A DNA stretch of 64,000 nt, taken from NCBI GenBank assembly GCA_023265625.1, contig JAHFST010000001.1, positions 1 through 64,000 on the forward strand, read 5' to 3'. Every line of letters begins with the position of its first letter. Within the stretch, counting starts at the first letter, position 1. Under the pieces are notes generated by a model. That model did not search any database. It was not told the origin of the DNA and worked only from the letters and a program-made list of their open reading frames with translations. Both the position numbers and the translations under genes were made by a program. This DNA is from Deltaproteobacteria bacterium. Its GTDB lineage: Bacteria > UBA10199 > JACPAL01 > JAHFST01. Shown here one piece after another: positions 1-64,000 of this stretch.

Positions 1-1
1 G

Positions 2-2014
2 AGTGACCGGGTCCAGTCGGCCGACGAGTTTCTCCAAGAGTTGGAAAGGATCGCGCTCAAGTATTACAAGGCCCCGACTCAACAATTTGCCAAGCCTACT
101 GATGAGGCTACTGCGGGAGCTGCTCAAGGAGACGCAGAACCAGCTGCTGCAGAACCTGAGACAGCGGCTCAAACCAAGACTGCTCAAGGAACCCCTGATC
201 CCACAATTGACGATGACGCCCCTGGTACCCCTGAAGAGCGTAGAAAGAAGCTTTTGAGCGATTACTTCACACAACCAGCCGCCGATTTTGTGCAAACCTC
301 CCGATTAGATCCTGCCGAGGTGATTCGAGATTTTTGTGGAGAATTCGGCCTGCCAATTCCTGGTGAGCGCTACAAACTGGATGAGATAAAAACCCTCAGG
401 AACAAAAAAATCCGCTCCACCTTGGCATCCCATGATCGGGCCCCAGCCCCAGAAGAGCTCCTGGTGGCAGAGATCCGCCAATGGTTCGAAACAATGCCAC
501 CAGAGCTAGATGATCGTTTCTGGGCCTTGGATGGCCTCCCCGACTTTCATAAAAGGGGCGTTGCCGTGCCACGAGAGTATCTGACCATGTGTATCGATGT
601 TTTATCATCACGTCCATTCCGAGAACAGTTTCCCAAGGGGCTTTTGACAGACAACCTGGAGCCGTTTAGGGAAGAGCTGAGAAGCCGGGTTCGCCAAAGA
701 CTCTCTTTGGAAGAATATCTTAGGAGCCGATTTTTTGAGTTTCTAGCCCCGCTCTCAGGCGAGGGACGGCAGAGTTTTTGTGAAGCCGCTGCTGAGGTCT
801 ATGCCTCGTTGACTGATGAGGCCAGTTCAATCTTCCAAACCTTGGGTGGAACCTCCGTAAATACATCCAGTGGTGAATTTCCAACGATGTATTTGGAGTG
901 GTTCTGTAAGGAAGTGCGGCTCTTGTGGGAAAGAGACCATAATGGAACTACTTCGCGCATGGCTTCGGTGGTCCAAAATGATCGCAATCGAATTAGGGCA
1001 CGACTTGAAGTCCTCAGTAAAAATCTCCGATCCCTAGCAAATCTGATGAAGGAACTATCGGGAGTCACTGATGCTAGGGTTGCCAAGGAAACCAGACTTC
1101 GAATCCTCGAAGCCCAACTTCATTTCCTCTTTAAGGGCAAGGAGGGTGAAAAATACGCAAAAACTCTTTATCGCCTCTCCAAAATGCTGCTTATTCGTAT
1201 CGAGGCGAGGAATGAAGATGAACGGACTAGTTCAGAGGTCCTCGCCATTCCAGGGGGTGCTACCTGGGGTGAAATTAAGGAGAAACTAGACGAAGAAGGA
1301 CCTCGGTTAGAAGAGGCGGTTGGAGAGACAAAAAACGCTTGGGTAGATCTCGCCGCTCTCCATGAGATTGATTATTTCGCACAGGTCAAATTCCTCTGTG
1401 ATCACCTTTTACCCGAAAGCCCCAAAAAAAGAACTGTTTCATCTATCCTGGCAACCATAGAACGCGACGCTGACTTTAAAGGGATAAGACACCAAACATT
1501 CACCCCCACCAATAGATCCCGTGGTGAACTAGAAAAACACCTTCGATCTCAGTTTGAAGAGGATGTCGTCCCCTTCTTTACCAATTTGCAACCCCCCATC
1601 TCGGGTGCCAAGCCCTATCCTCCCAATATGGATCAAGTATTTTCAGTGATCGAGCGTAATATTCCTGATGCCATAGGGGCCATCGTCGTGGTCCATCACG
1701 TCACTCCTGACAATACAGCTTCAGCCGATCAGCAAGACACTAATACAGTCCGGTTGGCCCAGGGCTACTTTGAGACGGCCTATCAAAAATATCGAGGAGA
1801 TCGTCCCTCTTTCTCACTGAATCTGAACACCATCAACGTTGGAAGAGCCACTTTAGGCGCGTTGGCCGACGAAAGAGGTCAAACCATTACACGTTACCAA
1901 ATGGTAGTTATTCGCAAAGGAACCGACACTGCCAAAGTTAAAGAAGCTCTACAACTATTTGCTAGCAAGAAATCATCGATCTTGGATGCGAGCTTAGACT
2001 CGCCGGGGCACTAG
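2..2014 (+). CDS. Hypothetical protein, 5'-truncated by the window edge
   Basis: The frame is open from the first full codon (base 2) to TAG at 2012-2014, so the true start lies off the window; an in-frame TTG at 41 is only the first possible start inside it. At least 670 residues. An Ala/Glu/Thr/Pro-rich, probably disordered stretch (visible residues about 30-85) is followed by a mainly helical, highly charged body. I see no signal peptide, membrane segment, cysteine cluster or catalytic motif that I recognise, and I do not assign a function. It lies on the same strand as, but about 200 bp from, the AbiE pair and is unrelated to the polysaccharide genes. The frame is clean and codon use looks ordinary, so I am confident it is a real gene. 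Confidence 0.75.
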   Translation, partial: SDRVQSADEFLQELERIALKYYKAPTQQFAKPTDEATAGAAQGDAEPAAAEPETAAQTKTAQGTPDPTIDDDAPGTPEERRKKLLSDYFTQPAADFVQTSRLDPAEVIRDFCGEFGLPIPGERYKLDEIKTLRNKKIRSTLASHDRAPAPEELLVAEIRQWFETMPPELDDRFWALDGLPDFHKRGVAVPREYLTMCIDVLSSRPFREQFPKGLLTDNLEPFREELRSRVRQRLSLEEYLRSRFFEFLAPLSGEGRQSFCEAAAEVYASLTDEASSIFQTLGGTSVNTSSGEFPTMYLEWFCKEVRLLWERDHNGTTSRMASVVQNDRNRIRARLEVLSKNLRSLANLMKELSGVTDARVAKETRLRILEAQLHFLFKGKEGEKYAKTLYRLSKMLLIRIEARNEDERTSSEVLAIPGGATWGEIKEKLDEEGPRLEEAVGETKNAWVDLAALHEIDYFAQVKFLCDHLLPESPKKRTVSSILATIERDADFKGIRHQTFTPTNRSRGELEKHLRSQFEEDVVPFFTNLQPPISGAKPYPPNMDQVFSVIERNIPDAIGAIVVVHHVTPDNTASADQQDTNTVRLAQGYFETAYQKYRGDRPSFSLNLNTINVGRATLGALADERGQTITRYQMVVIRKGTDTAKVKEALQLFASKKSSILDASLDSPGH

Positions 2015-2175
2015 ATTTGTTGCGTCACAATCCCAAGGAAACACTGGCGATGGGGTCGAGTGCCTGCGACTGTGACTTCGGCATTAGCCCTGCAACTTCG
2101 GCTGTGCCCGGGGCATCGGGTTGAGGCGACGCCGATAATCTCAAGAGTTTTCCCGCCCATTTATAAATATATATT

Positions 2176-2202
2176 ATATTGTTACTATATTAGTCACAAT
2201 AT
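2176..2202. promoter_or_regulatory. Palindromic operator candidate upstream of abiEi
   Basis: Two 11-bp arms, ATATTGTTACT (2176-2186) and AGTCACAATAT (2192-2202), are inverted copies with a single mismatch, separated by the 5-bp spacer ATATT. The site ends 14 bp before the abiEi ATG and sits in an AT-rich stretch (2160-2216) that probably holds the promoter. AbiEi antitoxins are known to bind inverted repeats in their own promoter and repress the operon, so autoregulation is the natural reading. Binding itself is inferred. Confidence 0.65.
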
Positions 2203-2216
2203 GATATATAAATCGT

Positions 2217-3038
2217 ATGTCGAAGCGAAGCCTCTCAAGGCGAGAATCGGACCTTATCTTAGCGCTTGAATGGGAAAAGCAGCAGATTGTTAGTTTGCAG
2301 GAAATTGTTAAACGGCTCCACTGCTCACCGGCCTATGCAAGAAAGATGGCCCATGTGTTATCCAAAAAGGGTTGGTTAGAGCCCCTATTTAGAGGGCATT
2401 ATTTGCTCATTGGAGCCAATCGCGGCCCCAAGGGTGTTCCTGAGATGAATCCTTACTTGGTGGCAAGGCTCCTTCGTCAGCCTTATTTTTTTGCATATCG
2501 TATCGCCTGTGTTCATCATGCCCTGTTAACTCAAATTCCTTCGGTAATTCATGTTGCTGTGACACGATTGAAGAGACCCCTTGAAATTAAAAATGTTTGC
2601 TTTGACTTTATTGTTCTCTCCCAAAAAAGGTTTTTTGGGTTTGAAGAGGCCACCTTCTTTGGTGAAAAGCTCAAGATTTCCGATCTGGAGCGCACGGTGC
2701 TAGATGCCTTGGATCGGCCTGATCTGGTGGGTGGCATTGAATCCGGCGCCCAAGTTTTATTTGAGGCGAGAAAAAAGATCCATGGTTCCAAATTAGTCGA
2801 TTATCTTCTAAAAATGAATGACAGCGCTCTGGCGAGACGATTTGGCTATCTGTCTGAAATGTTAAAGATAGATCTCAGCAAAGACCTTCAGCATTATCTA
2901 AAAAACCAAGTGAGAAGAGATCCGGCTTTTCTAGGGGAACCTGCGAGATGGGGCCGAGAGGGTGTTCGCAATAAGGCTTGGAATCTGGTGGTTAATGTTC
3001 CCAAGGAGGAAATGATGGGAGAGATTCGCATGGTATGA
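2217..3038 (+). CDS. abiEi: AbiEi-type antitoxin / transcriptional regulator of a type IV TA system
   Basis: 273 residues. The N-terminus (about residues 10-65) is a winged helix-turn-helix of the AbiEi kind: an opening helix, a recognition region containing 'CSPAYARKMAHVLSKKG', then a short wing ending 'FRGHYLLIG'. The remainder matches the length and layout of the AbiEi C-terminal domain, which counteracts the toxin in this family. The start is ATG 2217, directly after the AT-rich operator region. The stop overlaps the start of the partner gene by 4 bp (ATGA), the usual coupled antitoxin-toxin arrangement. Expected role: repress the operon and neutralise the AbiEii nucleotidyltransferase. 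A chromosomal regulator of the same family without toxin pairing is unlikely given the neighbour. Confidence 0.8.
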   Translation: MSKRSLSRRESDLILALEWEKQQIVSLQEIVKRLHCSPAYARKMAHVLSKKGWLEPLFRGHYLLIGANRGPKGVPEMNPYLVARLLRQPYFFAYRIACVHHALLTQIPSVIHVAVTRLKRPLEIKNVCFDFIVLSQKRFFGFEEATFFGEKLKISDLERTVLDALDRPDLVGGIESGAQVLFEARKKIHGSKLVDYLLKMNDSALARRFGYLSEMLKIDLSKDLQHYLKNQVRRDPAFLGEPARWGREGVRNKAWNLVVNVPKEEMMGEIRMV

Positions 3039-3901
3039 TGGAACAGCGTTATGCAGACTTATTTGCCAATGGTGCGCAAGTCCCTCTTGAAATCGCCGAA
3101 AGGGAAATTACGCTGACCTACGTTTTAAAGGTCTTTGAGGACACTCAAATTCTGAAAAAACTCGCGTTTAAAGGCGGTACGGCTCTCCGGAAATGTGTTT
3201 ATGGTAAAGAAACCCGGTTCTCCCTGGATCTTGATTTTACCAGGATCGACAAGAAAGCCAACCCAGACGACCTGATTCTAGAAGTGGTTCAGAATCTAAG
3301 AAAGTCCGCTTATGGGATTCAATTTAATGTCGCTGTGAAGGATTTTTATGTGACCGATGACCAAGCGGCCTGTGGCGCGGTGATTCGTTATCGTCATGAC
3401 TGGCATGAAGCCTTTTTTAAATTGGAAATCAGCCTGAGGGAGACACCCTCCTTGCCTCTTGTCTCGCTGCCGCTGAAGTCACAAGCCTATTTTAAATATC
3501 TTGAGTTTCCCTCATTTTCGGTCCCCTGTTTGCAATTTGAGGAACTCCTGGCGGAAAAAATTAGGGCCGCTTCCCAACGCGTGAGGTCAAGAGATCTTTA
3601 TGATCTTGCTCAAGCGGCAGAAAAGCCTTTTAATGCCGACTTAATGCGTAATCTTACGGTGATAAAGTTTTGGAATGTTCACGACACCTTTGATCCTAAA
3701 AAATTTTTGGAAAAGATACAGTCGAGCCGCTATGACTGGGATGATTTGAAGCAGTTGCTGCGGAGAAGTCAAAAAATTGACCCCAAACGTTTGATAGCCA
3801 ATTGCCAGCGGCGCTATCAATTTTTGCAAGACCTCACGGAAGATGAAGTAAGGATCATCGCCGATAGTAAACGGCATAAGCTGAAAGTGTCTTATGAGTA
3901 G
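3035..3901 (+). CDS. abiEii: AbiEii/AbiGii-type nucleotidyltransferase toxin
   Basis: 288 residues. The DNA polymerase beta-like nucleotidyltransferase signature is visible: 'FKGGTALRK' (residues 45-53), then 'RFSLDLDF' (61-68) with the metal-binding Asp65 and Asp67. The later conserved motif is 'EELLAEKIRA' followed by 'RSRDLYDL'. These are the four AbiEii motifs in order, so the enzyme looks intact. Family members transfer nucleotides to a cellular target; for related toxins this is the tRNA acceptor end. They give bacteriostasis and phage abortive infection. Translation is coupled to abiEi by a 4-bp overlap. The pair lies just outside the polysaccharide cluster and is probably an independent defence or stability module. 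Confidence 0.85.
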   Translation: MMEQRYADLFANGAQVPLEIAEREITLTYVLKVFEDTQILKKLAFKGGTALRKCVYGKETRFSLDLDFTRIDKKANPDDLILEVVQNLRKSAYGIQFNVAVKDFYVTDDQAACGAVIRYRHDWHEAFFKLEISLRETPSLPLVSLPLKSQAYFKYLEFPSFSVPCLQFEELLAEKIRAASQRVRSRDLYDLAQAAEKPFNADLMRNLTVIKFWNVHDTFDPKKFLEKIQSSRYDWDDLKQLLRRSQKIDPKRLIANCQRRYQFLQDLTEDEVRIIADSKRHKLKVSYE

Positions 3902-3967
3902 GAAAAATCAGAGTGGGGCTCTCGAAAGTCCAGTAATTATGAATAATATCAACTATATGCCAAGCTC

Positions 3968-3981
3968 ACCATTATAATGGT
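3968..3981. promoter_or_regulatory. Perfect 14-bp palindrome containing a TATAAT box
   Basis: ACCATTATAATGGT is a perfect palindrome whose centre includes TATAAT (3973-3978), a consensus -10 hexamer. It lies in the 232-bp gap between abiEii and the repeat-protein gene, about 150 bp before that gene's start. No good -35 hexamer is seen 17 bp upstream (CAACTA at 3950-3955). It could be a repressed or activator-dependent promoter with a long leader, or chance in an AT-rich gap. Confidence 0.3.
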
Positions 3982-4054
3982 AAGTTATGCAAGTCCCAAT
4001 TTTTCCGTCCTGCCTGTACCAGGGTGAATAGATAAGCCAAAAATAAATTGTCAG

Positions 4055-4113
4055 TCGGCGCAACTTCTCCAACGTTCCGCCGATAACCCCTCTGATGCCA
4101 GATTATTGGCATC
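4055..4113 (+). promoter_or_regulatory. Structured 5' leader with two perfect stem-loops
   Basis: Stem 1: TCGGCG (4055-4060) pairs with CGCCGA (4078-4083) across a 17-nt loop. Stem 2: GATGCCA (4094-4100) pairs with TGGCATC (4107-4113) across a 6-nt loop. Stem 2 ends 10 bp before the AGGGGAG ribosome-binding site (4124-4130) of the repeat-protein gene. I recognise no known riboswitch consensus. The hairpins may set translation efficiency or mRNA stability, or bind a protein. No poly-U follows, so an intrinsic terminator is unlikely. Confidence 0.4.
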
Positions 4114-4133
4114 AACAACCAGCAGGGGAGTAT

Positions 4134-7100
4134 ATGAAAATACTAAGGTACTTATTCATCGTCTGTCTCTTAATCCAGGCGCCTTTGGCCTGGTCTTCAC
4201 CGACGAAACCGCCGTTGCAGAAGTGGTGTGCTTATAATGAGACGAATGGATTGGTGTGGTTTCCGAATGCCGGGGACAAGGGGCAGTACATGAATTGCCA
4301 GTTGGCGAAGGACGGTGTGACTGATGATCTGTGCGATATTCGGTCATTTGGGGATGCGGGATTTGGGACGTTGCGGGACCGGATTGAGAACGAGAAGTTG
4401 GGATTTAACAGTGGGGATTATTGTCAGGACATGATGTTTTTTGCGATTAAGCAGGCGGAGTGGGATGCGAATCCGAAGCATGAGATTATTTTAAAGAGTC
4501 CGTTGGTTGTGAAGGGGATAAAGAAGGAAGGGAACCCCGGGTTTTTGTTGAGCGGGATTGGGTATGGGTATGACCCGGTGGGATTGGGGATAGTGATTGA
4601 TGCGACGGTGGATCCGTTTCCGGATAAGGCGTGCGCATTCATGATTGGCGGTGGATTGGCGAGTGTTCCCCAGATTACGAATGTGAAGATCCGAGTGAAG
4701 AATGATAAGTCAAAGGCGATTTGCGATGAGAATGGGAAGGATTTGTTGGGAGAGTTGGTGACGCAGGATATTGCGGATTTGACGGTTGGGGGTCCGAGTC
4801 CGTGCCAGGTTGGGGACAAGGCGGAAGGGTGTTTGTTTAAGAATGTGGTAGTGGAGGTGGTCAAGACGAGCACGGATATAGATTGGTCGGATTTCTTCAA
4901 GAAGTTGTTTGAGGGGATCAAGGAGAAGTACGATGTTGATGGGGATGGTTTTTTTGGGATCAGCAATGGGACGGCGGAGGAGCAGTCTGCGGCGGAGGAA
5001 CTTGCGAAGAGTGTAAATAAGCCAGTGGACAATTGTCCTGATGTGGCGAATGTGGATCAGAAGGACGTGGATGGGGATGGGATTGGGGATGTGTGCGATC
5101 CGGATAATGACAATGATGGAGTGAACGACGCCCAGGACAATTGTCCCTTGCTGGCGAATTCGGATCAGATTGATACTGACAATGATGGTCAAGGGGATGC
5201 GTGTGACAGCGATGATGACAAGGATGGTGTGAGTGATAACTTCGATCAGTGTCCTAAGGTGCTCGGGAGTGTGGAAGTTTATGGCTGTCCTCAGGACAAG
5301 TGGTGTGCGTTGAAGGGCACAGCGTTTAAGAAGACCGGGGTTGATCAAAATAAGAATGGGATAGATGCAGCCTGTGATCCTCAGGATGATGTGGTGACGC
5401 CGCAGGGCAACGATCAGGACAACGACGGAGTGCCGGATAGCATTGATCTCTGTCCTGGGAAGGATCCGACGCCGGTTTGCAAGCAGGGGGCGCAGCAATC
5501 TCAGGAATGGCTCCAGCCGCCGGATTGTTCGCAAGATAAGGATTATGACAAGGACGGATTGGGTAATTATTGTGACAAGGACATCGACAACGATGGAATG
5601 GGTAACGTAGCCGACCCGAATCCGAATACTCCAGATACGGATGGGGACGAGTTGTGTGATCGCGGGGGCAGCCACGAGGTGGTGATCAACGGCTTTCCCA
5701 TCAAATGCCAGGGGGAGGATGAGTGCCCGACGGTGGCGGCCAAGACGGCGGATGGTTGTCAGGTGCAAGATAGCGACGGGGATGGGGTGATCGACGGCAA
5801 GGACAATTGCGTTGAGCTTGCGAATAAGGATCAGATTGACACCGATAACGATGGTCAAGGGGATGCGTGTGATGATGATGATGACCACGATGGGATTGTG
5901 GATGCCCAGGACAATTGCCCTCAGCTTGCGAATAAGGATCAGCTTGATACCGATAAAGACAGTCAAGGGGATGCGTGTGACAGTGACGATGATCATGATG
6001 GAGTGAGTGACATTGCGGATCAGTGCCCTCAGTTATCAGGTGGGATTGATGCGGTATTTGGTTGTCCTGCCGACCAGTATTGTTTGGATAACCAAGGCAA
6101 GGCGCAGTTGAAGACCGGGATTGATCAGAACAATGATAAGGTTGATGCGGCCTGTGATCCTCAGGATGGTGTGGTGACGGTTGTTGACACCGACGGGGAT
6201 GGGGTGATCGACGGCAAGGACAATTGCGTTGAGCTTGCGAATAAGGATCAGATTGACACCGATAACGATGGTCAAGGGGATGCGTGTGATGATGATGATG
6301 ACCACGATGGGATTGTGGATGCCCAGGACAATTGCCCTCAGCTTGCGAATAAGGATCAGCTTGATACCGATAAAGACAGTCAAGGGGATGCGTGTGACAG
6401 TGACGATGATCATGATGGAGTGAGTGACATTGCGGATCAGTGCCCTCAGTTATCAGGTGGGACTGATGCGGTATTTGGTTGCCCTGCGGATCAGTATTGT
6501 TTGGATAACCAAGGCAAGGCGCAGTTGAAGACCGGGGTTGATAAGAACAATAATCAGATTGATGCGGCCTGTGATCCTCAGGATGGTGTGGTGACGCAGG
6601 ACAGCGACCAGGACAACGACGGGGTGCCGGATAATCAGGATCTTTGCTCCGGCAAGGGAGCGTCCGCGACCTGTGCGTTGGTGGCCAAGGGGCAGTGGAA
6701 TGGCAAGAGTCTGGTGGTGCCGAATTGTTCCCAGAGCCTGGATTATGATGGTGACAAGTTAGGGAACTTTTGTGACGACAACGATGATATCGACGGAGAT
6801 ACGGTCAAGGATGTGGATGACCCGAATCCCAACACCGCGGATGCCGACAGCGATGGTTGGTGCGATGGTCCGGTGGATGTTCAGGTGAAGGGCGAGGGGA
6901 TTGATGTTGCTTGTAAAATGGGGGATTTTTGCCCGCAGTCGTTTTCGATGGATAACAAATGTCCGGCTGTGGCGAACAATGATTCGGATGAGGATGGGGT
7001 TACCGATGACAAGGATCAATGCCCGACAGTACCAGGAGCCCTGACTGGAAATGGTTGTCCGGATCAGGATGGGGACACGATCAAGGATACGGATGACAAA

Positions 7101-8114
7101 TGCCCCGATCAGTTTGGTGGTGTCAATCCGGATGCAAGCAAGAATGGGTGCTCCGTGACTGAGATCGTCAATCCACCCACCCCGGTGACGGGTGATAAGG
7201 ACGCGGACGGCATCTCCGATCTTTTTGAAGATAAAAATAGCAATGGTCAGGCGGATACGGGTGAGACCTGCGCATTTCAAGATGAGCCGGTTGCCGCCGA
7301 TAATACAGGCCTGACCGATTGCAAGACACCCAATGATTCGGACAAGGACGGGTTTTTTGATGCGGTGGATTGCGCGCCGCTCGATGTGGCCAAGGGAGGC
7401 GCGAGTTCTTGCCTTGTGACCACGACGATTACGGATCCCGATTTTGACGATGACGGGATCTGCGATGAGGCCGTTTCGGCGACGGATCCCTTTACGAAGT
7501 CGAAGTGCCAGTCCAATGCCGCGGGTAAGGGCGACAATTGTCCCTTTGTGCCCAATGCGGATCAGAAGGATACGGATGCCGATGGGGTTGGGGATGCCTG
7601 CGCCCCGGCGACCTTCACGGACGTGGATGGCGATCATGTGCCGGACCAATTGGAAAAAGTGCTTGGGACCGATCCTACGACGGCAGACACCGATGGGGAT
7701 GGGGTCTGCGATGGCCCGACGGATACGGCGATCTGTATACAAAACTCCCTTCACGAGGGCGATAATTGCCCGCTCGTCGCCAATCCGGAACAAACGGATA
7801 CCAACGGCAACGGGATCGGGGACGCCTGCGACGGGGATCGTGATAGCGATACTGTCGCCGACGATAAGGATAACTGTCCTATGATTATCAACCTGGATCA
7901 GGTGGATACGGATCAAGACGGCATCGGTGATGTCTGCGACCCAAATCCCTCGACGAGTCAAGTGTTGAGCGCCGACGCGGTCCCGCAAGAAGGGGGTTGT
8001 AGTTTGATGTCGGGCGGGCAAAAGACGGATCTCTCGCCCTTCGCGGGCCTGTTGCTCCCATTGGTGACCTTTCTCGTGATGCGACGGAAACGTGGCACTT
8101 GCGTTACTCCCTAG
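4134..8114 (+). CDS. Secreted thrombospondin type 3 repeat protein with a sortable C-terminal anchor
   Basis: 1326 residues from ATG 4134, which follows AGGGGAG and opens a clear Sec signal peptide ('MKILRYLFIVCLLIQAPLAW'). An upstream in-frame ATG at 4095 lies inside a leader hairpin and would hide the signal, so I reject it. Residues about 20-285 are a unique domain. From about 285 to 1280 there are many calcium-binding thrombospondin type 3 units of the DxDxDGxxD...DNCP...GDACD kind. The tail has Gly-Gly-Cys-Ser (Cys about 1289), a hydrophobic helix and 'RRKRG', which resembles the tripartite GG/Cys-CTERM signals used for envelope sorting. Likely role: a calcium-stabilised surface fibre or adhesin; the ligand is unknown. 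Two internal blocks are near-identical duplicates. galU follows after 20 bp. Confidence 0.85.
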   Translation: MKILRYLFIVCLLIQAPLAWSSPTKPPLQKWCAYNETNGLVWFPNAGDKGQYMNCQLAKDGVTDDLCDIRSFGDAGFGTLRDRIENEKLGFNSGDYCQDMMFFAIKQAEWDANPKHEIILKSPLVVKGIKKEGNPGFLLSGIGYGYDPVGLGIVIDATVDPFPDKACAFMIGGGLASVPQITNVKIRVKNDKSKAICDENGKDLLGELVTQDIADLTVGGPSPCQVGDKAEGCLFKNVVVEVVKTSTDIDWSDFFKKLFEGIKEKYDVDGDGFFGISNGTAEEQSAAEELAKSVNKPVDNCPDVANVDQKDVDGDGIGDVCDPDNDNDGVNDAQDNCPLLANSDQIDTDNDGQGDACDSDDDKDGVSDNFDQCPKVLGSVEVYGCPQDKWCALKGTAFKKTGVDQNKNGIDAACDPQDDVVTPQGNDQDNDGVPDSIDLCPGKDPTPVCKQGAQQSQEWLQPPDCSQDKDYDKDGLGNYCDKDIDNDGMGNVADPNPNTPDTDGDELCDRGGSHEVVINGFPIKCQGEDECPTVAAKTADGCQVQDSDGDGVIDGKDNCVELANKDQIDTDNDGQGDACDDDDDHDGIVDAQDNCPQLANKDQLDTDKDSQGDACDSDDDHDGVSDIADQCPQLSGGIDAVFGCPADQYCLDNQGKAQLKTGIDQNNDKVDAACDPQDGVVTVVDTDGDGVIDGKDNCVELANKDQIDTDNDGQGDACDDDDDHDGIVDAQDNCPQLANKDQLDTDKDSQGDACDSDDDHDGVSDIADQCPQLSGGTDAVFGCPADQYCLDNQGKAQLKTGVDKNNNQIDAACDPQDGVVTQDSDQDNDGVPDNQDLCSGKGASATCALVAKGQWNGKSLVVPNCSQSLDYDGDKLGNFCDDNDDIDGDTVKDVDDPNPNTADADSDGWCDGPVDVQVKGEGIDVACKMGDFCPQSFSMDNKCPAVANNDSDEDGVTDDKDQCPTVPGALTGNGCPDQDGDTIKDTDDKCPDQFGGVNPDASKNGCSVTEIVNPPTPVTGDKDADGISDLFEDKNSNGQADTGETCAFQDEPVAADNTGLTDCKTPNDSDKDGFFDAVDCAPLDVAKGGASSCLVTTTITDPDFDDDGICDEAVSATDPFTKSKCQSNAAGKGDNCPFVPNADQKDTDADGVGDACAPATFTDVDGDHVPDQLEKVLGTDPTTADTDGDGVCDGPTDTAICIQNSLHEGDNCPLVANPEQTDTNGNGIGDACDGDRDSDTVADDKDNCPMIINLDQVDTDQDGIGDVCDPNPSTSQVLSADAVPQEGGCSLMSGGQKTDLSPFAGLLLPLVTFLVMRRKRGTCVTP
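5774..6596 (+). repeat. 417-bp in-frame tandem duplication inside the repeat protein
   Basis: Bases 5774-6179 and 6191-6596 are the same sequence at an offset of 417 bp (139 codons). The first 272 bases (5774-6045 versus 6191-6462) look identical by eye; the remainder differs at scattered bases. Each copy holds two full calcium-binding units plus a spacer beginning 'FGCPADQYCLDNQGKAQLKT'. A more diverged third relative of the same block lies at about 5130-5400. The near-identity, including silent positions, points to recent unequal recombination or gene conversion. Confidence 0.9.
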
Positions 8115-8134
8115 GATAAAGTTAATAATGACGG

Positions 8135-8947
8135 ATGAAGTTGCGCAAAGCGGTCATCCCCTGTGCGGGATATGGCACCCGATTTCTCCCCATCACCAAG
8201 GTGATCCCCAAGGAGTTATTGCCCATCGGCAATAAGCCGGCGATTCATTACGTGGTCGAAGAGGCCGTGGCTGCGGGCATTGAAGAGATCATTTTGGTTT
8301 GCAACCAGGGTAAGCATGCCATCATTGATTACTTTCTCCCGAATCCATCTCTCAATGAATTTCTGGACAGTCGCAATAAAAAGGTAGAGCTCGCCCAACT
8401 CAAGCAGATCGAAGCCATGGCCCAGTTTCGCGTGGTGTATCAAGAACAACCGCGAGGCTTGGGAGATGCGGTGTTAGCGGCTCGTGAGGCGGTGGGGCAG
8501 GAGCCGTTTTTGGTCATCTTGCCGGACGATTTAATCGCCCATGAAATTTCCGGATCGCAGCAGTTGATCAATGCCTGTCAGGGTGGAAATTGGGGGATAT
8601 TGCTGGAGCGGGTTCCGATGGAGCGGGTTTCTGCTTATGGGGTGGTGCAGGGGCGAGAGACGAAAAAGGGGATTTTTCAGATTGAGGGGACGGTCGAAAA
8701 ACCAAGACCGGAGCAGGCCCCGTCTGATCTGACGATTATCGGACGGTATGTGTTTCCACCCGAGATTTTTTCTATGATTGCGTCAGCTAAGGTGGGGACG
8801 GGCGGAGAGATTCAGTTGACCGATGCGATCAACACCTTGGCCCAGGGGCGGCCCGGTTGTGGGGTGGTTTGTCAGGGCAGGCGGTTCGATGTGGGGACGC
8901 CTCAGGGGTTGCAGGAGGCAAATTTAAATTTTCAACTTCGCCCATAG
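8135..8947 (+). CDS. galU: UTP-glucose-1-phosphate uridylyltransferase
   Basis: 270 residues, near the usual bacterial GalU length. It converts glucose-1-phosphate and UTP to UDP-glucose in the cytoplasm. The nucleotide-binding signature 'CAGYGTRFLPITKVIPKE' (residues 10-27) is followed by 'LLPIG', the metal-binding region 'VILPDDL', and the sugar-binding 'EKPRPEQAP' and 'GTGGEIQLTDAI' regions, all in the expected order. It is read on the plus strand 20 bp after the repeat-protein gene and may share its transcript. Its last 16 bp overlap the end of the convergent cupin gene. UDP-glucose would feed the neighbouring GalE-like epimerase and the polysaccharide cluster. No clear Shine-Dalgarno sequence is seen. 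Confidence 0.93.
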   Translation: MKLRKAVIPCAGYGTRFLPITKVIPKELLPIGNKPAIHYVVEEAVAAGIEEIILVCNQGKHAIIDYFLPNPSLNEFLDSRNKKVELAQLKQIEAMAQFRVVYQEQPRGLGDAVLAAREAVGQEPFLVILPDDLIAHEISGSQQLINACQGGNWGILLERVPMERVSAYGVVQGRETKKGIFQIEGTVEKPRPEQAPSDLTIIGRYVFPPEIFSMIASAKVGTGGEIQLTDAINTLAQGRPGCGVVCQGRRFDVGTPQGLQEANLNFQLRP

Positions 8948-9288
8948 ATATCATCAAACCGTTCAATGTCATCTTCTCCCAGATAGGTGCCCGTTTGGAC
9001 CTCAATAATCACGAGCGGTGAAGAACCCGGATTTTCCAAACGGTGTTTTTCCCCCTTAGGAATAAAGGTGGACTGATTTTCCTGTAGGAAGGTCTCTTTG
9101 CCTCCGTTGGTAATTTTAGCCTGTCCCTCCACCACGACCCAATGCTCGGCCCGCTGTTGATGGCTCTGGAGGCTGAGCTTGTGCCCCGGATCCACGACAA
9201 TCCTTTTCACTTTGTAGTGAGCATCTTCCTCAAGCACAGTGTATTGCCCCCAAGGGCGAGGCACAGATGATTCAGGATTTTTTTTCAT
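8932..9288 (-). CDS. Stand-alone cupin of the type II mannose-6-phosphate isomerase family
   Basis: 118 residues equal to the C-terminal cupin of bifunctional ManC/AlgA proteins, without the guanylyltransferase domain. The opening 'RPWGQYTVLEED', the metal-ligand stretch 'SLQSHQQRAEHWVVVEG' and the later 'IPKGEKHRLEN' are characteristic. Predicted activity is interconversion of mannose-6-phosphate and fructose-6-phosphate. Short forms of this family are common in polysaccharide loci and some may have other roles. It is the last gene of the minus-strand run. Its ATG overlaps the TGA of the GalE-like gene by 4 bp, and its end overlaps the convergent galU by 16 bp. Confidence 0.85.
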   Translation of the reverse strand: MKKNPESSVPRPWGQYTVLEEDAHYKVKRIVVDPGHKLSLQSHQQRAEHWVVVEGQAKITNGGKETFLQENQSTFIPKGEKHRLENPGSSPLVIIEVQTGTYLGEDDIERFDDIYGRS

Positions 9289-10217
9289 GCGGGTGGATTA
9301 TCCTTGAACCAATCAACCGTTTTTTTCAAGCCTTCTGTTAAAGGGAGAGGGGGTAGCTTTTGCAAGGCACCTGATGTGAGGCAACTCCGTCGTGTTTCTC
9401 CGAGTTTTGCTGGGCCAAATTTAGGTCCTGTCATCGCGAGCGTAGCGTGGCGATCTCCCGTTAAAGAGATTAATTCCCGGGCCAAGGCGACGACGTCCGT
9501 CTCAATGCCAGTGCCAACATTGTAGATGCCTTGGCTATTGGGCTGAATGGCTTGCACATTGCAATGGACCACATCCCCCACAAAAACGTAGTCGCGAGTT
9601 TGTTTTCCATCCCCATTGACGATCGGTATTTCACCCTTGAGTAGCTTGCTCGTAAAAATGGCGATGACGCCCGCCTCACCCAGGGCGTTTTGCCTGGGGC
9701 CATAAACATTGGCGTAGCGCAGGGCCACAAAAGGGATTTGATACGTCCAGAAATAGAATTGCAGGTATTTTTCGATGGTTAGTTTGGTGATGCCATAGGG
9801 ACTCTGGGGTTCGGTGGGTTGGGTCTCATTGGCAGGGTAGCTCTGCTGTTCACCGTAGATGGCCCCGCCTGAAGAGGAAAAGATGATCTTTTTGACACGA
9901 TACTTCTGGCACATTGTGAGGAGATTGAGACTGCCAATGATATTGATGTTGGCATCAGCGACAGGATCTTCAACGGATTTTCTCACATCGATTTGGGCGG
10001 CCAGATGGTTGACTATGTCGGGCTTCTCGGCACGAAAAATTTCCTCGAGGTCGTTGGATGTGATGTCACTTTGATAAAACTTGGCGTCTTTAGGGAGATT
10101 CTTGTGGGAGCCAGTCGAGAGGTTATCCACGACCACCACGGCATGTCCCAATGCCAAATAAGCATCGACGACATGGGACCCAATGAAGCCGGCACCGCCC
10201 GTGACAAGGATTTTCAT
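9285..10217 (-). CDS. UDP-glucose 4-epimerase-like extended SDR, with a repeat-derived insertion
   Basis: 310 residues from ATG 10217 ('MKILVTGGAGFIGSHVVDAY'), the family's normal start; longer upstream in-frame starts would run into the NusG-like gene. NAD-binding GxxGxxG is at residues 7-13, followed by the catalytic Ser region 'FSSSGGAIYG' and the Tyr-Lys pair in 'PYGITK'. GalE and WbpP relatives epimerise UDP-hexoses or UDP-HexNAc at C4. Near the C-terminus the family-typical 'FGPAKLGETRRS' is preceded by 'LTGDRHATLAMTGPK', where homologues normally have no such segment. These codons carry a dispersed repeat (see 9430-9458). The frame is intact. It lies 15 bp downstream of the NusG-like gene. 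Confidence 0.85.
   Translation of the reverse strand: MKILVTGGAGFIGSHVVDAYLALGHAVVVVDNLSTGSHKNLPKDAKFYQSDITSNDLEEIFRAEKPDIVNHLAAQIDVRKSVEDPVADANINIIGSLNLLTMCQKYRVKKIIFSSSGGAIYGEQQSYPANETQPTEPQSPYGITKLTIEKYLQFYFWTYQIPFVALRYANVYGPRQNALGEAGVIAIFTSKLLKGEIPIVNGDGKQTRDYVFVGDVVHCNVQAIQPNSQGIYNVGTGIETDVVALARELISLTGDRHATLAMTGPKFGPAKLGETRRSCLTSGALQKLPPLPLTEGLKKTVDWFKDNPPA
9430..9458. repeat. Dispersed palindromic-type repeat inserted in the epimerase coding sequence
   Basis: The stretch GTCATCGCGAGCGTAGCGTG and following bases looks like a widespread class of short bacterial repeats beginning GTCATTGCGAG or GTCATCGCGAG, which usually lie between genes. Here it has ATCGC (9433-9437) and GCGAT (9450-9454) as outer stem arms and is translated in frame as part of 'DRHATLAMTG', a peptide typical of such repeats read on the complementary strand. 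I saw no second copy in the window, so identification rests on recognition of the class. Confidence 0.55.
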
Positions 10218-10231
10218 GGAGGATAAGTTGG

Positions 10232-10744
10232 TTAGGCGACTTTTTCTAGGTCGCGGTATTTGACAACGGCCCGACAACTTCCTTGGAGCCACTTAAATAA
10301 AACTTTAACGCGGCCTGTTTCTGGCATATTCTTTTCAATAATTCCTATTAAATCTTTCAATATGCCCTTTTTGACCATCACTTCATCGCCATCTTTATAA
10401 AGCAGCTTTTGTTCCAAGAGTCCATCATCTTTGGTATGTTCCATCAGGGTACTCATCACCACCTCAGAGATGGGCTGTGGACCTTCCACATCGCCTAAGA
10501 TGCGACTCACCCCGCGGGTGTAATGAATGAGGCGATGATTTTTGGGTAAGGTCAGATCGGCTTGGATGAACAGGTAAGACGGGAAGAGGGGTTTTGTGGT
10601 GAAGGGATTCGCGACGTGTTCCGTTTGGCGTGCGGAAAAACTTCTAATTTTTGGCAAAAAAACCGAAAAAGGCACCCGCTGCAATTGTTGTTTGACGCGT
10701 TCTTCCTGCTTTGGCTTTGTCTTGATCACATACCAATAACTCAT
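10232..10744 (-). CDS. NusG-family specialised elongation factor (RfaH/UpxY/LoaP type)
   Basis: 170 residues from ATG 10744 ('MSYWYVIKTKPKQEERVKQQ'); upstream in-frame TTG starts add an atypical tail. The N-terminal NGN domain (about 1-105) has 'WYVIKTKPKQEE' and 'PLFPSYLFIQ', the pattern of NusG paralogues. The C-terminal KOW domain (about 120-165) includes 'GDEVMVKKGILKDLIGIIE'. Such paralogues load onto RNA polymerase at specific loci and suppress pausing and termination through long polysaccharide operons. It lies near the downstream end of the minus-strand run rather than at its head, and is followed 15 bp later by the GalE-like gene. A promoter of its own in 10745-11019 seems likely. 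Confidence 0.88.
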   Translation of the reverse strand: MSYWYVIKTKPKQEERVKQQLQRVPFSVFLPKIRSFSARQTEHVANPFTTKPLFPSYLFIQADLTLPKNHRLIHYTRGVSRILGDVEGPQPISEVVMSTLMEHTKDDGLLEQKLLYKDGDEVMVKKGILKDLIGIIEKNMPETGRVKVLFKWLQGSCRAVVKYRDLEKVA

Positions 10745-10797
10745 AAAGCGCAAACCCCCAACCAGCCCCCTCTGTAGACCATTTCCTACAGGCGATG

Positions 10798-10995
10798 TCA
10801 ATTCTCAATCCCCACCTCCTGCCAGCCTGCCTGGACGGCCTTTTGCTCGAGGCTACCCTTGCCAAAGAGGTTTTTGGCGACTGTGGCCATGGCCTGGGCG
10901 GCTTCTTGAAAGGAGGTTTGTGTCTTGAGCTGGTCGCGGAGGGCTGAGGTGGGGTGGGAGGATACAGAAGATAGGACAAGGATGGGGAGATTGTC
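10798..10995 (-). pseudogene. Possible gene remnant upstream of the NusG-like gene
   Basis: Between the WbpM-like gene and the NusG-like gene, one minus-strand frame is open from 10995 to TGA at 10798-10800 (65 codons) but has no start before an internal ATG. Its reading, with segments such as 'AAQAMATVAKNLFGKGSLEQ' and 'VQAGWQEVGIEN', is composed like a real helical protein C-terminus rather than random sequence. I do not recognise the family. It may be the 3' remnant of a gene lost when modules were exchanged. A longer overlapping reading frame in another phase is proline- and arginine-rich and looks spurious. Confidence 0.4.
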
Positions 10996-11019
10996 TTAGA
11001 GTCATAGGTGGCTTCTCGG

Positions 11020-12852
11020 TTACTTCTGGATGGTACGAAAACTGACAATATTTGAACTGGCACTAGGTGTTGCCGGCAGATCCGCATGAGCAAACTCCGG
11101 AACTAAGCTCTTTATTGTCTCCAGCAAGCCGGTTCGATCCTGGTGCTCGGCATCTTCCAGTAGGGATTCGATGTGTCGAGTCAGCTTCTCCCATTCCATA
11201 AAGGTGGCATGACCGATCGTAATATTTTCGTATTGAGTTTTTTTCTCAGCCTCATCGTGTAACAGCTCTTCGTACAATTTTTCTCCCGCCCTAAGCCCGG
11301 TATACTCAATTTTAATGTCTTCATGAGGCTTCCGACCCGACAAGAAGATCAGATCTTCCGCCATGTCAGCAATGCAAATGGGCTTACCCATGTTAAGGAT
11401 AAATATTTCACCACCATTCCCAATACTTCCAGCCTGCATAACCAGCTGGACGGCCTCTGGAATAAGCATGAAGTAACGTGTCACATCCGGATGCGTGACG
11501 GTGACAGGCCCGCCGCTCCTAATTTGTTCAAGAAACTTTGGAATCACGCTTCCGGAGCTACCTAAGACATTCCCAAAACGCACAGAAATGTACTCCGTTT
11601 TATTTCTATTATTCAGATTTTGAATTAATAATTCGCAAATACGCTTACTGGCTCCCATGATACTTGTCGGTCGCACGGCCTTATCGGTCGAAATAAGCAC
11701 AAACTTAAACACGCCATGCTTTGCCGAGAGCTCGGCAACATTCCTTGTGCCTTTGACATTATTGATGATTCCTTCGAAGGGATTCTCTTCAACAATAGGA
11801 ACATGCTTATAGGCGGCGGCATGAAAAACGATTTCAGGCTTTTCCATTTCAAAGCATTTATTTAATGAGGTCTGTTCCAGGACATTCAGCAGGACAAATC
11901 GCACACTGTCTGGATAATTCAGCTCTTCTTGCAATGAATAAAGATTGAATTCCGAGTGATCGACTAAAACAAGCTTCCGCACTCCAAAACGGAGGCACTG
12001 ACGAGCAATTTCCGAGCCAATAGAGCCGCCGGCTCCCGTGATGAGGATCGTTTTATTCTGAATAAACCGCCTAATTTGTTGAGCGTCAAGATCCTTAGGC
12101 TCTCGACGCAGTAGGTCGGCAATGTCAATATTCTTGATATCAACATCCTTCAGTAGCATGTCAGGGAAGCTTGGGACAATGCGGCAGGATATCTCATTTT
12201 TTCGACAGAGCTTAGTAATGAACCTTACGGTGTCACCCTCTAGAGAAGATATCGCGATAATGAGTTCCGACATATTCTCTTTGGCAATAATTGATGCCAA
12301 GTCACTGATGGGACCGTATATTGGAAAATTATGCAACCTCTTGCTAATCTTTTTAGGGTCATCATCGATAAATCCAACCATTTGATATTCTTCAGGATTT
12401 CTCAATAATTTTCGAACAACGTCTTCCCCTAGATCACCCGCTCCATAAATAAGAACCTTTTTCAGCCCAATAGGTTGCCTGGCTTCTGACAAGTATCGAG
12501 GTGTAAAACGAATCAATCCCACAAAAAATGTTGTGAAAAGAAAATCCATCGCAAAGAAACCTAGGTTGAAGCTCGTTAGTTCCAGAAATTTGCTTGCAAT
12601 TATCCAGGTCAGAGATGAAAGAAGACTTGCCTTAATGATGATAACGGCCAATGGAAGCCCAGCAAATCGTAGAATAGCTCTGTAAAGGCCATGATAGGCA
12701 AAGAGTAGAATTTTGGTTGCAAGAAAAAGAATGCTGACTATTACAATGGATCTTGTTTCTACGTGAAACCAATAAGAAGAAAGCAAAAAAGAAAGCGTTA
12801 GAAGGATAAAGTCCGCACCAAATAATCCAAAAAAAATGACACGATTTTTCAT
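11020..12852 (-). CDS. WbpM/CapD/FlaA1-family membrane nucleotide-sugar 4,6-dehydratase
   Basis: 610 residues from ATG 12852 ('MKNRVIFFGLFGADFILL'). Four N-terminal membrane helices (to about residue 125) are followed by a first Rossmann domain ('YGAGDLGEDVVRKLL', about 135-150) and a catalytic SDR domain ('ITGAGGSIGSEIARQ', about 272). The active site reads 'STDKAVRPTSIMGASK': Met replaces the usual SDR Tyr, with Lys four residues later, as in the WbpM class. Expected reaction: UDP-GlcNAc to UDP-4-keto-6-deoxy-GlcNAc, the precursor of QuiNAc, FucNAc or bacillosamine-type sugars. This fits the PglC-type transferase two genes upstream. Full length, no defect seen. Confidence 0.92.
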   Translation of the reverse strand: MKNRVIFFGLFGADFILLTLSFLLSSYWFHVETRSIVIVSILFLATKILLFAYHGLYRAILRFAGLPLAVIIIKASLLSSLTWIIASKFLELTSFNLGFFAMDFLFTTFFVGLIRFTPRYLSEARQPIGLKKVLIYGAGDLGEDVVRKLLRNPEEYQMVGFIDDDPKKISKRLHNFPIYGPISDLASIIAKENMSELIIAISSLEGDTVRFITKLCRKNEISCRIVPSFPDMLLKDVDIKNIDIADLLRREPKDLDAQQIRRFIQNKTILITGAGGSIGSEIARQCLRFGVRKLVLVDHSEFNLYSLQEELNYPDSVRFVLLNVLEQTSLNKCFEMEKPEIVFHAAAYKHVPIVEENPFEGIINNVKGTRNVAELSAKHGVFKFVLISTDKAVRPTSIMGASKRICELLIQNLNNRNKTEYISVRFGNVLGSSGSVIPKFLEQIRSGGPVTVTHPDVTRYFMLIPEAVQLVMQAGSIGNGGEIFILNMGKPICIADMAEDLIFLSGRKPHEDIKIEYTGLRAGEKLYEELLHDEAEKKTQYENITIGHATFMEWEKLTRHIESLLEDAEHQDRTGLLETIKSLVPEFAHADLPATPSASSNIVSFRTIQK

Positions 12853-12965
12853 TGAGATAGGGATGCTACAGCGATCATATGGGTATGACAAATGGTATTT
12901 TTATAGGTAATCTCCAGCGTTTTGGTGAGTACAAAGCGCAATCGCTGGTGATAGGAATCTCCATT

Positions 12966-13805
12966 TCAGCTTTTAACTTTCTGGTAGGAGGTTACCAAAT
13001 ATTGGCCGTTACTAAATTGCAATACAAAACCATTTTTTGGAATAACCTTTCCATTACATAAGATTTGCCCAGACCAAATAACAATTTTTTCATTTTCTTT
13101 CTCAAGAAACGCTCCTGGATAAGGATGGGTGGATGCCCTTACTAAACGATCAACTTGCTCGATTGTCATTTGTTCGTTCAATTTTCCATCATCAGGTGTT
13201 CTTTCGTCCCAGTAGGTAGCTTTACTCTCATCCTGTTTTATTGTCTTTGCCGTATCGGAAATTAACTTTGGAAAAATATTGCCAATTAACCATCCATGGG
13301 CAGAGTTTATTTTTTTGTAAAGTGTAGTAGCTGTTTCACCCAAACGAATAGGAACGATCTTTTGTCCAAAAATTTCTCCAGTATCAACAGTCTCGTCTAG
13401 CTTAAACATGCTTACACCTGTTTTTTTGAGATCCTTGATAATAGCCCAAGGGATTGCAGCCCTCCCTCTACCTTCGGGCAACAAGCTTGGATGTATGCCA
13501 ATGCACCCCATTTTAGGAGCGCTAATAACTTCTCTTGATGCTATTTGTGACCAGCCAATTATAAACAACCAATCTAACTCATGCTCATTAACCGAGCGAA
13601 TCACTTCTATATCATTAATGTGATTAACTTTGAGTAAGCAAATATTGTGTTTTCTAGAGAAATTGTCTAAATAAATTCTACCCGACTTCTTTTTATGTTT
13701 ATGATCGTGAAGTGTAATTAGAAGGTCTAATTCTCCTCCAATTTGATAAATTTTTTTAATACATACAAGACCCAATTGTACACAGGTTACGAATCCGAAT
13801 TTCAT
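12966..13805 (-). CDS. Sugar N-formyltransferase-like protein (formyl-THF family), altered active site
   Basis: 279 residues. The formyltransferase domain (about 1-170) holds 'GIHPSLLPEGRGRA' (103-116) and 'DETVDTGEIFG', with His105 and Asp141 matching the catalytic His and Asp of Fmt and ArnA. The third catalytic residue, Asn two positions before the His, is Gly103 here. A C-terminal beta domain (about 200-279) resembles the Fmt C-terminal fold. Beside the PglC-type transferase and PIG-L deacetylase, the role is probably N-formylation of an amino sugar with N10-formyltetrahydrofolate. Deacetylation followed by formylation is a sensible order. Another acyl transfer is possible given the Asn change. 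Confidence 0.75.
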   Translation of the reverse strand: MKFGFVTCVQLGLVCIKKIYQIGGELDLLITLHDHKHKKKSGRIYLDNFSRKHNICLLKVNHINDIEVIRSVNEHELDWLFIIGWSQIASREVISAPKMGCIGIHPSLLPEGRGRAAIPWAIIKDLKKTGVSMFKLDETVDTGEIFGQKIVPIRLGETATTLYKKINSAHGWLIGNIFPKLISDTAKTIKQDESKATYWDERTPDDGKLNEQMTIEQVDRLVRASTHPYPGAFLEKENEKIVIWSGQILCNGKVIPKNGFVLQFSNGQYLVTSYQKVKS

Positions 13806-13815
13806 AGTCTATCTT

Positions 13816-14385
13816 TTAATATGTGGGAGGTCTTTTGGTGAGGTAGAGAAAGGTCTTTAGAATAATTTTTACGTCCGACAAAAAAGAAATATTTTCAGCA
13901 TATTTACCATCGAATGAAGCTTTTTCTTCATCAGGCATGAAGTTATATGAATTTATTTGTGCTAACCCGGTTAGGCCTGGTCTACAGTATAAAGATTTGT
14001 TACCTCTTCTAAGTTTCGTTAAATGTTCTTGAGTAGGAAGCGATGGCCTATAGCCAACTATGCTCATATCGCCTCTTAAAATATTGAACAATTGAGGTAA
14101 TTCATCAATATTTGTTCTACGTATGATTTTGCCAAAAAAAGTTACTCTAATTTTCTTCGCTTCAACTGACGGCACGTTAGCGGCCTTGACTGGCATGCTT
14201 CTAAATTTTAACATCAAAAAAGTTTTTTCATTTTTACCAACTCTCAATTGTTTAAATATTACTGGTCCAAAATCTTGCATAAAAATGACAATCGCCGTCA
14301 AAAATAGAACAGGTGATAATACAATAATAGCGGCCACTGAAAGTATGATATCGAGCGATCTTTTAAAATAATAATAATACACCAT
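13816..14385 (-). CDS. PglC-type polyprenol-phosphate sugar-phosphate transferase
   Basis: 189 residues, the size of minimal monotopic phosphoglycosyl transferases. One N-terminal hydrophobic re-entrant segment (about 8-35) is followed by 'KFRSM' (60-64), the catalytic Asp94-Glu95 dyad in 'NIDELPQLFNILRGDMS', and 'RPGLTG' (135-140). The enzyme moves a phospho-sugar from its UDP form to undecaprenyl phosphate at the inner membrane, starting repeat-unit assembly. The nearby WbpM-like dehydratase suggests a 2-acetamido-2,6-dideoxy or diamino sugar as first residue. It lies 2 bp after the deacetylase gene and 10 bp before the formyltransferase gene, an operon. Confidence 0.9.
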   Translation of the reverse strand: MVYYYYFKRSLDIILSVAAIIVLSPVLFLTAIVIFMQDFGPVIFKQLRVGKNEKTFLMLKFRSMPVKAANVPSVEAKKIRVTFFGKIIRRTNIDELPQLFNILRGDMSIVGYRPSLPTQEHLTKLRRGNKSLYCRPGLTGLAQINSYNFMPDEEKASFDGKYAENISFLSDVKIILKTFLYLTKRPPTY

Positions 14386-14387
14386 CC

Positions 14388-15083
14388 CTATATGGATAAG
14401 GCCTGATAGGCTGTTTGGAATGCCTCGGCGTAAATCATTCCCGATTGTCCCCCGCGATAGGCAGCCAGACTTTTTATAACTTCCCGGGACCGTGGGTGAG
14501 GAAATGCTCTCATTACACCCTTATATGATTCAATCGCTCTAATCTTAATCTCCAGATACGTTTTGCCTATTTCAAAAAAAGTATTAGCTTGGAAAGAACT
14601 ATTTTCGGTAGGAAATGCCCAGTCAGTTGAAGATAAAACCTCCATAAAATATAATCCTTTAAGTTTTGTTGTGGTCTTACGCTGACACAATCTTGCAGCG
14701 GCTTGGCACGCTTTGGATGTGTGATAATGGTCATTATTGAGATCGTTTGGATGATGTGTAAAAATATAAGTTGGCTTTAATTTCTCGATAACGCTTTCTA
14801 TAAATTGAACTAATTCCAAGTGAGGCACTGTGTTAAATTTTATATTTGGGAAATCTCCTAAAATTGGAGGCTGGCAGCCCATTATTTTTTGAGCAATTAT
14901 AGTTTGTTGTCTTAGTACGTTGACTGTTGGTCTGTCCCGTCTGGCATCTACTTCACCCGCTAACATGCAATTATAAATCTGGTAACCATCTGCGCTATAT
15001 TTAGCCGCGGTTGCTCCGAACCCTAACGCCTCATCATCAGGATGAGCGGTGACAGAAAGAATGATCGGCTTACTCATTTTCAT
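14388..15083 (-). CDS. PIG-L/LmbE-family N-deacetylase
   Basis: 231 residues. Zinc-binding 'HPDDE' is at residues 14-18, with the second histidine cluster in 'THHPNDLNNDHYHTS' (about 110-124). Family members remove N-acetyl groups from GlcNAc-type sugars on lipid or small-molecule carriers. With a formyltransferase and PglC-type transferase immediately downstream, the likely task is exposing an amine on a sugar for new acylation. The start could be ATG 15083 or the ATG two codons later; both precede the conserved core. It opens a small transcription unit after a 231-bp gap. Confidence 0.85.
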   Translation of the reverse strand: MKMSKPIILSVTAHPDDEALGFGATAAKYSADGYQIYNCMLAGEVDARRDRPTVNVLRQQTIIAQKIMGCQPPILGDFPNIKFNTVPHLELVQFIESVIEKLKPTYIFTHHPNDLNNDHYHTSKACQAAARLCQRKTTTKLKGLYFMEVLSSTDWAFPTENSSFQANTFFEIGKTYLEIKIRAIESYKGVMRAFPHPRSREVIKSLAAYRGGQSGMIYAEAFQTAYQALSI

Positions 15084-15314
15084 ACTAATTGAAGAACTCT
15101 ACTAATATCTGTCGTTTACATGGACACCGCTTTGGGATGTTTTTCAAAAACGACACCCGTATTCCCTTCTAGGGAGGATACGCTCAAAAACAACTACATA
15201 ACTACTAATGAACTCCTCGTTTGGCAATAAGATAAAAATTAAAAAGAAAAATATAACTGGCAATTTGGATATGATTACGTGCCATATTGATCGCCTTGAC
15301 CCTTTTTACACATT
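15084..15314. other. 231-bp gap between two gene modules, with hairpins
   Basis: No coding frame is credible here. It contains an imperfect hairpin (GTAT-TCCC at 15159-15166 against GGGA, bulge GG, ATAC at 15172-15181). Next to it is the perfect 13-bp palindrome GTTTTTCAAAAAC (15139-15151), which gives a T-run on the minus strand downstream of the hairpin. This could be a weak terminator ending the GT4 transcript. A promoter for the deacetylase-PglC-formyltransferase set would also be expected here, but I cannot point to convincing hexamers. Confidence 0.35.
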
Positions 15315-16514
15315 TTAAAGGCAAGCTTCATTGCTTGAAACACCAAGGATATCCATTACCATTAATTTGCTAATATTTTCTCGAGAATACTTCGCAATAA
15401 AATCAGTACGTGGCTCAGATTGAATCTTCAAGGTTTTTAGCGCATTTGCTGCACCCTGAATATCACATGGATGGAAGATCGCTGCGTTACTAATCTCTGA
15501 TTTGACAAAATCTGCTGAATAACCCGAGAGCCCTGCCCAGATTGGTTTTCCCAAAGCCGCATATTCAAAAAGCTTAGAAGGCAACACCTTTTTAAAGGCA
15601 TCGTAATCATTTAGATGTAAAAATAGAACATCTGCTGCACGATATGCTTCGATCAACTCAAATCGATTAACGGGCGGAAACAGTTCCACATTTGTGGCTC
15701 CAATTTTTGATATTGCGGCCGCTAGTGCGTGTTTGCGCCCTCCATCACCAATAATCTTGAAGTATAGACGAGGTCCCATCAATTTGGCAAGTTTAGGAAT
15801 AATAATATGTAGCCCCTGGCTTTCTCCTAGATTACCGGCATATAACACTGTAAGTGTCTGTTTTATTGAAACAGCAGTAGGCGTGAACGAGTGGGAATTT
15901 GCAGCGAGCAAAAACTCATTGTCGATTCCATTGGTGAAATATGAAAAATGCTGCTGAGGGTAACGCGTGCTAAAATATTCTAAAAAACCCGATGAGACCA
16001 GGTTAACTTTTTCTGCCCGCGTGATCGCCCACCTCTCCAAGGCTGAAAAGCAGGGTTTTATAACTCGCGATATTTTACGTGGCAACACATCCTTGATGGT
16101 GTCGACAAAAATGTCACGAATATCAAGATAAAGCATTGAGTTTTTTCGCCGTGCGACCCAGGCGCCTAGCACAGCTGTCATGAGTCGTCCTGATGTGGCA
16201 AAGACGATATTGTAATCCCGGTTGGCAGTATGGCTCATAACGCCACAAAAAAATGTAAGGAACGCCTTGGCCTGATCTAACATCCCGCTTCGGTGCTTTG
16301 GCAAGGCGATACGAAAAATCGATAAACCGGCCTGCCGTTCTGTCGCAGGTGCCTCTGCAGTGAATGAATGGTATCGGTTGGGTAACGTCGTTATTACATC
16401 GATCTGTAAATCAGACAGTGAGAGTTTGCAAAATGCATCGACCAGTGCCGATGCTCGAAATGATCCCGCACTCAAGTCAGGCCGGAAGTAAAAGCTTAGG
16501 ATTAAAATTTTCAT
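15315..16514 (-). CDS. Glycosyltransferase family 4 (WbuB-like)
   Basis: 399 residues, GT-B fold. The N-terminal acceptor domain opens 'MKILILSFYFRPDLSAGSF', typical of WbuB-like enzymes. The donor domain contains 'VLYAGNLGESQGLHII' and the nucleotide-sugar binding 'KVLPSKLFEYAALGKP'. WbuB homologues often add N-acetyl-L-fucosamine, but donor and acceptor cannot be read from sequence. Its ATG overlaps the heparinase-like gene's TGA by 4 bp, so the two are translationally coupled. It acts at the cytoplasmic face on a lipid-linked intermediate. Confidence 0.85.
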   Translation of the reverse strand: MKILILSFYFRPDLSAGSFRASALVDAFCKLSLSDLQIDVITTLPNRYHSFTAEAPATERQAGLSIFRIALPKHRSGMLDQAKAFLTFFCGVMSHTANRDYNIVFATSGRLMTAVLGAWVARRKNSMLYLDIRDIFVDTIKDVLPRKISRVIKPCFSALERWAITRAEKVNLVSSGFLEYFSTRYPQQHFSYFTNGIDNEFLLAANSHSFTPTAVSIKQTLTVLYAGNLGESQGLHIIIPKLAKLMGPRLYFKIIGDGGRKHALAAAISKIGATNVELFPPVNRFELIEAYRAADVLFLHLNDYDAFKKVLPSKLFEYAALGKPIWAGLSGYSADFVKSEISNAAIFHPCDIQGAANALKTLKIQSEPRTDFIAKYSRENISKLMVMDILGVSSNEACL

Positions 16515-18172
16515 AATGCGCTAGCCCACTTGAGATGTGTGCGTATCATCGAGTTATTGAAAAATACAGCAATGCAAATGTTTGGTTCACTGAGCCCGAA
16601 CTCTGAATGCCATGTACTAATCTGATTGCGCAATACTCCACCTTCAACTGAAATCTGAAGCTTATGACCTCCAGGCAATTGCAATAAAACCTTTGTATTG
16701 TCACTTGAAGGTATTATTTTTTTATCGATCTTTACTGATGGATGCAGATGAAATCGAGCCTCGGCATGCCCAAATTTACCAGTAATTCGATCTTCCACAA
16801 CAAGGGCGTTTTCACCAAACAACCACTCTCGGCTATGATCGGGGTTGCCCGGCAGATGCTGGTAGCCGTTGTGAGCGCAGCGCACTATAATTCTGCCGTT
16901 ACGCTTAATTTCTAACTTTTGTGGTTGTGCTCGTCGCGCCACGCGAAAACTAGACCATACCTCCGAAGAATTTTTTTCATTCACCACTACTGTATTATGG
17001 GCCGTTGTTCCACGTTGTCGCAATCGTTCGATACTATTGCCATAGCAAGATATTCCCGAATTGACAAAAACACGTTGCTTAAATAGGGATAATTCGAAGG
17101 AGAGTGTATCAGCGTGCGCATGACCAGGAAGATAATCTGGACCGATGGGAGCAACATCAAGTATTGCTACAGCATTATCTTGTTCAACTCGAATATATCC
17201 GCTATCGGCAAGGTGAGTAATGCCTTGGAGTGAGAATGGGCAATTAGGTAACTCCAGTCTTGCGGCGTATTGTTCAATCTCGATAGGTGCTGGTGAAATG
17301 CCTGACGTCGCGTCATTAAAAAAACTAATTTCACCATCCGGGTGGCACATCGTTTTTAGCCAAACACGCATGGGTATGATCCGTTTCCACCAGTTTATGT
17401 TTATCGATCGCCAGCGTGAAGACAATGCGGACTCATAAGCAGTAGTCATATTGTACAAATCCAGCATGTCTTCTGTAGCAAGAGCATGGTACATGGTGCT
17501 GCGCTCAAATTGACCACCATCAGAAAGAATTTGCTCCGGTATTTCTCGTTCCAGAATACGCAGACCTTTCTCCAGCCAGTTGTTAGCCTCTGTTCCCTCA
17601 AAAAATAAACCGGTAAATACTAGAGCCTTTGCATTGGCAAACAAGTGATTCCCCATTAGATGGGTCTCTAAGCGTCTCAAGAGCCAACGGCTTTGTACAG
17701 CCAGACTTTGTATACACTCCGGGGGTAATACATTGCCGACCAGAGCCCATTTGATCCAATTCACGATCCGTAGGGAGGTGGGGAAGGGGTTCCAGCCTGT
17801 TCCCACGGTCGGTGTATTTTCGCGTACCCAGCGTAACAACAAGGCTTGTTGCCACTCTACTCTTTTTACGGCATCAAGAGCATTAAGATCGTCAAAATAA
17901 TGCAGATTATAGCGCCAAAGTTTTTCCTGTGTCGGATTATCCCAACCTTCAGTCAGATTATGAGTTTCGTTCAGGAAACAGAAGCTCTCAGGCCCAATCA
18001 TGCTGGCTCTGCGCCGAGTTGGATTTACCCAGGCACGGCCAGATTGTGTACGCAACAGTGGGGCTGTCGTCAAATTAATACGAGGTTTGACCAAACGAAG
18101 CCGAATTCGCCCATATAACTGAATGGGTTTTAGGTGACGAAGTGTGTTCCAATAAGTGAGTAAACTAGGCAT
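16511..18172 (-). CDS. Heparinase II/III-family protein
   Basis: 553 residues from ATG 18172 ('MPSLLTYWNTLRHLKPIQLY'), a start typical of the family; longer in-frame starts lie within wecB. The N-terminal alpha-toroid (about 60-330) includes 'GTGWNPFPTSLRIVNWIKW' and 'ANAKALVFTGLFFEG'. The C-terminal heparinase II/III beta domain (about 350-553) contains 'PGHAHADTLSFELSLF' with conserved His. Family enzymes are polysaccharide lyases for uronic-acid polymers. No signal peptide is visible, which is usual for the copies in polysaccharide clusters; their exact role is not settled. A uronic-acid-forming dehydrogenase two genes away fits a uronate-containing chain. Confidence 0.85.
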   Translation of the reverse strand: MPSLLTYWNTLRHLKPIQLYGRIRLRLVKPRINLTTAPLLRTQSGRAWVNPTRRRASMIGPESFCFLNETHNLTEGWDNPTQEKLWRYNLHYFDDLNALDAVKRVEWQQALLLRWVRENTPTVGTGWNPFPTSLRIVNWIKWALVGNVLPPECIQSLAVQSRWLLRRLETHLMGNHLFANAKALVFTGLFFEGTEANNWLEKGLRILEREIPEQILSDGGQFERSTMYHALATEDMLDLYNMTTAYESALSSRWRSININWWKRIIPMRVWLKTMCHPDGEISFFNDATSGISPAPIEIEQYAARLELPNCPFSLQGITHLADSGYIRVEQDNAVAILDVAPIGPDYLPGHAHADTLSFELSLFKQRVFVNSGISCYGNSIERLRQRGTTAHNTVVVNEKNSSEVWSSFRVARRAQPQKLEIKRNGRIIVRCAHNGYQHLPGNPDHSREWLFGENALVVEDRITGKFGHAEARFHLHPSVKIDKKIIPSSDNTKVLLQLPGGHKLQISVEGGVLRNQISTWHSEFGLSEPNICIAVFFNNSMIRTHLKWASAL

Positions 18173-19277
18173 CAGAGTTAGAATTTCCAAGCAATTGTTC
18201 CAGCACTGATACAATCCGCTCGGCGGCCCTGCCATCCCACTTCTCCGGAATGATGCCAGTCTTCCATTTGCCTGCAAAGAGTCTATCTAAGGCTGGCAAC
18301 AGCTTCGATGGATCTGTTCCAATCAATTCATTCGTTCCCATGGATATCGTTTCTGGACGTTCGGTAGTGTTGCGTAGGGTCATGCACGGTATGCCCATCA
18401 CAGTAGTTTCTTCTGTAATTCCCCCAGAGTCGGTAATCACCGCTTTGGCATGCTTTGCCAAAAAAATGAATTCCAGATAGGGTTGAGGTTCCACCAGTTG
18501 CAGGTGGTCAGGGATGTTGGGCAAGGCCTGCATTGTCTTGGCGGTACGTGGATGAACAGGAAAGACGACTGCCAGCCCACGGCAGCCCCTGCTAATACCT
18601 GACAGTATCACCTGTAATTGATCGACATTGTCCACATTGTCTGGGCGATGCAGGGTCACCACAAAATATTGCCCTGCCTCAAGACCTAATTTATCCCAAA
18701 ACGCTGGGGCTTTTAGCCGACTCATATTTGCTAGGAGAGTATCAATCATGGTATTGCCAACGAAAAATATCCGGTCATCCGACACGTTGGAGCATCGTAG
18801 ATTCTCGTTGGCGACTTCGCTAGTCGTAAAAAAATAATTGGTGATGGAGTCGGTTACCATGCGATTAATTTCCTCAGGCATGGTCCAGTCGCCGGAACGA
18901 ATACCACCCTCGACATGGGCCACTTTCACGCCTAATTTTTGCGCGACAATGGAACATGCCATGCTGGAATTGACGTCGCCCACGACTAAACACAGTGAGC
19001 CGCGTCGCTTAATAAGCAAGCTTTCATAACGTACCATGATGCTAGAGGTTTGCGCTGCTTGGGTGCCGGAGCCGACTCCCAAATTTACGTCCGGTTCGGG
19101 TATGCCGAGTTGTGAAAAAAAATCACCCGACATACGAGTATCGTAGTGTTGCCCAGTGTGGACAAGGCGGTATGTTAGATTGCTTCCCGATTGTTGCCGA
19201 GACTGAATCGCTCGAATGATGGGGGCGATTTTCATAAAATTTGGACGGGCACCAGCAATGATATCGATCATTGGCAT
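18165..19277 (-). CDS. wecB: UDP-N-acetylglucosamine 2-epimerase (non-hydrolysing)
   Basis: 370 residues. 'IIAGARPNFMKIAPIIRAI', 'VHTGQHYDTRMSGDFF', 'HVEGGIRSGDWTMPEEINR', 'TLHRPDNVD' and 'TDSGGITEETTVMGIPC' are the ordered signatures of WecB/MnaA. The reaction interconverts UDP-GlcNAc and UDP-ManNAc; close relatives (WbpI, WbjD/FnlC) epimerise modified UDP-HexNAc derivatives. With the UDP-HexNAc 6-dehydrogenase 6 bp upstream, a uronic-acid form of ManNAc or a related sugar is plausible. The end overlaps the next gene's start by 8 bp. The start may be ATG 19277 or the ATG two codons in. Confidence 0.9.
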   Translation of the reverse strand: MPMIDIIAGARPNFMKIAPIIRAIQSRQQSGSNLTYRLVHTGQHYDTRMSGDFFSQLGIPEPDVNLGVGSGTQAAQTSSIMVRYESLLIKRRGSLCLVVGDVNSSMACSIVAQKLGVKVAHVEGGIRSGDWTMPEEINRMVTDSITNYFFTTSEVANENLRCSNVSDDRIFFVGNTMIDTLLANMSRLKAPAFWDKLGLEAGQYFVVTLHRPDNVDNVDQLQVILSGISRGCRGLAVVFPVHPRTAKTMQALPNIPDHLQLVEPQPYLEFIFLAKHAKAVITDSGGITEETTVMGIPCMTLRNTTERPETISMGTNELIGTDPSKLLPALDRLFAGKWKTGIIPEKWDGRAAERIVSVLEQLLGNSNSDA

Positions 19278-19283
19278 AAAATT

Positions 19284-20573
19284 TTACAAACGCAAATCGA
19301 CTGCCTCGGCTGGCAGGACATACTTCAAGTCGTAAAGAATATGTTGGGTTTTGCCAAAGGCATGAATGCCATCAGCGCCCATATTTTTGAATTGTTGGTG
19401 TGCCACGGTGATGATAATGCCATCATAGACTCCCTGAGGGGGCATTTTGATGGGAGTAATGGCGTACTCGTGTTTGGCGACTAGCGGATCCACCCAGGGG
19501 TCATATATATCCACTTGACAATTATACTCCTTTAGTTCCTTGAGTATGTCGATGACCCTTGTGTTACGCAGATCGGGGCAGTTTTCTTTGAAGGTGAGTC
19601 CCATGATGAGGATGCGAGAAGCATCAACGTGGATGCGTCTTTTGGTCATCTCCTTGACAAATTGTGACACGACATAGGCCCCCATACCGTCGTTCAGACG
19701 TCGAACAGCAGAAATAATTTCGGGGTGGTATCCTGCAGCCTGGGCCTTGTGCTTTAGGTAGTAGGGATCTATTCCAATGCAATGTCCACCTACCAAGCCT
19801 GGTCGAAAATTTAGGAAGTTCCATTTTGTCCCAGCGGCCTGTAAAACCGCTTCAGTGTCAATGCCTAGACGATTGAAGATTATCGCTAACTCATTGATTA
19901 TGGCAATGTTAACATCACGTTGAGTGTTTTCGATGACCTTGCAAGCTTCTGCTACCTTGATGCTTGGTGCCATATGGGTTCCGACTGTGATAATTTCATT
20001 GTAGAGGGCATCAATAAGATGGGCGGCTTCCTTGGTGGAGCCGGAAGTTACCTTTTTGATGGTTGTAAGGCGGTGTTCCTTGTCGCCTGGATTTATGCGC
20101 TCAGGGCTAAACCCAGCATAGAAACCTTGATTAAATTTTAGTCCTGAAAATTTTTCTAGTACAGGTACACAGTCATCTTCAGTGGCGCCGGGGTACACGG
20201 TGGATTCGTAGATGACGATATCTCCGTGGTTAAGCACCTTGCCTACAGTTTCACTGGCCTTGATCAGCGGGCTTAAGTCGGGCCTATTGGAGCTATCGAC
20301 TGGGGTGGGAACTGCTACAATGAAACAATTACAGGTACGTAGGTCTTCTGGGTTTGTGGTGTATGTTAAATGTTTGGCTTGTTGTAATTCATTCGGCTCG
20401 GTTTCTAGGGTGTGGTCGTGGCCTGATTTCAATTCAGCGACCCGTTTGGAGTTTATATCGAAACCAACAACTGAGCGTTTTTTGCCGAATTCGACGGCAA
20501 GAGGTAGCCCGACATAACCAAGGCCAACAACAGCAAGCTTGATACTAGAGAGTTCCATTATCATAGTATTCAT
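19284..20573 (-). CDS. tviB: UDP-N-acetylhexosamine C6-dehydrogenase (TviB/WbpO type)
   Basis: 429 residues. Rossmann motif '[18 protein letters not shown]', then '[18 protein letters not shown]', '[18 protein letters not shown]' and catalytic Cys in '[20 protein letters not shown]'. This pattern is that of TviB/WbpO/WbpA enzymes, which oxidise UDP-GlcNAc or UDP-GalNAc twice to the uronic acid using NAD. WecC (UDP-ManNAc dehydrogenase) is the main alternative, given wecB next door, but the peptide around the catalytic region is closer to TviB/WbpO. Together with the AsnB-type amidotransferase three genes upstream it suggests an amidated uronic acid. Start ATG 20573; ATG 20558 is also possible. 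Confidence 0.88.
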
Positions 20574-20612
20574 CGGTCTTACAGAATTCGATTTAAGATC
20601 ATGAGATGCTCC

Positions 20613-22778
20613 TTATCGGAGTAGTTCCGCTATTTCAATTGACACCCGACTCGTTTCTATTAGCTCGCGAAATGGAATTGGAGCTTCCCCACCATACTCT
20701 ACTGCATGTACGAAGGCGGCCGCGCATGCCTTTTGCCCCTTGTCTTGCCGCCAGAGATTCATCCGGCTGAACCCGGGCCAACCAAAGCCTGTGAGCTTAC
20801 GGTAGTTGTCTAGTTGAAGAATGTGTCCACCAACGAAGACCTCTAGCCGTTCTTTAGGGAAAGTCTTGTGACCATTCGCCAAATAGAGGATGGTGCCAAT
20901 GGAGCCATCCTCGAAGCGAAGTGTCAGGCTGGCTTTGTCCTCCGCTATGACTGAACCAGGAACCTTACCAATTGCGACCGCCTGAAATCCACTGATCGGT
21001 GAATCTGCAAGGTAGCGTAGCAGGTCGATGAAGTGACAGCCCTCACCAATGATACGTCCACCACCAACAATCGCATTTTGAGTCCAGTGTTCTGGTGAAA
21101 TTGTGCCTGCATTTACCGTCATTATGAAGGCTTTGGGCTCCTTTATGCCTACCAGTAGAGACTTTATTTTCTGAACCTGCGGAGCGAAGCGCCGGTTGAA
21201 GCCGACCATTACCAATGCACTGCGTCCAGTTGCAAGGGGTACTGAAAGAGTTCGTTCAATTTCATCTAGTTCTTCCAATGTTAGTGCAAGTGGCTTTTCC
21301 ACGAACACATGTTTCCCCGCGCGTAATGCCTGACATACCAGGCGCGCATGGCTATCGTGGCGCGTGGTGATGACAATAGCGCTGACCTGAGCGTCAGAAA
21401 AAATACTATCGGTATCTGTGGTGGTGGCCTCAAATCCGAACTTACGACCAGCGTGAACCCCGCTAATGCCGCCGCTCGAGGCAACCATCTTTAAACGCAC
21501 TCCCGCTTTCTTAAAGGCAGGGATTAAAACTGCCGTGGCGTAGTTTCCCGAACCCACAAAGGCCACTGTTGTGGAAAGGTTCCCTTCCATTTTGGTTTGG
21601 AAATGAGAAGAGACGAGAGAAGCTAGCTCGACTGTTGTTTGTCTTAGCTCAGTTTCCGATTTTTCTTTTGGTGTGGCATAGTGAATTAAAATGCCGAGAG
21701 ATGGTGCCGAGCCATTGACCAATTCATAGGCTTTTTCTGCCGCATCAATATTGAAACGGTGTGAAATTAGAGGTTTAATATTTAATCGCCCTTCGGCCAT
21801 CATATCTAGAACCGCTTCGAAATTGCGTTGCTCGGTCCAACGCACGAAGCCCACCGGGTAGTCGATGCCCTTTTCTTCATAATTTGAGTCATACCGGCCT
21901 GGGCCATAAGAACATGAAACTTGAAAACTTAATTCTTTTTCAAAAAAATCAGTACGGGATAATTCTAGTCCTACTACTCCAACCAATATAATACGGCCGC
22001 GTTTGCGGCTCATCAGCGCAGCCTGATGCATCGGTTCATTACTCTTTGTTGAAGCTGTGATGATGACTGCGTCCACTCCTCGGCCTCGAGAAAATACGTT
22101 GGCGGCGGCCACAGGATCTTCTTTAGCCGAAAGATCTACTACCTCGGCGCCAAATTGTCGCGCTAACGCCAATTTTTCAGCATCGAAATCAATGCCTAGT
22201 ACCCGGCACCCGTGCGCACGTAACAACTGCACGGCAATTAGACCAATTAAGCCCAAGCCTGTTACGACGATTGCTTCACCTAAGTCTGGTTTTGCCAGGC
22301 GGATACCCTGCAAGGCGATGGCGCCGACAACTGTAAAAGCAGCTTCTTCATCGGAAACATTTTTTGGTACCTTGGCACAAAGATTTATCGGTACGCTGAC
22401 TACTTCGGCGTGCTTGCCGTTGGAAGCCACGCGGTCTCCCACTAAGAAATTTGTATTGCCGGAGCCGATCTCTAGAACTAATCCGACATTACAGTAACCC
22501 ATGGGTAGCGGTTGATCCAGCTTATTGAGTACCGCCTCCATTGTTGGTATCAACCCGTCAGTTTTAATTTTATCCAGGACCATGCGAACTTTATCCGGTT
22601 GTTGGTGGGCTTTCTCTATCCAACCGGCCTTGCCGAATTCCACCAGCATTCTCTCAGTGCCCGCAGATACTAAAGTGCAGGTAGAACGTATCAATAGTTG
22701 GCCTTGTTTGATAGCAGGACAGGGAATTTTAGCGACTTCGGTGGCGCCATTTTTAAGGCTTTGTAATATCTGTTTCAT
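20613..22778 (-). CDS. Two-domain oxidoreductase: MDR dehydrogenase fused to Gfo/Idh/MocA
   Basis: 721 residues. The N-terminal half (about 1-345) is a zinc-type medium-chain dehydrogenase with 'STCTLVSAGTERMLVEFGKA' and the cofactor motif 'VVTGLGLIGLIAVQLLRAHG'. It lacks an obvious structural-zinc Cys cluster. The C-terminal half (about 390-721) is a Gfo/Idh/MocA enzyme: 'VAFVGSGNYATAVLIPAFKK' and catalytic Lys in 'HVFVEKPLALTLEEL'. The same fusion recurs in polysaccharide loci next to heparinase-like and asparagine-synthase genes. A two-step oxidation/reduction of a sugar or sugar nucleotide is a fair inference; the substrate is unknown. It is 3 bp from the upstream methyltransferase gene, so it belongs to that unit. 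Confidence 0.85.
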   Translation of the reverse strand: MKQILQSLKNGATEVAKIPCPAIKQGQLLIRSTCTLVSAGTERMLVEFGKAGWIEKAHQQPDKVRMVLDKIKTDGLIPTMEAVLNKLDQPLPMGYCNVGLVLEIGSGNTNFLVGDRVASNGKHAEVVSVPINLCAKVPKNVSDEEAAFTVVGAIALQGIRLAKPDLGEAIVVTGLGLIGLIAVQLLRAHGCRVLGIDFDAEKLALARQFGAEVVDLSAKEDPVAAANVFSRGRGVDAVIITASTKSNEPMHQAALMSRKRGRIILVGVVGLELSRTDFFEKELSFQVSCSYGPGRYDSNYEEKGIDYPVGFVRWTEQRNFEAVLDMMAEGRLNIKPLISHRFNIDAAEKAYELVNGSAPSLGILIHYATPKEKSETELRQTTVELASLVSSHFQTKMEGNLSTTVAFVGSGNYATAVLIPAFKKAGVRLKMVASSGGISGVHAGRKFGFEATTTDTDSIFSDAQVSAIVITTRHDSHARLVCQALRAGKHVFVEKPLALTLEELDEIERTLSVPLATGRSALVMVGFNRRFAPQVQKIKSLLVGIKEPKAFIMTVNAGTISPEHWTQNAIVGGGRIIGEGCHFIDLLRYLADSPISGFQAVAIGKVPGSVIAEDKASLTLRFEDGSIGTILYLANGHKTFPKERLEVFVGGHILQLDNYRKLTGFGWPGFSRMNLWRQDKGQKACAAAFVHAVEYGGEAPIPFRELIETSRVSIEIAELLR

Positions 22779-22781
22779 TTT

Positions 22782-23588
22782 TTACTTTCTTGCCTCAATC
22801 AACATGAATAGTCCCCATGTCGGGAAAAACTTTTTTAAAATTTTCCGCGGCCAAATTTTTCTGGCAAGTGAGAGTATGCCTCCCTGATGTCGTTGTCCTG
22901 CACCCGATTCAAGCAGATCGCCGTGGGTAAGAACGGTATGAATTTTTACCTCACCGAAAGATGAAAAAAGTTGGCGTGCTTGAGCGACAGAATACGCTTT
23001 TGTACCGGGGCTTTCCAGATAGCGTGCATAGATCTGCGCCAAAGATAACCAAGGACGCAAACCGAGCAGGGCGTAGCGAAACCAAAGCATGAGCCCTACC
23101 AAGCACCATTTATGATAAATCATTACTCTTGCATCTCCTCCGCGCTTCAGTACCCGATAGACTTCAGACACGGCTTTGAGCGTGTCTGGACTATGATGTA
23201 GAACGCCCCAAGAGTAAACCAGATTAAACGACTCGTCAGGAAATTTGAGGTTTTCAGCATCTCCGGTGGTGAGTTGCGAAGCGAGCCCGAAGGTCGTCAA
23301 CCTGCGCTGGGTGTGCTCAATAGCTCGTTCAGTGAGATCAATGCCATAGAGATCCGCTCCTGCTTGAGCGAAGTGTTGATGGTCCGCACCCAGTCCTACG
23401 CCAATTTCCAAAACACGCTTGCCATATGTGTTTTTAAAGTCCGCAAATTTTAGAATATATGGCTCTAGTTTATAGCGCCTCTGGGATTGGGTCTCGTAGG
23501 CGTTGCGATCTAATCCCTGGAGATAGAGTTTCTCTCCACAGGATGCCTCATTCCAGAAATCGTGAACCTGCTGTTTATCTATGTTCAT
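22782..23588 (-). CDS. Class I SAM-dependent methyltransferase
   Basis: 268 residues from ATG 23588 ('MNIDKQQVHDFWNEASCGEK'). SAM motif I is 'VLEIGVGLGADHQHFAQAGA' (about 72-91), then 'LYGIDLTERAIEHTQRRL', motif II 'FNLVYSWGVLHHSPD' and a post-core 'LKRGGDARVMIYH'. This is the UbiE/Methyltransf_11 class. The substrate is unknown; in this context probably a sugar hydroxyl or carboxyl of the repeat unit. Its start overlaps the asnB end by 14 bp and the two-domain oxidoreductase follows after 3 bp. Confidence 0.82.
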   Translation of the reverse strand: MNIDKQQVHDFWNEASCGEKLYLQGLDRNAYETQSQRRYKLEPYILKFADFKNTYGKRVLEIGVGLGADHQHFAQAGADLYGIDLTERAIEHTQRRLTTFGLASQLTTGDAENLKFPDESFNLVYSWGVLHHSPDTLKAVSEVYRVLKRGGDARVMIYHKWCLVGLMLWFRYALLGLRPWLSLAQIYARYLESPGTKAYSVAQARQLFSSFGEVKIHTVLTHGDLLESGAGQRHQGGILSLARKIWPRKILKKFFPTWGLFMLIEARK

Positions 23589-25476
23589 TTGCGTCGAGAT
23601 ATGTCCTACACCAGATTTCAATACTTAATAAAGATAACATTGTATATGCCGCATCTACCCGTCCGCTATCATTAGCCGCGATCAGTCGTTGCACCACCTC
23701 TGGCTCAAACAGGCCGCGTTGCTTGAGACTTTCCACCGAAAGAAAATTATCCAATAAGGGACGCAGCTCGTGTCGCATCCAACGGCGTAATGGTGCACCG
23801 AATCCAGATTTTGGTCGGCAGATTACATCGTGAGGCAAGTAAGGCTCCATGGCTTTCTTTAAAACCCACTTGCCGATCCGACCTCTTTGTTTCATCCCCA
23901 GAGGTATCCGTGCGGCATGTTCGATAAGATCCAGGTCAAGGAATGGGACGCGAACCTCTACCCCCGTGGCCATGGACATCTTATCGGTATACGGAAGATT
24001 GTGATCAGGCAGAAAGAATCTTTGTTCCAGCGCCAACATACGCTCCAGTGCAGGTACTGATTCAGGAAGTGGCTTGAGAAAATTGAGCATGGGAGTTGAG
24101 GCAATTTCCTGTCCTAACTGCGCACGAAATTCTGGGGTATACAGGCTCAGTAATTGGGATTCTTTAGCCCACATAAAGTAGTTGGCCAGTTGTGCATCGC
24201 CGGCCAAGCTCGCGCCGTTAAAAAGCTTTGCCAACCGCCTAAACAGAGGTGTGCGCTGATCAAGCCCTGATGTTACTTGCTCTAACCGTGAACGTACCCT
24301 TTGTGGCAGCCATTGCCAATAACGTTCATAATTGACTGCCACATGTCGTCTGTAACCGGTGAATAAATCATCCCCTCCGGCTCCGGAGAGTAGCACTTTT
24401 ATCCCCTGTTCGCGCGCAAGTCGGCTGATGTAGAGAACGTTTAGAGGTGCTGGATCAGCCAATGGCTCATCCAGTTGTGCCACCATGCCCGCAATGTCAG
24501 CGACCATACGATCTGAATCAATGCTCACCACATCCAACGGTACCCCTAAGTGTTGCGCCACTCGACGGGCATATGGCAAGTCATCGGTTATGCCGGGATC
24601 TTGCCCACCCTTAGCTTCGATTGTAAAACAACGAATATTAGGTACTTGCTCTCGGGCAAGTGCAACGATCGCACTCGAATCTAGCCCGCCGGAAAGGAAA
24701 GCTCCTACGGGTACATCGGCCACAAGTTGACGCTGCACTGCCCGACGCAATCCAGTTACTGTACCAGACACTGCAACCGCCTCTATAAGATCGGCCTTCA
24801 CGCCACGGAATACCGGTAGCTGGTACCAAGCCCAGCGGCGAATAATTTTTCCTGTCCTTACTACCATTGCCTCTCCTGGCAATAGCTTACGCACATTGCG
24901 TAACGGTGTGCCTTCTCCGGGACACCACAGAAAGCTCATATAACGATGCAACGATGGAATATCCAACTTCCGTGCATCCGGGACCAGGTGCAACAACGCC
25001 TTGATCTCACTAGCGAAGGCAACCCCTTGGGTTGTTTCAGAGAAATACAGAGGTTTTACCCCCAACGCATCCCGCGCAATAAATAGCGATTGGTAACGTT
25101 TATCCCAAAGTGCAAAAGCAAAAATTCCATTAAGCCGAGTCAACATCGCCTCCCCATGAGAGAGATACAATTGGAGCAGCACCTCGGTATCCGAATGCCC
25201 TCGAAAGTGATGTCCCTTTGCCTCTAGCTCCGTCCGCAGTTCCCGGAAGTTATAGATCTCGCCGTTGAAGACCAGTACCACCGTACCATCCGCGCTAGCC
25301 ATAGGTTGATGGCCGAGCGGTGTGAGATCAAGTATGGAAAGCCGGACATGGCCAAGCCCTATGTTAGCGTCGGAAAAGTGGCCGGAATCATCGGGTCCGC
25401 GGTGAGATTGAAGACGGTTGGCGCGAGTGAGTCGCTCGGGGGAAAATGAACCAGAATAGCCTAGTATGCCGCACAT
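23575..25476 (-). CDS. asnB: Asparagine synthase-type glutamine amidotransferase
   Basis: 633 residues, typical AsnB length. The start Met is followed by catalytic Cys2 ('MCGILGYSGSF'). The glutaminase domain (about 1-210) includes 'RGPDDSG' and 'VFNGEIYNFREL'; the synthetase domain has the PP-loop 'FLSGGLDSSAIVALA' (about 260). Glutamine ammonia is transferred to an ATP-activated carboxylate. In surface-polysaccharide loci such enzymes (for example WbpS in Pseudomonas aeruginosa O6) are linked to turning uronic acids into uronamides, which fits the TviB-type dehydrogenase downstream. General asparagine synthesis cannot be excluded. Confidence 0.9.
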   Translation of the reverse strand: MCGILGYSGSFSPERLTRANRLQSHRGPDDSGHFSDANIGLGHVRLSILDLTPLGHQPMASADGTVVLVFNGEIYNFRELRTELEAKGHHFRGHSDTEVLLQLYLSHGEAMLTRLNGIFAFALWDKRYQSLFIARDALGVKPLYFSETTQGVAFASEIKALLHLVPDARKLDIPSLHRYMSFLWCPGEGTPLRNVRKLLPGEAMVVRTGKIIRRWAWYQLPVFRGVKADLIEAVAVSGTVTGLRRAVQRQLVADVPVGAFLSGGLDSSAIVALAREQVPNIRCFTIEAKGGQDPGITDDLPYARRVAQHLGVPLDVVSIDSDRMVADIAGMVAQLDEPLADPAPLNVLYISRLAREQGIKVLLSGAGGDDLFTGYRRHVAVNYERYWQWLPQRVRSRLEQVTSGLDQRTPLFRRLAKLFNGASLAGDAQLANYFMWAKESQLLSLYTPEFRAQLGQEIASTPMLNFLKPLPESVPALERMLALEQRFFLPDHNLPYTDKMSMATGVEVRVPFLDLDLIEHAARIPLGMKQRGRIGKWVLKKAMEPYLPHDVICRPKSGFGAPLRRWMRHELRPLLDNFLSVESLKQRGLFEPEVVQRLIAANDSGRVDAAYTMLSLLSIEIWCRTYLDANEHR

Positions 25477-25486
25477 ATAATTTCGT

Positions 25487-26572
25487 TCATTTCAAGGCAT
25501 CGAAGGCAAGCTTGCAGTTGGCTTCTGCTGTATGGTTAGTTTTAACTACTTCAAGTGCGATACGTGAGTGCTCAGTGACAATATGGGGATTTTGAAGGTA
25601 GCGTTCCATTGCCTCGACGAGTGGCTGCACCTGCCGGGGTGCAATTAAATACCCGTTCACACCATCTCGTAATGAGTCCGAGATTCCACCCACATCGGTA
25701 CAAATCGCTGGAAGGCCTTTTGATAAGGCCTCGATTAGGGACATCGGAAAACCTTCTGCGTAACTTGGCAAGACAAACACATCCGCTGCGGAAAGTATTT
25801 GCTGAAACTCTTCATCTGCGACCCACCCCAAGGCTGAAATGTCTTCCATCCAACCCGAATTGCGGATTTTCTGCCGAATATCTTCCAATAAAGTGCCACC
25901 CCCTACGAATGTGAACGTGAATTTATATTTTTCCCTGAGCTGTTCTATGGCAGCGAGTATTTCATATAGGCCCTTTTCTCTAATCATCCAACCAACAAAA
26001 ATAAATTGAAGCGGTTTGTTAGGTATGATCGTTTTTTGGTTTTTAGAAATGACAAAAGATTCCGATAGCCAGTAATGGATCTGAGAAATATGGCTAGACC
26101 TTACACCGAGCTTTCTAAATAGATTAGACCAACGGCTACCACTTGCCGCCAATTTATGCGGAATTTGCAGAAGCAACCCGACCCAGCACCGTTTTAAAAA
26201 GACCCTATCCCGTATTTCAAGGAACCAGCCATCCACAATAACAAACAAATCTTTAACGCTGAAGAGCTTACAAATACTCGATAATAATATACGCTCGTAA
26301 AAACTGAATCCTGCGCCGGAGAATATAATGACCCCGTTGCAATTGCCCCCACGCAATGCACTGAAAAGCTTGACGGCGCGATCCCACCCCGCTTCTAATC
26401 GTAACATGATTGATAGGTCATCGAAACCTGACCGTAAGGTGTTAATCACTTCAACGGTATGTCCTTGTTTCTTCGCATATTCTATCAGACCTATAGACAA
26501 GGTTAAAACTCCTCCGGGATGTACGGAGGGGCTTTTCATGGGATCCGCACCTACTAAAATATATCTTCCCAT
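25487..26572 (-). CDS. Glycosyltransferase family 4
   Basis: 361 residues, GT-B fold. The acceptor domain starts 'MGRYILVGADPMKSPSVHPG', with the usual glycine-rich turn in 'HPGGVLTLSIGLIEYAKKQG'. The donor domain carries 'FVGWMIREKGLYEILAAIEQ', 'FVLPSYAEGFPMSLIEALS' and 'GGISDSLRDGVNGYLI', which hold the E-x7-E motif that binds the nucleotide sugar. The specificity is unknown. It starts 2 bp from the end of the upstream epimerase gene and ends 10 bp before asnB, within one operon. Confidence 0.87.
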   Translation of the reverse strand: MGRYILVGADPMKSPSVHPGGVLTLSIGLIEYAKKQGHTVEVINTLRSGFDDLSIMLRLEAGWDRAVKLFSALRGGNCNGVIIFSGAGFSFYERILLSSICKLFSVKDLFVIVDGWFLEIRDRVFLKRCWVGLLLQIPHKLAASGSRWSNLFRKLGVRSSHISQIHYWLSESFVISKNQKTIIPNKPLQFIFVGWMIREKGLYEILAAIEQLREKYKFTFTFVGGGTLLEDIRQKIRNSGWMEDISALGWVADEEFQQILSAADVFVLPSYAEGFPMSLIEALSKGLPAICTDVGGISDSLRDGVNGYLIAPRQVQPLVEAMERYLQNPHIVTEHSRIALEVVKTNHTAEANCKLAFDALK

Positions 26573-26574
26573 CG

Positions 26575-27432
26575 TTATTCCAGGATATCCTTACCTAGGA
26601 GGATCTTGGTACACCCAGCATTTAGAGACCACCGAGGACGCCATCCTAGAATCTCGATTGCCCGAGTTACATCTGCTCTGGTATCCATCACTTCCTGTTC
26701 CCTCCTTACGGCATCTGAGTGTACTGGCAATTTTTTTTTGGCGATATTTTGAATTATTCCAATGATTTCACTCACCGAATGGCTGGTGCCAGAGGCAATA
26801 TTAAAAATGCCATATCGTTGCGGTTTTTCAATCGCGCATAAAAAAGCATCGATCAAGTCATCAATGTAGAGGTAGTCGCGTCTAGGCTCAAGGTCTTTTA
26901 CCTTGATGGCGATTCCTTCCAAGACTTGTTCAACAATCGACGGAATCAAAAACTTAGTACTTTGCCCCGGGCCATAAATATTAAATGGTCGTATTATAGT
27001 AATATTAATCCCATAATAATCCGAGTAAAACTGACACGCTTCTTCAGCAAGCTTTTTCGATAAGGCGTAGGGATTATTTACCTGCAAAGGAGCATCTTCT
27101 GCTATGGGCAATGTTTCAGGAATGCCATAGAGATAGGAACTAATGAAGATTAGTCTTGCGTTACGTTCCCTGCAATAGTTAAGCGCGTAGATCGTGCCAT
27201 TAAGGTTCGTGCGAAGAAAGCCAACAGGATCAGTCCAGCTCTCCGGAACAAAGGTTCTTCCGGCTAAATGGATCACAATATCGGCATTAGGAAATGAACT
27301 CCAGGTTGAGCTTTCGGCAACATCACCCAAACGATGATTTACCGAAAAAATTCCATACTGTAGGAGTCGAAGCCTGGGTATCAAATGAGTGCCGATGAAT
27401 CCCGTCGAGCCGGTTATCAAAATCTTAGTCAT
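26575..27432 (-). CDS. NAD-dependent epimerase/dehydratase (extended SDR)
   Basis: 285 residues. 'ILITGSTGFIGTHLIPRL' binds the dinucleotide; the catalytic Ser and Tyr-Lys are in 'IFISSYLYG' and 'NPYALSKKLAEE'; 'RPFNIYGPGQ' and 'PRRDYLYIDDLIDAFL' follow as in sugar-nucleotide epimerases and reductases. Slightly short for a 4-epimerase, it may act as a 4-keto-reductase on the product of the LegB-like dehydratase encoded just upstream. Substrate unknown. Gap of 42 bp to the upstream gene and 2 bp to the GT4 gene. Confidence 0.8.
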   Translation of the reverse strand: MTKILITGSTGFIGTHLIPRLRLLQYGIFSVNHRLGDVAESSTWSSFPNADIVIHLAGRTFVPESWTDPVGFLRTNLNGTIYALNYCRERNARLIFISSYLYGIPETLPIAEDAPLQVNNPYALSKKLAEEACQFYSDYYGINITIIRPFNIYGPGQSTKFLIPSIVEQVLEGIAIKVKDLEPRRDYLYIDDLIDAFLCAIEKPQRYGIFNIASGTSHSVSEIIGIIQNIAKKKLPVHSDAVRREQEVMDTRADVTRAIEILGWRPRWSLNAGCTKILLGKDILE

Positions 27433-27474
27433 GGATGCTCATGCTATTAAACTACACGGCTAGTTTTGTTTTGA

Positions 27475-28470
27475 TCATAAATTATACCGATCGATCTTGT
27501 AGTGCGTGAGATTTTCACTTTTTACAAACCAATTAATCGTTTTTTGTAGGCCTTGTTTGAAGCCTTCCAATCCGCCGTATTGTGGATGCCAGCCCATCAG
27601 TCGCTCGGCTTTTGCATAACTTGCAAAAAGTCGTTCGACTTCGCTGTTTTGTGGGCGCAGGCGCTGGCTATCACTTTCTATTTCGATTTCTGCACTCATC
27701 AACTCAGCGATGGTCTTGATGGTGTCACCGATGGAAATTTCAAAGCCGCTGCCAATGTTGGTTACCGTACCGATGACTTGGCTGCTTTCCATTGCTGCGA
27801 TAAACCCCCGCACGGTGTCTTCCACAAAGGAAAAATCACGAGTGGGATGTAGGGCGCCGAGCTTGATCTTACGAATCCCTGTTGCGATTTGTGTAATAAT
27901 GGTTGGAATGACCGCCCGAGCCGATTGACGAGGCCCATAGGTGTTGAAGGGCCGTAATACGGCAACAGGTGTACCAAAGGACATCTGGAAGGAGAGCGCG
28001 ATCTGATCTGCTCCGATCTTGGATGCTGAATACGGTGATTGGCCCTGTAACGGATGCTCTTCGGTAATTGGAACAAATTGCGCAGTGCCGTAAACCTCGC
28101 TGGTGGAGGTGTGTACCACCTTAGTTATACCCAGTTCCCGAGCTGCTTGTAAGACATTTAAGGTTCCCTTTATGTTGGTATCTACATAAGTATCAGGAGA
28201 ATGATAGGAATAGGGAATTGCGATCAATGCCGCTAAATGCAATACTACATGGCAGTCTCGCATTGCTGTCCTCACCCCGTATGGATCGCGGATATCGCCC
28301 GTAAATACCTCAAACTGGTTTTTGATGGCTGGATCACAATGATCCAGCCATCCCCAGGAATTGAAGGAGTTATAAAGCGTAAAAGCACGCACATCATGGC
28401 CACCCTTGACTAAAGTCTCGGTAAGGTGTGAACCAATAAATCCATCAGCGCCGGTAATGAGTATTTTCAT
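27475..28470 (-). CDS. LegB-like NAD-dependent 4,6-dehydratase
   Basis: 331 residues. 'ILITGADGFIGSHLTETLVK' is followed by the distinctive 'NSFNSWGWLDHC' insert, 'HTSTSEVYGTAQFVPITEEH' with the Thr-Ser-Glu dehydratase triad, 'SPYSASKIGADQIALSF' and 'RPFNTYGPRQSARAVIPTII'. This combination is that of the LegB group, UDP-GlcNAc 4,6-dehydratases first known from legionaminic acid synthesis. No LegC-type aminotransferase sits beside it; the neighbours are an epimerase/reductase and a GT-C-like protein. It may therefore serve a 6-deoxy-HexNAc rather than a nonulosonic acid, or cooperate with the module at 57.8-64 kb. Confidence 0.8.
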   Translation of the reverse strand: MKILITGADGFIGSHLTETLVKGGHDVRAFTLYNSFNSWGWLDHCDPAIKNQFEVFTGDIRDPYGVRTAMRDCHVVLHLAALIAIPYSYHSPDTYVDTNIKGTLNVLQAARELGITKVVHTSTSEVYGTAQFVPITEEHPLQGQSPYSASKIGADQIALSFQMSFGTPVAVLRPFNTYGPRQSARAVIPTIITQIATGIRKIKLGALHPTRDFSFVEDTVRGFIAAMESSQVIGTVTNIGSGFEISIGDTIKTIAELMSAEIEIESDSQRLRPQNSEVERLFASYAKAERLMGWHPQYGGLEGFKQGLQKTINWFVKSENLTHYKIDRYNL

Positions 28471-28477
28471 GGGAGGT

Positions 28478-30049
28478 CTACTGAATTGGGGTGAAGGTCA
28501 ATTTTATCATAGTTTGTATATTTCGCAGAAAAAAATCATGTGTCATACGCTCTCTCACCATGAGTCTGATTAATCTCATAGTATCCACCTTATAATCACC
28601 GTGATCTATCATGACATTGAATTCAGGCATTCTCGATTTGAGGCCCTGAGAATCGGGTGAATAATCGAAGTTGTCATTATATGGGCCGGATCCGTAATAC
28701 CAGTTAAAATTTTCTCCGAGCCTAGACCCATCTCCAAAAGTGTACCTCATGAGGTGAGTATACTCAGGATAACCATATACCCGATAATTTGCATTCAAGT
28801 CTGTAGTATTATCGACAAAAAGAAATGTGGTATTATTTCTCATGACTTTACTCGACTTGAAATTCTCGACTAGAGAAAGTTGCTTATACCAATCTTTTTG
28901 AAAGTCCAGATAGGTTTTGACAGTCACATTTATAAAAAGGAAGGTAATGATGGAAAATAAAAATGTCTTTAAGGTAGACGTCAAGCCCAGATTATCGAAA
29001 AGTATTTTCAAGCTGTAATAAAGGATAAATGCAGCACCAAGGGGTACAAGCATTTGATGTCTACCATTAAAGATGTCAGACCGTGGCATATCGTAGACGG
29101 CCATGTAAGGGAAAATGCCGACAAATAGTAGCAATATGCCCATCATCAATAAAACCTTGTAATGCTTCCTTAGCTCCTCAGTAGATGTATTTTGTTTAAT
29201 AAGCTTCATGAAAATAAGAGAGAAAATCGCCATAACAATGCTGATTGACCCAAAAAAACAGAATACTACTTCGACAAAGGAAACGTAGAAACCAACCAGT
29301 ATCCATTTAAGGGCAAACAGTATGCCGCGAATGGTTAAGTGATTATATTCAGCATAAGATCCGTAGGGAGTAAAAAAGAGAATCTTCAAGGCCCAGAAAG
29401 CGATCGGAAGTAGGAGAAAATCCGAATACCTGATTAGGTGATTGAGAAAAATTCGAAAGGAAATAATTTTAGCCCTTTCTCTATAGAAAATATAGACAAG
29501 GACAATGCTAAAATAAAATAGAAGAGAATTAAGGGTGAATGAAAGAAAAAAAACAATCAGTGTTGAAATTCTTAGAAAAAAACTGTTACTTTTCAACATT
29601 CTTGATGTCATCCAAAAGCCTAAAAAAAATAGGAAATTGGTAAATGTGGAAGGAGCGGTAATCATCGTTATTCTTGAGCTATTTACAGGGAAAATAGCAA
29701 AAAAAATGACTATGAAAATTCTTGAAACGTCATCAATTTCACCCACTGTTTTTAATATGCCATTTAAGAGCAATGCGGAAAAAAGGTAGGAGAAAAACAC
29801 GATGCTCCTATATAGGAGGATGCTATTGTCAAATGAGAGGAGTTTATTATGGATATAGCCAACCCATGATGCTCCCGCCTGTCTGAATATTTCCAGTATC
29901 TGCCCACTTTCATTATGATAAATGGTCCAGTCATCCCAGAAAATGCCATTATTAAAGAAAATAAGTCCGTGAGCGAGCGTGTATACGATAATGATTAGGA
30001 GAGTTGTATTTGTTATAAATCTCTTATCCATAGCAGATGGAAGTTTCAT
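28478..30049 (-). CDS. Polytopic membrane protein, probable GT-C-type glycosyltransferase
   Basis: 523 residues with about ten or eleven hydrophobic helices and a soluble C-terminal part (about 400-523). After the first helix comes 'NNGIFWDDWTIYHNESG', an acidic Asp-Asp loop in the position where GT-C enzymes hold their catalytic/metal motif. GT-C proteins use polyprenyl-phosphate sugars as donors outside the inner membrane, and a GtrB-like polyprenyl-phosphate glycosyltransferase gene lies at 37.5 kb. A Wzy polymerase is the alternative. Base composition is very AT-rich compared with the next module. It follows the wecE-like gene after 24 bp. Confidence 0.65.
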   Translation of the reverse strand: MKLPSAMDKRFITNTTLLIIIVYTLAHGLIFFNNGIFWDDWTIYHNESGQILEIFRQAGASWVGYIHNKLLSFDNSILLYRSIVFFSYLFSALLLNGILKTVGEIDDVSRIFIVIFFAIFPVNSSRITMITAPSTFTNFLFFLGFWMTSRMLKSNSFFLRISTLIVFFLSFTLNSLLFYFSIVLVYIFYRERAKIISFRIFLNHLIRYSDFLLLPIAFWALKILFFTPYGSYAEYNHLTIRGILFALKWILVGFYVSFVEVVFCFFGSISIVMAIFSLIFMKLIKQNTSTEELRKHYKVLLMMGILLLFVGIFPYMAVYDMPRSDIFNGRHQMLVPLGAAFILYYSLKILFDNLGLTSTLKTFLFSIITFLFINVTVKTYLDFQKDWYKQLSLVENFKSSKVMRNNTTFLFVDNTTDLNANYRVYGYPEYTHLMRYTFGDGSRLGENFNWYYGSGPYNDNFDYSPDSQGLKSRMPEFNVMIDHGDYKVDTMRLIRLMVRERMTHDFFLRNIQTMIKLTFTPIQ

Positions 30050-30073
30050 AAAAATTATTTATTACGGCTAGGC

Positions 30074-31201
30074 TTATCTCTCGAAGAAAGACTTTAAGCA
30101 ATCAATAACGTAATTGGTCTCATCAATGGACATTTGAGGGAAGAGGGGTAGCCGGAGAAGGCAAGATCCAGCCAAATCCGTAACATTCATTTTACTTCTG
30201 ACAACTCCATAATGCCTACCCGCTATCGAGCTATGTAATGGGACGAAGTGAGTTGTACTCTCGATGCCATTTTTTAAGAGCCAAATCATGAGTTTATGTC
30301 GAACGGTTTCAGAATTCAAAAGAATGAAAAATGAGTGATAGTTGGGTTCACACCCTTGCGGAATGGTTGGGAGCCGAAATCGTCCATTAGAGAAAGAATG
30401 AAGTCCCTGGTAATATTGGTTAAAAAGCCGTCGTCTCAGCTCCGTGATGGTTTTGATCTGTTCCAATTGAGCAAACAAAAAAGCAGCTAAGATATCAGAG
30501 AGACAGTAATTTGAGCCACGATCAACCCATGAGTATTTGTCTACCTTGCCAAGTAGGAATTGAGATCGATTGGTTCCCTTCTGTCGATGAATTTCTATCC
30601 TCTCTTGAAAATGTGTGTTATTAACAATGACTGCGCCTCCCTCACCACTCGAGAAGTTCTTGGTCTGATGAAAGCTATACGTTCCTAAGTCACCCAGCGT
30701 TCCCAGAGGCTTGCCGTGGGAAAAGGCATTTACTCCCTGAGCAGCGTCTTCAATAACCCATAGATTATTTTTTCGAGCCATTATGTTAATGGCGTCCATA
30801 TTTGCAGCCACGCCGGCATATTGGACAACCAGGATTGCTCGTGTTTTTTCCGAAAGGGCCGATTCGATCAGGGCTTCATCCAGATTAAGAGTGTCTTCTC
30901 TTACATCGACAAAAACTGGAGTTAACCCCATTTGAACTGCAGCATTGGCCGTTGAAGGAAAGGTAAAAGAAGGCATAATCACTTCGTCTCCCGGCTTTAA
31001 ATCCAGCGACATCAGGGCTAACTCTAGAGCGGCCGTACCGGAGGGTACAAGATAACCAGGGGAACCTGTCATAATTTTTAACAATTGAACACACTTGAGT
31101 GTAAAAGATCCATCCCCCGACCAATGAAGCGAATGAACGGCCTCCTTAATATTATTTAATTCTTTTCCTGTGAGGTAGGGCTTAAAAAAAGAAATTTTCA
31201 T
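30074..31201 (-). CDS. wecE: dTDP-4-amino-4,6-dideoxygalactose transaminase (WecE/RffA family)
   Basis: 375 residues, DegT/DnrJ/EryC1 fold. 'PSGTAALELALMSLDLKPGD', 'VVQYAGVAANMDAINIMARK', 'VIEDAAQGVNAF' and the PLP-binding Lys181 in 'SFHQTKNFSSGEGGA' match WecE; 'YSWVDRGSNYCLSDILAAF' is a WecE-type signature. The reaction is PLP-dependent transamination of dTDP-4-keto-6-deoxy-D-glucose with glutamate, giving dTDP-Fuc4N. Its substrate would be made by the RmlA and RmlB encoded at 39.2-40.9 kb on the same strand. The amine formed is a target for the acyltransferase at 33.1 kb. Confidence 0.87.
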   Translation of the reverse strand: MKISFFKPYLTGKELNNIKEAVHSLHWSGDGSFTLKCVQLLKIMTGSPGYLVPSGTAALELALMSLDLKPGDEVIMPSFTFPSTANAAVQMGLTPVFVDVREDTLNLDEALIESALSEKTRAILVVQYAGVAANMDAINIMARKNNLWVIEDAAQGVNAFSHGKPLGTLGDLGTYSFHQTKNFSSGEGGAVIVNNTHFQERIEIHRQKGTNRSQFLLGKVDKYSWVDRGSNYCLSDILAAFLFAQLEQIKTITELRRRLFNQYYQGLHSFSNGRFRLPTIPQGCEPNYHSFFILLNSETVRHKLMIWLLKNGIESTTHFVPLHSSIAGRHYGVVRSKMNVTDLAGSCLLRLPLFPQMSIDETNYVIDCLKSFFER

Positions 31202-31236
31202 ATGTATTAATGGGTTTAAGCGGTATGCACCGCTGT

Positions 31237-32112
31237 TTAATCCCTATGACAAATAGCTAGAAGTGACCCTCCGACTGGAAAATTAGCCCAACGGAGGATT
31301 GCTTTTTCGGCAGACATAATTTTTCCGAGAATTTTATTCAAGAATGGGGATATCTGAAGTTCAAGAGACTTTTGTGAAGAATAGATGTTTTTCTTCTGCC
31401 ATATTCGGGAAACCACAAGAAGAGGGAAGAGAAAGCTATTAAAAAATGTCAGTCGATCCACCTTAAAACCAGCACTTCGGAGTCTGGATGACAATTGATT
31501 TCTCGTATACCGGCGTTTGTGGAAAGCTGCGGTGTCCGGTGGTCCCCACAGAAATGGATATGCGGGGACCGTCACTAAAAGATAGCCGCCGGGCTTGAGG
31601 GCCCTATGGATTTGACTTAAGGATCCGATGTCGTCTTCAATATGCTCCAAGACATCAAAAATTCCTATGGAATCAAATTCCTCCTTGAATGGAAGCTTGT
31701 TAATGTCCAGCATAAAGAGGGGTATTGAGGGGAGACGGGAGCGACAAAATTTCAGCGCATCTAAAAATAGGTCGGCTCCATGAAGTGAAGCCCCGATGTG
31801 GGACAAACGTGCTAGCATGTATCCATTACCGCATCCAATTTCGAGAAACTTTGAACCGGTTTTTATATAAGCCTCTAAAAGCTTCTCAAGGATATCGCCC
31901 CTGGATTTGAACCAAAAATGGCGTTCTTCCGTCAATAAGAGTTGTTCAAAAGAGTCTGAAGGGAAAGAAGCTGTTGTGTCCAACGTGTGACTTGGAGCGA
32001 GATAGGTTATAGTTTCGTTAGTAGGATATGATCTATAACACATTGGGCACAAATAGGGAGAACCGGGAGAGATCCATTCCATTGGGGCATCACAATCAGG
32101 GCAAATAGTCAT
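31237..32112 (-). CDS. Class I methyltransferase with N-terminal zinc ribbon
   Basis: 291 residues. An N-terminal zinc ribbon has Cys4, Cys7, Cys22 and Cys25 ('CPDCDAP' and 'CPMCYRSYP'). A Methyltransf_11-type domain follows: motif I 'FLEIGCGNGYMLARL' (about 93), 'IGIFDVLEHIEDDIGSL' and 'LKPGGYLLVTVPAYPFLWGP'. A weakly hydrophobic segment near residues 215-235 may contact the membrane, as in methyltransferases working on lipid-linked glycans. Target unknown. Coupled to the preceding propeller gene by an ATGA overlap. Confidence 0.8.
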   Translation of the reverse strand: MTICPDCDAPMEWISPGSPYLCPMCYRSYPTNETITYLAPSHTLDTTASFPSDSFEQLLLTEERHFWFKSRGDILEKLLEAYIKTGSKFLEIGCGNGYMLARLSHIGASLHGADLFLDALKFCRSRLPSIPLFMLDINKLPFKEEFDSIGIFDVLEHIEDDIGSLSQIHRALKPGGYLLVTVPAYPFLWGPPDTAAFHKRRYTRNQLSSRLRSAGFKVDRLTFFNSFLFPLLVVSRIWQKKNIYSSQKSLELQISPFLNKILGKIMSAEKAILRWANFPVGGSLLAICHRD

Positions 32113-33038
32113 GTGGTAGGATTTTCTTCCTTAACAGCCAAGCCCATACCACTAGCACCGTATTCATTACCATTGTATAAAGCGTAAACTTTGTTTTTGT
32201 AAAAAAAAGGATGAGCATAACAAACCATTCCTGAGTCCCATCCACTTTCCGAGACATTGATTCCCACATTTTCAGGATCCCTATCCCATTGTTTGCCGTC
32301 CTTGGAAGTAGCTACTCCAATACGATAGGTGTCATCGCCTCCGCGAAAGGAAAACCACATCGTATAAAGTCCGTCTTCTTTAAAAACCACGGGGCGGGCA
32401 ATAGCATACTCACCATCTCTATAGGTGATGCATAAGTCAGAATTTGTCTTCCAATCGAATCCATTATCTGATTCTGCGTATTTAATTGTGTAGTAATGTT
32501 TTGGTTTTGATGAGCCTTCCTCTAAGGACCATCCGGTGCCCGATATATACCACATTTTAAACACATTGTTCTCAATGAGAACATAAGGAGCGCCAGTGAT
32601 GTAAGGATCATAATGAGTGCGCCCCAGCACGGGTGCGAGCGAAATTCTTTCATAGGTTTGACCAGCATCCTTCGATATTGCAAGCCCAATATGAAAAGAA
32701 AAAGGGACTATCACTGCTTTTGACCATCCGGTATAATACATATATTTCACATCATTATAATCAACGAGTCCAGATGGCATGACACCCGAATCGTCAAAAG
32801 TTCCCAGCAATCCGAGATCAAGAGTTGGTTTTTCAGAGATGTTCAGAATCTTGTGAGGATTTTCGATGTTGAAATCGAAATAGCCACCACGGGCACGGTT
32901 ATTTTTATCCCGGGCAGCAAAATGTACGCGGAAGATACCGTTGCCCAAGAATTCTGGCAGAGGATTTTGCGCATGAGTATGCAACCACTCGTACTGGCCC
33001 GGCTGGAAAATATTCCCCATTTTTTTCCATTTATTCAT
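32109..33038 (-). CDS. GH43/GH32-like five-bladed beta-propeller protein
   Basis: 309 residues made of repeated beta-sheet blades: recurrent segments such as 'FHIGLAISKDAGQTYERI', 'TIKYAESDNGFDWKTNS' and 'YRIGVATSKDGKQWDRDP' each give a small aromatic strand plus an S-x-D-G turn. This is the fold of glycoside hydrolase clans J/F and relatives. No signal peptide, so it is cytoplasmic. Similar proteins in sugar clusters are annotated as putative glycosyl hydrolases, but an acid pair cannot be assigned with certainty, and a transferase or binding role is possible. It sits between an acyltransferase and a methyltransferase gene. Confidence 0.72.
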   Translation of the reverse strand: MNKWKKMGNIFQPGQYEWLHTHAQNPLPEFLGNGIFRVHFAARDKNNRARGGYFDFNIENPHKILNISEKPTLDLGLLGTFDDSGVMPSGLVDYNDVKYMYYTGWSKAVIVPFSFHIGLAISKDAGQTYERISLAPVLGRTHYDPYITGAPYVLIENNVFKMWYISGTGWSLEEGSSKPKHYYTIKYAESDNGFDWKTNSDLCITYRDGEYAIARPVVFKEDGLYTMWFSFRGGDDTYRIGVATSKDGKQWDRDPENVGINVSESGWDSGMVCYAHPFFYKNKVYALYNGNEYGASGMGLAVKEENPTT

Positions 33039-33062
33039 AGTATTTCCAGTAGGATATGGTGT

Positions 33063-33737
33063 TTAGTCAAAATCAATTAGACCCATGAATCTATTGCTGT
33101 TTAGTGGTGATTTGGGAGCTCCCGAAGCCAAGTATACTCCGCCCTCAACCGTATTTTTCGTAATCAATGCATTGGCGCCTATAAAGGAGAGGGGTGCTAT
33201 AGTCACCTGGTTTGATATGGTTGAATTATTTCCCAAAAAGCAGAATGACTCTATGATTACTTCACCAGAAATGCAGACATGTGACGAAAGCCAGTTATGA
33301 TCTTTAATTACGCTGCAGTCTCCGATATGATTTCCTGACCAGATGGTGACGTTATTACCAATCGTTACGTCTAAGTTGATGGTTTGCCCTTCCAAGATAA
33401 AACAATTTTCTCCCACCTTTAGATTTTCAATATGGGGTATTGTTGAACTTACGTAGCTGATAAACGCATAACCCTTTTGTTTTGCCCGCATATATTTTTC
33501 TTGCCTAATTTTGTTGAGATTCTTGAACCCAAGGGGGACGAACATCTCATATTCACCGGGTGGATAGACTGTTTCAATGATGTCAAAATCAATAATGGGA
33601 AGGTTGTGAAATTTCGTTTCTTTTAGGTACTGTTTTTCCACGGTGAAGGCACAGATATGGTGTGGACTGTCCTTGATGAGATATCTGAATGCGACATCGG
33701 CTCCACGTCCGATCCCGAATATAATCACCTTAGCCAC
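33063..33737 (-). CDS. NeuD/PglD-family N- or O-acyltransferase (left-handed beta helix)
   Basis: 224 residues. An N-terminal Rossmann-like UDP-sugar-binding domain (about 1-80, 'IFGIGRGADVAFRYL') is followed by hexapeptide repeats (about 105-205), including 'VTIWSGNHIGDCSVI'. The family's catalytic His region is in 'KDHNWLSSHVCISGEV'. PglD and relatives acetylate the 4-amino group of UDP-4-amino sugars; NeuD O-acetylates sialic acid. Here it probably acylates the amine made by the WecE-like enzyme two genes downstream. An acyl donor other than acetyl-CoA is conceivable because an acyl carrier cassette is immediately upstream (9-bp gap). GTG start. Confidence 0.8.
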   Translation of the reverse strand: MAKVIIFGIGRGADVAFRYLIKDSPHHICAFTVEKQYLKETKFHNLPIIDFDIIETVYPPGEYEMFVPLGFKNLNKIRQEKYMRAKQKGYAFISYVSSTIPHIENLKVGENCFILEGQTINLDVTIGNNVTIWSGNHIGDCSVIKDHNWLSSHVCISGEVIIESFCFLGNNSTISNQVTIAPLSFIGANALITKNTVEGGVYLASGAPKSPLNSNRFMGLIDFD

Positions 33738-33746
33738 GAAAAAGCC

Positions 33747-35300
33747 TCATATTGTATTACAAAGGACTTCCTTTATCCTTTTTCGATCTACCTTTCCATT
33801 AGCATTCTTGGGAAGATTATCTAAAAAATGATAACGAGTAGGTATCATATAAGATGGGATAATTTCTTGGAGTTGTTTTTGAATACAACTTTCTTCTAAA
33901 TTTACGGTGGAACTGATGAAGGCAATCAGTTGGCTTATCCCATTGATGAGAGTATGCACAACGGCGACTTGCTGAATGTCATTAAGACAGCAGATGGCGT
34001 TTTCGATCTCTTCCAATTCGATGCGATATCCCATATGTTTAATCTGATTATCCTTACGGCCTGAAATGTAAATTTTATTGTCTACAGGATTCAGCATGAC
34101 TAAGTCGCCAGTCATATACATGACCTCTGTGGTACTGTTGTTTTGAGGGTTTTGAACAAAACTCAAACGCGTTCTTTCAGGATTGTTATAATACCCTTTG
34201 CCGACACCAGGACCCATTAAACACAGCTCGCCGATTGTATCGGGCGCCACCGATTTACCTTCATCGTCAAGGATCAAATAGTTAAAATTTTCTATTAGGT
34301 TGCCAAGGGGTAAGAATCCACTCATCTCGGAGAAATCGTCATGAGATACAGGGTAGGTAGAGCAAATGCATGTGCATTCAGTGGGGCCATATACATTATG
34401 AAACTCAATTCTATTATTATACAAATCGAATAGTGCTTTTAGTTTTACTTTTGGATAACCCTCACCTCCAAAAATAATACGACGCATACAAGTCATATTG
34501 GATACTTTGAATGCCTTCATAGTTTGAAGAAACATCAACAACGACGGAACTGAGAACCATGAGGTGCACCGACACTCGGCAATTTTTTCGACGAGTCTTT
34601 TAGGATCGGTTACTTCTTGTTTGGAAAAAGGAACCAGAGTCGCGCCCGAGAAGAAAGATGAATAAATATCAAACACCGCATTATCAAAAAAAAGAGGATT
34701 GAGATTAGTTAAAATCTCACCTGGTCTAAATCCATAAGCGTTGATGCTCCATGCGATAAGGCTGAGCACATTTGAATGGGTCATAACTGCTCCCTTAGGA
34801 AAGCCTGTGGACCCCGAAGTAAACATGATGTAAGCCGCGTAATCACCCGTTATCTCTGTTGATTCATCAAGGTTGGTGGAAGATAGATTTTGAATTGTCG
34901 CGTTCAGAGATTCATCCCAACAAATGGGAGTACAAAAACTTGAATCTAACATTTCTTCAAGATGAAATTCTTTCGGATGAAAAATTATTTTAGGGGTACA
35001 AGTCGTAAATATTTTTTTTAGCCTCTTCGCCGGACTGTCAGGATCGAAAATGCTGTAGATAACTCCTAACTTAAGGCACGCCAAGATAGCCGAATAGCTG
35101 TATAGACATTTTTCGCCTGCGATGCAGATGACTTCTTGAGGTTTGATTCCGAATTTTAGGAAATGGCGGGCCAGTTTATTTGAGAACTCGTTAATCTGTA
35201 CAAAAGAATATTGTTCTGACTCTCTAAAGAAAAGGCAGATTTCATTTCCCCATTGTTCCACTACTTGGTAAAAGCTGAGAGCAAGGTTAGGGCTAGTCAT
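33747..35300 (-). CDS. DltA-like amino acid/acyl adenylating ligase
   Basis: 517 residues from ATG 35300 (a TTG two codons earlier is possible). Full adenylate-forming fold: P-loop 'FTSGSTGFPKGA' (160-171), 'FFDNAVFDIYSSFFSGATL' (about 204-222), 'NVYGPTECTC', 'MTGDLV', hinge region 'SGRKDNQIKHMGYRIELEEI' and C-terminal catalytic Lys in 'NANGKVDRK'. The Asp in 'FDNAVFDIY' occupies the place where amino-acid-activating enzymes (DltA, NRPS A domains) hold the substrate amine. An amino acid substrate is thus more likely than a fatty acid. It would load the carrier protein encoded two genes upstream. Coupled to the SDR gene. Confidence 0.85.
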   Translation of the reverse strand: MTSPNLALSFYQVVEQWGNEICLFFRESEQYSFVQINEFSNKLARHFLKFGIKPQEVICIAGEKCLYSYSAILACLKLGVIYSIFDPDSPAKRLKKIFTTCTPKIIFHPKEFHLEEMLDSSFCTPICWDESLNATIQNLSSTNLDESTEITGDYAAYIMFTSGSTGFPKGAVMTHSNVLSLIAWSINAYGFRPGEILTNLNPLFFDNAVFDIYSSFFSGATLVPFSKQEVTDPKRLVEKIAECRCTSWFSVPSLLMFLQTMKAFKVSNMTCMRRIIFGGEGYPKVKLKALFDLYNNRIEFHNVYGPTECTCICSTYPVSHDDFSEMSGFLPLGNLIENFNYLILDDEGKSVAPDTIGELCLMGPGVGKGYYNNPERTRLSFVQNPQNNSTTEVMYMTGDLVMLNPVDNKIYISGRKDNQIKHMGYRIELEEIENAICCLNDIQQVAVVHTLINGISQLIAFISSTVNLEESCIQKQLQEIIPSYMIPTRYHFLDNLPKNANGKVDRKRIKEVLCNTI

Positions 35301-35302
35301 TT

Positions 35303-36052
35303 TCAAATTGTTAAACCGCCGTCTATCTCAATAACTTTTCCATTAATGAAGTCGTTTTTAATGACACTAATAATGCCAGACGAAATGTCATGAACTTCGC
35401 CGAGCTTTCTTAAAGGTACTTTGTCTGTAATTGTTTTGATCGCACTCTCTCTAAGAATCTTATGAGTTGATTCCGTATTGATGAATCCCGGTGAAATCCC
35501 CACCGTTCTTATCCCAAACATCCCGAGCTCTTTCGACCAAGTAGCCGTTAATGCATTCACGCCTGCTTTGGCGGCTGAATAGGCTGTTTGACCGGCATTG
35601 CCGTTTGCACTAATAGAGCTGATATTGACGATGACTCCCCGAGTCCTCTTCAGTAGCATTTTTTCGGCTACACAAACAGTAATATAAAAAACTGAGCTCA
35701 GATTGGCCGATATGATTTTGTCCCAATCACCTAGGAGATGTTTTTTTATTCCATCTGGTGAAAAACTCACGAGTGGTGAGCTGTGCAATACTCCCGCATT
35801 ATTCACAAGAATATCAATGCATTGCCATTTGGAAAAAATGCTTTCAATGCAAGCCTCTACTTCTAAGGCATGGGTTAGATCACAATCTACAGTAATGACT
35901 CTGTCCCGTTGTGAAGCTAAATCTGCAAGCCGCGCTTGATCGATATCGATTACACAAACATTGGCACCTTCCTGGAGTAAATCCAGCACCAATCTGTATC
36001 CGATTCCATTGGCCCCTCCAGTTACAATAATATTTTTGCCCGTAATATCCAT
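35303..36052 (-). CDS. SDR-family oxidoreductase (FabG-like)
   Basis: 249 residues, classical SDR: 'IIVTGGANGIGYRLVLDLLQ' with the TGxxxGxG cofactor site, 'LVNNAGVLHSSPLVSF', catalytic Ser in 'IVNISSISANGNAGQ', and Tyr-Lys in 'TAYSAAKAGVNALT'. Its place between a carrier protein gene (TAATG overlap) and the adenylating ligase (2-bp gap) suggests that it reduces a keto group on a carrier-bound acyl chain, as FabG does. Direct action on a sugar is the alternative. No defect seen. Confidence 0.83.
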   Translation of the reverse strand: MDITGKNIIVTGGANGIGYRLVLDLLQEGANVCVIDIDQARLADLASQRDRVITVDCDLTHALEVEACIESIFSKWQCIDILVNNAGVLHSSPLVSFSPDGIKKHLLGDWDKIISANLSSVFYITVCVAEKMLLKRTRGVIVNISSISANGNAGQTAYSAAKAGVNALTATWSKELGMFGIRTVGISPGFINTESTHKILRESAIKTITDKVPLRKLGEVHDISSGIISVIKNDFINGKVIEIDGGLTI

Positions 36053-36303
36053 TACAACTCGTCTTGCTTAATGCTTTTCAGGATAGTTTTTTTGATGTCC
36101 CCAACACTCTTCATATTGACAATATCTTCATACGTGAGCTCAATGTTGAACTCACTTTCAATACTCACAATGAGTTCCATGTGCCTCAAGGAATCCCATG
36201 TATCAATGTCCTTCAGCATTGACAAATCATCTATGGATTCAACGGACACATTGAGTACGCTGCAGATGATTTCGATTAATCTAACAACCCCAGCATCTAC
36301 CAT
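36052..36303 (-). CDS. Acyl/peptidyl carrier protein
   Basis: 83 residues from ATG 36303, preceded by a CGGAG ribosome-binding sequence; an upstream in-frame TTG at 36339 would overlap the methyltransferase gene and is less likely. Four-helix carrier with Ser38 in 'DTWDSLRHMELI', the 4'-phosphopantetheine attachment site, followed by 'IESEFNIELTYEDIVNMKSV', a typical ACP helix II-III stretch. It is too specialised in position to be the fatty-acid ACP. It heads a coupled set: carrier, SDR, adenylating ligase, NeuD-like acyltransferase, and presumably presents an activated acyl or aminoacyl group. Confidence 0.88.
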   Translation of the reverse strand: MVDAGVVRLIEIICSVLNVSVESIDDLSMLKDIDTWDSLRHMELIVSIESEFNIELTYEDIVNMKSVGDIKKTILKSIKQDEL

Positions 36304-36325
36304 GGTCGTTTGGACTCCGATAGCA

Positions 36326-37510
36326 CTATTGAGGGACAATTTGGTTCCACGTAATGATGGATGCTGCGAGACATCTGTCCCTCAGCGTTTGTTCTAAACT
36401 TGGCTGATTCAGAGGCTCAGTACCGAGTACTACTGCATCCTTCCGTGTAAATTCTATCCCTTGGTAGGGCATCACCGCCTTGTCCATGAATTGGCCCGAA
36501 AACTCATCAATGACACAGGCGTCTACCTTTTGCCAGTATTTCGGGCAATAACCCCTCAATAAATAGCTCCACATACTTGCTCCAAAATTATAAACCGCAG
36601 TCTTGTCTGATACACTCTGGCAGAGATAATTGTCTAGAGACTGCCAGCCTTCGAGGTATTGGTTGCGTTCTTCAATGTTTTCAGAAATGCTGAATGATGG
36701 AGGATCACCGGAACAGAAGGTAAAGGGAATACGACTATCCTTCGATGCAATTATTAGTTGTTTATTGGCCAGGTTCACGAGCGAGGGTGGCATTTGCCAT
36801 GAGAGAACGTGCAACCCTACATCTGAAGCCAGCTTAAATAGGTGTACGGGAGCGAGCGAGAAATTTTGATCAGACCACATCATTTCATTGCTGGGCCTGG
36901 TCACATCAGGGCAGGTAAGCACTATCAATCCGTTATCACTTACGATCTGCATTAAGTTACTCAAAAACTTTCGTGGAGATAATGAATGTTGGATCACATT
37001 GTTGCAATAAATTAGATCAAATGTGCCAACTGTAGACATTGCAGCCTCGAGCGTTGACGTAATAATATCGAATCCATTTTCGCTTGCCAGCCTGGCATCT
37101 TCTTCTGATGGTTCAATTCCGGTGATGGGGGTGTCAGGAAATAGGAGGGACATTTCTTTCATCGTCCAGCCTCTTCCGCATCCCACATCTGCTATATTCT
37201 GCGGACAAAATTTGCCAAGAGAGCTTTTCATCCACATGGCCGTAGCTGCATATCTCGATCTATCAAATGTTTCAGCCCCGACCCGGCTAAAATAAGTATG
37301 ATAATTTTGTGTATAAAATGTCCCTTGCCCCAAAAGCTCGGTGGTAAGCCGTTGCACGACACCGCAGGAGTTACATTGGCCCTTTCCCAAAGAAGCATCG
37401 ACAATCATCCCTGAAGTGGTGACCGAAGGTCCGCTTTCAGCCCAAGGTAACAGATGCCAGCTACATTCATCACATACTTCACAACAGACCTTCTTATTTA
37501 TGCTTGTCAC
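36326..37510 (-). CDS. Sugar C-methyltransferase-like protein (zinc site, SAM domain, C-terminal Rossmann domain)
   Basis: 394 residues from GTG 37510, preceded by AAGGAG ten bases upstream; the longer in-frame start would overlap the GT2 gene by 86 bp. Order of parts: N-terminal Cys-rich zinc site ('CCEVCDEC', then 'CNSCG'), SAM domain ('NIADVGCGRGWTMKEM', 'YCNNVIQHSLSPRKFL'), C-terminal nucleotide-binding-like domain ('VYNFGASMWSYLLRG'). This three-part plan is that of NDP-4-keto-sugar C-methyltransferases of the TylC3/NovU kind. It could add a branch methyl to a keto-deoxy sugar here. O- or N-methylation cannot be excluded. Confidence 0.75.
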   Translation of the reverse strand: MTSINKKVCCEVCDECSWHLLPWAESGPSVTTSGMIVDASLGKGQCNSCGVVQRLTTELLGQGTFYTQNYHTYFSRVGAETFDRSRYAATAMWMKSSLGKFCPQNIADVGCGRGWTMKEMSLLFPDTPITGIEPSEEDARLASENGFDIITSTLEAAMSTVGTFDLIYCNNVIQHSLSPRKFLSNLMQIVSDNGLIVLTCPDVTRPSNEMMWSDQNFSLAPVHLFKLASDVGLHVLSWQMPPSLVNLANKQLIIASKDSRIPFTFCSGDPPSFSISENIEERNQYLEGWQSLDNYLCQSVSDKTAVYNFGASMWSYLLRGYCPKYWQKVDACVIDEFSGQFMDKAVMPYQGIEFTRKDAVVLGTEPLNQPSLEQTLRDRCLAASIITWNQIVPQ

Positions 37511-37511
37511 C

Positions 37512-38453
37512 TTACATGTTCTCCTTCTGATCAATGATAAATAACGGCCTATTTTTAGTCTGGACAAAGATTTGTCCGATATAGGCACCCACAACACCCA
37601 TTGTCATCAATAGAAGTCCTGTGTTAAAAATAATAAGCACGACGATGCTGGTCCAGCCCACCATCAATCCCTTCGCAAAGTAGGTGTGTAAGATTGAAAT
37701 TATAAAGATAAAGCCGACGAATGAAAATAGAAAGCCAACGTAAATGGAAAGAATTAGCAATCTATCCGTTTGCGAAATAATTCCGTTGACGGCATGACTT
37801 GCCAGTTTCAAAAAAGAGTAAGAGCTTTTTCCCTCGAAGCGCTGATCATGTTCTACTTGAATGTGTGAGTTGGAAAAGCCTAGCCATTGGAGAATGATCA
37901 AATAGGGGCGGTGGTAATCATTTATGGCAATATATGCATCGGCGACCTTACGGGTGATTAGTGAGTAAGTACCTATTTTCCCGCTGCTCGAGATACCCTT
38001 GTTCCTACCTATCAGCCAATTAAAGAGAGAATGAAAAATAAGGGCAAATGAATTCTTAATCAAAGTATGTTCCCGTTCTTTCTTAACGGTGTATATAATA
38101 TTAAAATCTTCCCGAATTTTATCATATAACGCGTAAAAATATTTTGGATTGTCCTGCAAATCGCAATCCATCACTATGATATAGTCCCCCTTTGCATGGA
38201 AGACCCCGGCCGTAATGGCATGATGCTGTCCAAAATTTCTGCTCAGTCTAATGCCCTTTACCTTTGAATTGGCTTTGCAGTTTTCACGAATTTTAGCCCA
38301 GCTGGAGTCAGGACTGCCATCCTCAACGAGGATGATTTCGAAATGATGAGTGATTTTTACAATCTCTTCGCAAATCCGTTTTACCAATTCATCGACAATT
38401 GTTTCAGCCCTATAAACTGGACTGACGATGGATATGAATGGCTCAGGTTTCAT
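37512..38453 (-). CDS. GtrB/ArnC-like polyprenyl-phosphate glycosyltransferase (GT2)
   Basis: 313 residues. The N-terminal GT-A domain has 'ISIVSPVYRAETIVDELVKR', 'EIILVEDGSPDSSWAKI', the metal-binding 'IIVMDCDLQDNPKYF' and 'QRFEGKSSYSFLKL'. Two C-terminal membrane helices lie at about 228-260 and 268-300. Family members (GtrB, ArnC, DPM-like) move a sugar from its nucleotide to polyprenyl phosphate, making donors for GT-C enzymes on the outer face of the inner membrane. This fits the GT-C-like protein encoded at 28.5 kb. Its start overlaps the WbqC-like gene by 11 bp. Confidence 0.88.
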   Translation of the reverse strand: MKPEPFISIVSPVYRAETIVDELVKRICEEIVKITHHFEIILVEDGSPDSSWAKIRENCKANSKVKGIRLSRNFGQHHAITAGVFHAKGDYIIVMDCDLQDNPKYFYALYDKIREDFNIIYTVKKEREHTLIKNSFALIFHSLFNWLIGRNKGISSSGKIGTYSLITRKVADAYIAINDYHRPYLIILQWLGFSNSHIQVEHDQRFEGKSSYSFLKLASHAVNGIISQTDRLLILSIYVGFLFSFVGFIFIISILHTYFAKGLMVGWTSIVVLIIFNTGLLLMTMGVVGAYIGQIFVQTKNRPLFIIDQKENM

Positions 38454-39165
38454 CTTTAATTTCCTTGGACGTTGACTTCAGATGGCCAGCGGCCTCATGA
38501 CCGGCATTGAAGATTAGGTCGATGACACTGACCTCATGTTCAAAATCTCCAAAAAGTTGATGGTAGGGCTTATAGCCTGAATAATCGAGCCAGGTCACTT
38601 TTATATCTGCCGCGTCAAATATTCTCGTATCCAGGTAATCTTTTGCGGCTGGGCCTGAAATGTATTCAGTGGCACCTAATTTTTTACAAATATTCAGCAA
38701 TCTTTCGCTCTTATCACCAATCTGCTCAAAATCCGATGACAGCCGGAATTCCGTTTCTATTTTAAGTAACATACAAATTGCCTTCAGAAACCTGTGATTG
38801 ATTCTGCTTAAGAATAATTCATCGCATCCCAAATAGAGGTTCTCAAAGAAATCTCTATGCTCTTTAAAAAAGCGCGCCCTCGCATAGTTGAGCTGAATGC
38901 TCTTCCAATGCTGTTTATTCCAGCTTTTGTCCGAGATTTTCGTTGTGTTGATTGGCTGCGAATATTTTCCTTTGACATCAACGGGGATAGTGAGCCAGTG
39001 CAAACCACTTGGAGTCTTTATTAGATTTCGGTTACGCCAATCCCGGCGAGTATATTGGACTTCATCGTAGACAACGAATACATCGGCCATATTGATGGCA
39101 TCAAAGTAACCTTTCCAGGGGATATAATTGGATTGTGTGATCAAAACTATTTTCTTTTTCGGCAT
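38443..39165 (-). CDS. WbqC-like family protein
   Basis: 240 residues from ATG 39165, overlapping the rmlB stop by one base (TGATG). Recognised by 'ITQSNYIPWKGYFDAINMAD', 'DEVQYTRRDWRNRNLI' and 'WLTIPV', the N-terminal signature of the WbqC family found in O-antigen loci. The biochemical activity of the family is not established to my knowledge. Its steady company with rmlA/rmlB and 4-amino-sugar genes suggests a step in making or modifying a dTDP-amino sugar. No membrane segment. Cytoplasmic. Confidence 0.82.
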   Translation of the reverse strand: MPKKKIVLITQSNYIPWKGYFDAINMADVFVVYDEVQYTRRDWRNRNLIKTPSGLHWLTIPVDVKGKYSQPINTTKISDKSWNKQHWKSIQLNYARARFFKEHRDFFENLYLGCDELFLSRINHRFLKAICMLLKIETEFRLSSDFEQIGDKSERLLNICKKLGATEYISGPAAKDYLDTRIFDAADIKVTWLDYSGYKPYHQLFGDFEHEVSVIDLIFNAGHEAAGHLKSTSKEIKDET

Positions 39166-40223
39166 CAAATTTTATTCGCTCCGTATTGTCTCTCATAATA
39201 TTTCATGTAATCACCAGATCGTATCTCATCAGCCCACGCGTGATGGCGAGCATACCATTCAACTAATAAGGGAAGATTTGTTTCTAGTCTATGATAGGGC
39301 ATCCAGCTTAATTCTTTACTAAGCTTTGAATTGTCGATGGCATATCGACGATCATGTCCTGGCCGATCATCAACGAAAATAGGTAATTTTTGTGTTGTCC
39401 CTCTTGGGATGCTTTTAAAATCGTCAACGGCATTGCAAATCTTATGGACAATGTCTCCATTCGTGTATTCTTGTTGTGCACCTACCAGGTACGTTTCGCC
39501 GATCTTCCCTCTTTGAATAATTTTGAGCAACGCCCTACAATGGTCCTCAACATGAATCCAGTCACGAATTTGAAGCCCATCTCCATAAATGGGTATTTCT
39601 TTCCCTTCCAGTGCGTTGAGAATCGTAAGAGGGATTAGTTTTTCAGGAAATTGCCATGGTCCGTAGTTATTAGAGCAACTTGAGATGATCACAGGGAGGC
39701 CATAAGTGGCATGCCAAGCTCTGACAAGATGGTCTGCAGCTGCCTTACATGCGGAATACGGACTACTGGGCTGATAACGTGACTCTACGGTGAATGAGCT
39801 GGCCTGAGCAGGAAGAGATCCAAACACCTCATCGGATGAAATATGCAGAAATAGGCGACCCTCCGTTGAGAGCCATGATTTCCTCGCCGCCTCTAAGAGG
39901 CTATAAACTCCTTCAATATTACTCTTAATAAAAGTACCGGGATTTAGGATGGAGCGGTCAACGTGGCTTTCTGCGGCGAAGTTGACAATAACGGAGATAT
40001 TATATTTTTGAAACAATTCAGCCAAGAGTTTGGTGTCTACAATGTCCCCTTTAATGAAAGTGATCCTTGATGATTTCAGAAGCTCAGTAATCCTTGAAAG
40101 ATTGCCCGCATACGTGAGGGAATCAACGACAATGAGTTGATCATCAGTATGCTCATGAACTAGACGTAAGAAATTGCCGCCAATAAATCCTGCGCCACCG
40201 GTAATAAGTGCCGTGCGTTTCAC
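39165..40223 (-). CDS. rmlB: dTDP-glucose 4,6-dehydratase
   Basis: 352 residues, GTG start overlapping the rmlA stop (GTGA). 'ALITGGAGFIGGNFLRLVHE' binds NAD; 'SLTYAGNLSRI' and 'NFAAESHVDRSI' are RmlB-specific. The active site is 'HISSDEVFGSLP' (Asp-Glu dehydration pair; Ser replaces the usual Thr) with 'SPYSACKAAADHLV' giving Tyr and Lys. Product: dTDP-4-keto-6-deoxy-D-glucose, substrate for the WecE-type transaminase encoded 8 kb downstream. No rmlC or rmlD is adjacent, so L-rhamnose is not the obvious end product of this pair. Confidence 0.93.
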   Translation of the reverse strand: MKRTALITGGAGFIGGNFLRLVHEHTDDQLIVVDSLTYAGNLSRITELLKSSRITFIKGDIVDTKLLAELFQKYNISVIVNFAAESHVDRSILNPGTFIKSNIEGVYSLLEAARKSWLSTEGRLFLHISSDEVFGSLPAQASSFTVESRYQPSSPYSACKAAADHLVRAWHATYGLPVIISSCSNNYGPWQFPEKLIPLTILNALEGKEIPIYGDGLQIRDWIHVEDHCRALLKIIQRGKIGETYLVGAQQEYTNGDIVHKICNAVDDFKSIPRGTTQKLPIFVDDRPGHDRRYAIDNSKLSKELSWMPYHRLETNLPLLVEWYARHHAWADEIRSGDYMKYYERQYGANKI

Positions 40224-40945
40224 AAGATGTTATTATTATTTCTCAAGAGTATATTGTTTGCTTCCTGAAGAGATTCAAAGGTTCCGGCGTCCATCCAGTT
40301 GCCCTGAATAAAACCATACTCAAGATGGCCCTTGTTAAGATAAGTGTTATTGACGGAAGTGATTTCCAATTCTCCTCTCATAGATGGTTTAAGTCCTTTA
40401 ATGACTTCAAATACCTGATGGTCATACATATAGCAACCAACTACGGCATAGTTTGACCTTGGTTTGGTTGGTTTTTCTTCAATGCTGAGAATTTGCTTTT
40501 CGTCCAAAGCGGCCACTCCAAAACGCTCCGGGTCTCTAACTTCCTTCAGGAGTACTCTAGCCCCAATGGACTGTTGAGAAAAAGCTTCGACATGTTCAGA
40601 GATGGAATATTCAAAAATGTTATCGCCTAATAAGACGATAATCTTGTCTTTTGATGAGAAGTCTTCAGCTAAAGCGAGAGCTGCCGCAATACCCTTCGTC
40701 TCTTCTTGAACTCGGTAAGTGAATTTACATTCAAATCGCTTACCTGAGCCAAGTGAATTGACAATATCTCCCATATGTTCCGTAGAAGTAATTACAAGAA
40801 TATTCTTGATATTAGACTGGCAAAGTTGGCGTACAGAATGCCATATCATCGGTTCTCTCCCGATCGGCAGCAAATGCTTATTCGTTATTTCGGTAAGTGG
40901 TTTTAAACGGTTTCCTTTACCACCAGCGAGTATGACACCGTTCAT
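40220..40945 (-). CDS. rmlA: Glucose-1-phosphate thymidylyltransferase
   Basis: 241 residues from ATG 40945, overlapping the upstream stop by 4 bp (ATGA); a longer start would disrupt this coupling. 'ILAGGKGNRLKPLTEITNKH' binds the nucleotide and glucose-1-phosphate, followed by 'LLPIGREPMI', 'VLLGDNIFE' with the catalytic Asp, 'EVRDPERFGVA' and 'SIEEKPTKPRSNYAVVG'. This is the short RmlA form, without the C-terminal extension of E. coli RmlA. Makes dTDP-glucose for RmlB. Confidence 0.9.
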   Translation of the reverse strand: MNGVILAGGKGNRLKPLTEITNKHLLPIGREPMIWHSVRQLCQSNIKNILVITSTEHMGDIVNSLGSGKRFECKFTYRVQEETKGIAAALALAEDFSSKDKIIVLLGDNIFEYSISEHVEAFSQQSIGARVLLKEVRDPERFGVAALDEKQILSIEEKPTKPRSNYAVVGCYMYDHQVFEVIKGLKPSMRGELEITSVNNTYLNKGHLEYGFIQGNWMDAGTFESLQEANNILLRNNNNIL

Positions 40946-42006
40946 AAAGAACCTCGATCGAAATGGGATGGAACGAAAATCTTTCGAATACAACTGTCTT
41001 TCGGATGCATTTCGTCATAGAAATCATTTGAACTGCAATTTGAACGAGTGGGGTCATATGACCCCCAAACTTTGATAGCTTTACTTTCAGCAAAGCGTCT
41101 AATTTCAGCTTCCACAATTTTAAGCTCCGGGTGAAGCATGTTCATTTTCTCAAAAGCAATGGGGTGATAGGGGGGGAGGAATATGTCGACTTTGGTAGTT
41201 TTCTGCATCAATCCAACAAAGCTGTCAAGTAAAGCTAGGGCAGGTTTTGAAAACGAGAAGTTTCCCAAGCTATACACAGCAGCGTCAGCGGCCTCCTTAC
41301 CAACGGCATTAGTTGATAAACTTTCACGATCAGAGGTGTATATGAGACTACCATCTCGCCGAATTTTAAGAAAGCCACTTTCCGGGGTCCCGCTATCACT
41401 TGCCTTATAGCGTGATGTGTTTCCAGACAATAGGGTGTTAATTGAGGATTCTGTATAACTCCAGTTTAATAACTGGGTAAACTTAGAGGATTGATAACTC
41501 TTCTGATGGTTGTTTGTTCCAGCGGATAGATGCAACATCAAGATCGCAGCTTCAAATTCTAGATTGATACTTTCCCATCTGTTTTGCCCAGATGCGACAT
41601 TAAAGACCCATGGGTCTAAGCCAACGACGATACGATTTACTTTCAAGTGTCTAAGACCCAAAACTCCTAGTGCCAAATGATCTTCGATACTGGCGCCACT
41701 GACTGAGAGGTTTAGCACTGACGAACCCAAATTATCCCCTGATATTTGCATGGAGCGAGAGCTACCTGTGATGAGTGTAATGGGGCGGTCAGTTGGTTCG
41801 TAAAGTACACAATATTTTTTGAATTGACGCTCGTCATAATTTCCGGCAACGGATAAATAATTACTATTAAGTAAAAGTTTTGCCATTTCTGCTTCAGAAC
41901 CAGAATTGCGAAAAAGCCCAGCAGGGTCAATGGAGAAATTAATCCCGACGATTATGGAAAGTGAGGATAAAAAAAAGGTTAAGAATAGAATGTTGTAACG
42001 TCTCAT
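40942..42006 (-). CDS. SGNH-like partner of the MBOAT acyltransferase (AlgJ/AlgX/DltD-like)
   Basis: 354 residues from ATG 42006, overlapping the MBOAT stop by one base (TAATG). One N-terminal membrane anchor ('YNILFLTFFLSSLSIIVGI') is followed by a periplasmic domain with 'LITGSSRSMQISGD', where Ser would be the nucleophile of an SGNH-type site, and near the end 'NDFYDEMHPKD', giving the Asp-x-x-His pair. Such proteins complete the transfer of acetyl groups from an MBOAT channel to a polysaccharide in the periplasm. Sequence identity to any one family is low, so the call leans on context and motifs. Confidence 0.65.
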   Translation of the reverse strand: MRRYNILFLTFFLSSLSIIVGINFSIDPAGLFRNSGSEAEMAKLLLNSNYLSVAGNYDERQFKKYCVLYEPTDRPITLITGSSRSMQISGDNLGSSVLNLSVSGASIEDHLALGVLGLRHLKVNRIVVGLDPWVFNVASGQNRWESINLEFEAAILMLHLSAGTNNHQKSYQSSKFTQLLNWSYTESSINTLLSGNTSRYKASDSGTPESGFLKIRRDGSLIYTSDRESLSTNAVGKEAADAAVYSLGNFSFSKPALALLDSFVGLMQKTTKVDIFLPPYHPIAFEKMNMLHPELKIVEAEIRRFAESKAIKVWGSYDPTRSNCSSNDFYDEMHPKDSCIRKIFVPSHFDRGSL

Positions 42007-43541
42007 TAGAACTGAAAATATAAAAAGGCGCTGTCCCTTTGAAGGTGAGTTATGCAAACAGCCAATAAAAGTGCCATTGGAAAAGAAAGCCAGATAAATC
42101 GATGTTCTTTAGCCTCAAAAGAACGAGAATCCGCAAGATTTAGCAGGCGTGTCGAAGAGGGGGCCAAGAAAGCCATTAACATTGCAAAAAGTGTCAATAA
42201 AAAAATCCGAGTCGTTCCAACTTCTTTTGGTGTCAATTGTTGAGTAAAATTAACACCCCATTGGCCTGCCAAATCTGCTATTGCCGTGACTGTTTCAAGC
42301 TGAGATGGTAGCGAAATTCCATTCGTACCAAACATTCCAAGAAAAATTGATTGGGCACTCGCAATGGAATCTGAACGGAACAGTACCCATGCGAAGCAGA
42401 CACATGTAAATGTGATGAGCCAGCCTAGCCGTCTCCCAAAGTAGCTTTCAAAATGCTTTGCAAAAGGTGACGATCTCCATGTGTGATTGAGTATAAGATA
42501 GGCGCCATGTAAGGTTCCCCACAGAACGAATGTCCAGCTCGCACCGTGCCATAGGCCTCCTAATACCATCGTTGCAAAGAGATTAATATGCCGCCTGAAT
42601 TTTCCCAGCCTGTTCCCGCCCAGCGGAAAGTAGAGGTAGTCGCGCAGGAAAGTCGATAAAGAGATGTGCCATCTCCGCCAAAAGTCGATGATACTCGTTG
42701 CCTTGTAGGGCGAGTTAAAATTTATCGGCAACTTAATCCCAAACAAGAGTGATAGGCCAATGGCCATATCGGAATAGCCTGAAAAATCGAAATAGATTTG
42801 AAACGTATAGGCCCATACACCAAACCAAGACATGAATAATTGCGGTGACAGCCCCGATTTTACACCATTGAAAAACGCATCGGCATACTCTCCAAGTAGA
42901 TCTGCAATGAGGAGCTTCTTGGCCAGCCCAACGGTAAAAATAGTCATGCCGAATGCGACCTTTTTATGGTCAATGGCATAGGTTTCTTTCTTCCCGAACT
43001 GAGGCATCATCTGCGCATGATGAAGAACAGGTCCCGCGATTAGGTGTGGGAAGTAAGAGACGAATAAGAGGTAGTGGATAAAGTTACGCTCTTTTACTTT
43101 GCCTCTGTAACAATCAACGAGAAAAGCGATTTGTGTGAAGGTAAAAAACGAGATACCGATCGGCAATATAATGTTGAGTAGCGGAATTTGCTTATATCTA
43201 AAGAGGCCCAACGTAAAATTAATATTGTCGATTAAGAAGTTGGTGTATTTAAAAGTAGCAAGTACGCCAAGATTAACTACGAGCCCTGTGATTAGAAAGA
43301 ATCGTCTGTTCTGATTCAAAGATGGCTCAGGACTGGATAGTAAAACGCCAAGCCAATAGTTGACAAAGATCGAGATTAATAAAAGAGGCAATGCTTTTAC
43401 ACTCCAATAGCCATAGAAAACCAATGATGCAAGCCCAAGCCAGCCGGCCGCAGCAAAATGATTTCTACGTGCGATTACGTAGAAAAATATGAAAACGAAC
43501 GGTAAGAAGCCAAAAATGAATTCGTAGGAATTAAATAGCAA
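42006..43541 (-). CDS. MBOAT-family membrane O-acyltransferase (AlgI-like)
   Basis: 511 residues from TTG 43541, which gives the family-typical opening residues MLFNSYEFIFGFLPF; a TTG four codons earlier overlaps the upstream stop and is possible. About ten or more membrane helices. 'FPHLIAGPVLHHAQMMPQF', 'FDFSGYSDMAIGLSLLFGI', 'FWRRWHISLSTFLRDYLYFP' and the catalytic-His motif 'GGLWHGASWTFVLWGTLHG' are all present. It moves acyl groups, usually acetyl, across the inner membrane for O-acetylation of exported glycans, together with the downstream SGNH-like protein. Confidence 0.92.
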   Translation of the reverse strand: MLFNSYEFIFGFLPFVFIFFYVIARRNHFAAAGWLGLASLVFYGYWSVKALPLLLISIFVNYWLGVLLSSPEPSLNQNRRFFLITGLVVNLGVLATFKYTNFLIDNINFTLGLFRYKQIPLLNIILPIGISFFTFTQIAFLVDCYRGKVKERNFIHYLLFVSYFPHLIAGPVLHHAQMMPQFGKKETYAIDHKKVAFGMTIFTVGLAKKLLIADLLGEYADAFFNGVKSGLSPQLFMSWFGVWAYTFQIYFDFSGYSDMAIGLSLLFGIKLPINFNSPYKATSIIDFWRRWHISLSTFLRDYLYFPLGGNRLGKFRRHINLFATMVLGGLWHGASWTFVLWGTLHGAYLILNHTWRSSPFAKHFESYFGRRLGWLITFTCVCFAWVLFRSDSIASAQSIFLGMFGTNGISLPSQLETVTAIADLAGQWGVNFTQQLTPKEVGTTRIFLLTLFAMLMAFLAPSSTRLLNLADSRSFEAKEHRFIWLSFPMALLLAVCITHLQRDSAFLYFQF

Positions 43542-43549
43542 AATTAATC

Positions 43550-44779
43550 TCAACTAACAGCATTGAAAGCTTTTGGTAAAGCATGTTTATGGTATGCCTG
43601 AACACTACAAAAAATAAAAAAAATAAACATAATAGGCTTAAACATCGTTAAGTGATGTATAAAGCCAATCGACGAGAAAAATAGTATTGTCGTATAATCA
43701 TTCATGCGAAAAGTGAATTTTTTAAGAATGGGACTGTACATGATCGTAAGCCACATTAAGGTCGCTATCCCGCCTATTTCATAATGCATCCTGAGGATGG
43801 CAACTTCATTGATAAGAAATTCATGGGGAATCTCCCCAGTGGGAATTCCAAAGATTGAAGAGTAGCCTAGTCTTACAAATCCATTTGGAAAAAAACCGCC
43901 ATTTACAAATAGGAACCAGCCATCATTCAAAAAAAGATCAAGAATAATGCCACCGGAGCCTCCTTCGCCAAACTGTCTAATATAATCATCGAAATGATCT
44001 GACATCTTGAAGTAGAGTCCAAAAAAAACAGGGGTAATTAATAGTATCCACCATACATTTCTAAGGCTTATACGACGAAATGTTATCAGTATTGATGTGA
44101 ATAGAACTGCAACAAACCAAGTTCTCATAAATGCCATATAACTGAGAATAAGACTCAGAGAATATAAGATATAGCGTTTTTGAAGTAGGCAGATGACGCA
44201 AAACGTAGCAATGGCAAGAGCACCAGTTTGATAATCCAAGCCCATGCCAATGGGTCGTCCAAGCCCCTCATATCCAGGCACATCCATTGTTTCTCGCATG
44301 GCATCAAAATTGAACATAAAGCTCTTCATCCAAAGCTCAATCGATGGGGCGTAATTTGCTGATAAAAGTTCAATAATTTCCCAGACTATGTATGCTTTTA
44401 GGATAAATGAAAAATGTTTTAAAAATGTTTTATCAAAGCCATCATATTTGGATAGATATTTAATAATAGGGATGTAAAAAAGACACGAAAAATAAAATTT
44501 AAATCCTAGCAAATAGGACAGTAGATCGCCTTGGATTCGCCATGGATAAAGAATAATTAAAAAAACGATAATACTCAAAAATAAAACAAAACGTCTATCA
44601 TATGATCCATACCAAGAAAAAAGCAGTGGTATGCAGTAGATAACAAACTCAAAAATGACCACTGGAAAAATCTCTAAACTGGGAGATATGTTTCTCACTA
44701 TCCCCCGAAACAATGCTTCAAATGCGCTCAGATAAAGAGCCGCTATGACGAGTCGAAGGAACCATCGTTGCTTGTTCAT
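43550..44779 (-). CDS. Wzy-like O-antigen polymerase or ligase (polytopic membrane protein)
   Basis: 409 residues with about ten or eleven membrane helices and a larger periplasmic loop around residues 245-320 ('GEGGSGGIILDLFLN' to 'IFGIPTGEIPHEFLINEVAI'). The His in the loop 'GEIPHEFLINEVAILRMHYE' is placed like the conserved loop His of Wzy/WaaL proteins. Sequence conservation in this class is low, so the call rests on topology, loop and genetic context. It would join lipid-linked repeat units in the periplasm. The start overlaps the upstream GT2 stop by 4 bp. Confidence 0.65.
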   Translation of the reverse strand: MNKQRWFLRLVIAALYLSAFEALFRGIVRNISPSLEIFPVVIFEFVIYCIPLLFSWYGSYDRRFVLFLSIIVFLIILYPWRIQGDLLSYLLGFKFYFSCLFYIPIIKYLSKYDGFDKTFLKHFSFILKAYIVWEIIELLSANYAPSIELWMKSFMFNFDAMRETMDVPGYEGLGRPIGMGLDYQTGALAIATFCVICLLQKRYILYSLSLILSYMAFMRTWFVAVLFTSILITFRRISLRNVWWILLITPVFFGLYFKMSDHFDDYIRQFGEGGSGGIILDLFLNDGWFLFVNGGFFPNGFVRLGYSSIFGIPTGEIPHEFLINEVAILRMHYEIGGIATLMWLTIMYSPILKKFTFRMNDYTTILFFSSIGFIHHLTMFKPIMFIFFIFCSVQAYHKHALPKAFNAVS

Positions 44780-45765
44780 ACCCGAATCCTCGACCTGAGA
44801 AAAGTCAGTGCGTGCTCAATGTTATAAAGTCCGAAGAGAACTTTTTGGCTGAGCTTAGACGGAATGCAGCAAATGAGAAGTCCAAGTAATGCTTTCAGCC
44901 GTTTTCTGATACAGGCTGTTCCTGTTAGAGTTCGCCAATAATATTCCCGGCTTTTTTTTGTATCGTATTGGAGGTAACTTCGAGCAATCGTGAGAAACAC
45001 TTGGTTTAATGGTTCTCGATAATAAAGGGCTGGAAGAAACTTCTCATCTCGTTCCTTTGCCATTAGCTTGGTCATATTTTCCGCAACAAGGCAATAGGAC
45101 TCACCGCGCTTTCGAGAAACAAAGTAGTGTATAAGTTTATTCGTTAAAATACGAATCTTGCCAAGCTTCGCCAATTGCAACCACAGATCCCAATCCTCGA
45201 AGCAGATGAAGTCAGGGTTTTCGTTAAAAAAATTTGATTGTGATAGTGCGGTAGCGCGTACAACCATGGACGATGTAATAACCTGGTTATTATTCAATAA
45301 TGATTGGTAGTCTAAGTCTGTAAATTCGGATTTTACATCATATTCCCTTTGTTCTCGATAATAGATCTTTTCACCAATTAAAGTTGCCCTAGACGCAACT
45401 CCGACAATATGATCGTCTCGAAACTGAATAAGCTGTTGCTTTAATTTTGTTGGGTCCCAATAATCATCTGAGTCCAGAAAGGCAATATATTTCCCCTTTG
45501 CCTTGATAATGCCTGCGTTTCTCGATGCTGCGATGATCCCATTGTTTTGAAAATTTAAATATTGAATTCTAGAATCGCTGTGACTGAGGATGACTTCCTT
45601 TGTTCTATCTGTGGAATTATTGTCAATGATAATGAGTTCGAGATCATCCTCGGATTGCAATAAAACGGACTCAATCGCTTTACCGATGAAGCCAGCTTGG
45701 TTATAGGTCGGCATGATCACGCTTACGACGGGTGAATGATCATGACAGCTCTTTTCTGCCATCAT
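44776..45765 (-). CDS. Glycosyltransferase family 2
   Basis: 329 residues from ATG 45765, overlapping the upstream SDR stop by 4 bp. GT-A domain: 'VSVIMPTYNQAGFIGKAIES', 'IIIDNNSTDRTKEVILSH' and metal-binding 'YIAFLDSDDYWDPTKLKQQ', then 'CFEDWDLWLQLAKLG' with the probable catalytic base region. The C-terminal third is helical and basic, likely membrane-associated. Donor unknown; proximity to the CDP-sugar genes suggests a deoxyhexose. Confidence 0.87.
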   Translation of the reverse strand: MMAEKSCHDHSPVVSVIMPTYNQAGFIGKAIESVLLQSEDDLELIIIDNNSTDRTKEVILSHSDSRIQYLNFQNNGIIAASRNAGIIKAKGKYIAFLDSDDYWDPTKLKQQLIQFRDDHIVGVASRATLIGEKIYYREQREYDVKSEFTDLDYQSLLNNNQVITSSMVVRATALSQSNFFNENPDFICFEDWDLWLQLAKLGKIRILTNKLIHYFVSRKRGESYCLVAENMTKLMAKERDEKFLPALYYREPLNQVFLTIARSYLQYDTKKSREYYWRTLTGTACIRKRLKALLGLLICCIPSKLSQKVLFGLYNIEHALTFLRSRIRV

Positions 45766-46706
45766 TTTGAGAAATGCTCCTTGCACATCACCAGTGTCGC
45801 ATCAAGTTCTGAGATTATATCTACATGGGGTGAAAAGCCGAGCCTCCGAGCTTTGTCGATCCTAAAATTTAAGTTTACGATACGGTCATCATTAGCACAT
45901 TTTTGAACGATAAGCTTTGGTCTCTTTCCCAAGATGATTTCACTCCTAGTTTGAATGAGTTGAGCCAATTGTAATATTGTAAGCGACTGTGGACCACCTA
46001 AATTGATGACTTGACCTTTAAATTCTTGCTGTCTTGCATCTAGTATTCTACCAATAAATGTTACGATATCACTTATGGCAACGAAATTTCGTTGTTGTAG
46101 TCCTGAGGTACGTAGCACGATTTCATTCGACTCGACAGCCTGTCGAGAAAGATCATTTGCGACCAGCTTCCAGCAATTCACGTCTGCGGATATCGGAGGT
46201 CCGACTCCGTTCGATAAACGAAGAACGGTGCCTGATAGGTTGTCAAGGTTACTGTTTTGTAAGATATAATCTTCAGCGCTTCGATGGGTAATGGCGTACG
46301 GGTGAGTAGGGTGAGTCAACAAAAGTTCATCGATCTCACCACTTAACGGGGAGCCGTAAACATGCGCTGTGGAGAAATAGATAATTTTCATAACGCATTC
46401 ATCGGATGCTGCGCGAACTAGATTCAGTGTTCCAAGTGTATTTACGAATAACGCGTGTTCCGGATCCAAAGTGCATTCATCGGCATTTAGGGCTGCAAGG
46501 TGGATAACTGTCTCACAATCTCGACATGCATCCCTAAGGGATGACATTGTATGCAAATCGATTATCTTGAGATCAGCCAAACAAAGTTTTTGAGGTACCG
46601 TGGAATTTGTTCGACTTGTCCCCAAACGCACCGAACGCCCAGATTGAATCAATCCTGCAGCAAGCCGTCCTCCCAGATAACCTAAGCCACCTGTGATCAA
46701 TATCAA
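45762..46706 (-). CDS. Extended SDR (reductase/epimerase-like) with His at the catalytic Lys position
   Basis: 314 residues with a TTG start ('MILITGGLGYLGGRLAAGLI'). The cofactor motif is intact, and 'FSTAHVYGSP' (111-120) supplies the Ser/Thr. The Tyr motif reads 'YAITHRSAED': Tyr137 is followed four residues later by His141, where the family has Lys. In the CDP-sugar module it would be expected to reduce or epimerise a CDP-4-keto-6-deoxyhexose. The Lys loss may lower or change activity. The rest of the fold looks complete, and the gene is coupled to its neighbours, arguing against a decayed gene. Confidence 0.78.
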   Translation of the reverse strand: MILITGGLGYLGGRLAAGLIQSGRSVRLGTSRTNSTVPQKLCLADLKIIDLHTMSSLRDACRDCETVIHLAALNADECTLDPEHALFVNTLGTLNLVRAASDECVMKIIYFSTAHVYGSPLSGEIDELLLTHPTHPYAITHRSAEDYILQNSNLDNLSGTVLRLSNGVGPPISADVNCWKLVANDLSRQAVESNEIVLRTSGLQQRNFVAISDIVTFIGRILDARQQEFKGQVINLGGPQSLTILQLAQLIQTRSEIILGKRPKLIVQKCANDDRIVNLNFRIDKARRLGFSPHVDIISELDATLVMCKEHFSK

Positions 46707-46712
46707 AGGTGT

Positions 46713-47483
46713 TTACCAGACCTTCCAGGGTGCTCGTCCTTCTTCCCACATTTGGCAAAGTGTCGCCTTGTCTCGTAATGTATCCATGGATCCCCAGAAG
46801 CCTTTATGACGCGAGGCCATCAATTGCCCTTCCTCTGCCAATCTACCTAAAGGTCTTTGTTCAAAAACAGCGGAGTCTCCATCTATATAGTTGAAAATTC
46901 TCGGCTCACAAACAAAGAAGCCTCCATTGATCCAGCCACCATCGCCACGTGGTTTTTCCAGAAAACGGGAAACCGACCCCTCATTCTCTATACTCAAAGC
47001 ACCATATCGCCCTGCCGGTTGAACCGCTGTCATTGTAATGGTCTTGCCGTGGCTTCGATGGAAGTCAATCAGTTTTGTGATGTTGATGTTTGAAACACCA
47101 TCTCCGTACGTTAGTAAAAAAGGCTTTCCGCCAAGAAAGCTTTCAGCACGTTTAATCCTGCCGCCTGTCATGGTATCCAAGCCAGTTTCTAGTAGAGTAA
47201 TTTTCCATGGTTCGCATTCATTGTCGTGAAACTTTATGATATTTTTTGAGAGATCGATGGTCAAATTGCTCTGATGTAGAAAATAGTTGGAGAAATATTC
47301 CTTAATGACATATCCCTTGTAGCCTAGAAGAATTACAAAGTCGTTATACCCATAATGTGAGTATATTTTCATGATATGCCAGATGATTGGCTTGCCACCG
47401 ATTTCCACCATCGGTTTGGGTCTGATTTCTGTTTCTTCGCTTAATCTTGTCCCAAACCCTCCAGCTAGAATGACGACCTTCAT
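46713..47483 (-). CDS. rfbF: Glucose-1-phosphate cytidylyltransferase
   Basis: 256 residues from ATG 47483 (ATGA overlap with the epimerase gene). 'VVILAGGFGTRLSEETEIRP' followed by 'KPMVEIGGKPIIWHIMKIYS', 'TYGDGVSNINITKLIDFH' and 'GGFFVCEPRIFNYI' are RfbF/DdhA-specific. Makes CDP-glucose from glucose-1-phosphate and CTP, the first step to CDP-linked deoxy sugars. Complete and typical in length. Confidence 0.95.
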   Translation of the reverse strand: MKVVILAGGFGTRLSEETEIRPKPMVEIGGKPIIWHIMKIYSHYGYNDFVILLGYKGYVIKEYFSNYFLHQSNLTIDLSKNIIKFHDNECEPWKITLLETGLDTMTGGRIKRAESFLGGKPFLLTYGDGVSNINITKLIDFHRSHGKTITMTAVQPAGRYGALSIENEGSVSRFLEKPRGDGGWINGGFFVCEPRIFNYIDGDSAVFEQRPLGRLAEEGQLMASRHKGFWGSMDTLRDKATLCQMWEEGRAPWKVW

Positions 47484-47935
47484 CTTAACACCTCCCAATC
47501 AAACTTGATTTGATCTATTCCGCATTTATCAACCTCTTTAGGGTCATGTGGAATGCTAGCGATATTAAGAAGCATGCTTTCTGTTGTATGGACGCCTTGA
47601 AAAGCCAACCAGACCATGGGGGGGACCGTCAATCGTTGGTAGTTCCCTTCAGATAATGTTACGGAAAAATATTTTCCTCGGGTGGAAGATTCTGCTCTAT
47701 CGTCGTAAATAACAAACTTAATGGTTCCTACAGGTACGATAAGATTCAATTGCATTTTACGATGTCGCTTCCATCCTTTTATGAAACCAGGTTGTAACTT
47801 CGAAAAATAGGCTTCTCCAAAACCAAAGTGCTCTGCTTCATCACGCCTCATCGCGTGAAGCACATCACCTCCTGGGGTGCTGATGATACGTAAAGGAGTC
47901 AATAAGACACCATTTACCACTAGAATTGAGCCCAT
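47480..47935 (-). CDS. RmlC-like dTDP/CDP-4-keto-sugar 3,5-epimerase family protein
   Basis: 151 residues, cupin fold: 'PLRIISTPGGDVLHAMRRDE', 'FSKLQPGFIKGWKRHRKMQL', 'GTIKFVIYDDRAES' and 'LTVPPMVWLAFQGV' follow the RmlC plan. The stretch 'GWKRHRKMQLNL' replaces the usual RmlC 'RGLHYQ'-type segment and may serve a CDP-sugar. Lying between rfbF and rfbG, it probably epimerises CDP-4-keto-6-deoxyglucose. ATG 47935 overlaps the rfbG end by 16 bp; GTG 47920 is an alternative start. Confidence 0.8.
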   Translation of the reverse strand: MGSILVVNGVLLTPLRIISTPGGDVLHAMRRDEAEHFGFGEAYFSKLQPGFIKGWKRHRKMQLNLIVPVGTIKFVIYDDRAESSTRGKYFSVTLSEGNYQRLTVPPMVWLAFQGVHTTESMLLNIASIPHDPKEVDKCGIDQIKFDWEVLR

Positions 47936-49026
47936 GAGACTCCCCGATTCGCTGCAAGTAATGTATATCCACGAATCTGGTTCTCTGTAATCGTTCGTAT
48001 TTCCCTATCAGATTGAGCGTAATAGGATTGATACCATTCCACAGTCATATGCACAGTTTCTTCAAATTGCAGGGTAGGGATCCATTTTAGATCAAATAAG
48101 GCTTTATCACAATTTAGTTTAAGCAATCCAGCTTCGGGGGCATCTTTGACATTTTGAGATATATCGTTCCAATGGGCATTGCCCCAGTACTTTGTCATCT
48201 CTTCAATCAGGTCCTTAACCGTATGATTTTGTTGTGCCGACGGACCAAAATTATAGGCTTGCGAATGGTGATCGGATCGTCGGTATAAATCAGCGCCAAG
48301 CGTGAGATAGCCGCTTAACGGCTCTAAAACGTGTTGCCATGGTCGAGTTGAATGAGGATTACGCACATCGACTTGCAGTCCAGAAGCCCATGCTTTTATA
48401 CAATCTGGAACAATCCTATCGCTCGCCCAATCTCCCCCACCAATAACATTCCCTGCACGTGCGATTGCGATCTTCTTGCCGATTTTTGGGTCCTTGAAAA
48501 AAGAATTAATAAAGGTTCGTATTGCTAACTCTGCCATGCCTTTTGAAGCACTGTAGGGGTCCTTCCCACCAAGCCGATCTGTTTCTCGATAGCCCCATGG
48601 CCATTCGACATTATCATATGCTTTATCGCTGGTTACCATCACCGTCACTACCGATTTGTTGAGTTCGCGTAATGATTGCAGGATGTGAGCAGACCCTATC
48701 GAATTAACCACAAGGGTGCGAATTGGGTCTTCGTATGAAGCGCGAACCAATGACTGAGCAGCAAGATGAAAAATAAAGTCCGGTTTTGTATCAAAAATAA
48801 TTTTTTGAACCGCTTCAAGGTTACAAATATCTGCTCTATGATCTTTGACAATATGTGCTAGCTGAGCTGCCTCGAAATTACAGGGTATGGTTGGTGTTCC
48901 AATGGATAGGCCTACCACTCGAGCTCCCAGTTGATTAAGCCAAACGGACAACCAACTTCCTTTAAATCCGGTATGGCCGGTGACAAGTACAACTTTGTCT
49001 CGATAAGTATTTTGGAATGAATTCAT
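47920..49026 (-). CDS. rfbG: CDP-glucose 4,6-dehydratase
   Basis: 368 residues. 'VVLVTGHTGFKGSWLSVWLN' is the hallmark of RfbG/DdhB; 'HLAAQSLVRASYEDP', 'VMVTSDKAYDNVEWPWGY' and 'DPYSASKGMAELAIRTF' with Tyr and Lys follow, then 'RAGNVIGGGDWASDRIVPDC'. It makes CDP-4-keto-6-deoxy-D-glucose. No rfbH-type dehydrase is encoded nearby, so a 3,6-dideoxyhexose is not indicated. Start coupled to the upstream GT4 stop (ATGA). Confidence 0.95.
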   Translation of the reverse strand: MNSFQNTYRDKVVLVTGHTGFKGSWLSVWLNQLGARVVGLSIGTPTIPCNFEAAQLAHIVKDHRADICNLEAVQKIIFDTKPDFIFHLAAQSLVRASYEDPIRTLVVNSIGSAHILQSLRELNKSVVTVMVTSDKAYDNVEWPWGYRETDRLGGKDPYSASKGMAELAIRTFINSFFKDPKIGKKIAIARAGNVIGGGDWASDRIVPDCIKAWASGLQVDVRNPHSTRPWQHVLEPLSGYLTLGADLYRRSDHHSQAYNFGPSAQQNHTVKDLIEEMTKYWGNAHWNDISQNVKDAPEAGLLKLNCDKALFDLKWIPTLQFEETVHMTVEWYQSYYAQSDREIRTITENQIRGYTLLAANRGVSWAQF

Positions 49027-50222
49027 AGCGTCTCTACATTCAAACCGAGTAAAGTGTTATATTGATCCATCATATGCTTGATTGTAAACCGTTCTTGAAA
49101 CGCACGATGGCCAGACTCTCCCATTGATCTAATTTGATCCCTATTTTGATAAAAAAAAGAAATTTTGTCTCTCATACCCGCTATATCATCTACGTCAACG
49201 AGGTACCCTGTCACTCCGTCTTGGACTTGCTCCGCAATGCCTCCGACATTGGTAGACAGGACTGGCATGCCGACTCGCATTGCCTCTAAAATAACCATAG
49301 GAAAACTCTCGATCTTTGAAGTACATACAAGAAGATCATGAGAGTCATAAAATGAACTCAAATTATCCTGAAAGCCAGTAAAAGCCACATAGTTCTGCAA
49401 TCCCAACTGTTTTACCAGTGCATCGACTTCTTCCCTGGCCTCCAAGACTAGGCAATCACCGACGAACGTAAGTCTTATAGAATCAAAACCTTGGTTGATT
49501 AACTGAGCCAGGCATTTAACGACCATTCGCTGGTTTTTGTTGAAATCGAAATAACCAACATGAAGAAGCTTGAGCTCATCTGCAGATTGATGACGTTTTA
49601 GTTTGACTGAGGGAAGGCCATTGTGGATACACGTAGGCTGTTGTTTAAAAGCGCGCATAGACCGCAATAGGTTTCCACTTTTGTGCGAGACGCAAATCAT
49701 TTTGCAAGATAGATCAAGTATTCGATCCCACAACCATTCGATTGGCCACTGGGTCCGACTAAAAGCTCTTGGAAGACTATGAAATGCGAAGAAACTCGAA
49801 ATATCAGGGAGTAGAGCGGAAGCCATAGTTGCAGTTCCGCAATAAAGACCGCCTGGGTAACCACCATTGTGAGCGATAAAATGTGTTGCGTGAAAGCGCC
49901 GTAGGAAAAAGACAAAGTAAACAAAAGAACAAAGCAGAAGTGGATAACGCACCAGATAATCCACTAGTTTGATTGGCCAAAATAGCACTGAATATTTTTT
50001 AAAGTGGTTTGCAAAAATTCCAATGTCCATTGGGGTAATTAATCGGTACCGATGGACCTGGACGTGAGCTGGTAAGGGGGTAGAGAAAAGGATTCGCGGA
50101 TCAATGCTCCGATTTATCAGCAAAAAAATAAGATCTGCCTTTAGGTTGCTAATGAGGGAATGTGCAACCTGATCTGATCCTCCTGCTGTGTAACTTTCCA
50201 AAAAGAGAAGAAGACGTGACAT
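49023..50222 (-). CDS. Glycosyltransferase family 4
   Basis: 399 residues from ATG 50222 ('MSRLLLFLESYTAGGSDQVA'); longer in-frame starts would overlap the carbamoyltransferase gene. GT-B fold, with 'GGSDQVAHSLISNL' in the acceptor domain and 'LLHVGYFDFNKNQRMVVKCL', 'VCTSKIESFPMVILEAM' and 'TNVGGIAEQVQDGVTGYLV' in the donor domain (E-x7-E motif). A hydrophobic patch at about 85-105 may tether it to the membrane. Probably adds a CDP- or other activated sugar to the growing unit. Confidence 0.87.
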   Translation of the reverse strand: MSRLLLFLESYTAGGSDQVAHSLISNLKADLIFLLINRSIDPRILFSTPLPAHVQVHRYRLITPMDIGIFANHFKKYSVLFWPIKLVDYLVRYPLLLCSFVYFVFFLRRFHATHFIAHNGGYPGGLYCGTATMASALLPDISSFFAFHSLPRAFSRTQWPIEWLWDRILDLSCKMICVSHKSGNLLRSMRAFKQQPTCIHNGLPSVKLKRHQSADELKLLHVGYFDFNKNQRMVVKCLAQLINQGFDSIRLTFVGDCLVLEAREEVDALVKQLGLQNYVAFTGFQDNLSSFYDSHDLLVCTSKIESFPMVILEAMRVGMPVLSTNVGGIAEQVQDGVTGYLVDVDDIAGMRDKISFFYQNRDQIRSMGESGHRAFQERFTIKHMMDQYNTLLGLNVETL

Positions 50223-50250
50223 GATTGTGTATTTTATTTCATTCCAAGGT

Positions 50251-52002
50251 TTAATGGGATTTCTGAATCTCTCGCTTGGCCATAAGATAATTTCCAACCG
50301 CTAGAAAATTCAATCCGGATCTGAGAAATACATCGACCGCATCTTTGACAGAGTGTACGAGAGGATATCCATGGAGATTATAAGAGGTATTTAACACCGC
50401 CCCAATTCCGGTTAGATTTTTGAATGTTTTGATCAAGCGGTAATAATCTGGATTGAAGTCATAAGTTACAATTTGCGGCCGAACCGTTTTGTCTTTGGGA
50501 TGTGTTGCCGCAAAAATATCTGCAGTATTGGACGAATCATAAGTCATGACCATGTAATGAGCTGCATAGTTTTTGCCGTAATTTTTTAGATACCGATCTT
50601 TATCATCGTCAATTATGCTTGCGGCAAAGGGCATCCAGAAGTCCCTGGCCTTGATCATGTCGTTGATGATCTGTACTGTCCGCCAATCAGAGGGATTGGC
50701 CAGGATAGAACGGTTGCCGAGAGCTCTTGCACCGAATTCTTCGCGCCCTTTCACTCTTGCCACAATTTCTCCATTTGCAAGGAGTTGCGCGATCTCCGTC
50801 TCTATGTCATCGAAATGGGTTATTTGGATCGAGGTACTGTTGAGGGTGAGGCTTGCTAACTCCTCCATGCTTGTATTTAACACTGGATTACCGAGGGTGA
50901 ACTTGCGGATTGATCTTGGCCTCCGTTTGGTATCAATAAAATAGCTAAACATGGCAGCACCGATGGCATTGGTCTCGTCGCCGCAGGATGGGAAAATATA
51001 AATTTTTTCGATGGTGGGGGAGTCTTTCAAAACGCGATTAGCTTTAACATTCATAAAAAAACCGCCAGATAGGGCAACATTTCGAATGCCTGTTTTTTGA
51101 ACCCAGTACTCCACAAACTTGACGATCATTTCCTCTGAGAATATCTGAAGACCACCGCAAATATCGTCAAAACGCTCAAACTCGCAGATCTGACGAATAT
51201 CTTGATAAATCTTGTGATCATCCACTTCAGTTGTGATTGGCCCGCGCCAATACGACCATTTACCGTCTTCAAACGAAAGAAGGGCGGCAAACTTGTCCGC
51301 CATTTTGCGCGCATGGGCTGGATTGGCGTAGGGAGCCATCCCCATTAATTTATACTCATGCTCCAGGTGGACAAAACCGAGATAGACTGTCACCCACGCA
51401 TACAACTTTGCAAATGGCTGGGAGTCCGGAGACGAAAAAAGTTTCTGGATTGTCTCCGTTTTTTTAAATACCGACACTGTGGCATCTTCTCCATCCCCAT
51501 AACCGTCCACTGTAATGACCAAGAGATCGTTTTCAAGTCCATTGTCAGAACCGAAAGCTGCCGTTGCGAAATGACATAAATGATGTTGAACAGTTTTTAT
51601 CCTATCCCGCGGAAAACTTTCAAATCCAACATTGCGATAAAGGTGCAACCGCTTTTCCACATCATAGAGCGGTTGTCCGAAGAATGATTTAAGTCGGCTT
51701 AGGGAATGCCGAAGAATAGTTTTAAGGCTCCGGGCCCTAAGCATTTCCCTTGTATAAGAGAGATAGTCATCCCTGGATGTATATTCCCGTGATGGATGTT
51801 GATAGCTCGAAAATACGATCTCCTGTAATTGGGATAAATCTATACCAGCAAAAGCAAGACATGCGTGGATGGACGCGATTGGTGGCCCCCAAAAATTTTT
51901 AATCCGTCGAAAGCGCTCTTCCTGGATAGCGTATACAATCTCGCCATCTTTCATTAAACAAGCAGCACTATTGTGACCATCGTGAATCCCTAATATATAC
52001 AT
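50251..52002 (-). CDS. NodU/CmcH-family O-carbamoyltransferase
   Basis: 583 residues. The N-terminal Kae1-like domain opens 'MYILGIHDGHNSAACLMKDG' and 'QEERFRRIKNFWGPP'; His/Asp metal ligands are in 'VQHHLCHFATAAFGS' and 'VDGYGDGEDATVSVF'. The YrdC-like C-terminal part includes 'VKGREEFGARALGNRSILA' and 'LNTSYNLHGYPLVHSV'. The family uses carbamoyl phosphate and ATP to carbamoylate sugar hydroxyls (NodU on Nod factor, TobZ on tobramycin). Here it would decorate a repeat-unit sugar. Normal length and no missing motif. Confidence 0.92.
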   Translation of the reverse strand: MYILGIHDGHNSAACLMKDGEIVYAIQEERFRRIKNFWGPPIASIHACLAFAGIDLSQLQEIVFSSYQHPSREYTSRDDYLSYTREMLRARSLKTILRHSLSRLKSFFGQPLYDVEKRLHLYRNVGFESFPRDRIKTVQHHLCHFATAAFGSDNGLENDLLVITVDGYGDGEDATVSVFKKTETIQKLFSSPDSQPFAKLYAWVTVYLGFVHLEHEYKLMGMAPYANPAHARKMADKFAALLSFEDGKWSYWRGPITTEVDDHKIYQDIRQICEFERFDDICGGLQIFSEEMIVKFVEYWVQKTGIRNVALSGGFFMNVKANRVLKDSPTIEKIYIFPSCGDETNAIGAAMFSYFIDTKRRPRSIRKFTLGNPVLNTSMEELASLTLNSTSIQITHFDDIETEIAQLLANGEIVARVKGREEFGARALGNRSILANPSDWRTVQIINDMIKARDFWMPFAASIIDDDKDRYLKNYGKNYAAHYMVMTYDSSNTADIFAATHPKDKTVRPQIVTYDFNPDYYRLIKTFKNLTGIGAVLNTSYNLHGYPLVHSVKDAVDVFLRSGLNFLAVGNYLMAKREIQKSH

Positions 52003-52003
52003 T

Positions 52004-52771
52004 TTATGCTCTAATTTTTTTTGCTTTAACCAAAGAAAACATCGAGCCCTGAACGACCCAAGGAGCCAGCCATGTGAGATATTTGGCGATCCAGCACGAT
52101 ATTTTTACCTCAGCTAGCCGGATTCGGCTTTTCCTCAGATCTATATATTGCTGCTCGCATGATGAAAGCATCATAACGCAGTAGGGTTTAAAAAAACTAA
52201 ATATTCGATGATGATGCTTGTCAAGAAATATCCCAGCCGAGGTGTAGGTAAAAAAATGAACATGGCCAATCAATCGTGTTTGCTCCGAATAATAGCGGTG
52301 ACGATTCACAGCATCCCTTAGTAAGTCAAATAAGTTGATTTGAATTGGAATATTATAGATCACGTTCTTGCACAGTCGGTTAAGTCGTTCAGCGACGATG
52401 TCTTTTTTTGGAATATGCTCAATGACGTCGATCATAAGTGCCAGATCAAATGTTTCATCGGGGCAGTCGATCAAGGAACAGTTTAGAGAACGAACAATAT
52501 GAGGATTAGCTTGAGACTGGATGGATAACATTTCGGCTGATAAATCGAGCGCAATAAATTCAACGTTGATGTCTCTACGTTTGAAGTAATCAGCGACCAT
52601 AAATCCGAGAATTCCTGCTCCGCCTCCCACATCTAGAATCTTAATTGTATTTGAGCTTATTTCAATTCTTTCAAGAAGAACTAAGATTTGATCGAATTTA
52701 AAAGCAGAATCTTCCCGATGAAGCCCAGGATTATTGAAGATGTAGGAGTGATCATTATATATATCTGTCAT
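52004..52771 (-). CDS. Class I SAM-dependent methyltransferase
   Basis: 255 residues. SAM motif I 'KILDVGGGAGILGFMVADYF' (about 44-63), 'VEFIALDLSAEMLSIQSQA', motif II 'FDLALMIDVIEHIPKKDI'. The C-terminal third is hydrophobic and basic, and ends near a membrane-like helix ('CWIAKYLTWLAPWVVQGSMF'), so it may act on lipid-linked material. Acceptor unknown. It ends 2 bp before the carbamoyltransferase gene. Confidence 0.8.
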   Translation of the reverse strand: MTDIYNDHSYIFNNPGLHREDSAFKFDQILVLLERIEISSNTIKILDVGGGAGILGFMVADYFKRRDINVEFIALDLSAEMLSIQSQANPHIVRSLNCSLIDCPDETFDLALMIDVIEHIPKKDIVAERLNRLCKNVIYNIPIQINLFDLLRDAVNRHRYYSEQTRLIGHVHFFTYTSAGIFLDKHHHRIFSFFKPYCVMMLSSCEQQYIDLRKSRIRLAEVKISCWIAKYLTWLAPWVVQGSMFSLVKAKKIRA

Positions 52772-52781
52772 GATGGTTTAT

Positions 52782-54524
52782 TCAAGTATCAAATTTTAGG
52801 GCATTGAGCCACGCGCTTTTCCAGTTTCGATCAGACCGAGCAAATTGAAAGCAAAAGGATCTAATAGCGGCCTGAGTTGTATTACTCATCCACCATTCAT
52901 CAATATTTGTATATATTGAATTAAGGTGATGAGCCGCTTTAAGTGAGTCCTCAAAGAGGATTTGAGCATTTTTGAGTTCTTCAAAAAAATGGATTGCAGA
53001 CGACCGAAGTTTATGGGCAGCCGGGTCATATACAATAATAGTTGGCAAATTCATTGAAAGTGATTCCAAAACTGGAGTGCCAATGTGATTTGATAAATGA
53101 ATCCGAGCTCGTTTGAGACTCTCTTGAAAGAGAGGGATGCAATCCTTACGCATGTCAATTTTTGGATTATACATCCGCAAGCCTTTTTTCTGGCGTTGCC
53201 GTAAAACAATCTTAGCAAGAATTTGCGGAGTAATTTTCTCGAAAAGTTGATCCGTAAGATTGATTGTATGTTGGTAAGTACTTGCGATAAAAAAACTCTC
53301 AAGTAATCCAGCATATTCTGTAACGGTTGGAAATGTAAAGACGATGTCCTTGTTGCTTTTGTATCTAATGGCCCTATCCGATAAGAGCTTTGGGTGTGGA
53401 AGAACATGATCTCCCCAACCCCATGTGAAATAATAATTTGCGAGTTCGTTTTCATAATCCTCACTGGACTGCACTTCAGAAAAACCATATCCAGCCCCGT
53501 GTTGAGAAATGCACAACTCTCGAGGCTGTGCTTCCGCGACAAGATATTTAAAAGCCTCGTTAGTGTGTATAGCATTGGCAGTAAACATGCGATTCATATG
53601 AGGGTATTCTTTGATCCAATCCACCGCATTTTTTCGATATGTGTTTAGGTATTCCACAAAAGATTGTGGAATAAAATAAAAAAAAAGTTCTGAAGCTATA
53701 TTTAAGAGCTGATTCTGATTATTATTGCCACATATTTTTCGAGAGAGTTCCATTCTAAGACTAATATCCAATTCTTTGTTCGATGGTAGTAATGGTGAGA
53801 ACGTATGGTGGACGATTTCTCCGTGACTTTTTATAAAAAACCAAAGGGCATTGTATAGGCTATTTTTTTGGTAGTAAGGCGACACAACTAAGGTCATGCG
53901 ATTCCGAAAAAAACGGTTCAGCACGCAAATAAAGTGCTGCAAGCTACTTCTAAGGCTCTCTTTTTTTGTAATATTAGGAGTGGTTCTAGGTGTGGCAATG
54001 CTATCAATGTTAATATATTTTTTTTTGATTCCACAAAATTCAGCAACTCCCGAATACATTTGATAGTTGAAGTCATGTGATGAATAAGACATCTGGTTAT
54101 AGCCGTCTGAGTCAAATGATAATGAATATGTTTTACCGCAACTTTCCATCCATACGTCATGATGTTTTGTTATTGCCCTGTTTAGGATTGCTCGCTTTTC
54201 ATATAAATTATGAAGAAAATGATATATCCATCGCCCCAGAACAATTTTATAGTATTTTTCATTTTTATTTAGTCCAAATACTTCGTTGTATGCGGCAGCT
54301 ACTTTTGAAAGTAGTGCGTCAAAAACCACTCCGATTTCTTTTTTGATTTGCGCTGCATCCAAAGAGCTTATGGGGTAATCGATCATTTCTGTGGTATTAT
54401 TTTTGCTCAGCTTTTCTGCGATTTCACTACACCAATCCCCAGCGATCAGTACTTTAGCCGACTCTATATTTCGAGTGATCCGACCCGTTGTGACTAAAAA
54501 GGGCTGGTTATAAAGAAAAGTCAC
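52782..54524 (-). CDS. LIC12162-family putative glycosyl/phosphotransferase
   Basis: 580 residues from GTG 54524, which overlaps the upstream TGA by 4 bp (GTGA); a TTG twelve codons earlier is the alternative. N-terminal features 'LIAGDWCSEIAEKL' and 'KIVLGRWIYHFLHNLYEKRA', and a central 'CISQHGAGYGFSEVQSSED', resemble a family of long surface-carbohydrate transferases first noted in Leptospira (LIC12162). The last part, 'NHIGTPVLESLSMNLPTIIV', looks like a GT-B donor site. Function not demonstrated to my knowledge. Low GC. Confidence 0.6.
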   Translation of the reverse strand: MTFLYNQPFLVTTGRITRNIESAKVLIAGDWCSEIAEKLSKNNTTEMIDYPISSLDAAQIKKEIGVVFDALLSKVAAAYNEVFGLNKNEKYYKIVLGRWIYHFLHNLYEKRAILNRAITKHHDVWMESCGKTYSLSFDSDGYNQMSYSSHDFNYQMYSGVAEFCGIKKKYINIDSIATPRTTPNITKKESLRSSLQHFICVLNRFFRNRMTLVVSPYYQKNSLYNALWFFIKSHGEIVHHTFSPLLPSNKELDISLRMELSRKICGNNNQNQLLNIASELFFYFIPQSFVEYLNTYRKNAVDWIKEYPHMNRMFTANAIHTNEAFKYLVAEAQPRELCISQHGAGYGFSEVQSSEDYENELANYYFTWGWGDHVLPHPKLLSDRAIRYKSNKDIVFTFPTVTEYAGLLESFFIASTYQHTINLTDQLFEKITPQILAKIVLRQRQKKGLRMYNPKIDMRKDCIPLFQESLKRARIHLSNHIGTPVLESLSMNLPTIIVYDPAAHKLRSSAIHFFEELKNAQILFEDSLKAAHHLNSIYTNIDEWWMSNTTQAAIRSFCFQFARSDRNWKSAWLNALKFDT

Positions 54525-55201
54525 GGTTTTTTTGCCAAGATACTCATCGAACTTCTCCAAAATGGGAATTTATCGTCTGTCCTTAGGATTAGTTTTTTTA
54601 TAAACTGGAGATGGTTGGGCAGTATATTAGAGTAGGGACTTCCGATATAGGGATAATCAACGTTTACGATGTCGAAACCGGCGTTTCTCAGATTCATAGA
54701 TAGGGATGTGTCACTCGGAATGAGGAAATTCAACTTCTCTTCGAGAAATGGTAACGTTTTAAATAGACAATAATAAGGTGAGCTAGAGTTTGGGGTCGCA
54801 AGAAAAGCGATATGACCGCCTGGCTTCAGGCAGGTAAAAGCCCGCTGGATGTATTCGAATGGATTTGGTAGATATTGAATCGTGCCACGAAATACAACGA
54901 TATCGAAGAAATTGTCAGAGTTGAATAAATCTTTTCCAAATTGAATGCCCTTCTTTTTTGCGATACTGCTAGCATAGTCCGAAATCTCCATCCCGAATGC
55001 ATACTTTTTGTTCCACCCTATGGCGTCGATAAACTCGCCTGTGGAGCAGCCGACATCAAGGAGCGATCCTTCGTTGAAGATTTTTTCGCCGATGAAGGAA
55101 GTGAGGTATTTCTTCTCTTTAACAAAACTCAATTGCCTCAGGTGATCATTGCCGAGGCGAGTTTTGAAATAATCCTTTCCAAATCCATCATAGTCACTCA
55201 T
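54521..55201 (-). CDS. Class I SAM-dependent methyltransferase
   Basis: 226 residues. 'FNEGSLLDVGCSTGEFIDAI' carries SAM motif I (about 41-60), with 'AFGMEISDYASSIAKKKG' after it, then 'FDIVVFRGTIQYLPNPFEYI' and 'LKPGGHIAFLATPNSSSPYY'. Methyltransf_23-like. It is flanked by two putative surface-carbohydrate transferase genes and coupled to both by overlaps (8 bp upstream, 4 bp downstream). Methylation of a terminal sugar residue is plausible but unproven. Confidence 0.82.
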   Translation of the reverse strand: MSDYDGFGKDYFKTRLGNDHLRQLSFVKEKKYLTSFIGEKIFNEGSLLDVGCSTGEFIDAIGWNKKYAFGMEISDYASSIAKKKGIQFGKDLFNSDNFFDIVVFRGTIQYLPNPFEYIQRAFTCLKPGGHIAFLATPNSSSPYYCLFKTLPFLEEKLNFLIPSDTSLSMNLRNAGFDIVNVDYPYIGSPYSNILPNHLQFIKKLILRTDDKFPFWRSSMSILAKKP

Positions 55202-56474
55202 GAAGAATGCCCAAGTTTAGCTGTTTTTTTATGGATGTGGCTATACCCTTAATTCCATCAGAAATAGGGTGGTAGTAATAAGAATAGTCAAAACTAAGAT
55301 TAGTTTTTCTCATGAATCGAGTGATGCTAGTGAGAATGAAATCACAGAATTTTAGGCTAAAAAGAAGAATGCCATCCACAAATCTTGGTTTTAGAGGCTT
55401 TCTTAGTAATTCTGACAGTACGCGGTCAAAAACAAGGGCGGATTCCCCCGTAAACTCTTCTTTGATGAGATTGTTGAACTTATCGCTTGAGATGGGTTTG
55501 AGATGACGATCCGTTAATAGTCGTTTAATATCGTCAAGAGTATCTGGGAGATGGCAACATTCATACATCCATTCAAGTACTGGCTCCATTAGCAATGCTT
55601 TACTTTTGGTTTTTAAGTAATGATCTAGGCAGATTACGGGAGTTTGAGTGGCATAGGCGTCAACATATGAGAAAGAAGAAACTCCGACCATGCAGAGGCA
55701 GCTTGCCATCCACTCTGCGACATCATATCCTAGGTTCATCTCAAAACGAGGGCCGTATCTTTCAGTCAGGTAACGATACGTGGAGACATCCTCATTGGGA
55801 TGAGGCCTGAAACTGATCTTTAGATCCGTATGATTAACGATGAATTCGAATAGATCAATGTAACAATTTATAGCCTTCGACTCGATTTCCTGACGGGCTG
55901 CCGTCTGCACACGGTTTGAAAGTGATGGTTCTGACAGGTAAAAATCCAACAAGCCTCGCTTATAAATGTCGTTTAATGCGGCAAATCTCCCAATAAATCC
56001 AATTTTTTTATCACGTTTCACACTTGTCTGGTACTCACGTGCGATGGGTAAGCGTGAATAGCCTACCCGCTTCAATTTTTGAGGGTTATCTATTATTCTA
56101 TTTTCTTTGAACCACTGGAGAGAATTTCTGCCCCAAAAAAAAATTGCCTCTACATTGCTGAATTCGAATATCTCTGGATAAACCAATTTGTATTGAGAAT
56201 TAGCTAAAAACCCCTCAGATGGCATAAAGAAGATTTCACTATTGTACCCCTTTGCTATATGCTGGACATGCTGTTCGTAACACGCATCGATTTGACCAAG
56301 GAGAAATAGCTTCTGGGGTATAATATGTTTAAAAAATCTTGAAAAATTTCTTCTGGAACAGATAAATGTTCTGACCCCACGCTCATTGAGGGCGCGTTCA
56401 ATGATATAGCAGGTTGATAAATCTCTTCTTAAAGCGTCGGCGTATAGAAACACTATATTGGTTTGAATAGGCAT
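55194..56474 (-). CDS. Putative surface carbohydrate biosynthesis (GT-B-like) protein
   Basis: 426 residues from ATG 56474 (GTG one codon earlier also possible). Opens 'NIVFLYADALRRDLSTCYII'. A middle segment 'KRDKKIGFIGRFAALNDIYK' and 'ISFRPHPNEDVSTYRYL' with the phosphate-binding-like RPHP, then 'AEWMASCLCMVGVSSFSYVD' and 'TPVICLDHYL', resemble the donor half of capsule GT-B enzymes and CDP-glycerol-type transferases. I assign only the general class. No signal or membrane segment. Confidence 0.55.
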   Translation of the reverse strand: MPIQTNIVFLYADALRRDLSTCYIIERALNERGVRTFICSRRNFSRFFKHIIPQKLFLLGQIDACYEQHVQHIAKGYNSEIFFMPSEGFLANSQYKLVYPEIFEFSNVEAIFFWGRNSLQWFKENRIIDNPQKLKRVGYSRLPIAREYQTSVKRDKKIGFIGRFAALNDIYKRGLLDFYLSEPSLSNRVQTAARQEIESKAINCYIDLFEFIVNHTDLKISFRPHPNEDVSTYRYLTERYGPRFEMNLGYDVAEWMASCLCMVGVSSFSYVDAYATQTPVICLDHYLKTKSKALLMEPVLEWMYECCHLPDTLDDIKRLLTDRHLKPISSDKFNNLIKEEFTGESALVFDRVLSELLRKPLKPRFVDGILLFSLKFCDFILTSITRFMRKTNLSFDYSYYYHPISDGIKGIATSIKKQLNLGILHE

Positions 56475-57766
56475 CACTCTTCATTCTTCAATAAGCCTGC
56501 ACCCTCTAAAATCTGAGCTGTTTGAATTAGATCAAGGATAGAGGTGTTCATTTTTTCTGCGATGCTTAATAAGTCATGATTTCCATCTGAATAATTTAAC
56601 ACCCACATTCTATTGCGGATTTCATCGGAGTGATCCTTTTGTACTCCGAGCGATGGGTAGAGGCCTCTTTTAGACAATTGTGGTTCGCAAAATGGATTTT
56701 GGGAATGATAATGTCTATTGCCTTCCATCCCCAGAACTATTTTATAATAGAGGTCTAGAGTTTCCCCGAGAGCCTGAGCGGTGACGAATTTAAGGTTGTC
56801 ATCACTGGTGTGGTACTGGGGATATTCTGTATAGACGGATCTCATTAGTAATCCCATTGGCAAATTAAACCCCGGAGAGCTATATTGTCTCTCATCGCTT
56901 CCTCCAGGCCAAAAATTGCGTATTTGATAAGGATGGTTGCTGAACTTGAGTATGTTTTCGGAGAGACGATCGATTTCATGATTGCCGTGTCTTGTCTTCT
57001 TATAGTTGAATTTTCCTGGATCTCCACAACAAGTAACCACAAAGCCCGCATGGACCCTTTCTTTAATTGTTGACTGGTTGAGGTTAAGATAGGAAATGGC
57101 CCCGATCGTTTCGGGTATGAATAAAAACCGGTAGGAATAGCGTCGCTTTTCCCTGGAAATTTCCTGGTACAGCTGAGCTGTTGTGACGACTCCCGAAAGG
57201 CAATCGTTGGCCATAGACGGATGACAATAATAACATGAAAATAGTATCTCCTTGTCGGTTTCTCCCGGCAGATAGACCTCAGCCAAAATTAGATTCCCCG
57301 GCTTTAGAGTTGAATTGATTTCGACATAATATTTTTCATCCTTCATTTTGAGGAAATCATTGTGTCGCATACAAAAACCCCAGCGTTTTTTGTAATAACT
57401 GGTGAGGTAGGGGATTGTGTCGGGCTTGTTTGGCAGGGTAAAAATATGGGGTGTTAGCTCTTTGATTGTAAACCAGCCGCAGACAGGCACGCTGTAACCC
57501 ATCAAGTGCAGATTGTTTTCGGAAAAATCGACAATTTTCACACCCGCGGTGTCTCTGATAAAGGCCGAGGAAATATGCCATTCGTCAGGAACCTCCCAGT
57601 CGAAACATTTTGTTCCGCTCGGCACGTAGGTATATTGCAGGGGGACATCTTTTTCAATAACCGACAGAGTTTCCTGAACGCCGGTTCCAGTTAAACTGCG
57701 ACAGAAAGGAAAGAGCTCTGCTAGCAGAGCATACATCTTGAGGCCTGTCTCGTTCCGGTCGATCAT
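56474..57766 (-). CDS. DUF4910/DUF2172 aminopeptidase-like protein
   Basis: 430 residues: an M28-like zinc peptidase fold with an inserted domain and a C-terminal winged helix (about 375-430). Key segments are 'FPFCRSLTGTGVQETLSVIE', 'LFSCYYCHPSMANDCLSGVV' (zinc His and Asp), 'FLFIPETIGAISYL' (Glu), 'FWPGGSDERQYSSPGF' and 'PQYHTSDDNLKF' (His). All expected metal ligands appear to be present. Members occur in polysaccharide and nonulosonic-acid loci; the substrate is not established. It could hydrolyse an amide or aminoacyl bond on a sugar. Confidence 0.78.
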   Translation of the reverse strand: MIDRNETGLKMYALLAELFPFCRSLTGTGVQETLSVIEKDVPLQYTYVPSGTKCFDWEVPDEWHISSAFIRDTAGVKIVDFSENNLHLMGYSVPVCGWFTIKELTPHIFTLPNKPDTIPYLTSYYKKRWGFCMRHNDFLKMKDEKYYVEINSTLKPGNLILAEVYLPGETDKEILFSCYYCHPSMANDCLSGVVTTAQLYQEISREKRRYSYRFLFIPETIGAISYLNLNQSTIKERVHAGFVVTCCGDPGKFNYKKTRHGNHEIDRLSENILKFSNHPYQIRNFWPGGSDERQYSSPGFNLPMGLLMRSVYTEYPQYHTSDDNLKFVTAQALGETLDLYYKIVLGMEGNRHYHSQNPFCEPQLSKRGLYPSLGVQKDHSDEIRNRMWVLNYSDGNHDLLSIAEKMNTSILDLIQTAQILEGAGLLKNEE

Positions 57767-57768
57767 AA

Positions 57769-58521
57769 TTAGGCGTAATGCTTGAGGTGTTTTTTTGAAA
57801 AGTTTAGGATTTTTTCTGAGAGAGTGTCATCCCTCTTCATAAGATCAAAAATGGAGTTCATAGAGTAATCAGACAGGGAATTCATTATCTTTTCACAATG
57901 AATGAAGTCCTCCTTGTAATCCACCGTAAAGCGGTAATTGGCATTGATGGAATCCGACAGGGGGATCGTGGCGATATTGAAAAAGTCAGGATGTCTATAA
58001 ATAAACATAGTGACATGCTCAAGATACTTTTTCTCCTGAGTCATTTCGACGATCTTCTTAAGTGCTTTAATCGAAACTGCCTCAACAAAAAGCCCCAATG
58101 AGTTCAAAATAATCGGAACCCCGTCGGCGGTGACATGTGTGCAATAATCAAGATTAGGATCGCTCAAAAAAATATCGAGTAGTTGATTCAAGGATTTTAG
58201 GTCGATAAAGGGGTTGTCGGAACAAACGCGGATAATTTTATCGCATTGAAAGACTTCCGCCGCCCCGATGAAGCGCATTAAAACATCGTCGCAATCCCCT
58301 CGAAAATACGGAATACGCGACTTCTCGCAAAATTCAACCAACTCTTGATCTTGCGGCCGATCTGTTGTTGCGATGATGATCCGATCAACCATGGGCGAAG
58401 CTTTCAGGCCAATAATTACGTGCTCTATTAATTTCTTGCCGTTGATTTCTGTCAAAACCTTACGGGGAAATCTTGATGATCCGAGTCTCGCTTGAATAAT
58501 GGCATCTACTTTTTTAGTCAT
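57769..58521 (-). CDS. SpsF-like cytidylyltransferase-family protein
   Basis: 250 residues. 'IIQARLGSSRFPRKVLTEIN' is the nucleotide-binding signature of the SpsF/NeuA superfamily, with 'ATTDRPQDQELVEFC' and 'RVCSDNPFIDLKSLNQLLD' following. Best known from Bacillus subtilis spore-coat polysaccharide genes and flagellin-glycan loci. Predicted to activate a sugar or sugar acid with CTP. A second, more NeuA-like enzyme is encoded at 61.1 kb, so two nucleotide-sugar activations are implied in this module. Confidence 0.83.
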   Translation of the reverse strand: MTKKVDAIIQARLGSSRFPRKVLTEINGKKLIEHVIIGLKASPMVDRIIIATTDRPQDQELVEFCEKSRIPYFRGDCDDVLMRFIGAAEVFQCDKIIRVCSDNPFIDLKSLNQLLDIFLSDPNLDYCTHVTADGVPIILNSLGLFVEAVSIKALKKIVEMTQEKKYLEHVTMFIYRHPDFFNIATIPLSDSINANYRFTVDYKEDFIHCEKIMNSLSDYSMNSIFDLMKRDDTLSEKILNFSKKHLKHYA

Positions 58522-58549
58522 GTCAATTTGGCTTTACCTGGGTTCTCAT

Positions 58550-59329
58550 TTAAATCGCGATGAACCCACCATCGATGGGAATGACCGATCCCGTGATGTA
58601 CGACGAGGCATCCGAGGCCAGAAAGACGGCCGCCCCCTTCAGGTCGTCATGATAGGCCATTCGGCCCAGCGGTACTTTGCGAATATAGAGAGAATAAAAA
58701 GGCTCGCCTTGATTGTTATAATATCCACCAGGCGCTATACAATTAACCCTTACCTTTGACTTCGCCAGATAGGAGGATAGATATTTTGAAAACATGATCA
58801 TGCCGCCTTTGGTGTAGGGATAATCCGGTTCCGTCTCAAAATGGGAGCCTTCATAAAGTTTCATGTCTGGAGCGACGAGTCCGTAGATCGAAGCCACGTT
58901 GATAATGCTTCCACTATTTTGCTTTGCCATGGCTTTTCCAAAAACCCTGCATGAGATAAAAAGACCCCTAGAGTTGACTTCCATGGATCGGTCCCAGGTC
59001 TCGACGGTATCGTCAAAAAATTTCTTCATGGGCCTTTCGACGCCACAGTTTATCAGGATATCCGGAGTCTTGGAGTCAGCTGATATGGATCTCAGCGAAG
59101 ACGTAACATTTTTTTCATCGGATTGATCCAATTGAATAGCATGAGTATCGAGGCCCAAAAGACGCAGCTTGTTAGAGGCTTCCTGGATTTGAACTGTATT
59201 TTTTGAGGCGATATAAACCCGAGCCCCTGCTTCGGCGAGAGCTTCGCTCATCGGAAATCCGATTTTTCCCGCTCCACCGATAACGAGGGCAACCTTGCCT
59301 TTGAGAGAAAACAACTCGTTAATATGCAT
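58550..59329 (-). CDS. SDR-family oxidoreductase (paralogue 1 of 2)
   Basis: 259 residues, classical SDR. 'VALVIGGAGKIGFPMSEALA' binds the cofactor; Ser is in 'IINVASIYGLVAPDMKLYEG' and Tyr-Lys in 'YPYTKGGMIMFSKYLSSYLA'; then 'CIAPGGYYNNQGEPFYSLY' and 'VPLGRMAYHDDLKGAAVFLA'. The PGGYYNNQ block is shared with the SDR at 60.3 kb. PtmA of the Campylobacter legionaminic acid locus is a comparable SDR in a similar setting. Substrate unknown. Confidence 0.82.
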   Translation of the reverse strand: MHINELFSLKGKVALVIGGAGKIGFPMSEALAEAGARVYIASKNTVQIQEASNKLRLLGLDTHAIQLDQSDEKNVTSSLRSISADSKTPDILINCGVERPMKKFFDDTVETWDRSMEVNSRGLFISCRVFGKAMAKQNSGSIINVASIYGLVAPDMKLYEGSHFETEPDYPYTKGGMIMFSKYLSSYLAKSKVRVNCIAPGGYYNNQGEPFYSLYIRKVPLGRMAYHDDLKGAAVFLASDASSYITGSVIPIDGGFIAI

Positions 59330-59345
59330 AGGTCAACATAACAGG

Positions 59346-60284
59346 CTATTCAATACAGGCCAAAGTTACAGGATTTATTTTCTTTCCATCAGCTTTTTTT
59401 GATATATCACCTGCCAATACGATTTTGGCGATTCCAATCATCTCATCAAACGGGAAAGCCTTTTCTCCGGATTTTGCTAGCTGTACGAACCGGATCATCA
59501 TTTCGCGAAAACTGTAAAAAAAATCCTGGAATAGCACGGGATATGGGGCATATTTTTCAGAATAGCATGTAAATTGAATCGGAAGATGAATATCTTCTAT
59601 AAATTCTAAAATGACATTAAGTCCAGTGCTAAACTGTATCTGGACAATGTCGTGATAAGGTTTGGTTCTTAGCGATCGGACCCAATCAATGTCATAGCCA
59701 AAAATTGGGACGATGCCCTCCAGCAAGTGATGACCGTATCTTAACCAGCTGACTCGACTCATGCCATGAATGCTTTTTATCATTAGGTTTGAACACTTTT
59801 CCTTCGCGATGAGCACATCGCGGGTGAACCTCATTGAAGATCCAGCCATGATTGGATAGTCGTCGCTGGTATATTTCAGAAGCTCTTCTAGATCTTGAGA
59901 GTTTGCGACAAGTTGTTTGTCGATAAAAATTGGGATCCTTTTTTTTAAAAATGGCATCGCCATCTTCAAGTGATTCCATGGGTCGTCTCTAGCTAAAATG
60001 ACAGCGTCTACCTCGTCGATCATTTCTTCCATTTGATCGACTATGTTTGGAATCAGAGAAACGCGGGCTACATCCTCGGAAAGCTGCTTATCTTGAGTCC
60101 AGATATGTGTCACTTTAGCGGATTCAATAAAAACTTTATTGTTGTGTTCCCTGGGTAGGTACTCCTGGATGAGTTTAAAAGGACAGCGGCGTTTAAGCTC
60201 TTCAGGGTCATAGCCGTTAAAAATGGCCGAATAAGAGAAAGGGTGCCCATTGCCCTCGTTCATACCGATAATTCCTAGTTTCAT
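59346..60284 (-). CDS. Gfo/Idh/MocA-like oxidoreductase
   Basis: 312 residues from ATG 60284 (ATG 60287 adjacent). The cofactor motif is atypical: 'LGIIGMNEGNGHPFSYSAIF' replaces the plain GxGxxG. 'AVILARDDPWNHLKMAMPFL' and 'IPIFIDKQLVANSQDLEELL' follow, the latter keeping the catalytic Lys in place of the usual Glu-Lys-Pro. The C-terminal domain includes 'GMSRVSWLRYGHHLLEGIVP'. Flanked by two related SDR genes, it probably shares a sugar intermediate with them. Function otherwise unknown. Confidence 0.75.
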   Translation of the reverse strand: MKLGIIGMNEGNGHPFSYSAIFNGYDPEELKRRCPFKLIQEYLPREHNNKVFIESAKVTHIWTQDKQLSEDVARVSLIPNIVDQMEEMIDEVDAVILARDDPWNHLKMAMPFLKKRIPIFIDKQLVANSQDLEELLKYTSDDYPIMAGSSMRFTRDVLIAKEKCSNLMIKSIHGMSRVSWLRYGHHLLEGIVPIFGYDIDWVRSLRTKPYHDIVQIQFSTGLNVILEFIEDIHLPIQFTCYSEKYAPYPVLFQDFFYSFREMMIRFVQLAKSGEKAFPFDEMIGIAKIVLAGDISKKADGKKINPVTLACIE

Positions 60285-60305
60285 CATCGTTGGGAGATAA
60301 TTCAA

Positions 60306-61076
60306 TTACCAGATAGTAAAGCCGCCATCGACTACGAGGTTATGTCCTGTGACATAGGAAGAAGCTGTCGTCGCGAGAAAGAGAAGAGGACCGCAAAGTT
60401 CCTCCGCTTTGGCCATACGCCCTAAGGGGACCTTCTGATTATAGCGTTCAACGAAACCCGGCTCCTGATTGTTATATATTCCGCCCGGACTGATCGAATT
60501 TACGCGAATATTATCTTTTGCCATATGAACGGCAAGATATCTCGTTAACTGAATAACACCACCCTTGCTTGCTGCATATACATCCGGGCTGTTGAGTCCT
60601 GATGTGCCATAAAGCCGAGGATCGGCGCTAACAATCCCATAAATGGATCCTATATTTATGATAGATCCACCACCAGCTTTCTTCATAAATCTTCCTGCAG
60701 TTTGGCAACAATAAAAGACACCGCTGAGATTTACACGCAGAATTGATTCAAATTCCTCAGCGGATCTCATTTCATATGAAATGGATGTATGTTTATAGGC
60801 CCCATTCACAAGAATTTGGGGTAAGCCAAATCGGCTTTCCACATCAGAGAATGTTTTTTCAATAGATTTTGGATCAGTAACATCAATAAAAATAGGATGA
60901 ATATTGGAATGTCCCAATTCATTGCATTGGAGCACGCATTTTTCTTCATTATAGTCAGCTGCAATTACAGTTGCCCCATTTTCAGCAAGACATTTAATGA
61001 AATATTTTCCCAGTAATCCAGCACTGCCGGTTACTATAGCAATTTTCCCCTCTAAATCTTTTTCTTTTATGGGCAT
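60306..61076 (-). CDS. SDR-family oxidoreductase (paralogue 2 of 2)
   Basis: 256 residues. 'IAIVTGSAGLLGKYFIKCLA' cofactor site, Ser in 'SIINIGSIYGIVSADPRLYG', Tyr-Lys in 'PDVYAASKGGVIQLTRYLAV', then 'SISPGGIYNNQEPGFVERYN' and 'VPLGRMAKAEELCGPLLFLA'. The last two blocks closely match the SDR at 58.5 kb. Starts directly after the CMP-sugar synthetase gene and ends 21 bp before the Gfo/Idh-like start. Likely an NAD(P)-dependent oxidation or reduction of a sugar precursor. Confidence 0.83.
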   Translation of the reverse strand: MPIKEKDLEGKIAIVTGSAGLLGKYFIKCLAENGATVIAADYNEEKCVLQCNELGHSNIHPIFIDVTDPKSIEKTFSDVESRFGLPQILVNGAYKHTSISYEMRSAEEFESILRVNLSGVFYCCQTAGRFMKKAGGGSIINIGSIYGIVSADPRLYGTSGLNSPDVYAASKGGVIQLTRYLAVHMAKDNIRVNSISPGGIYNNQEPGFVERYNQKVPLGRMAKAEELCGPLLFLATTASSYVTGHNLVVDGGFTIW

Positions 61077-61769
61077 CTAAGTAGTTACTCCTAAAGTATT
61101 TAGCATAGAACGTGGTAACCTGATAAGTCGTTCGGCAATTAGTAAGTCATAAAGGGAGTGAATGGTGATAGCACTATGCCGATCTATTAAAAAGCTGCCT
61201 ACCTGCGAAGAATAAAGATCTTTAGCGAGATAATTATTGCTAAAACCTACTTCCATTCCTCCTGCGCCTCGATATAGGGACCGTTGAGTAAGATTTTCAT
61301 TGGGTCGACTGATGCATTTAAAAAAGCCATTTTCATCCACCCAAATCCAATCTTCATCCTCAATCATACTAATAACGAAGTCAAATTTATGGCTGATGTA
61401 GTGTTCAATAATAGAGTCTATATCTTTTGGTTGCCTGAAAGGACAATTGGGCCATAAAACGATGACTAAATCAAAGCTTCCTTGAATGTTTTGCAGGGTA
61501 TGCTGTACAACCTTTTTTATTGATGAAACAGTGAGTTCTTTGGGTCTTAAAAATGGGACTGTGGCTCCAAATAATTTTGCCAGATCAGCGATGAACTGGT
61601 CCTCAGTAGACACCATAATAACATCAATGAGGGTTGTTTTTTTTGCCGCTTCAATAGTGTACTGGATCAATGGTTTGCCATTGAGCTCTCTTAGATTGAG
61701 TGAAGAAACCTGATCATTAGATCCTCTGGCAGGAATGATACACAGAGTTGACGGATTTGTTTTATTCAT
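61077..61769 (-). CDS. Acylneuraminate cytidylyltransferase-like protein (NeuA/PtmB/LegF type)
   Basis: 230 residues. 'STLCIIPARGSNDQVSSLNL' then 'RELNGKPLIQYTIEAAKK' align with the CMP-sialic acid synthetase N-terminus, but the canonical Lys residues of the ARxGSKxxxxKN loop are replaced by Asn19 and Asn25. 'ILWPNCPFRQPKDIDSIIEH' and the Asp-rich metal region 'MIEDEDWIWVDENG' are retained. Expected reaction: CTP plus a nonulosonic acid to the CMP-sugar. The loop changes make altered specificity or weak activity possible. Confidence 0.78.
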   Translation of the reverse strand: MNKTNPSTLCIIPARGSNDQVSSLNLRELNGKPLIQYTIEAAKKTTLIDVIMVSTEDQFIADLAKLFGATVPFLRPKELTVSSIKKVVQHTLQNIQGSFDLVIVLWPNCPFRQPKDIDSIIEHYISHKFDFVISMIEDEDWIWVDENGFFKCISRPNENLTQRSLYRGAGGMEVGFSNNYLAKDLYSSQVGSFLIDRHSAITIHSLYDLLIAERLIRLPRSMLNTLGVTT

Positions 61770-61779
61770 AAATTAGTGC

Positions 61780-62487
61780 TTAGATTTTATCCCATTCTGC
61801 AATAATTTCGATAGCCCTCTCATAATCTAATATCTGTCCCATATCGAGCCATTGAGCGCCAATGTCAAAAACCTTAACGCGGCGATCATTTCTTATGAGT
61901 TTTTCTATGAGGCTAGGCATATCAAAATATTTATCGTGAGGAAGATATTGAAGTGCACGGTGACTCATTGCATATATCCCGGTGTTAATTTTGTGATAAT
62001 AACTAGGTTTTTCAGCAAGGCTTGTTAGGTGCTTATCATTGTCAAAATCAACGACCGCATAGGGCACTTTGTACTCATATTGTTTGATGGATGTTGTCAG
62101 GTCAGATTCTGATTTTATATGAAAATTCATGAGTTCGAGTAGGGGTGCTCGAACAAGGAGATCGCCATTGATAACGCAGAAGGTATCTTTTAGCTGATCT
62201 TTTATGAGAGAGAGAGAGCCTGCAGTCCCTAATTTTTGTTTCTCAATAAAAATGGTAATTTTGAAGTTATTGGCGTTCTCTTTTTCCCATTTTTCAAAAA
62301 AATCTAAAAATTGTTCGGGCTTGTAATTTACGACAACAATTACCTCTGTGAAGCCACAATCCTTTAGCAAAGCCAATGTGCATTCGACAACCGTCTTATC
62401 CCCTACAGGCAGTAACGGTTTTGGAATGGCATATGTAAATGGTCTAAGACGAACACCCTCACCGCCTGCTACGATCACTGCTTGCAT
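61780..62487 (-). CDS. Sugar-phosphate nucleotidyltransferase (PtmE/GMP-like, single domain)
   Basis: 235 residues. 'VIVAGGEGVRLRPFTYAIPK' and 'PLLPVGDKTVVE' bind the nucleotide and sugar phosphate; 'CVINGDLLVRAPLLELMNFH' carries the catalytic Asp, followed by 'EKPSYYHKINTGIYAMS' and 'WLDMGQILDYERAIEI'. Comparable enzymes in legionaminic-acid loci (PtmE) make GDP-GlcN; this one lacks the CBS domains of PtmE. Nucleotide and sugar are not certain. It lies 16 bp after the hydrolase gene and 10 bp before the CMP-synthetase gene. Confidence 0.83.
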   Translation of the reverse strand: MQAVIVAGGEGVRLRPFTYAIPKPLLPVGDKTVVECTLALLKDCGFTEVIVVVNYKPEQFLDFFEKWEKENANNFKITIFIEKQKLGTAGSLSLIKDQLKDTFCVINGDLLVRAPLLELMNFHIKSESDLTTSIKQYEYKVPYAVVDFDNDKHLTSLAEKPSYYHKINTGIYAMSHRALQYLPHDKYFDMPSLIEKLIRNDRRVKVFDIGAQWLDMGQILDYERAIEIIAEWDKI

Positions 62488-62503
62488 GATTTGTAAGATC
62501 CCT

Positions 62504-63517
62504 TCAGTTTTTTGGCAATAGAGTCGATATTTTATCCAAAATTCTTTGTCGGCCTAACCCGTCTACAATTTTCTTTGCATTGGCTGATAAGCTTTTTCGA
62601 GTTTTCATATTTTTAAGTAGCTTATTGAAATGTTGTTGTATATTTATTTCGTCCACATCTGAATGTAAGCCCAAACTTATTACTACACCTTCAGAAGCGA
62701 GTTGGTTGGCAAATTCCAATTGGTGTAGGCCCTGAGAAATAACTAGGGTAGGGATCCCTAAAAAACACAACTCATACATTGTATTGCCTCCAGCTGATAT
62801 GGCTAGATCCGCCTCTGCCATTAAGTCTGAAAGTTCTTCAATATTTTCCATTAAATGGAATCGAGAATCCAAAGACGGTCTAAAATCTGCCAGCTCATTT
62901 CGATATTTAAAAGAGGGGCCAATATGAACCAGAAAGATGAGATCCTCGCGTACATTTTGCAGAGCTTTTAACACCTTGATAGTAATCCTTCCAGGATCTG
63001 TGCCACCCATTGTGATCAATACCTTCCGGACTTTGTCGAGATTTCGTTGTCGAGGTTTTTTAAGAATCTCCTTTCTTAGGATCGCATATCCCGGACCGAA
63101 GCATTGATGGGTAGTTGGAGTTATCATATGGTAGCCAGCAAATGCATTGCAGTTGATCATGAGAGTTGTGCCTATATTAGCCATCTCCAATTCATGCAGA
63201 GAAACTGTTGGTACTCCGAGAGCCTGAAATTTCTGAAAATATCCTTCAGGATAAATGAATAGGTCAAAAAGTAAAATGTCTATCTTTGAAATATTTTGCT
63301 GCGATTTGAAGATTAAAAGCTCCTCATCCAGCGAGGCATTTTCCGGGATCGCTATCACGTGCTCATTGCTGAAGCTATGTTCAACAAGCTGCTTTGTTTT
63401 TGAGAAAAAAATTATTTTTGAGAAAATAGGATCCCTACTAAGGGCATAACAACGGTATAAATGTCCCAATCCAAGCTCATTGCTAGCATCGACTCTTATC
63501 CCTAAAGACGGCGTCAT
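62504..63517 (-). CDS. pseG: PseG-like UDP-sugar hydrolase
   Basis: 337 residues, GT-B-like fold of the PseG family. 'IRVDASNELGLGHLYRCYAL' contains catalytic His19; 'VLITMGGTDPGRITIKVLKA' and 'ADLAISAGGNTMYELCFLGI' with 'QGLHQLEFANQLASEG' form the UDP-binding half. PseG removes UDP from UDP-2,4-diacetamido-trideoxy-altrose in pseudaminic acid synthesis. With a NeuB-type synthase gene next upstream, the assignment to nonulosonic acid synthesis is firm, though the exact sugar is open. Confidence 0.85.
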   Translation of the reverse strand: MTPSLGIRVDASNELGLGHLYRCYALSRDPIFSKIIFFSKTKQLVEHSFSNEHVIAIPENASLDEELLIFKSQQNISKIDILLFDLFIYPEGYFQKFQALGVPTVSLHELEMANIGTTLMINCNAFAGYHMITPTTHQCFGPGYAILRKEILKKPRQRNLDKVRKVLITMGGTDPGRITIKVLKALQNVREDLIFLVHIGPSFKYRNELADFRPSLDSRFHLMENIEELSDLMAEADLAISAGGNTMYELCFLGIPTLVISQGLHQLEFANQLASEGVVISLGLHSDVDEINIQQHFNKLLKNMKTRKSLSANAKKIVDGLGRQRILDKISTLLPKN

Positions 63518-63536
63518 TTTATTAATGTGATAATAT

Positions 63537-64000
63537 CTAGCGGATCATCTCGAGTGTAATTGGAGTATCTGCGGGAATGTTGATGCTCGCCTTGCTTCCG
63601 ACAACAATATTTATCAGTTTAGGGTAGATTCCAGTGCCGGGGCGCTTACAAGTGAGCATCTCTGCGGTAATGGTTCCACCCATGGGGATATTAATTTTGG
63701 ATACAACACTCTTACGGGCATATAAGTAAGCCTTGGACTCCGCTTCATAATAACCACTGGTGAAAGTCCCTTTGCACTTTTCAACTCTTCTGATGTTGAG
63801 AACCAATTCTTTCAACTCATCTGGGTCGACGGATAACAAATGATCAGGGCTATCCGGAAGAGATTTGTCAATTGTGTAATGCTTCTCGATTGTTCTGGCC
63901 CCCATGGCCACTGCCGCAACGGGAATGACAATGCCCAGCGTGTGATCTGAATAGCCAATTGGGATATCGGGGAAAATCTGTTGCAATCTTTGCATTTTGA
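63537..64000 (-). CDS. neuB: NeuB-family nonulosonic acid synthase, 3' part only
   Basis: The frame stays open through the right edge; only the C-terminal 150 or so residues are visible. The barrel end shows 'IPIGYSDHTLGIVIPVAAVA' and 'GARTIEKHYTIDKSLPDSPD', matching NeuB/PseI/LegI (the usual Gly-Pro-Asp-His reads Ser-Pro-Asp-His). The SAF antifreeze-like domain follows ('ARKSVVSKINIPMGGTITAE', 'KRPGTGIYP', then 'NIPADTPITLEM'). It condenses phosphoenolpyruvate with a hexosamine-type aldose to a nine-carbon acid. The 5' end lies off the window. Confidence 0.92.
   Translation of the reverse strand, partial: KMQRLQQIFPDIPIGYSDHTLGIVIPVAAVAMGARTIEKHYTIDKSLPDSPDHLLSVDPDELKELVLNIRRVEKCKGTFTSGYYEAESKAYLYARKSVVSKINIPMGGTITAEMLTCKRPGTGIYPKLINIVVGSKASINIPADTPITLEMIR

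Follow-up and report, generated by a model that had tools for sequence, protein, structure and literature searches.

Surface sugars often bear amino acids and, to our knowledge, the way in which these are activated is mostly open. According to the accessible part of PMC10609480, amino acids are established substituents of Qui4N, Fuc4N and other amino sugars; in O-antigens, Qui4N is found with N-acetylated amino acids and Fuc4N with D-Asp. In the viosamine island of Pseudomonas syringae, composed of vioA, vioM, vioS, vioB, vioR and acp, the acyl chain comes from the ketosynthase III VioS, as stated in the available portion of PMC3927599. As far as that portion goes, the locus described here shares with this island acp, a FabG-like reductase, a VioB-type acyltransferase, an aminotransferase, a methyltransferase and, by prediction, a dTDP-4-amino-4,6-dideoxysugar; it differs by an amino-acid ligase in place of the ketosynthase III, and its relatives add a GNAT or a formyltransferase (PMC3927599). 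In the tetronate genes of Vibrio cholerae O1 (RfbK/RfbL, WbeL) a ligase and a carrier also serve to N-acylate a 4-amino sugar, but the accessible sections of PMC12208996 and PMC3441752 place RfbL with acyl-ACP synthetases and give it 2,4-dihydroxybutanoate as substrate. This description sets RfbL apart, and the pocket of our ligase probably differs from that of RfbL (VC0249).

The locus lies in the window, that is, the whole stretch of 64,000 nucleotides analysed, and contains the following genes.

30074..31201, minus strand, WecE-like aminotransferase (NF008687, 463.3, above the cut-off of 375)
31237..32112, minus strand, SAM methyltransferase, of a class present in 13 of 42 relatives
32109..33038, minus strand, GH130-like beta-propeller protein, a constant member of the module
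33063..33737, minus strand, NeuD/PglD/VioB-type left-handed beta-helix acyltransferase (TIGR03570, 134.9 against a cut-off of 160.8)
33747..35306, minus strand, AMP-forming amino-acid:carrier-protein ligase, a predicted stand-alone adenylation domain (PF00501, PF13193, pocket code)
35303..36052, minus strand, FabG-like SDR of the NAD type (PF00106; Asp36, Ser145/Tyr158/Lys162)
36052..36303, minus strand, acyl/peptidyl carrier protein, ACP (PF00550, 1.5e-8; phosphopantetheine Ser in WDSL)
36326..37597, minus strand, SAM methyltransferase upstream of acp (Methyltransf_23/11), with a strong homologue in L003 only
37512..38453, minus strand, PgfS/ArnC-like GT2 (undecaprenyl-phosphate sugar transferase type)
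38443..39168, minus strand, WbqC family protein (PF08889, 2.7e-78)
39165..40223, minus strand, dTDP-glucose 4,6-dehydratase, RmlB (TIGR01181, 432.1, above the cut-off of 365.1)
40220..40993, minus strand, RmlA-like glucose-1-phosphate thymidylyltransferase (TIGR01208, 237.8, below the cut-off of 320.25)
40942-42057, DUF1574-like protein
42006-43553, MBOAT protein

The ligase, SDR and ACP genes fill the interval 33747-36303, where adjoining genes overlap by 1-4 nt; the ACP was started at the ATG at 36303, its ORF extending to a TTG start at 36339. Species-representative genomes were scanned and gave 115 relatives, 80 of which were kept. The module is represented by 42 of them (L001-L041 and L043), L042 and L044-L080 being counted as other DltA-like proteins. 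Its recurrent order in the 42 loci is acp-sdr-ligase-neuD-GH130-like and, by clustering, the ligase is found in 42, NeuD in 40, the GH130-like protein in 39, the SDR in 39 and the ACP in 36 of them, these and the following counts being lower bounds as some contigs are short. Less constant are the WecE-like aminotransferase (31/42), WbqC (27), a UbiE-like methyltransferase designated MT7 (26), the GT2 (25), a second methyltransferase (21), a GNAT of family PF12746 (19) and GtrA (19). The GH130-like protein matches a beta-1,2-mannobiose phosphorylase model at 2.9e-8, far below the cut-off, and PDB entry 9fj8 at 3.3e-5.

The ligase ORF encodes 519 residues, including the segment FFDNAVFDIYSSFFSG. 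Among NCBIfam models, TIGR01733 (amino-acid adenylation domain) scores highest on it, with 317.1 bits vs a cut-off of 317.4, and fatty-acid CoA ligase models reach 199.9 bits or less (PRK06187, 199.9 vs a cut-off of 476). A sequence search of the PDB gave the linear gramicidin synthetase LgrA and other A domains as best matches, DltA entries coming after. An AlphaFold2 model built from 28 aligned sequences (pLDDT 90.3) was set among amino-acid A domains by both Foldseek and VIA-align: the best 50 VIA-align rows are all amino-acid A domains (Z 46.6-51.3), with no acyl-CoA ligase among them. These include ApnA A1 (51.3), the Ser-activating FscH domain (51.0), LgrA (49.8), GrsA (49.0) and DltA (47.8 and 47.0), rows so close in Z that the modelled fold does not tell the substrate apart. 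Identity as a fatty acyl-CoA/ACP ligase was considered and rejected, since acyl-ligase models are not the best ones and Asp208 is present at position 235.

Pocket positions were located by A-domain motifs, and GrsA numbering was carried over via LgrA/GrsA motifs. Asp208 corresponds to the alpha-amine position (GrsA 235) and Lys505 to GrsA 517; the former aligns with the FD-motif Asp of the LgrA A domains and of the near-canonical DltA proteins L094-L096. The ten positions (D208, N209, F212, S252, I278, G280, V305, C313, I314 and K505) read DNFSIGVCIK, a code that agrees with no amino-acid code known to us. Conservation was examined in 42 ligases, the window and 41 relatives, leaving out L041 (truncated) and L042 (off-clade). 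The columns hold D in 42, N in 42, F in 42, S in 41, I/V in 35, G in 41, V in 41, C in 42, I in 41 and K in 42, so that the equivalents of Asp235 and Lys517 are invariant and the Asp that the preliminary description had placed at the alpha-amine position is confirmed throughout. The conservation exceeds chance: with D235 and K517 set aside, the remaining eight positions of the code have a mean of 0.92 vs 0.62 for all columns, and when eight columns were drawn at random 20000 times, 14 draws reached this value. The loci had not been chosen by their pocket: the pattern covering it, FFDNAVFD, is exact in the window only, relatives mostly reading YFDNSVFD. As the code is nearly invariant in 42 ligases whose median pairwise identity is 46%, all module ligases probably use one amino acid, as far as can be predicted from sequence. 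In the same genome, four other AMP-forming ligase genes (five rows of the alignment, two of them from one gene) have V, L, I or M in the 235 column, where their alignment is poor.

The same alignment bears on the resemblance to DltA. DltA and DltC, like our ligase and ACP, are a stand-alone adenylation domain and a separate carrier, and the two pockets have D235, S278 and K517 in common, with a hydrophobic residue at 299 in both. The reference DltA proteins from Firmicutes neighbours, L094-L097, score 558.6 to 483.7 bits, none reaching the TIGR01734 cut-off of 559.85 in this search for a canonical DltA. Near-canonical L094-L096 (539-559 bits) read DLMS[LI]CTV[CA]K in the pocket columns, so the remaining residues differ; in particular their Cys301 is replaced by Gly280 in the window, with Gly in 41 of the 42 module ligases and Ala in one. 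A Cys at this position is important for D-alanine in DltA. The ligase also scores far below the DltA cut-offs (TIGR01734, 288.2 vs 559.85; NF003417, 293.1 vs 476). The earlier statement that the surroundings of the Asp are DltA-like thus stands for the motif backbone (FD..V.D.Y.....G), but not for the specificity residues, and a DltA-like enzyme in the D-alanine sense finds no support in the model scores, in most pocket positions, 301 included, or in the gene context, with an MBOAT homologue in a single one of 42 relatives. DltA identity was rejected on the model scores, the different pocket, the lacking gene context and the separate clade, and a Dlt-style MBOAT partner on its recurrence in 1/42 relatives. 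A D-alanylation route in which the ligase and carrier would feed the MBOAT protein and its partner, the DUF1574-like protein, for D-alanine transfer outside the membrane could draw on the MBOAT score of 172 bits to the DltB model (cut-off 375) and on its position 6 kb upstream of acp. We consider this route very improbable indeed: the DUF1574-like protein is present in 0/42 relatives, the ligase falls about 270 and 180 bits short of the DltA cut-offs, the pocket is unlike DltA, and the SDR and NeuD would be left unexplained.

What the SDR does was approached through its family and its neighbour. Its best NCBIfam model is PRK08217 (231.8 bits vs a cut-off of 298), and its best families are 3-oxoacyl-ACP reductases, below cut-off, with sugar dehydrogenases also matched; a PDB sequence search at 1e-40 gave no match. 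Asp36, which we take as a sign of NAD preference, and Ser145, Tyr158 and Lys162 are present in 41/41 SDRs and Asn117 in 37/41, while Ser50 of the ACP (counted from the TTG) is present in 41/41. Profiles find SDR and ACP together in 40 loci, and in all 40 the two genes are adjacent and on the same strand, including five loci with the ligase transcribed the opposite way (L009-L012 and L038). Given this adjacency, the FabG-like family, the catalytic residues and Asp36, the SDR is predicted to act, probably, on an ACP-bound group and not on the sugar. The preliminary description had named the opposite as one option, an amino-acid-specific ligase with an SDR working on the sugar. SDRs are frequent in sugar pathways, and the sugar dehydrogenase matches would fit, but the adjacency to acp, which persists even with a divergent ligase, and the 3-oxoacyl-ACP reductase families, though below cut-off, make this decidedly unlikely. 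Oxidoreduction on an aminoacyl carrier has a precedent in NovJ/NovK.

On the acceptor side, the WecE-like, RmlB and RmlA-like proteins are predicted from their sequences to make dTDP-4-amino-4,6-dideoxygalactose, with one free amine. The GT2 matches the PgfS (1.7e-54) and ArnC (3.4e-41) models, both below cut-off, and this resemblance suggests that the sugar may pass through a lipid phosphate. PDB matches of NeuD include PglD, QdtC, perosamine NAT and VioB, as well as LpxA/LpxD. NeuD/VioB-type proteins acylate amines of dTDP-4-amino-4,6-dideoxysugars, and LpxA/LpxD take acyl groups from ACP; we propose that NeuD takes the group off the ACP and attaches it to the amine of the sugar. At the position of PglD His125, NeuD of the window has Asp140 and those of L005-L007 likewise have an Asp, His being present in 37/41.

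Most relatives encode a further N-acyltransferase. Excluding the short loci L015, L026 and L041, at least one of four families (PF12746, PF13480, PF13302 and Formyl_trans) is present in 35 of 39 loci. None of them is found in L005, L006, L007 and L034, nor near the module of the window, whose formyltransferase (12966-13805) is ArnA-like and 20 kb away; L005 and L007 each have one more hexapeptide transferase. The branch formed by the window and L005-L007, with Asp for His in NeuD and without these caps, may therefore make a different final group. Directly after sdr comes a GNAT (20) or a formyltransferase (4) in 24 of 42 loci, the gene at this place being otherwise the ligase (10), neuD (3), an opposed gh130 (2) or nothing (1), with sdr absent in two. 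Mapped on a quick tree of the ligases, the exchange between formyltransferase and GNAT takes four changes or more. A single aminotransferase accounts for a single amine on the sugar, so another N-acyltransferase is most readily explained if there is a further amine to acylate; its place after sdr fits the amino acid's own amine, supplied by an aminoacyl carrier. The LgrA initiation module (formylation-adenylation-carrier) offers a parallel: it is the best PDB sequence match of the ligase and among its close fold matches, and joins N-formylation to an A domain, as L016, L020, L021 and L029 with their formyltransferases may do; it differs in being a multidomain peptide synthetase outside sugar clusters. 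The formyltransferase domain of LgrA, part of the same protein, formylates the aminoacyl carrier. The module formyltransferase does not resemble LgrA more than it does sugar formyltransferases, so it could also act on a sugar amine.

With the Asp/Lys pair, the families and the fold, this second N-acyltransferase in most loci makes the ligase look specific for an amino acid and not for a fatty acid, as the preliminary description had held; its corollary, that the carrier is an aminoacyl carrier, follows from this predicted specificity. A different pathway would have the ligase load an amine-free carboxylic acid (a hydroxy acid or short acyl group), the SDR set its hydroxyl and NeuD transfer it to the sugar. 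The genes shared with the viosamine island, from acp and the FabG-like reductase to the VioB-type transferase, aminotransferase and methyltransferase (PMC3927599, accessible portion), would suit it, as would RfbL, a putative 2,4-dihydroxybutanoate ligase in the available part of PMC12208996. We give it a low probability, as Asp stands at 235 in 42/42 ligases, the nearest relatives are all amino-acid A domains and the second N-acyltransferase would be left unexplained. Furthermore, a ketosynthase III was sought among the twelve genes at 30-41 kb and none was found, all belonging to other families.

We thus hold, with moderate confidence, that an SDR-modified aminoacyl-ACP is transferred to a dTDP-4-amino-4,6-dideoxysugar. 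The ligase would adenylate one alpha-amino acid, its amino group held by Asp208, and load it on the small carrier protein, where the NAD-type FabG-like SDR would alter the aminoacyl group, the simplest change being an oxidation (or reduction) at the beta carbon. RmlA, RmlB and the WecE-like transaminase would supply a dTDP-4-amino-4,6-dideoxyhexose, to whose 4-amino group the NeuD/VioB-type acyltransferase would next transfer the altered group from the carrier. An acetyl (GNAT) or formyl group would cap the amino acid's free amine in most relatives, and the ArnC/PgfS-like GT2 would then attach the sugar to a lipid carrier. Family, fold, pocket conservation and gene linkage were computed; the substrate class, the order of steps and the acceptor we infer. 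The module, which probably decorates an amino sugar with a group derived from an amino acid, is accordingly filed as a variant of ACP-dependent N-acyl amino-sugar synthesis.

The WbqC protein raises the question of which enzyme would form the first bond to the sugar. Its model (pLDDT 90) is nearest to BshC (4wbd; Z 13.7, rmsd 3.6, 225 of 241 residues aligned), followed by class I LysRS (Z 11.2), all remaining rows being below 8. BshC is a cysteine:amino-sugar ligase. A BshC-like WbqC could form a first amino acid-sugar amide, and the amino acid would then receive a further acyl group from the ACP pathway, an arrangement for which the structural match and the 27 loci with wbqC speak. On the other hand, Foldseek with the WbqC model gave no match at E<=0.001, the WbqC-BshC profile comparison had a probability under 1%, and 15 of 42 loci, some on short contigs, show no wbqC by clustering; we regard the arrangement as unlikely. 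Kinship of WbqC with BshC was itself set aside, as the structural match is backed by neither Foldseek E-values nor profile comparison. A PDB sequence search with WbqC matched no chain.

A more specific role for an aminoacyl-ACP pathway, which we put forward as a long shot, is that the module provides the missing route to sugar substituents of the cyclic 5-oxoproline type or closely related ones. The ACP would be charged with threonine, which the SDR would oxidise to a 2-amino-3-oxo thioester; in many relatives, the UbiE-like methyltransferase would C-methylate it and the GNAT N-acetylate it, and the acetyl would close on the ketone. The products, 3-hydroxy-3-methyl- or 3-hydroxy-2,3-dimethyl-5-oxoproline, would then be moved to the amino sugar. 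In favour of this role, a GNAT is present in 29 of the 30 MT7 loci (Fisher test, 1.8e-5), but on the ligase tree this association comes down to 4 independent pairs and is not significant. Ochrobactrum endophyticum reportedly carries a 5-oxoproline-type sugar group, going by a reference title. Both of these oxoproline products occur on O-antigens, in V. cholerae O5 and Plesiomonas shigelloides O74, according to the available part of PMC10609480. Two further observations run against this role: among 394 genomes from the Neorhizobium family, a set in which O. endophyticum may or may not be included, the ligase turned up in one, the starting genome, and the window has neither the GNAT nor the UbiE-like methyltransferase.

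The hosts of the module include Acidobacteriota, Verrucomicrobiota, Myxococcota, Bacteroidota, Planctomycetota, Vulcanimicrobiota, Thermodesulfobacteriota and Pseudomonadota; Thiocapsa roseopersicina DSM 217, Cupriavidus basilensis OR16 and Neorhizobium vignae are environmental hosts. If the aminoacyl-ACP reading is true, one pocket code across these eight phyla would mark a nonribosomal-peptide-style route into polysaccharides, in which a stand-alone adenylation domain works with a carrier, an oxidoreductase and a sugar N-acyltransferase of its own. A search of the literature on WbqC and on general terms for the module, with subscription papers mostly beyond reach, gave no recognised description of it, and the module is apparently widely conserved and unstudied. 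Plasmid records searched for the ligase held distant A domains only (5 records, 31-32% identity). In a quick tree that also contained four rows of DltA and three rows, on very long branches, of the genome's further AMP-forming ligases, the 42 module ligases fall on one side of a branch with an SH-aLRT of 100. At 1e-60, the ligase was found among 60 genomes (that of the window and 59 relatives) in its own genome only, which makes transfer of the module between lineages probable.

The predicted structural model of the WbqC protein resembles BshC most closely (4wbd, Z 13.7, 225 of 241 residues) and also lies near class I LysRS (Z 11.2), and the model suggests that WbqC may be a HUP-fold amino-acid ligase. 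Kinship between WbqC and BshC found no support from Foldseek or from profile comparison. This protein and the other features considered are located in the window as follows:

12966-15083, adjoining genes for an ArnA-like formyltransferase, a bacterial sugar transferase and a PIG-L deacetylase
32109-33038, GH130-like protein, a constant module member
33063-33737, NeuD-like protein, singled out by its Asp140
38443-39168, WbqC (PF08889), from family match and structural model
40942-43553, MBOAT O-acyltransferase adjoining a DUF1574-like protein
57769-63995, genes resembling a nonulosonic-acid pathway, from reading of translations

Asp140 of the NeuD-like protein occupies the position of PglD His125, and Asp is likewise found there in the relative loci L005-L007; a His holds this position in 37 of the 41 NeuD-like proteins compared. 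In four other relatives (L016, L020, L021 and L029), a formyltransferase takes the exact place of the GNAT between sdr and ligase.

The pairing of MBOAT and DUF1574-like proteins resembles the arrangement in alginate-type O-acetylation, and an MBOAT homologue occurs in a single module locus (1/42). The GH130-like gene is constant in the module (39 of 42 loci), where a phosphorylase activity has no evident role. The short locus L034 (1294-10147) carries gh130 and gt2 in two copies each, on opposite strands. As read from the translations, the nonulosonic-acid-like set appears to comprise a NeuB end, a PseG-like protein, cytidylyltransferases and an SDR pair.
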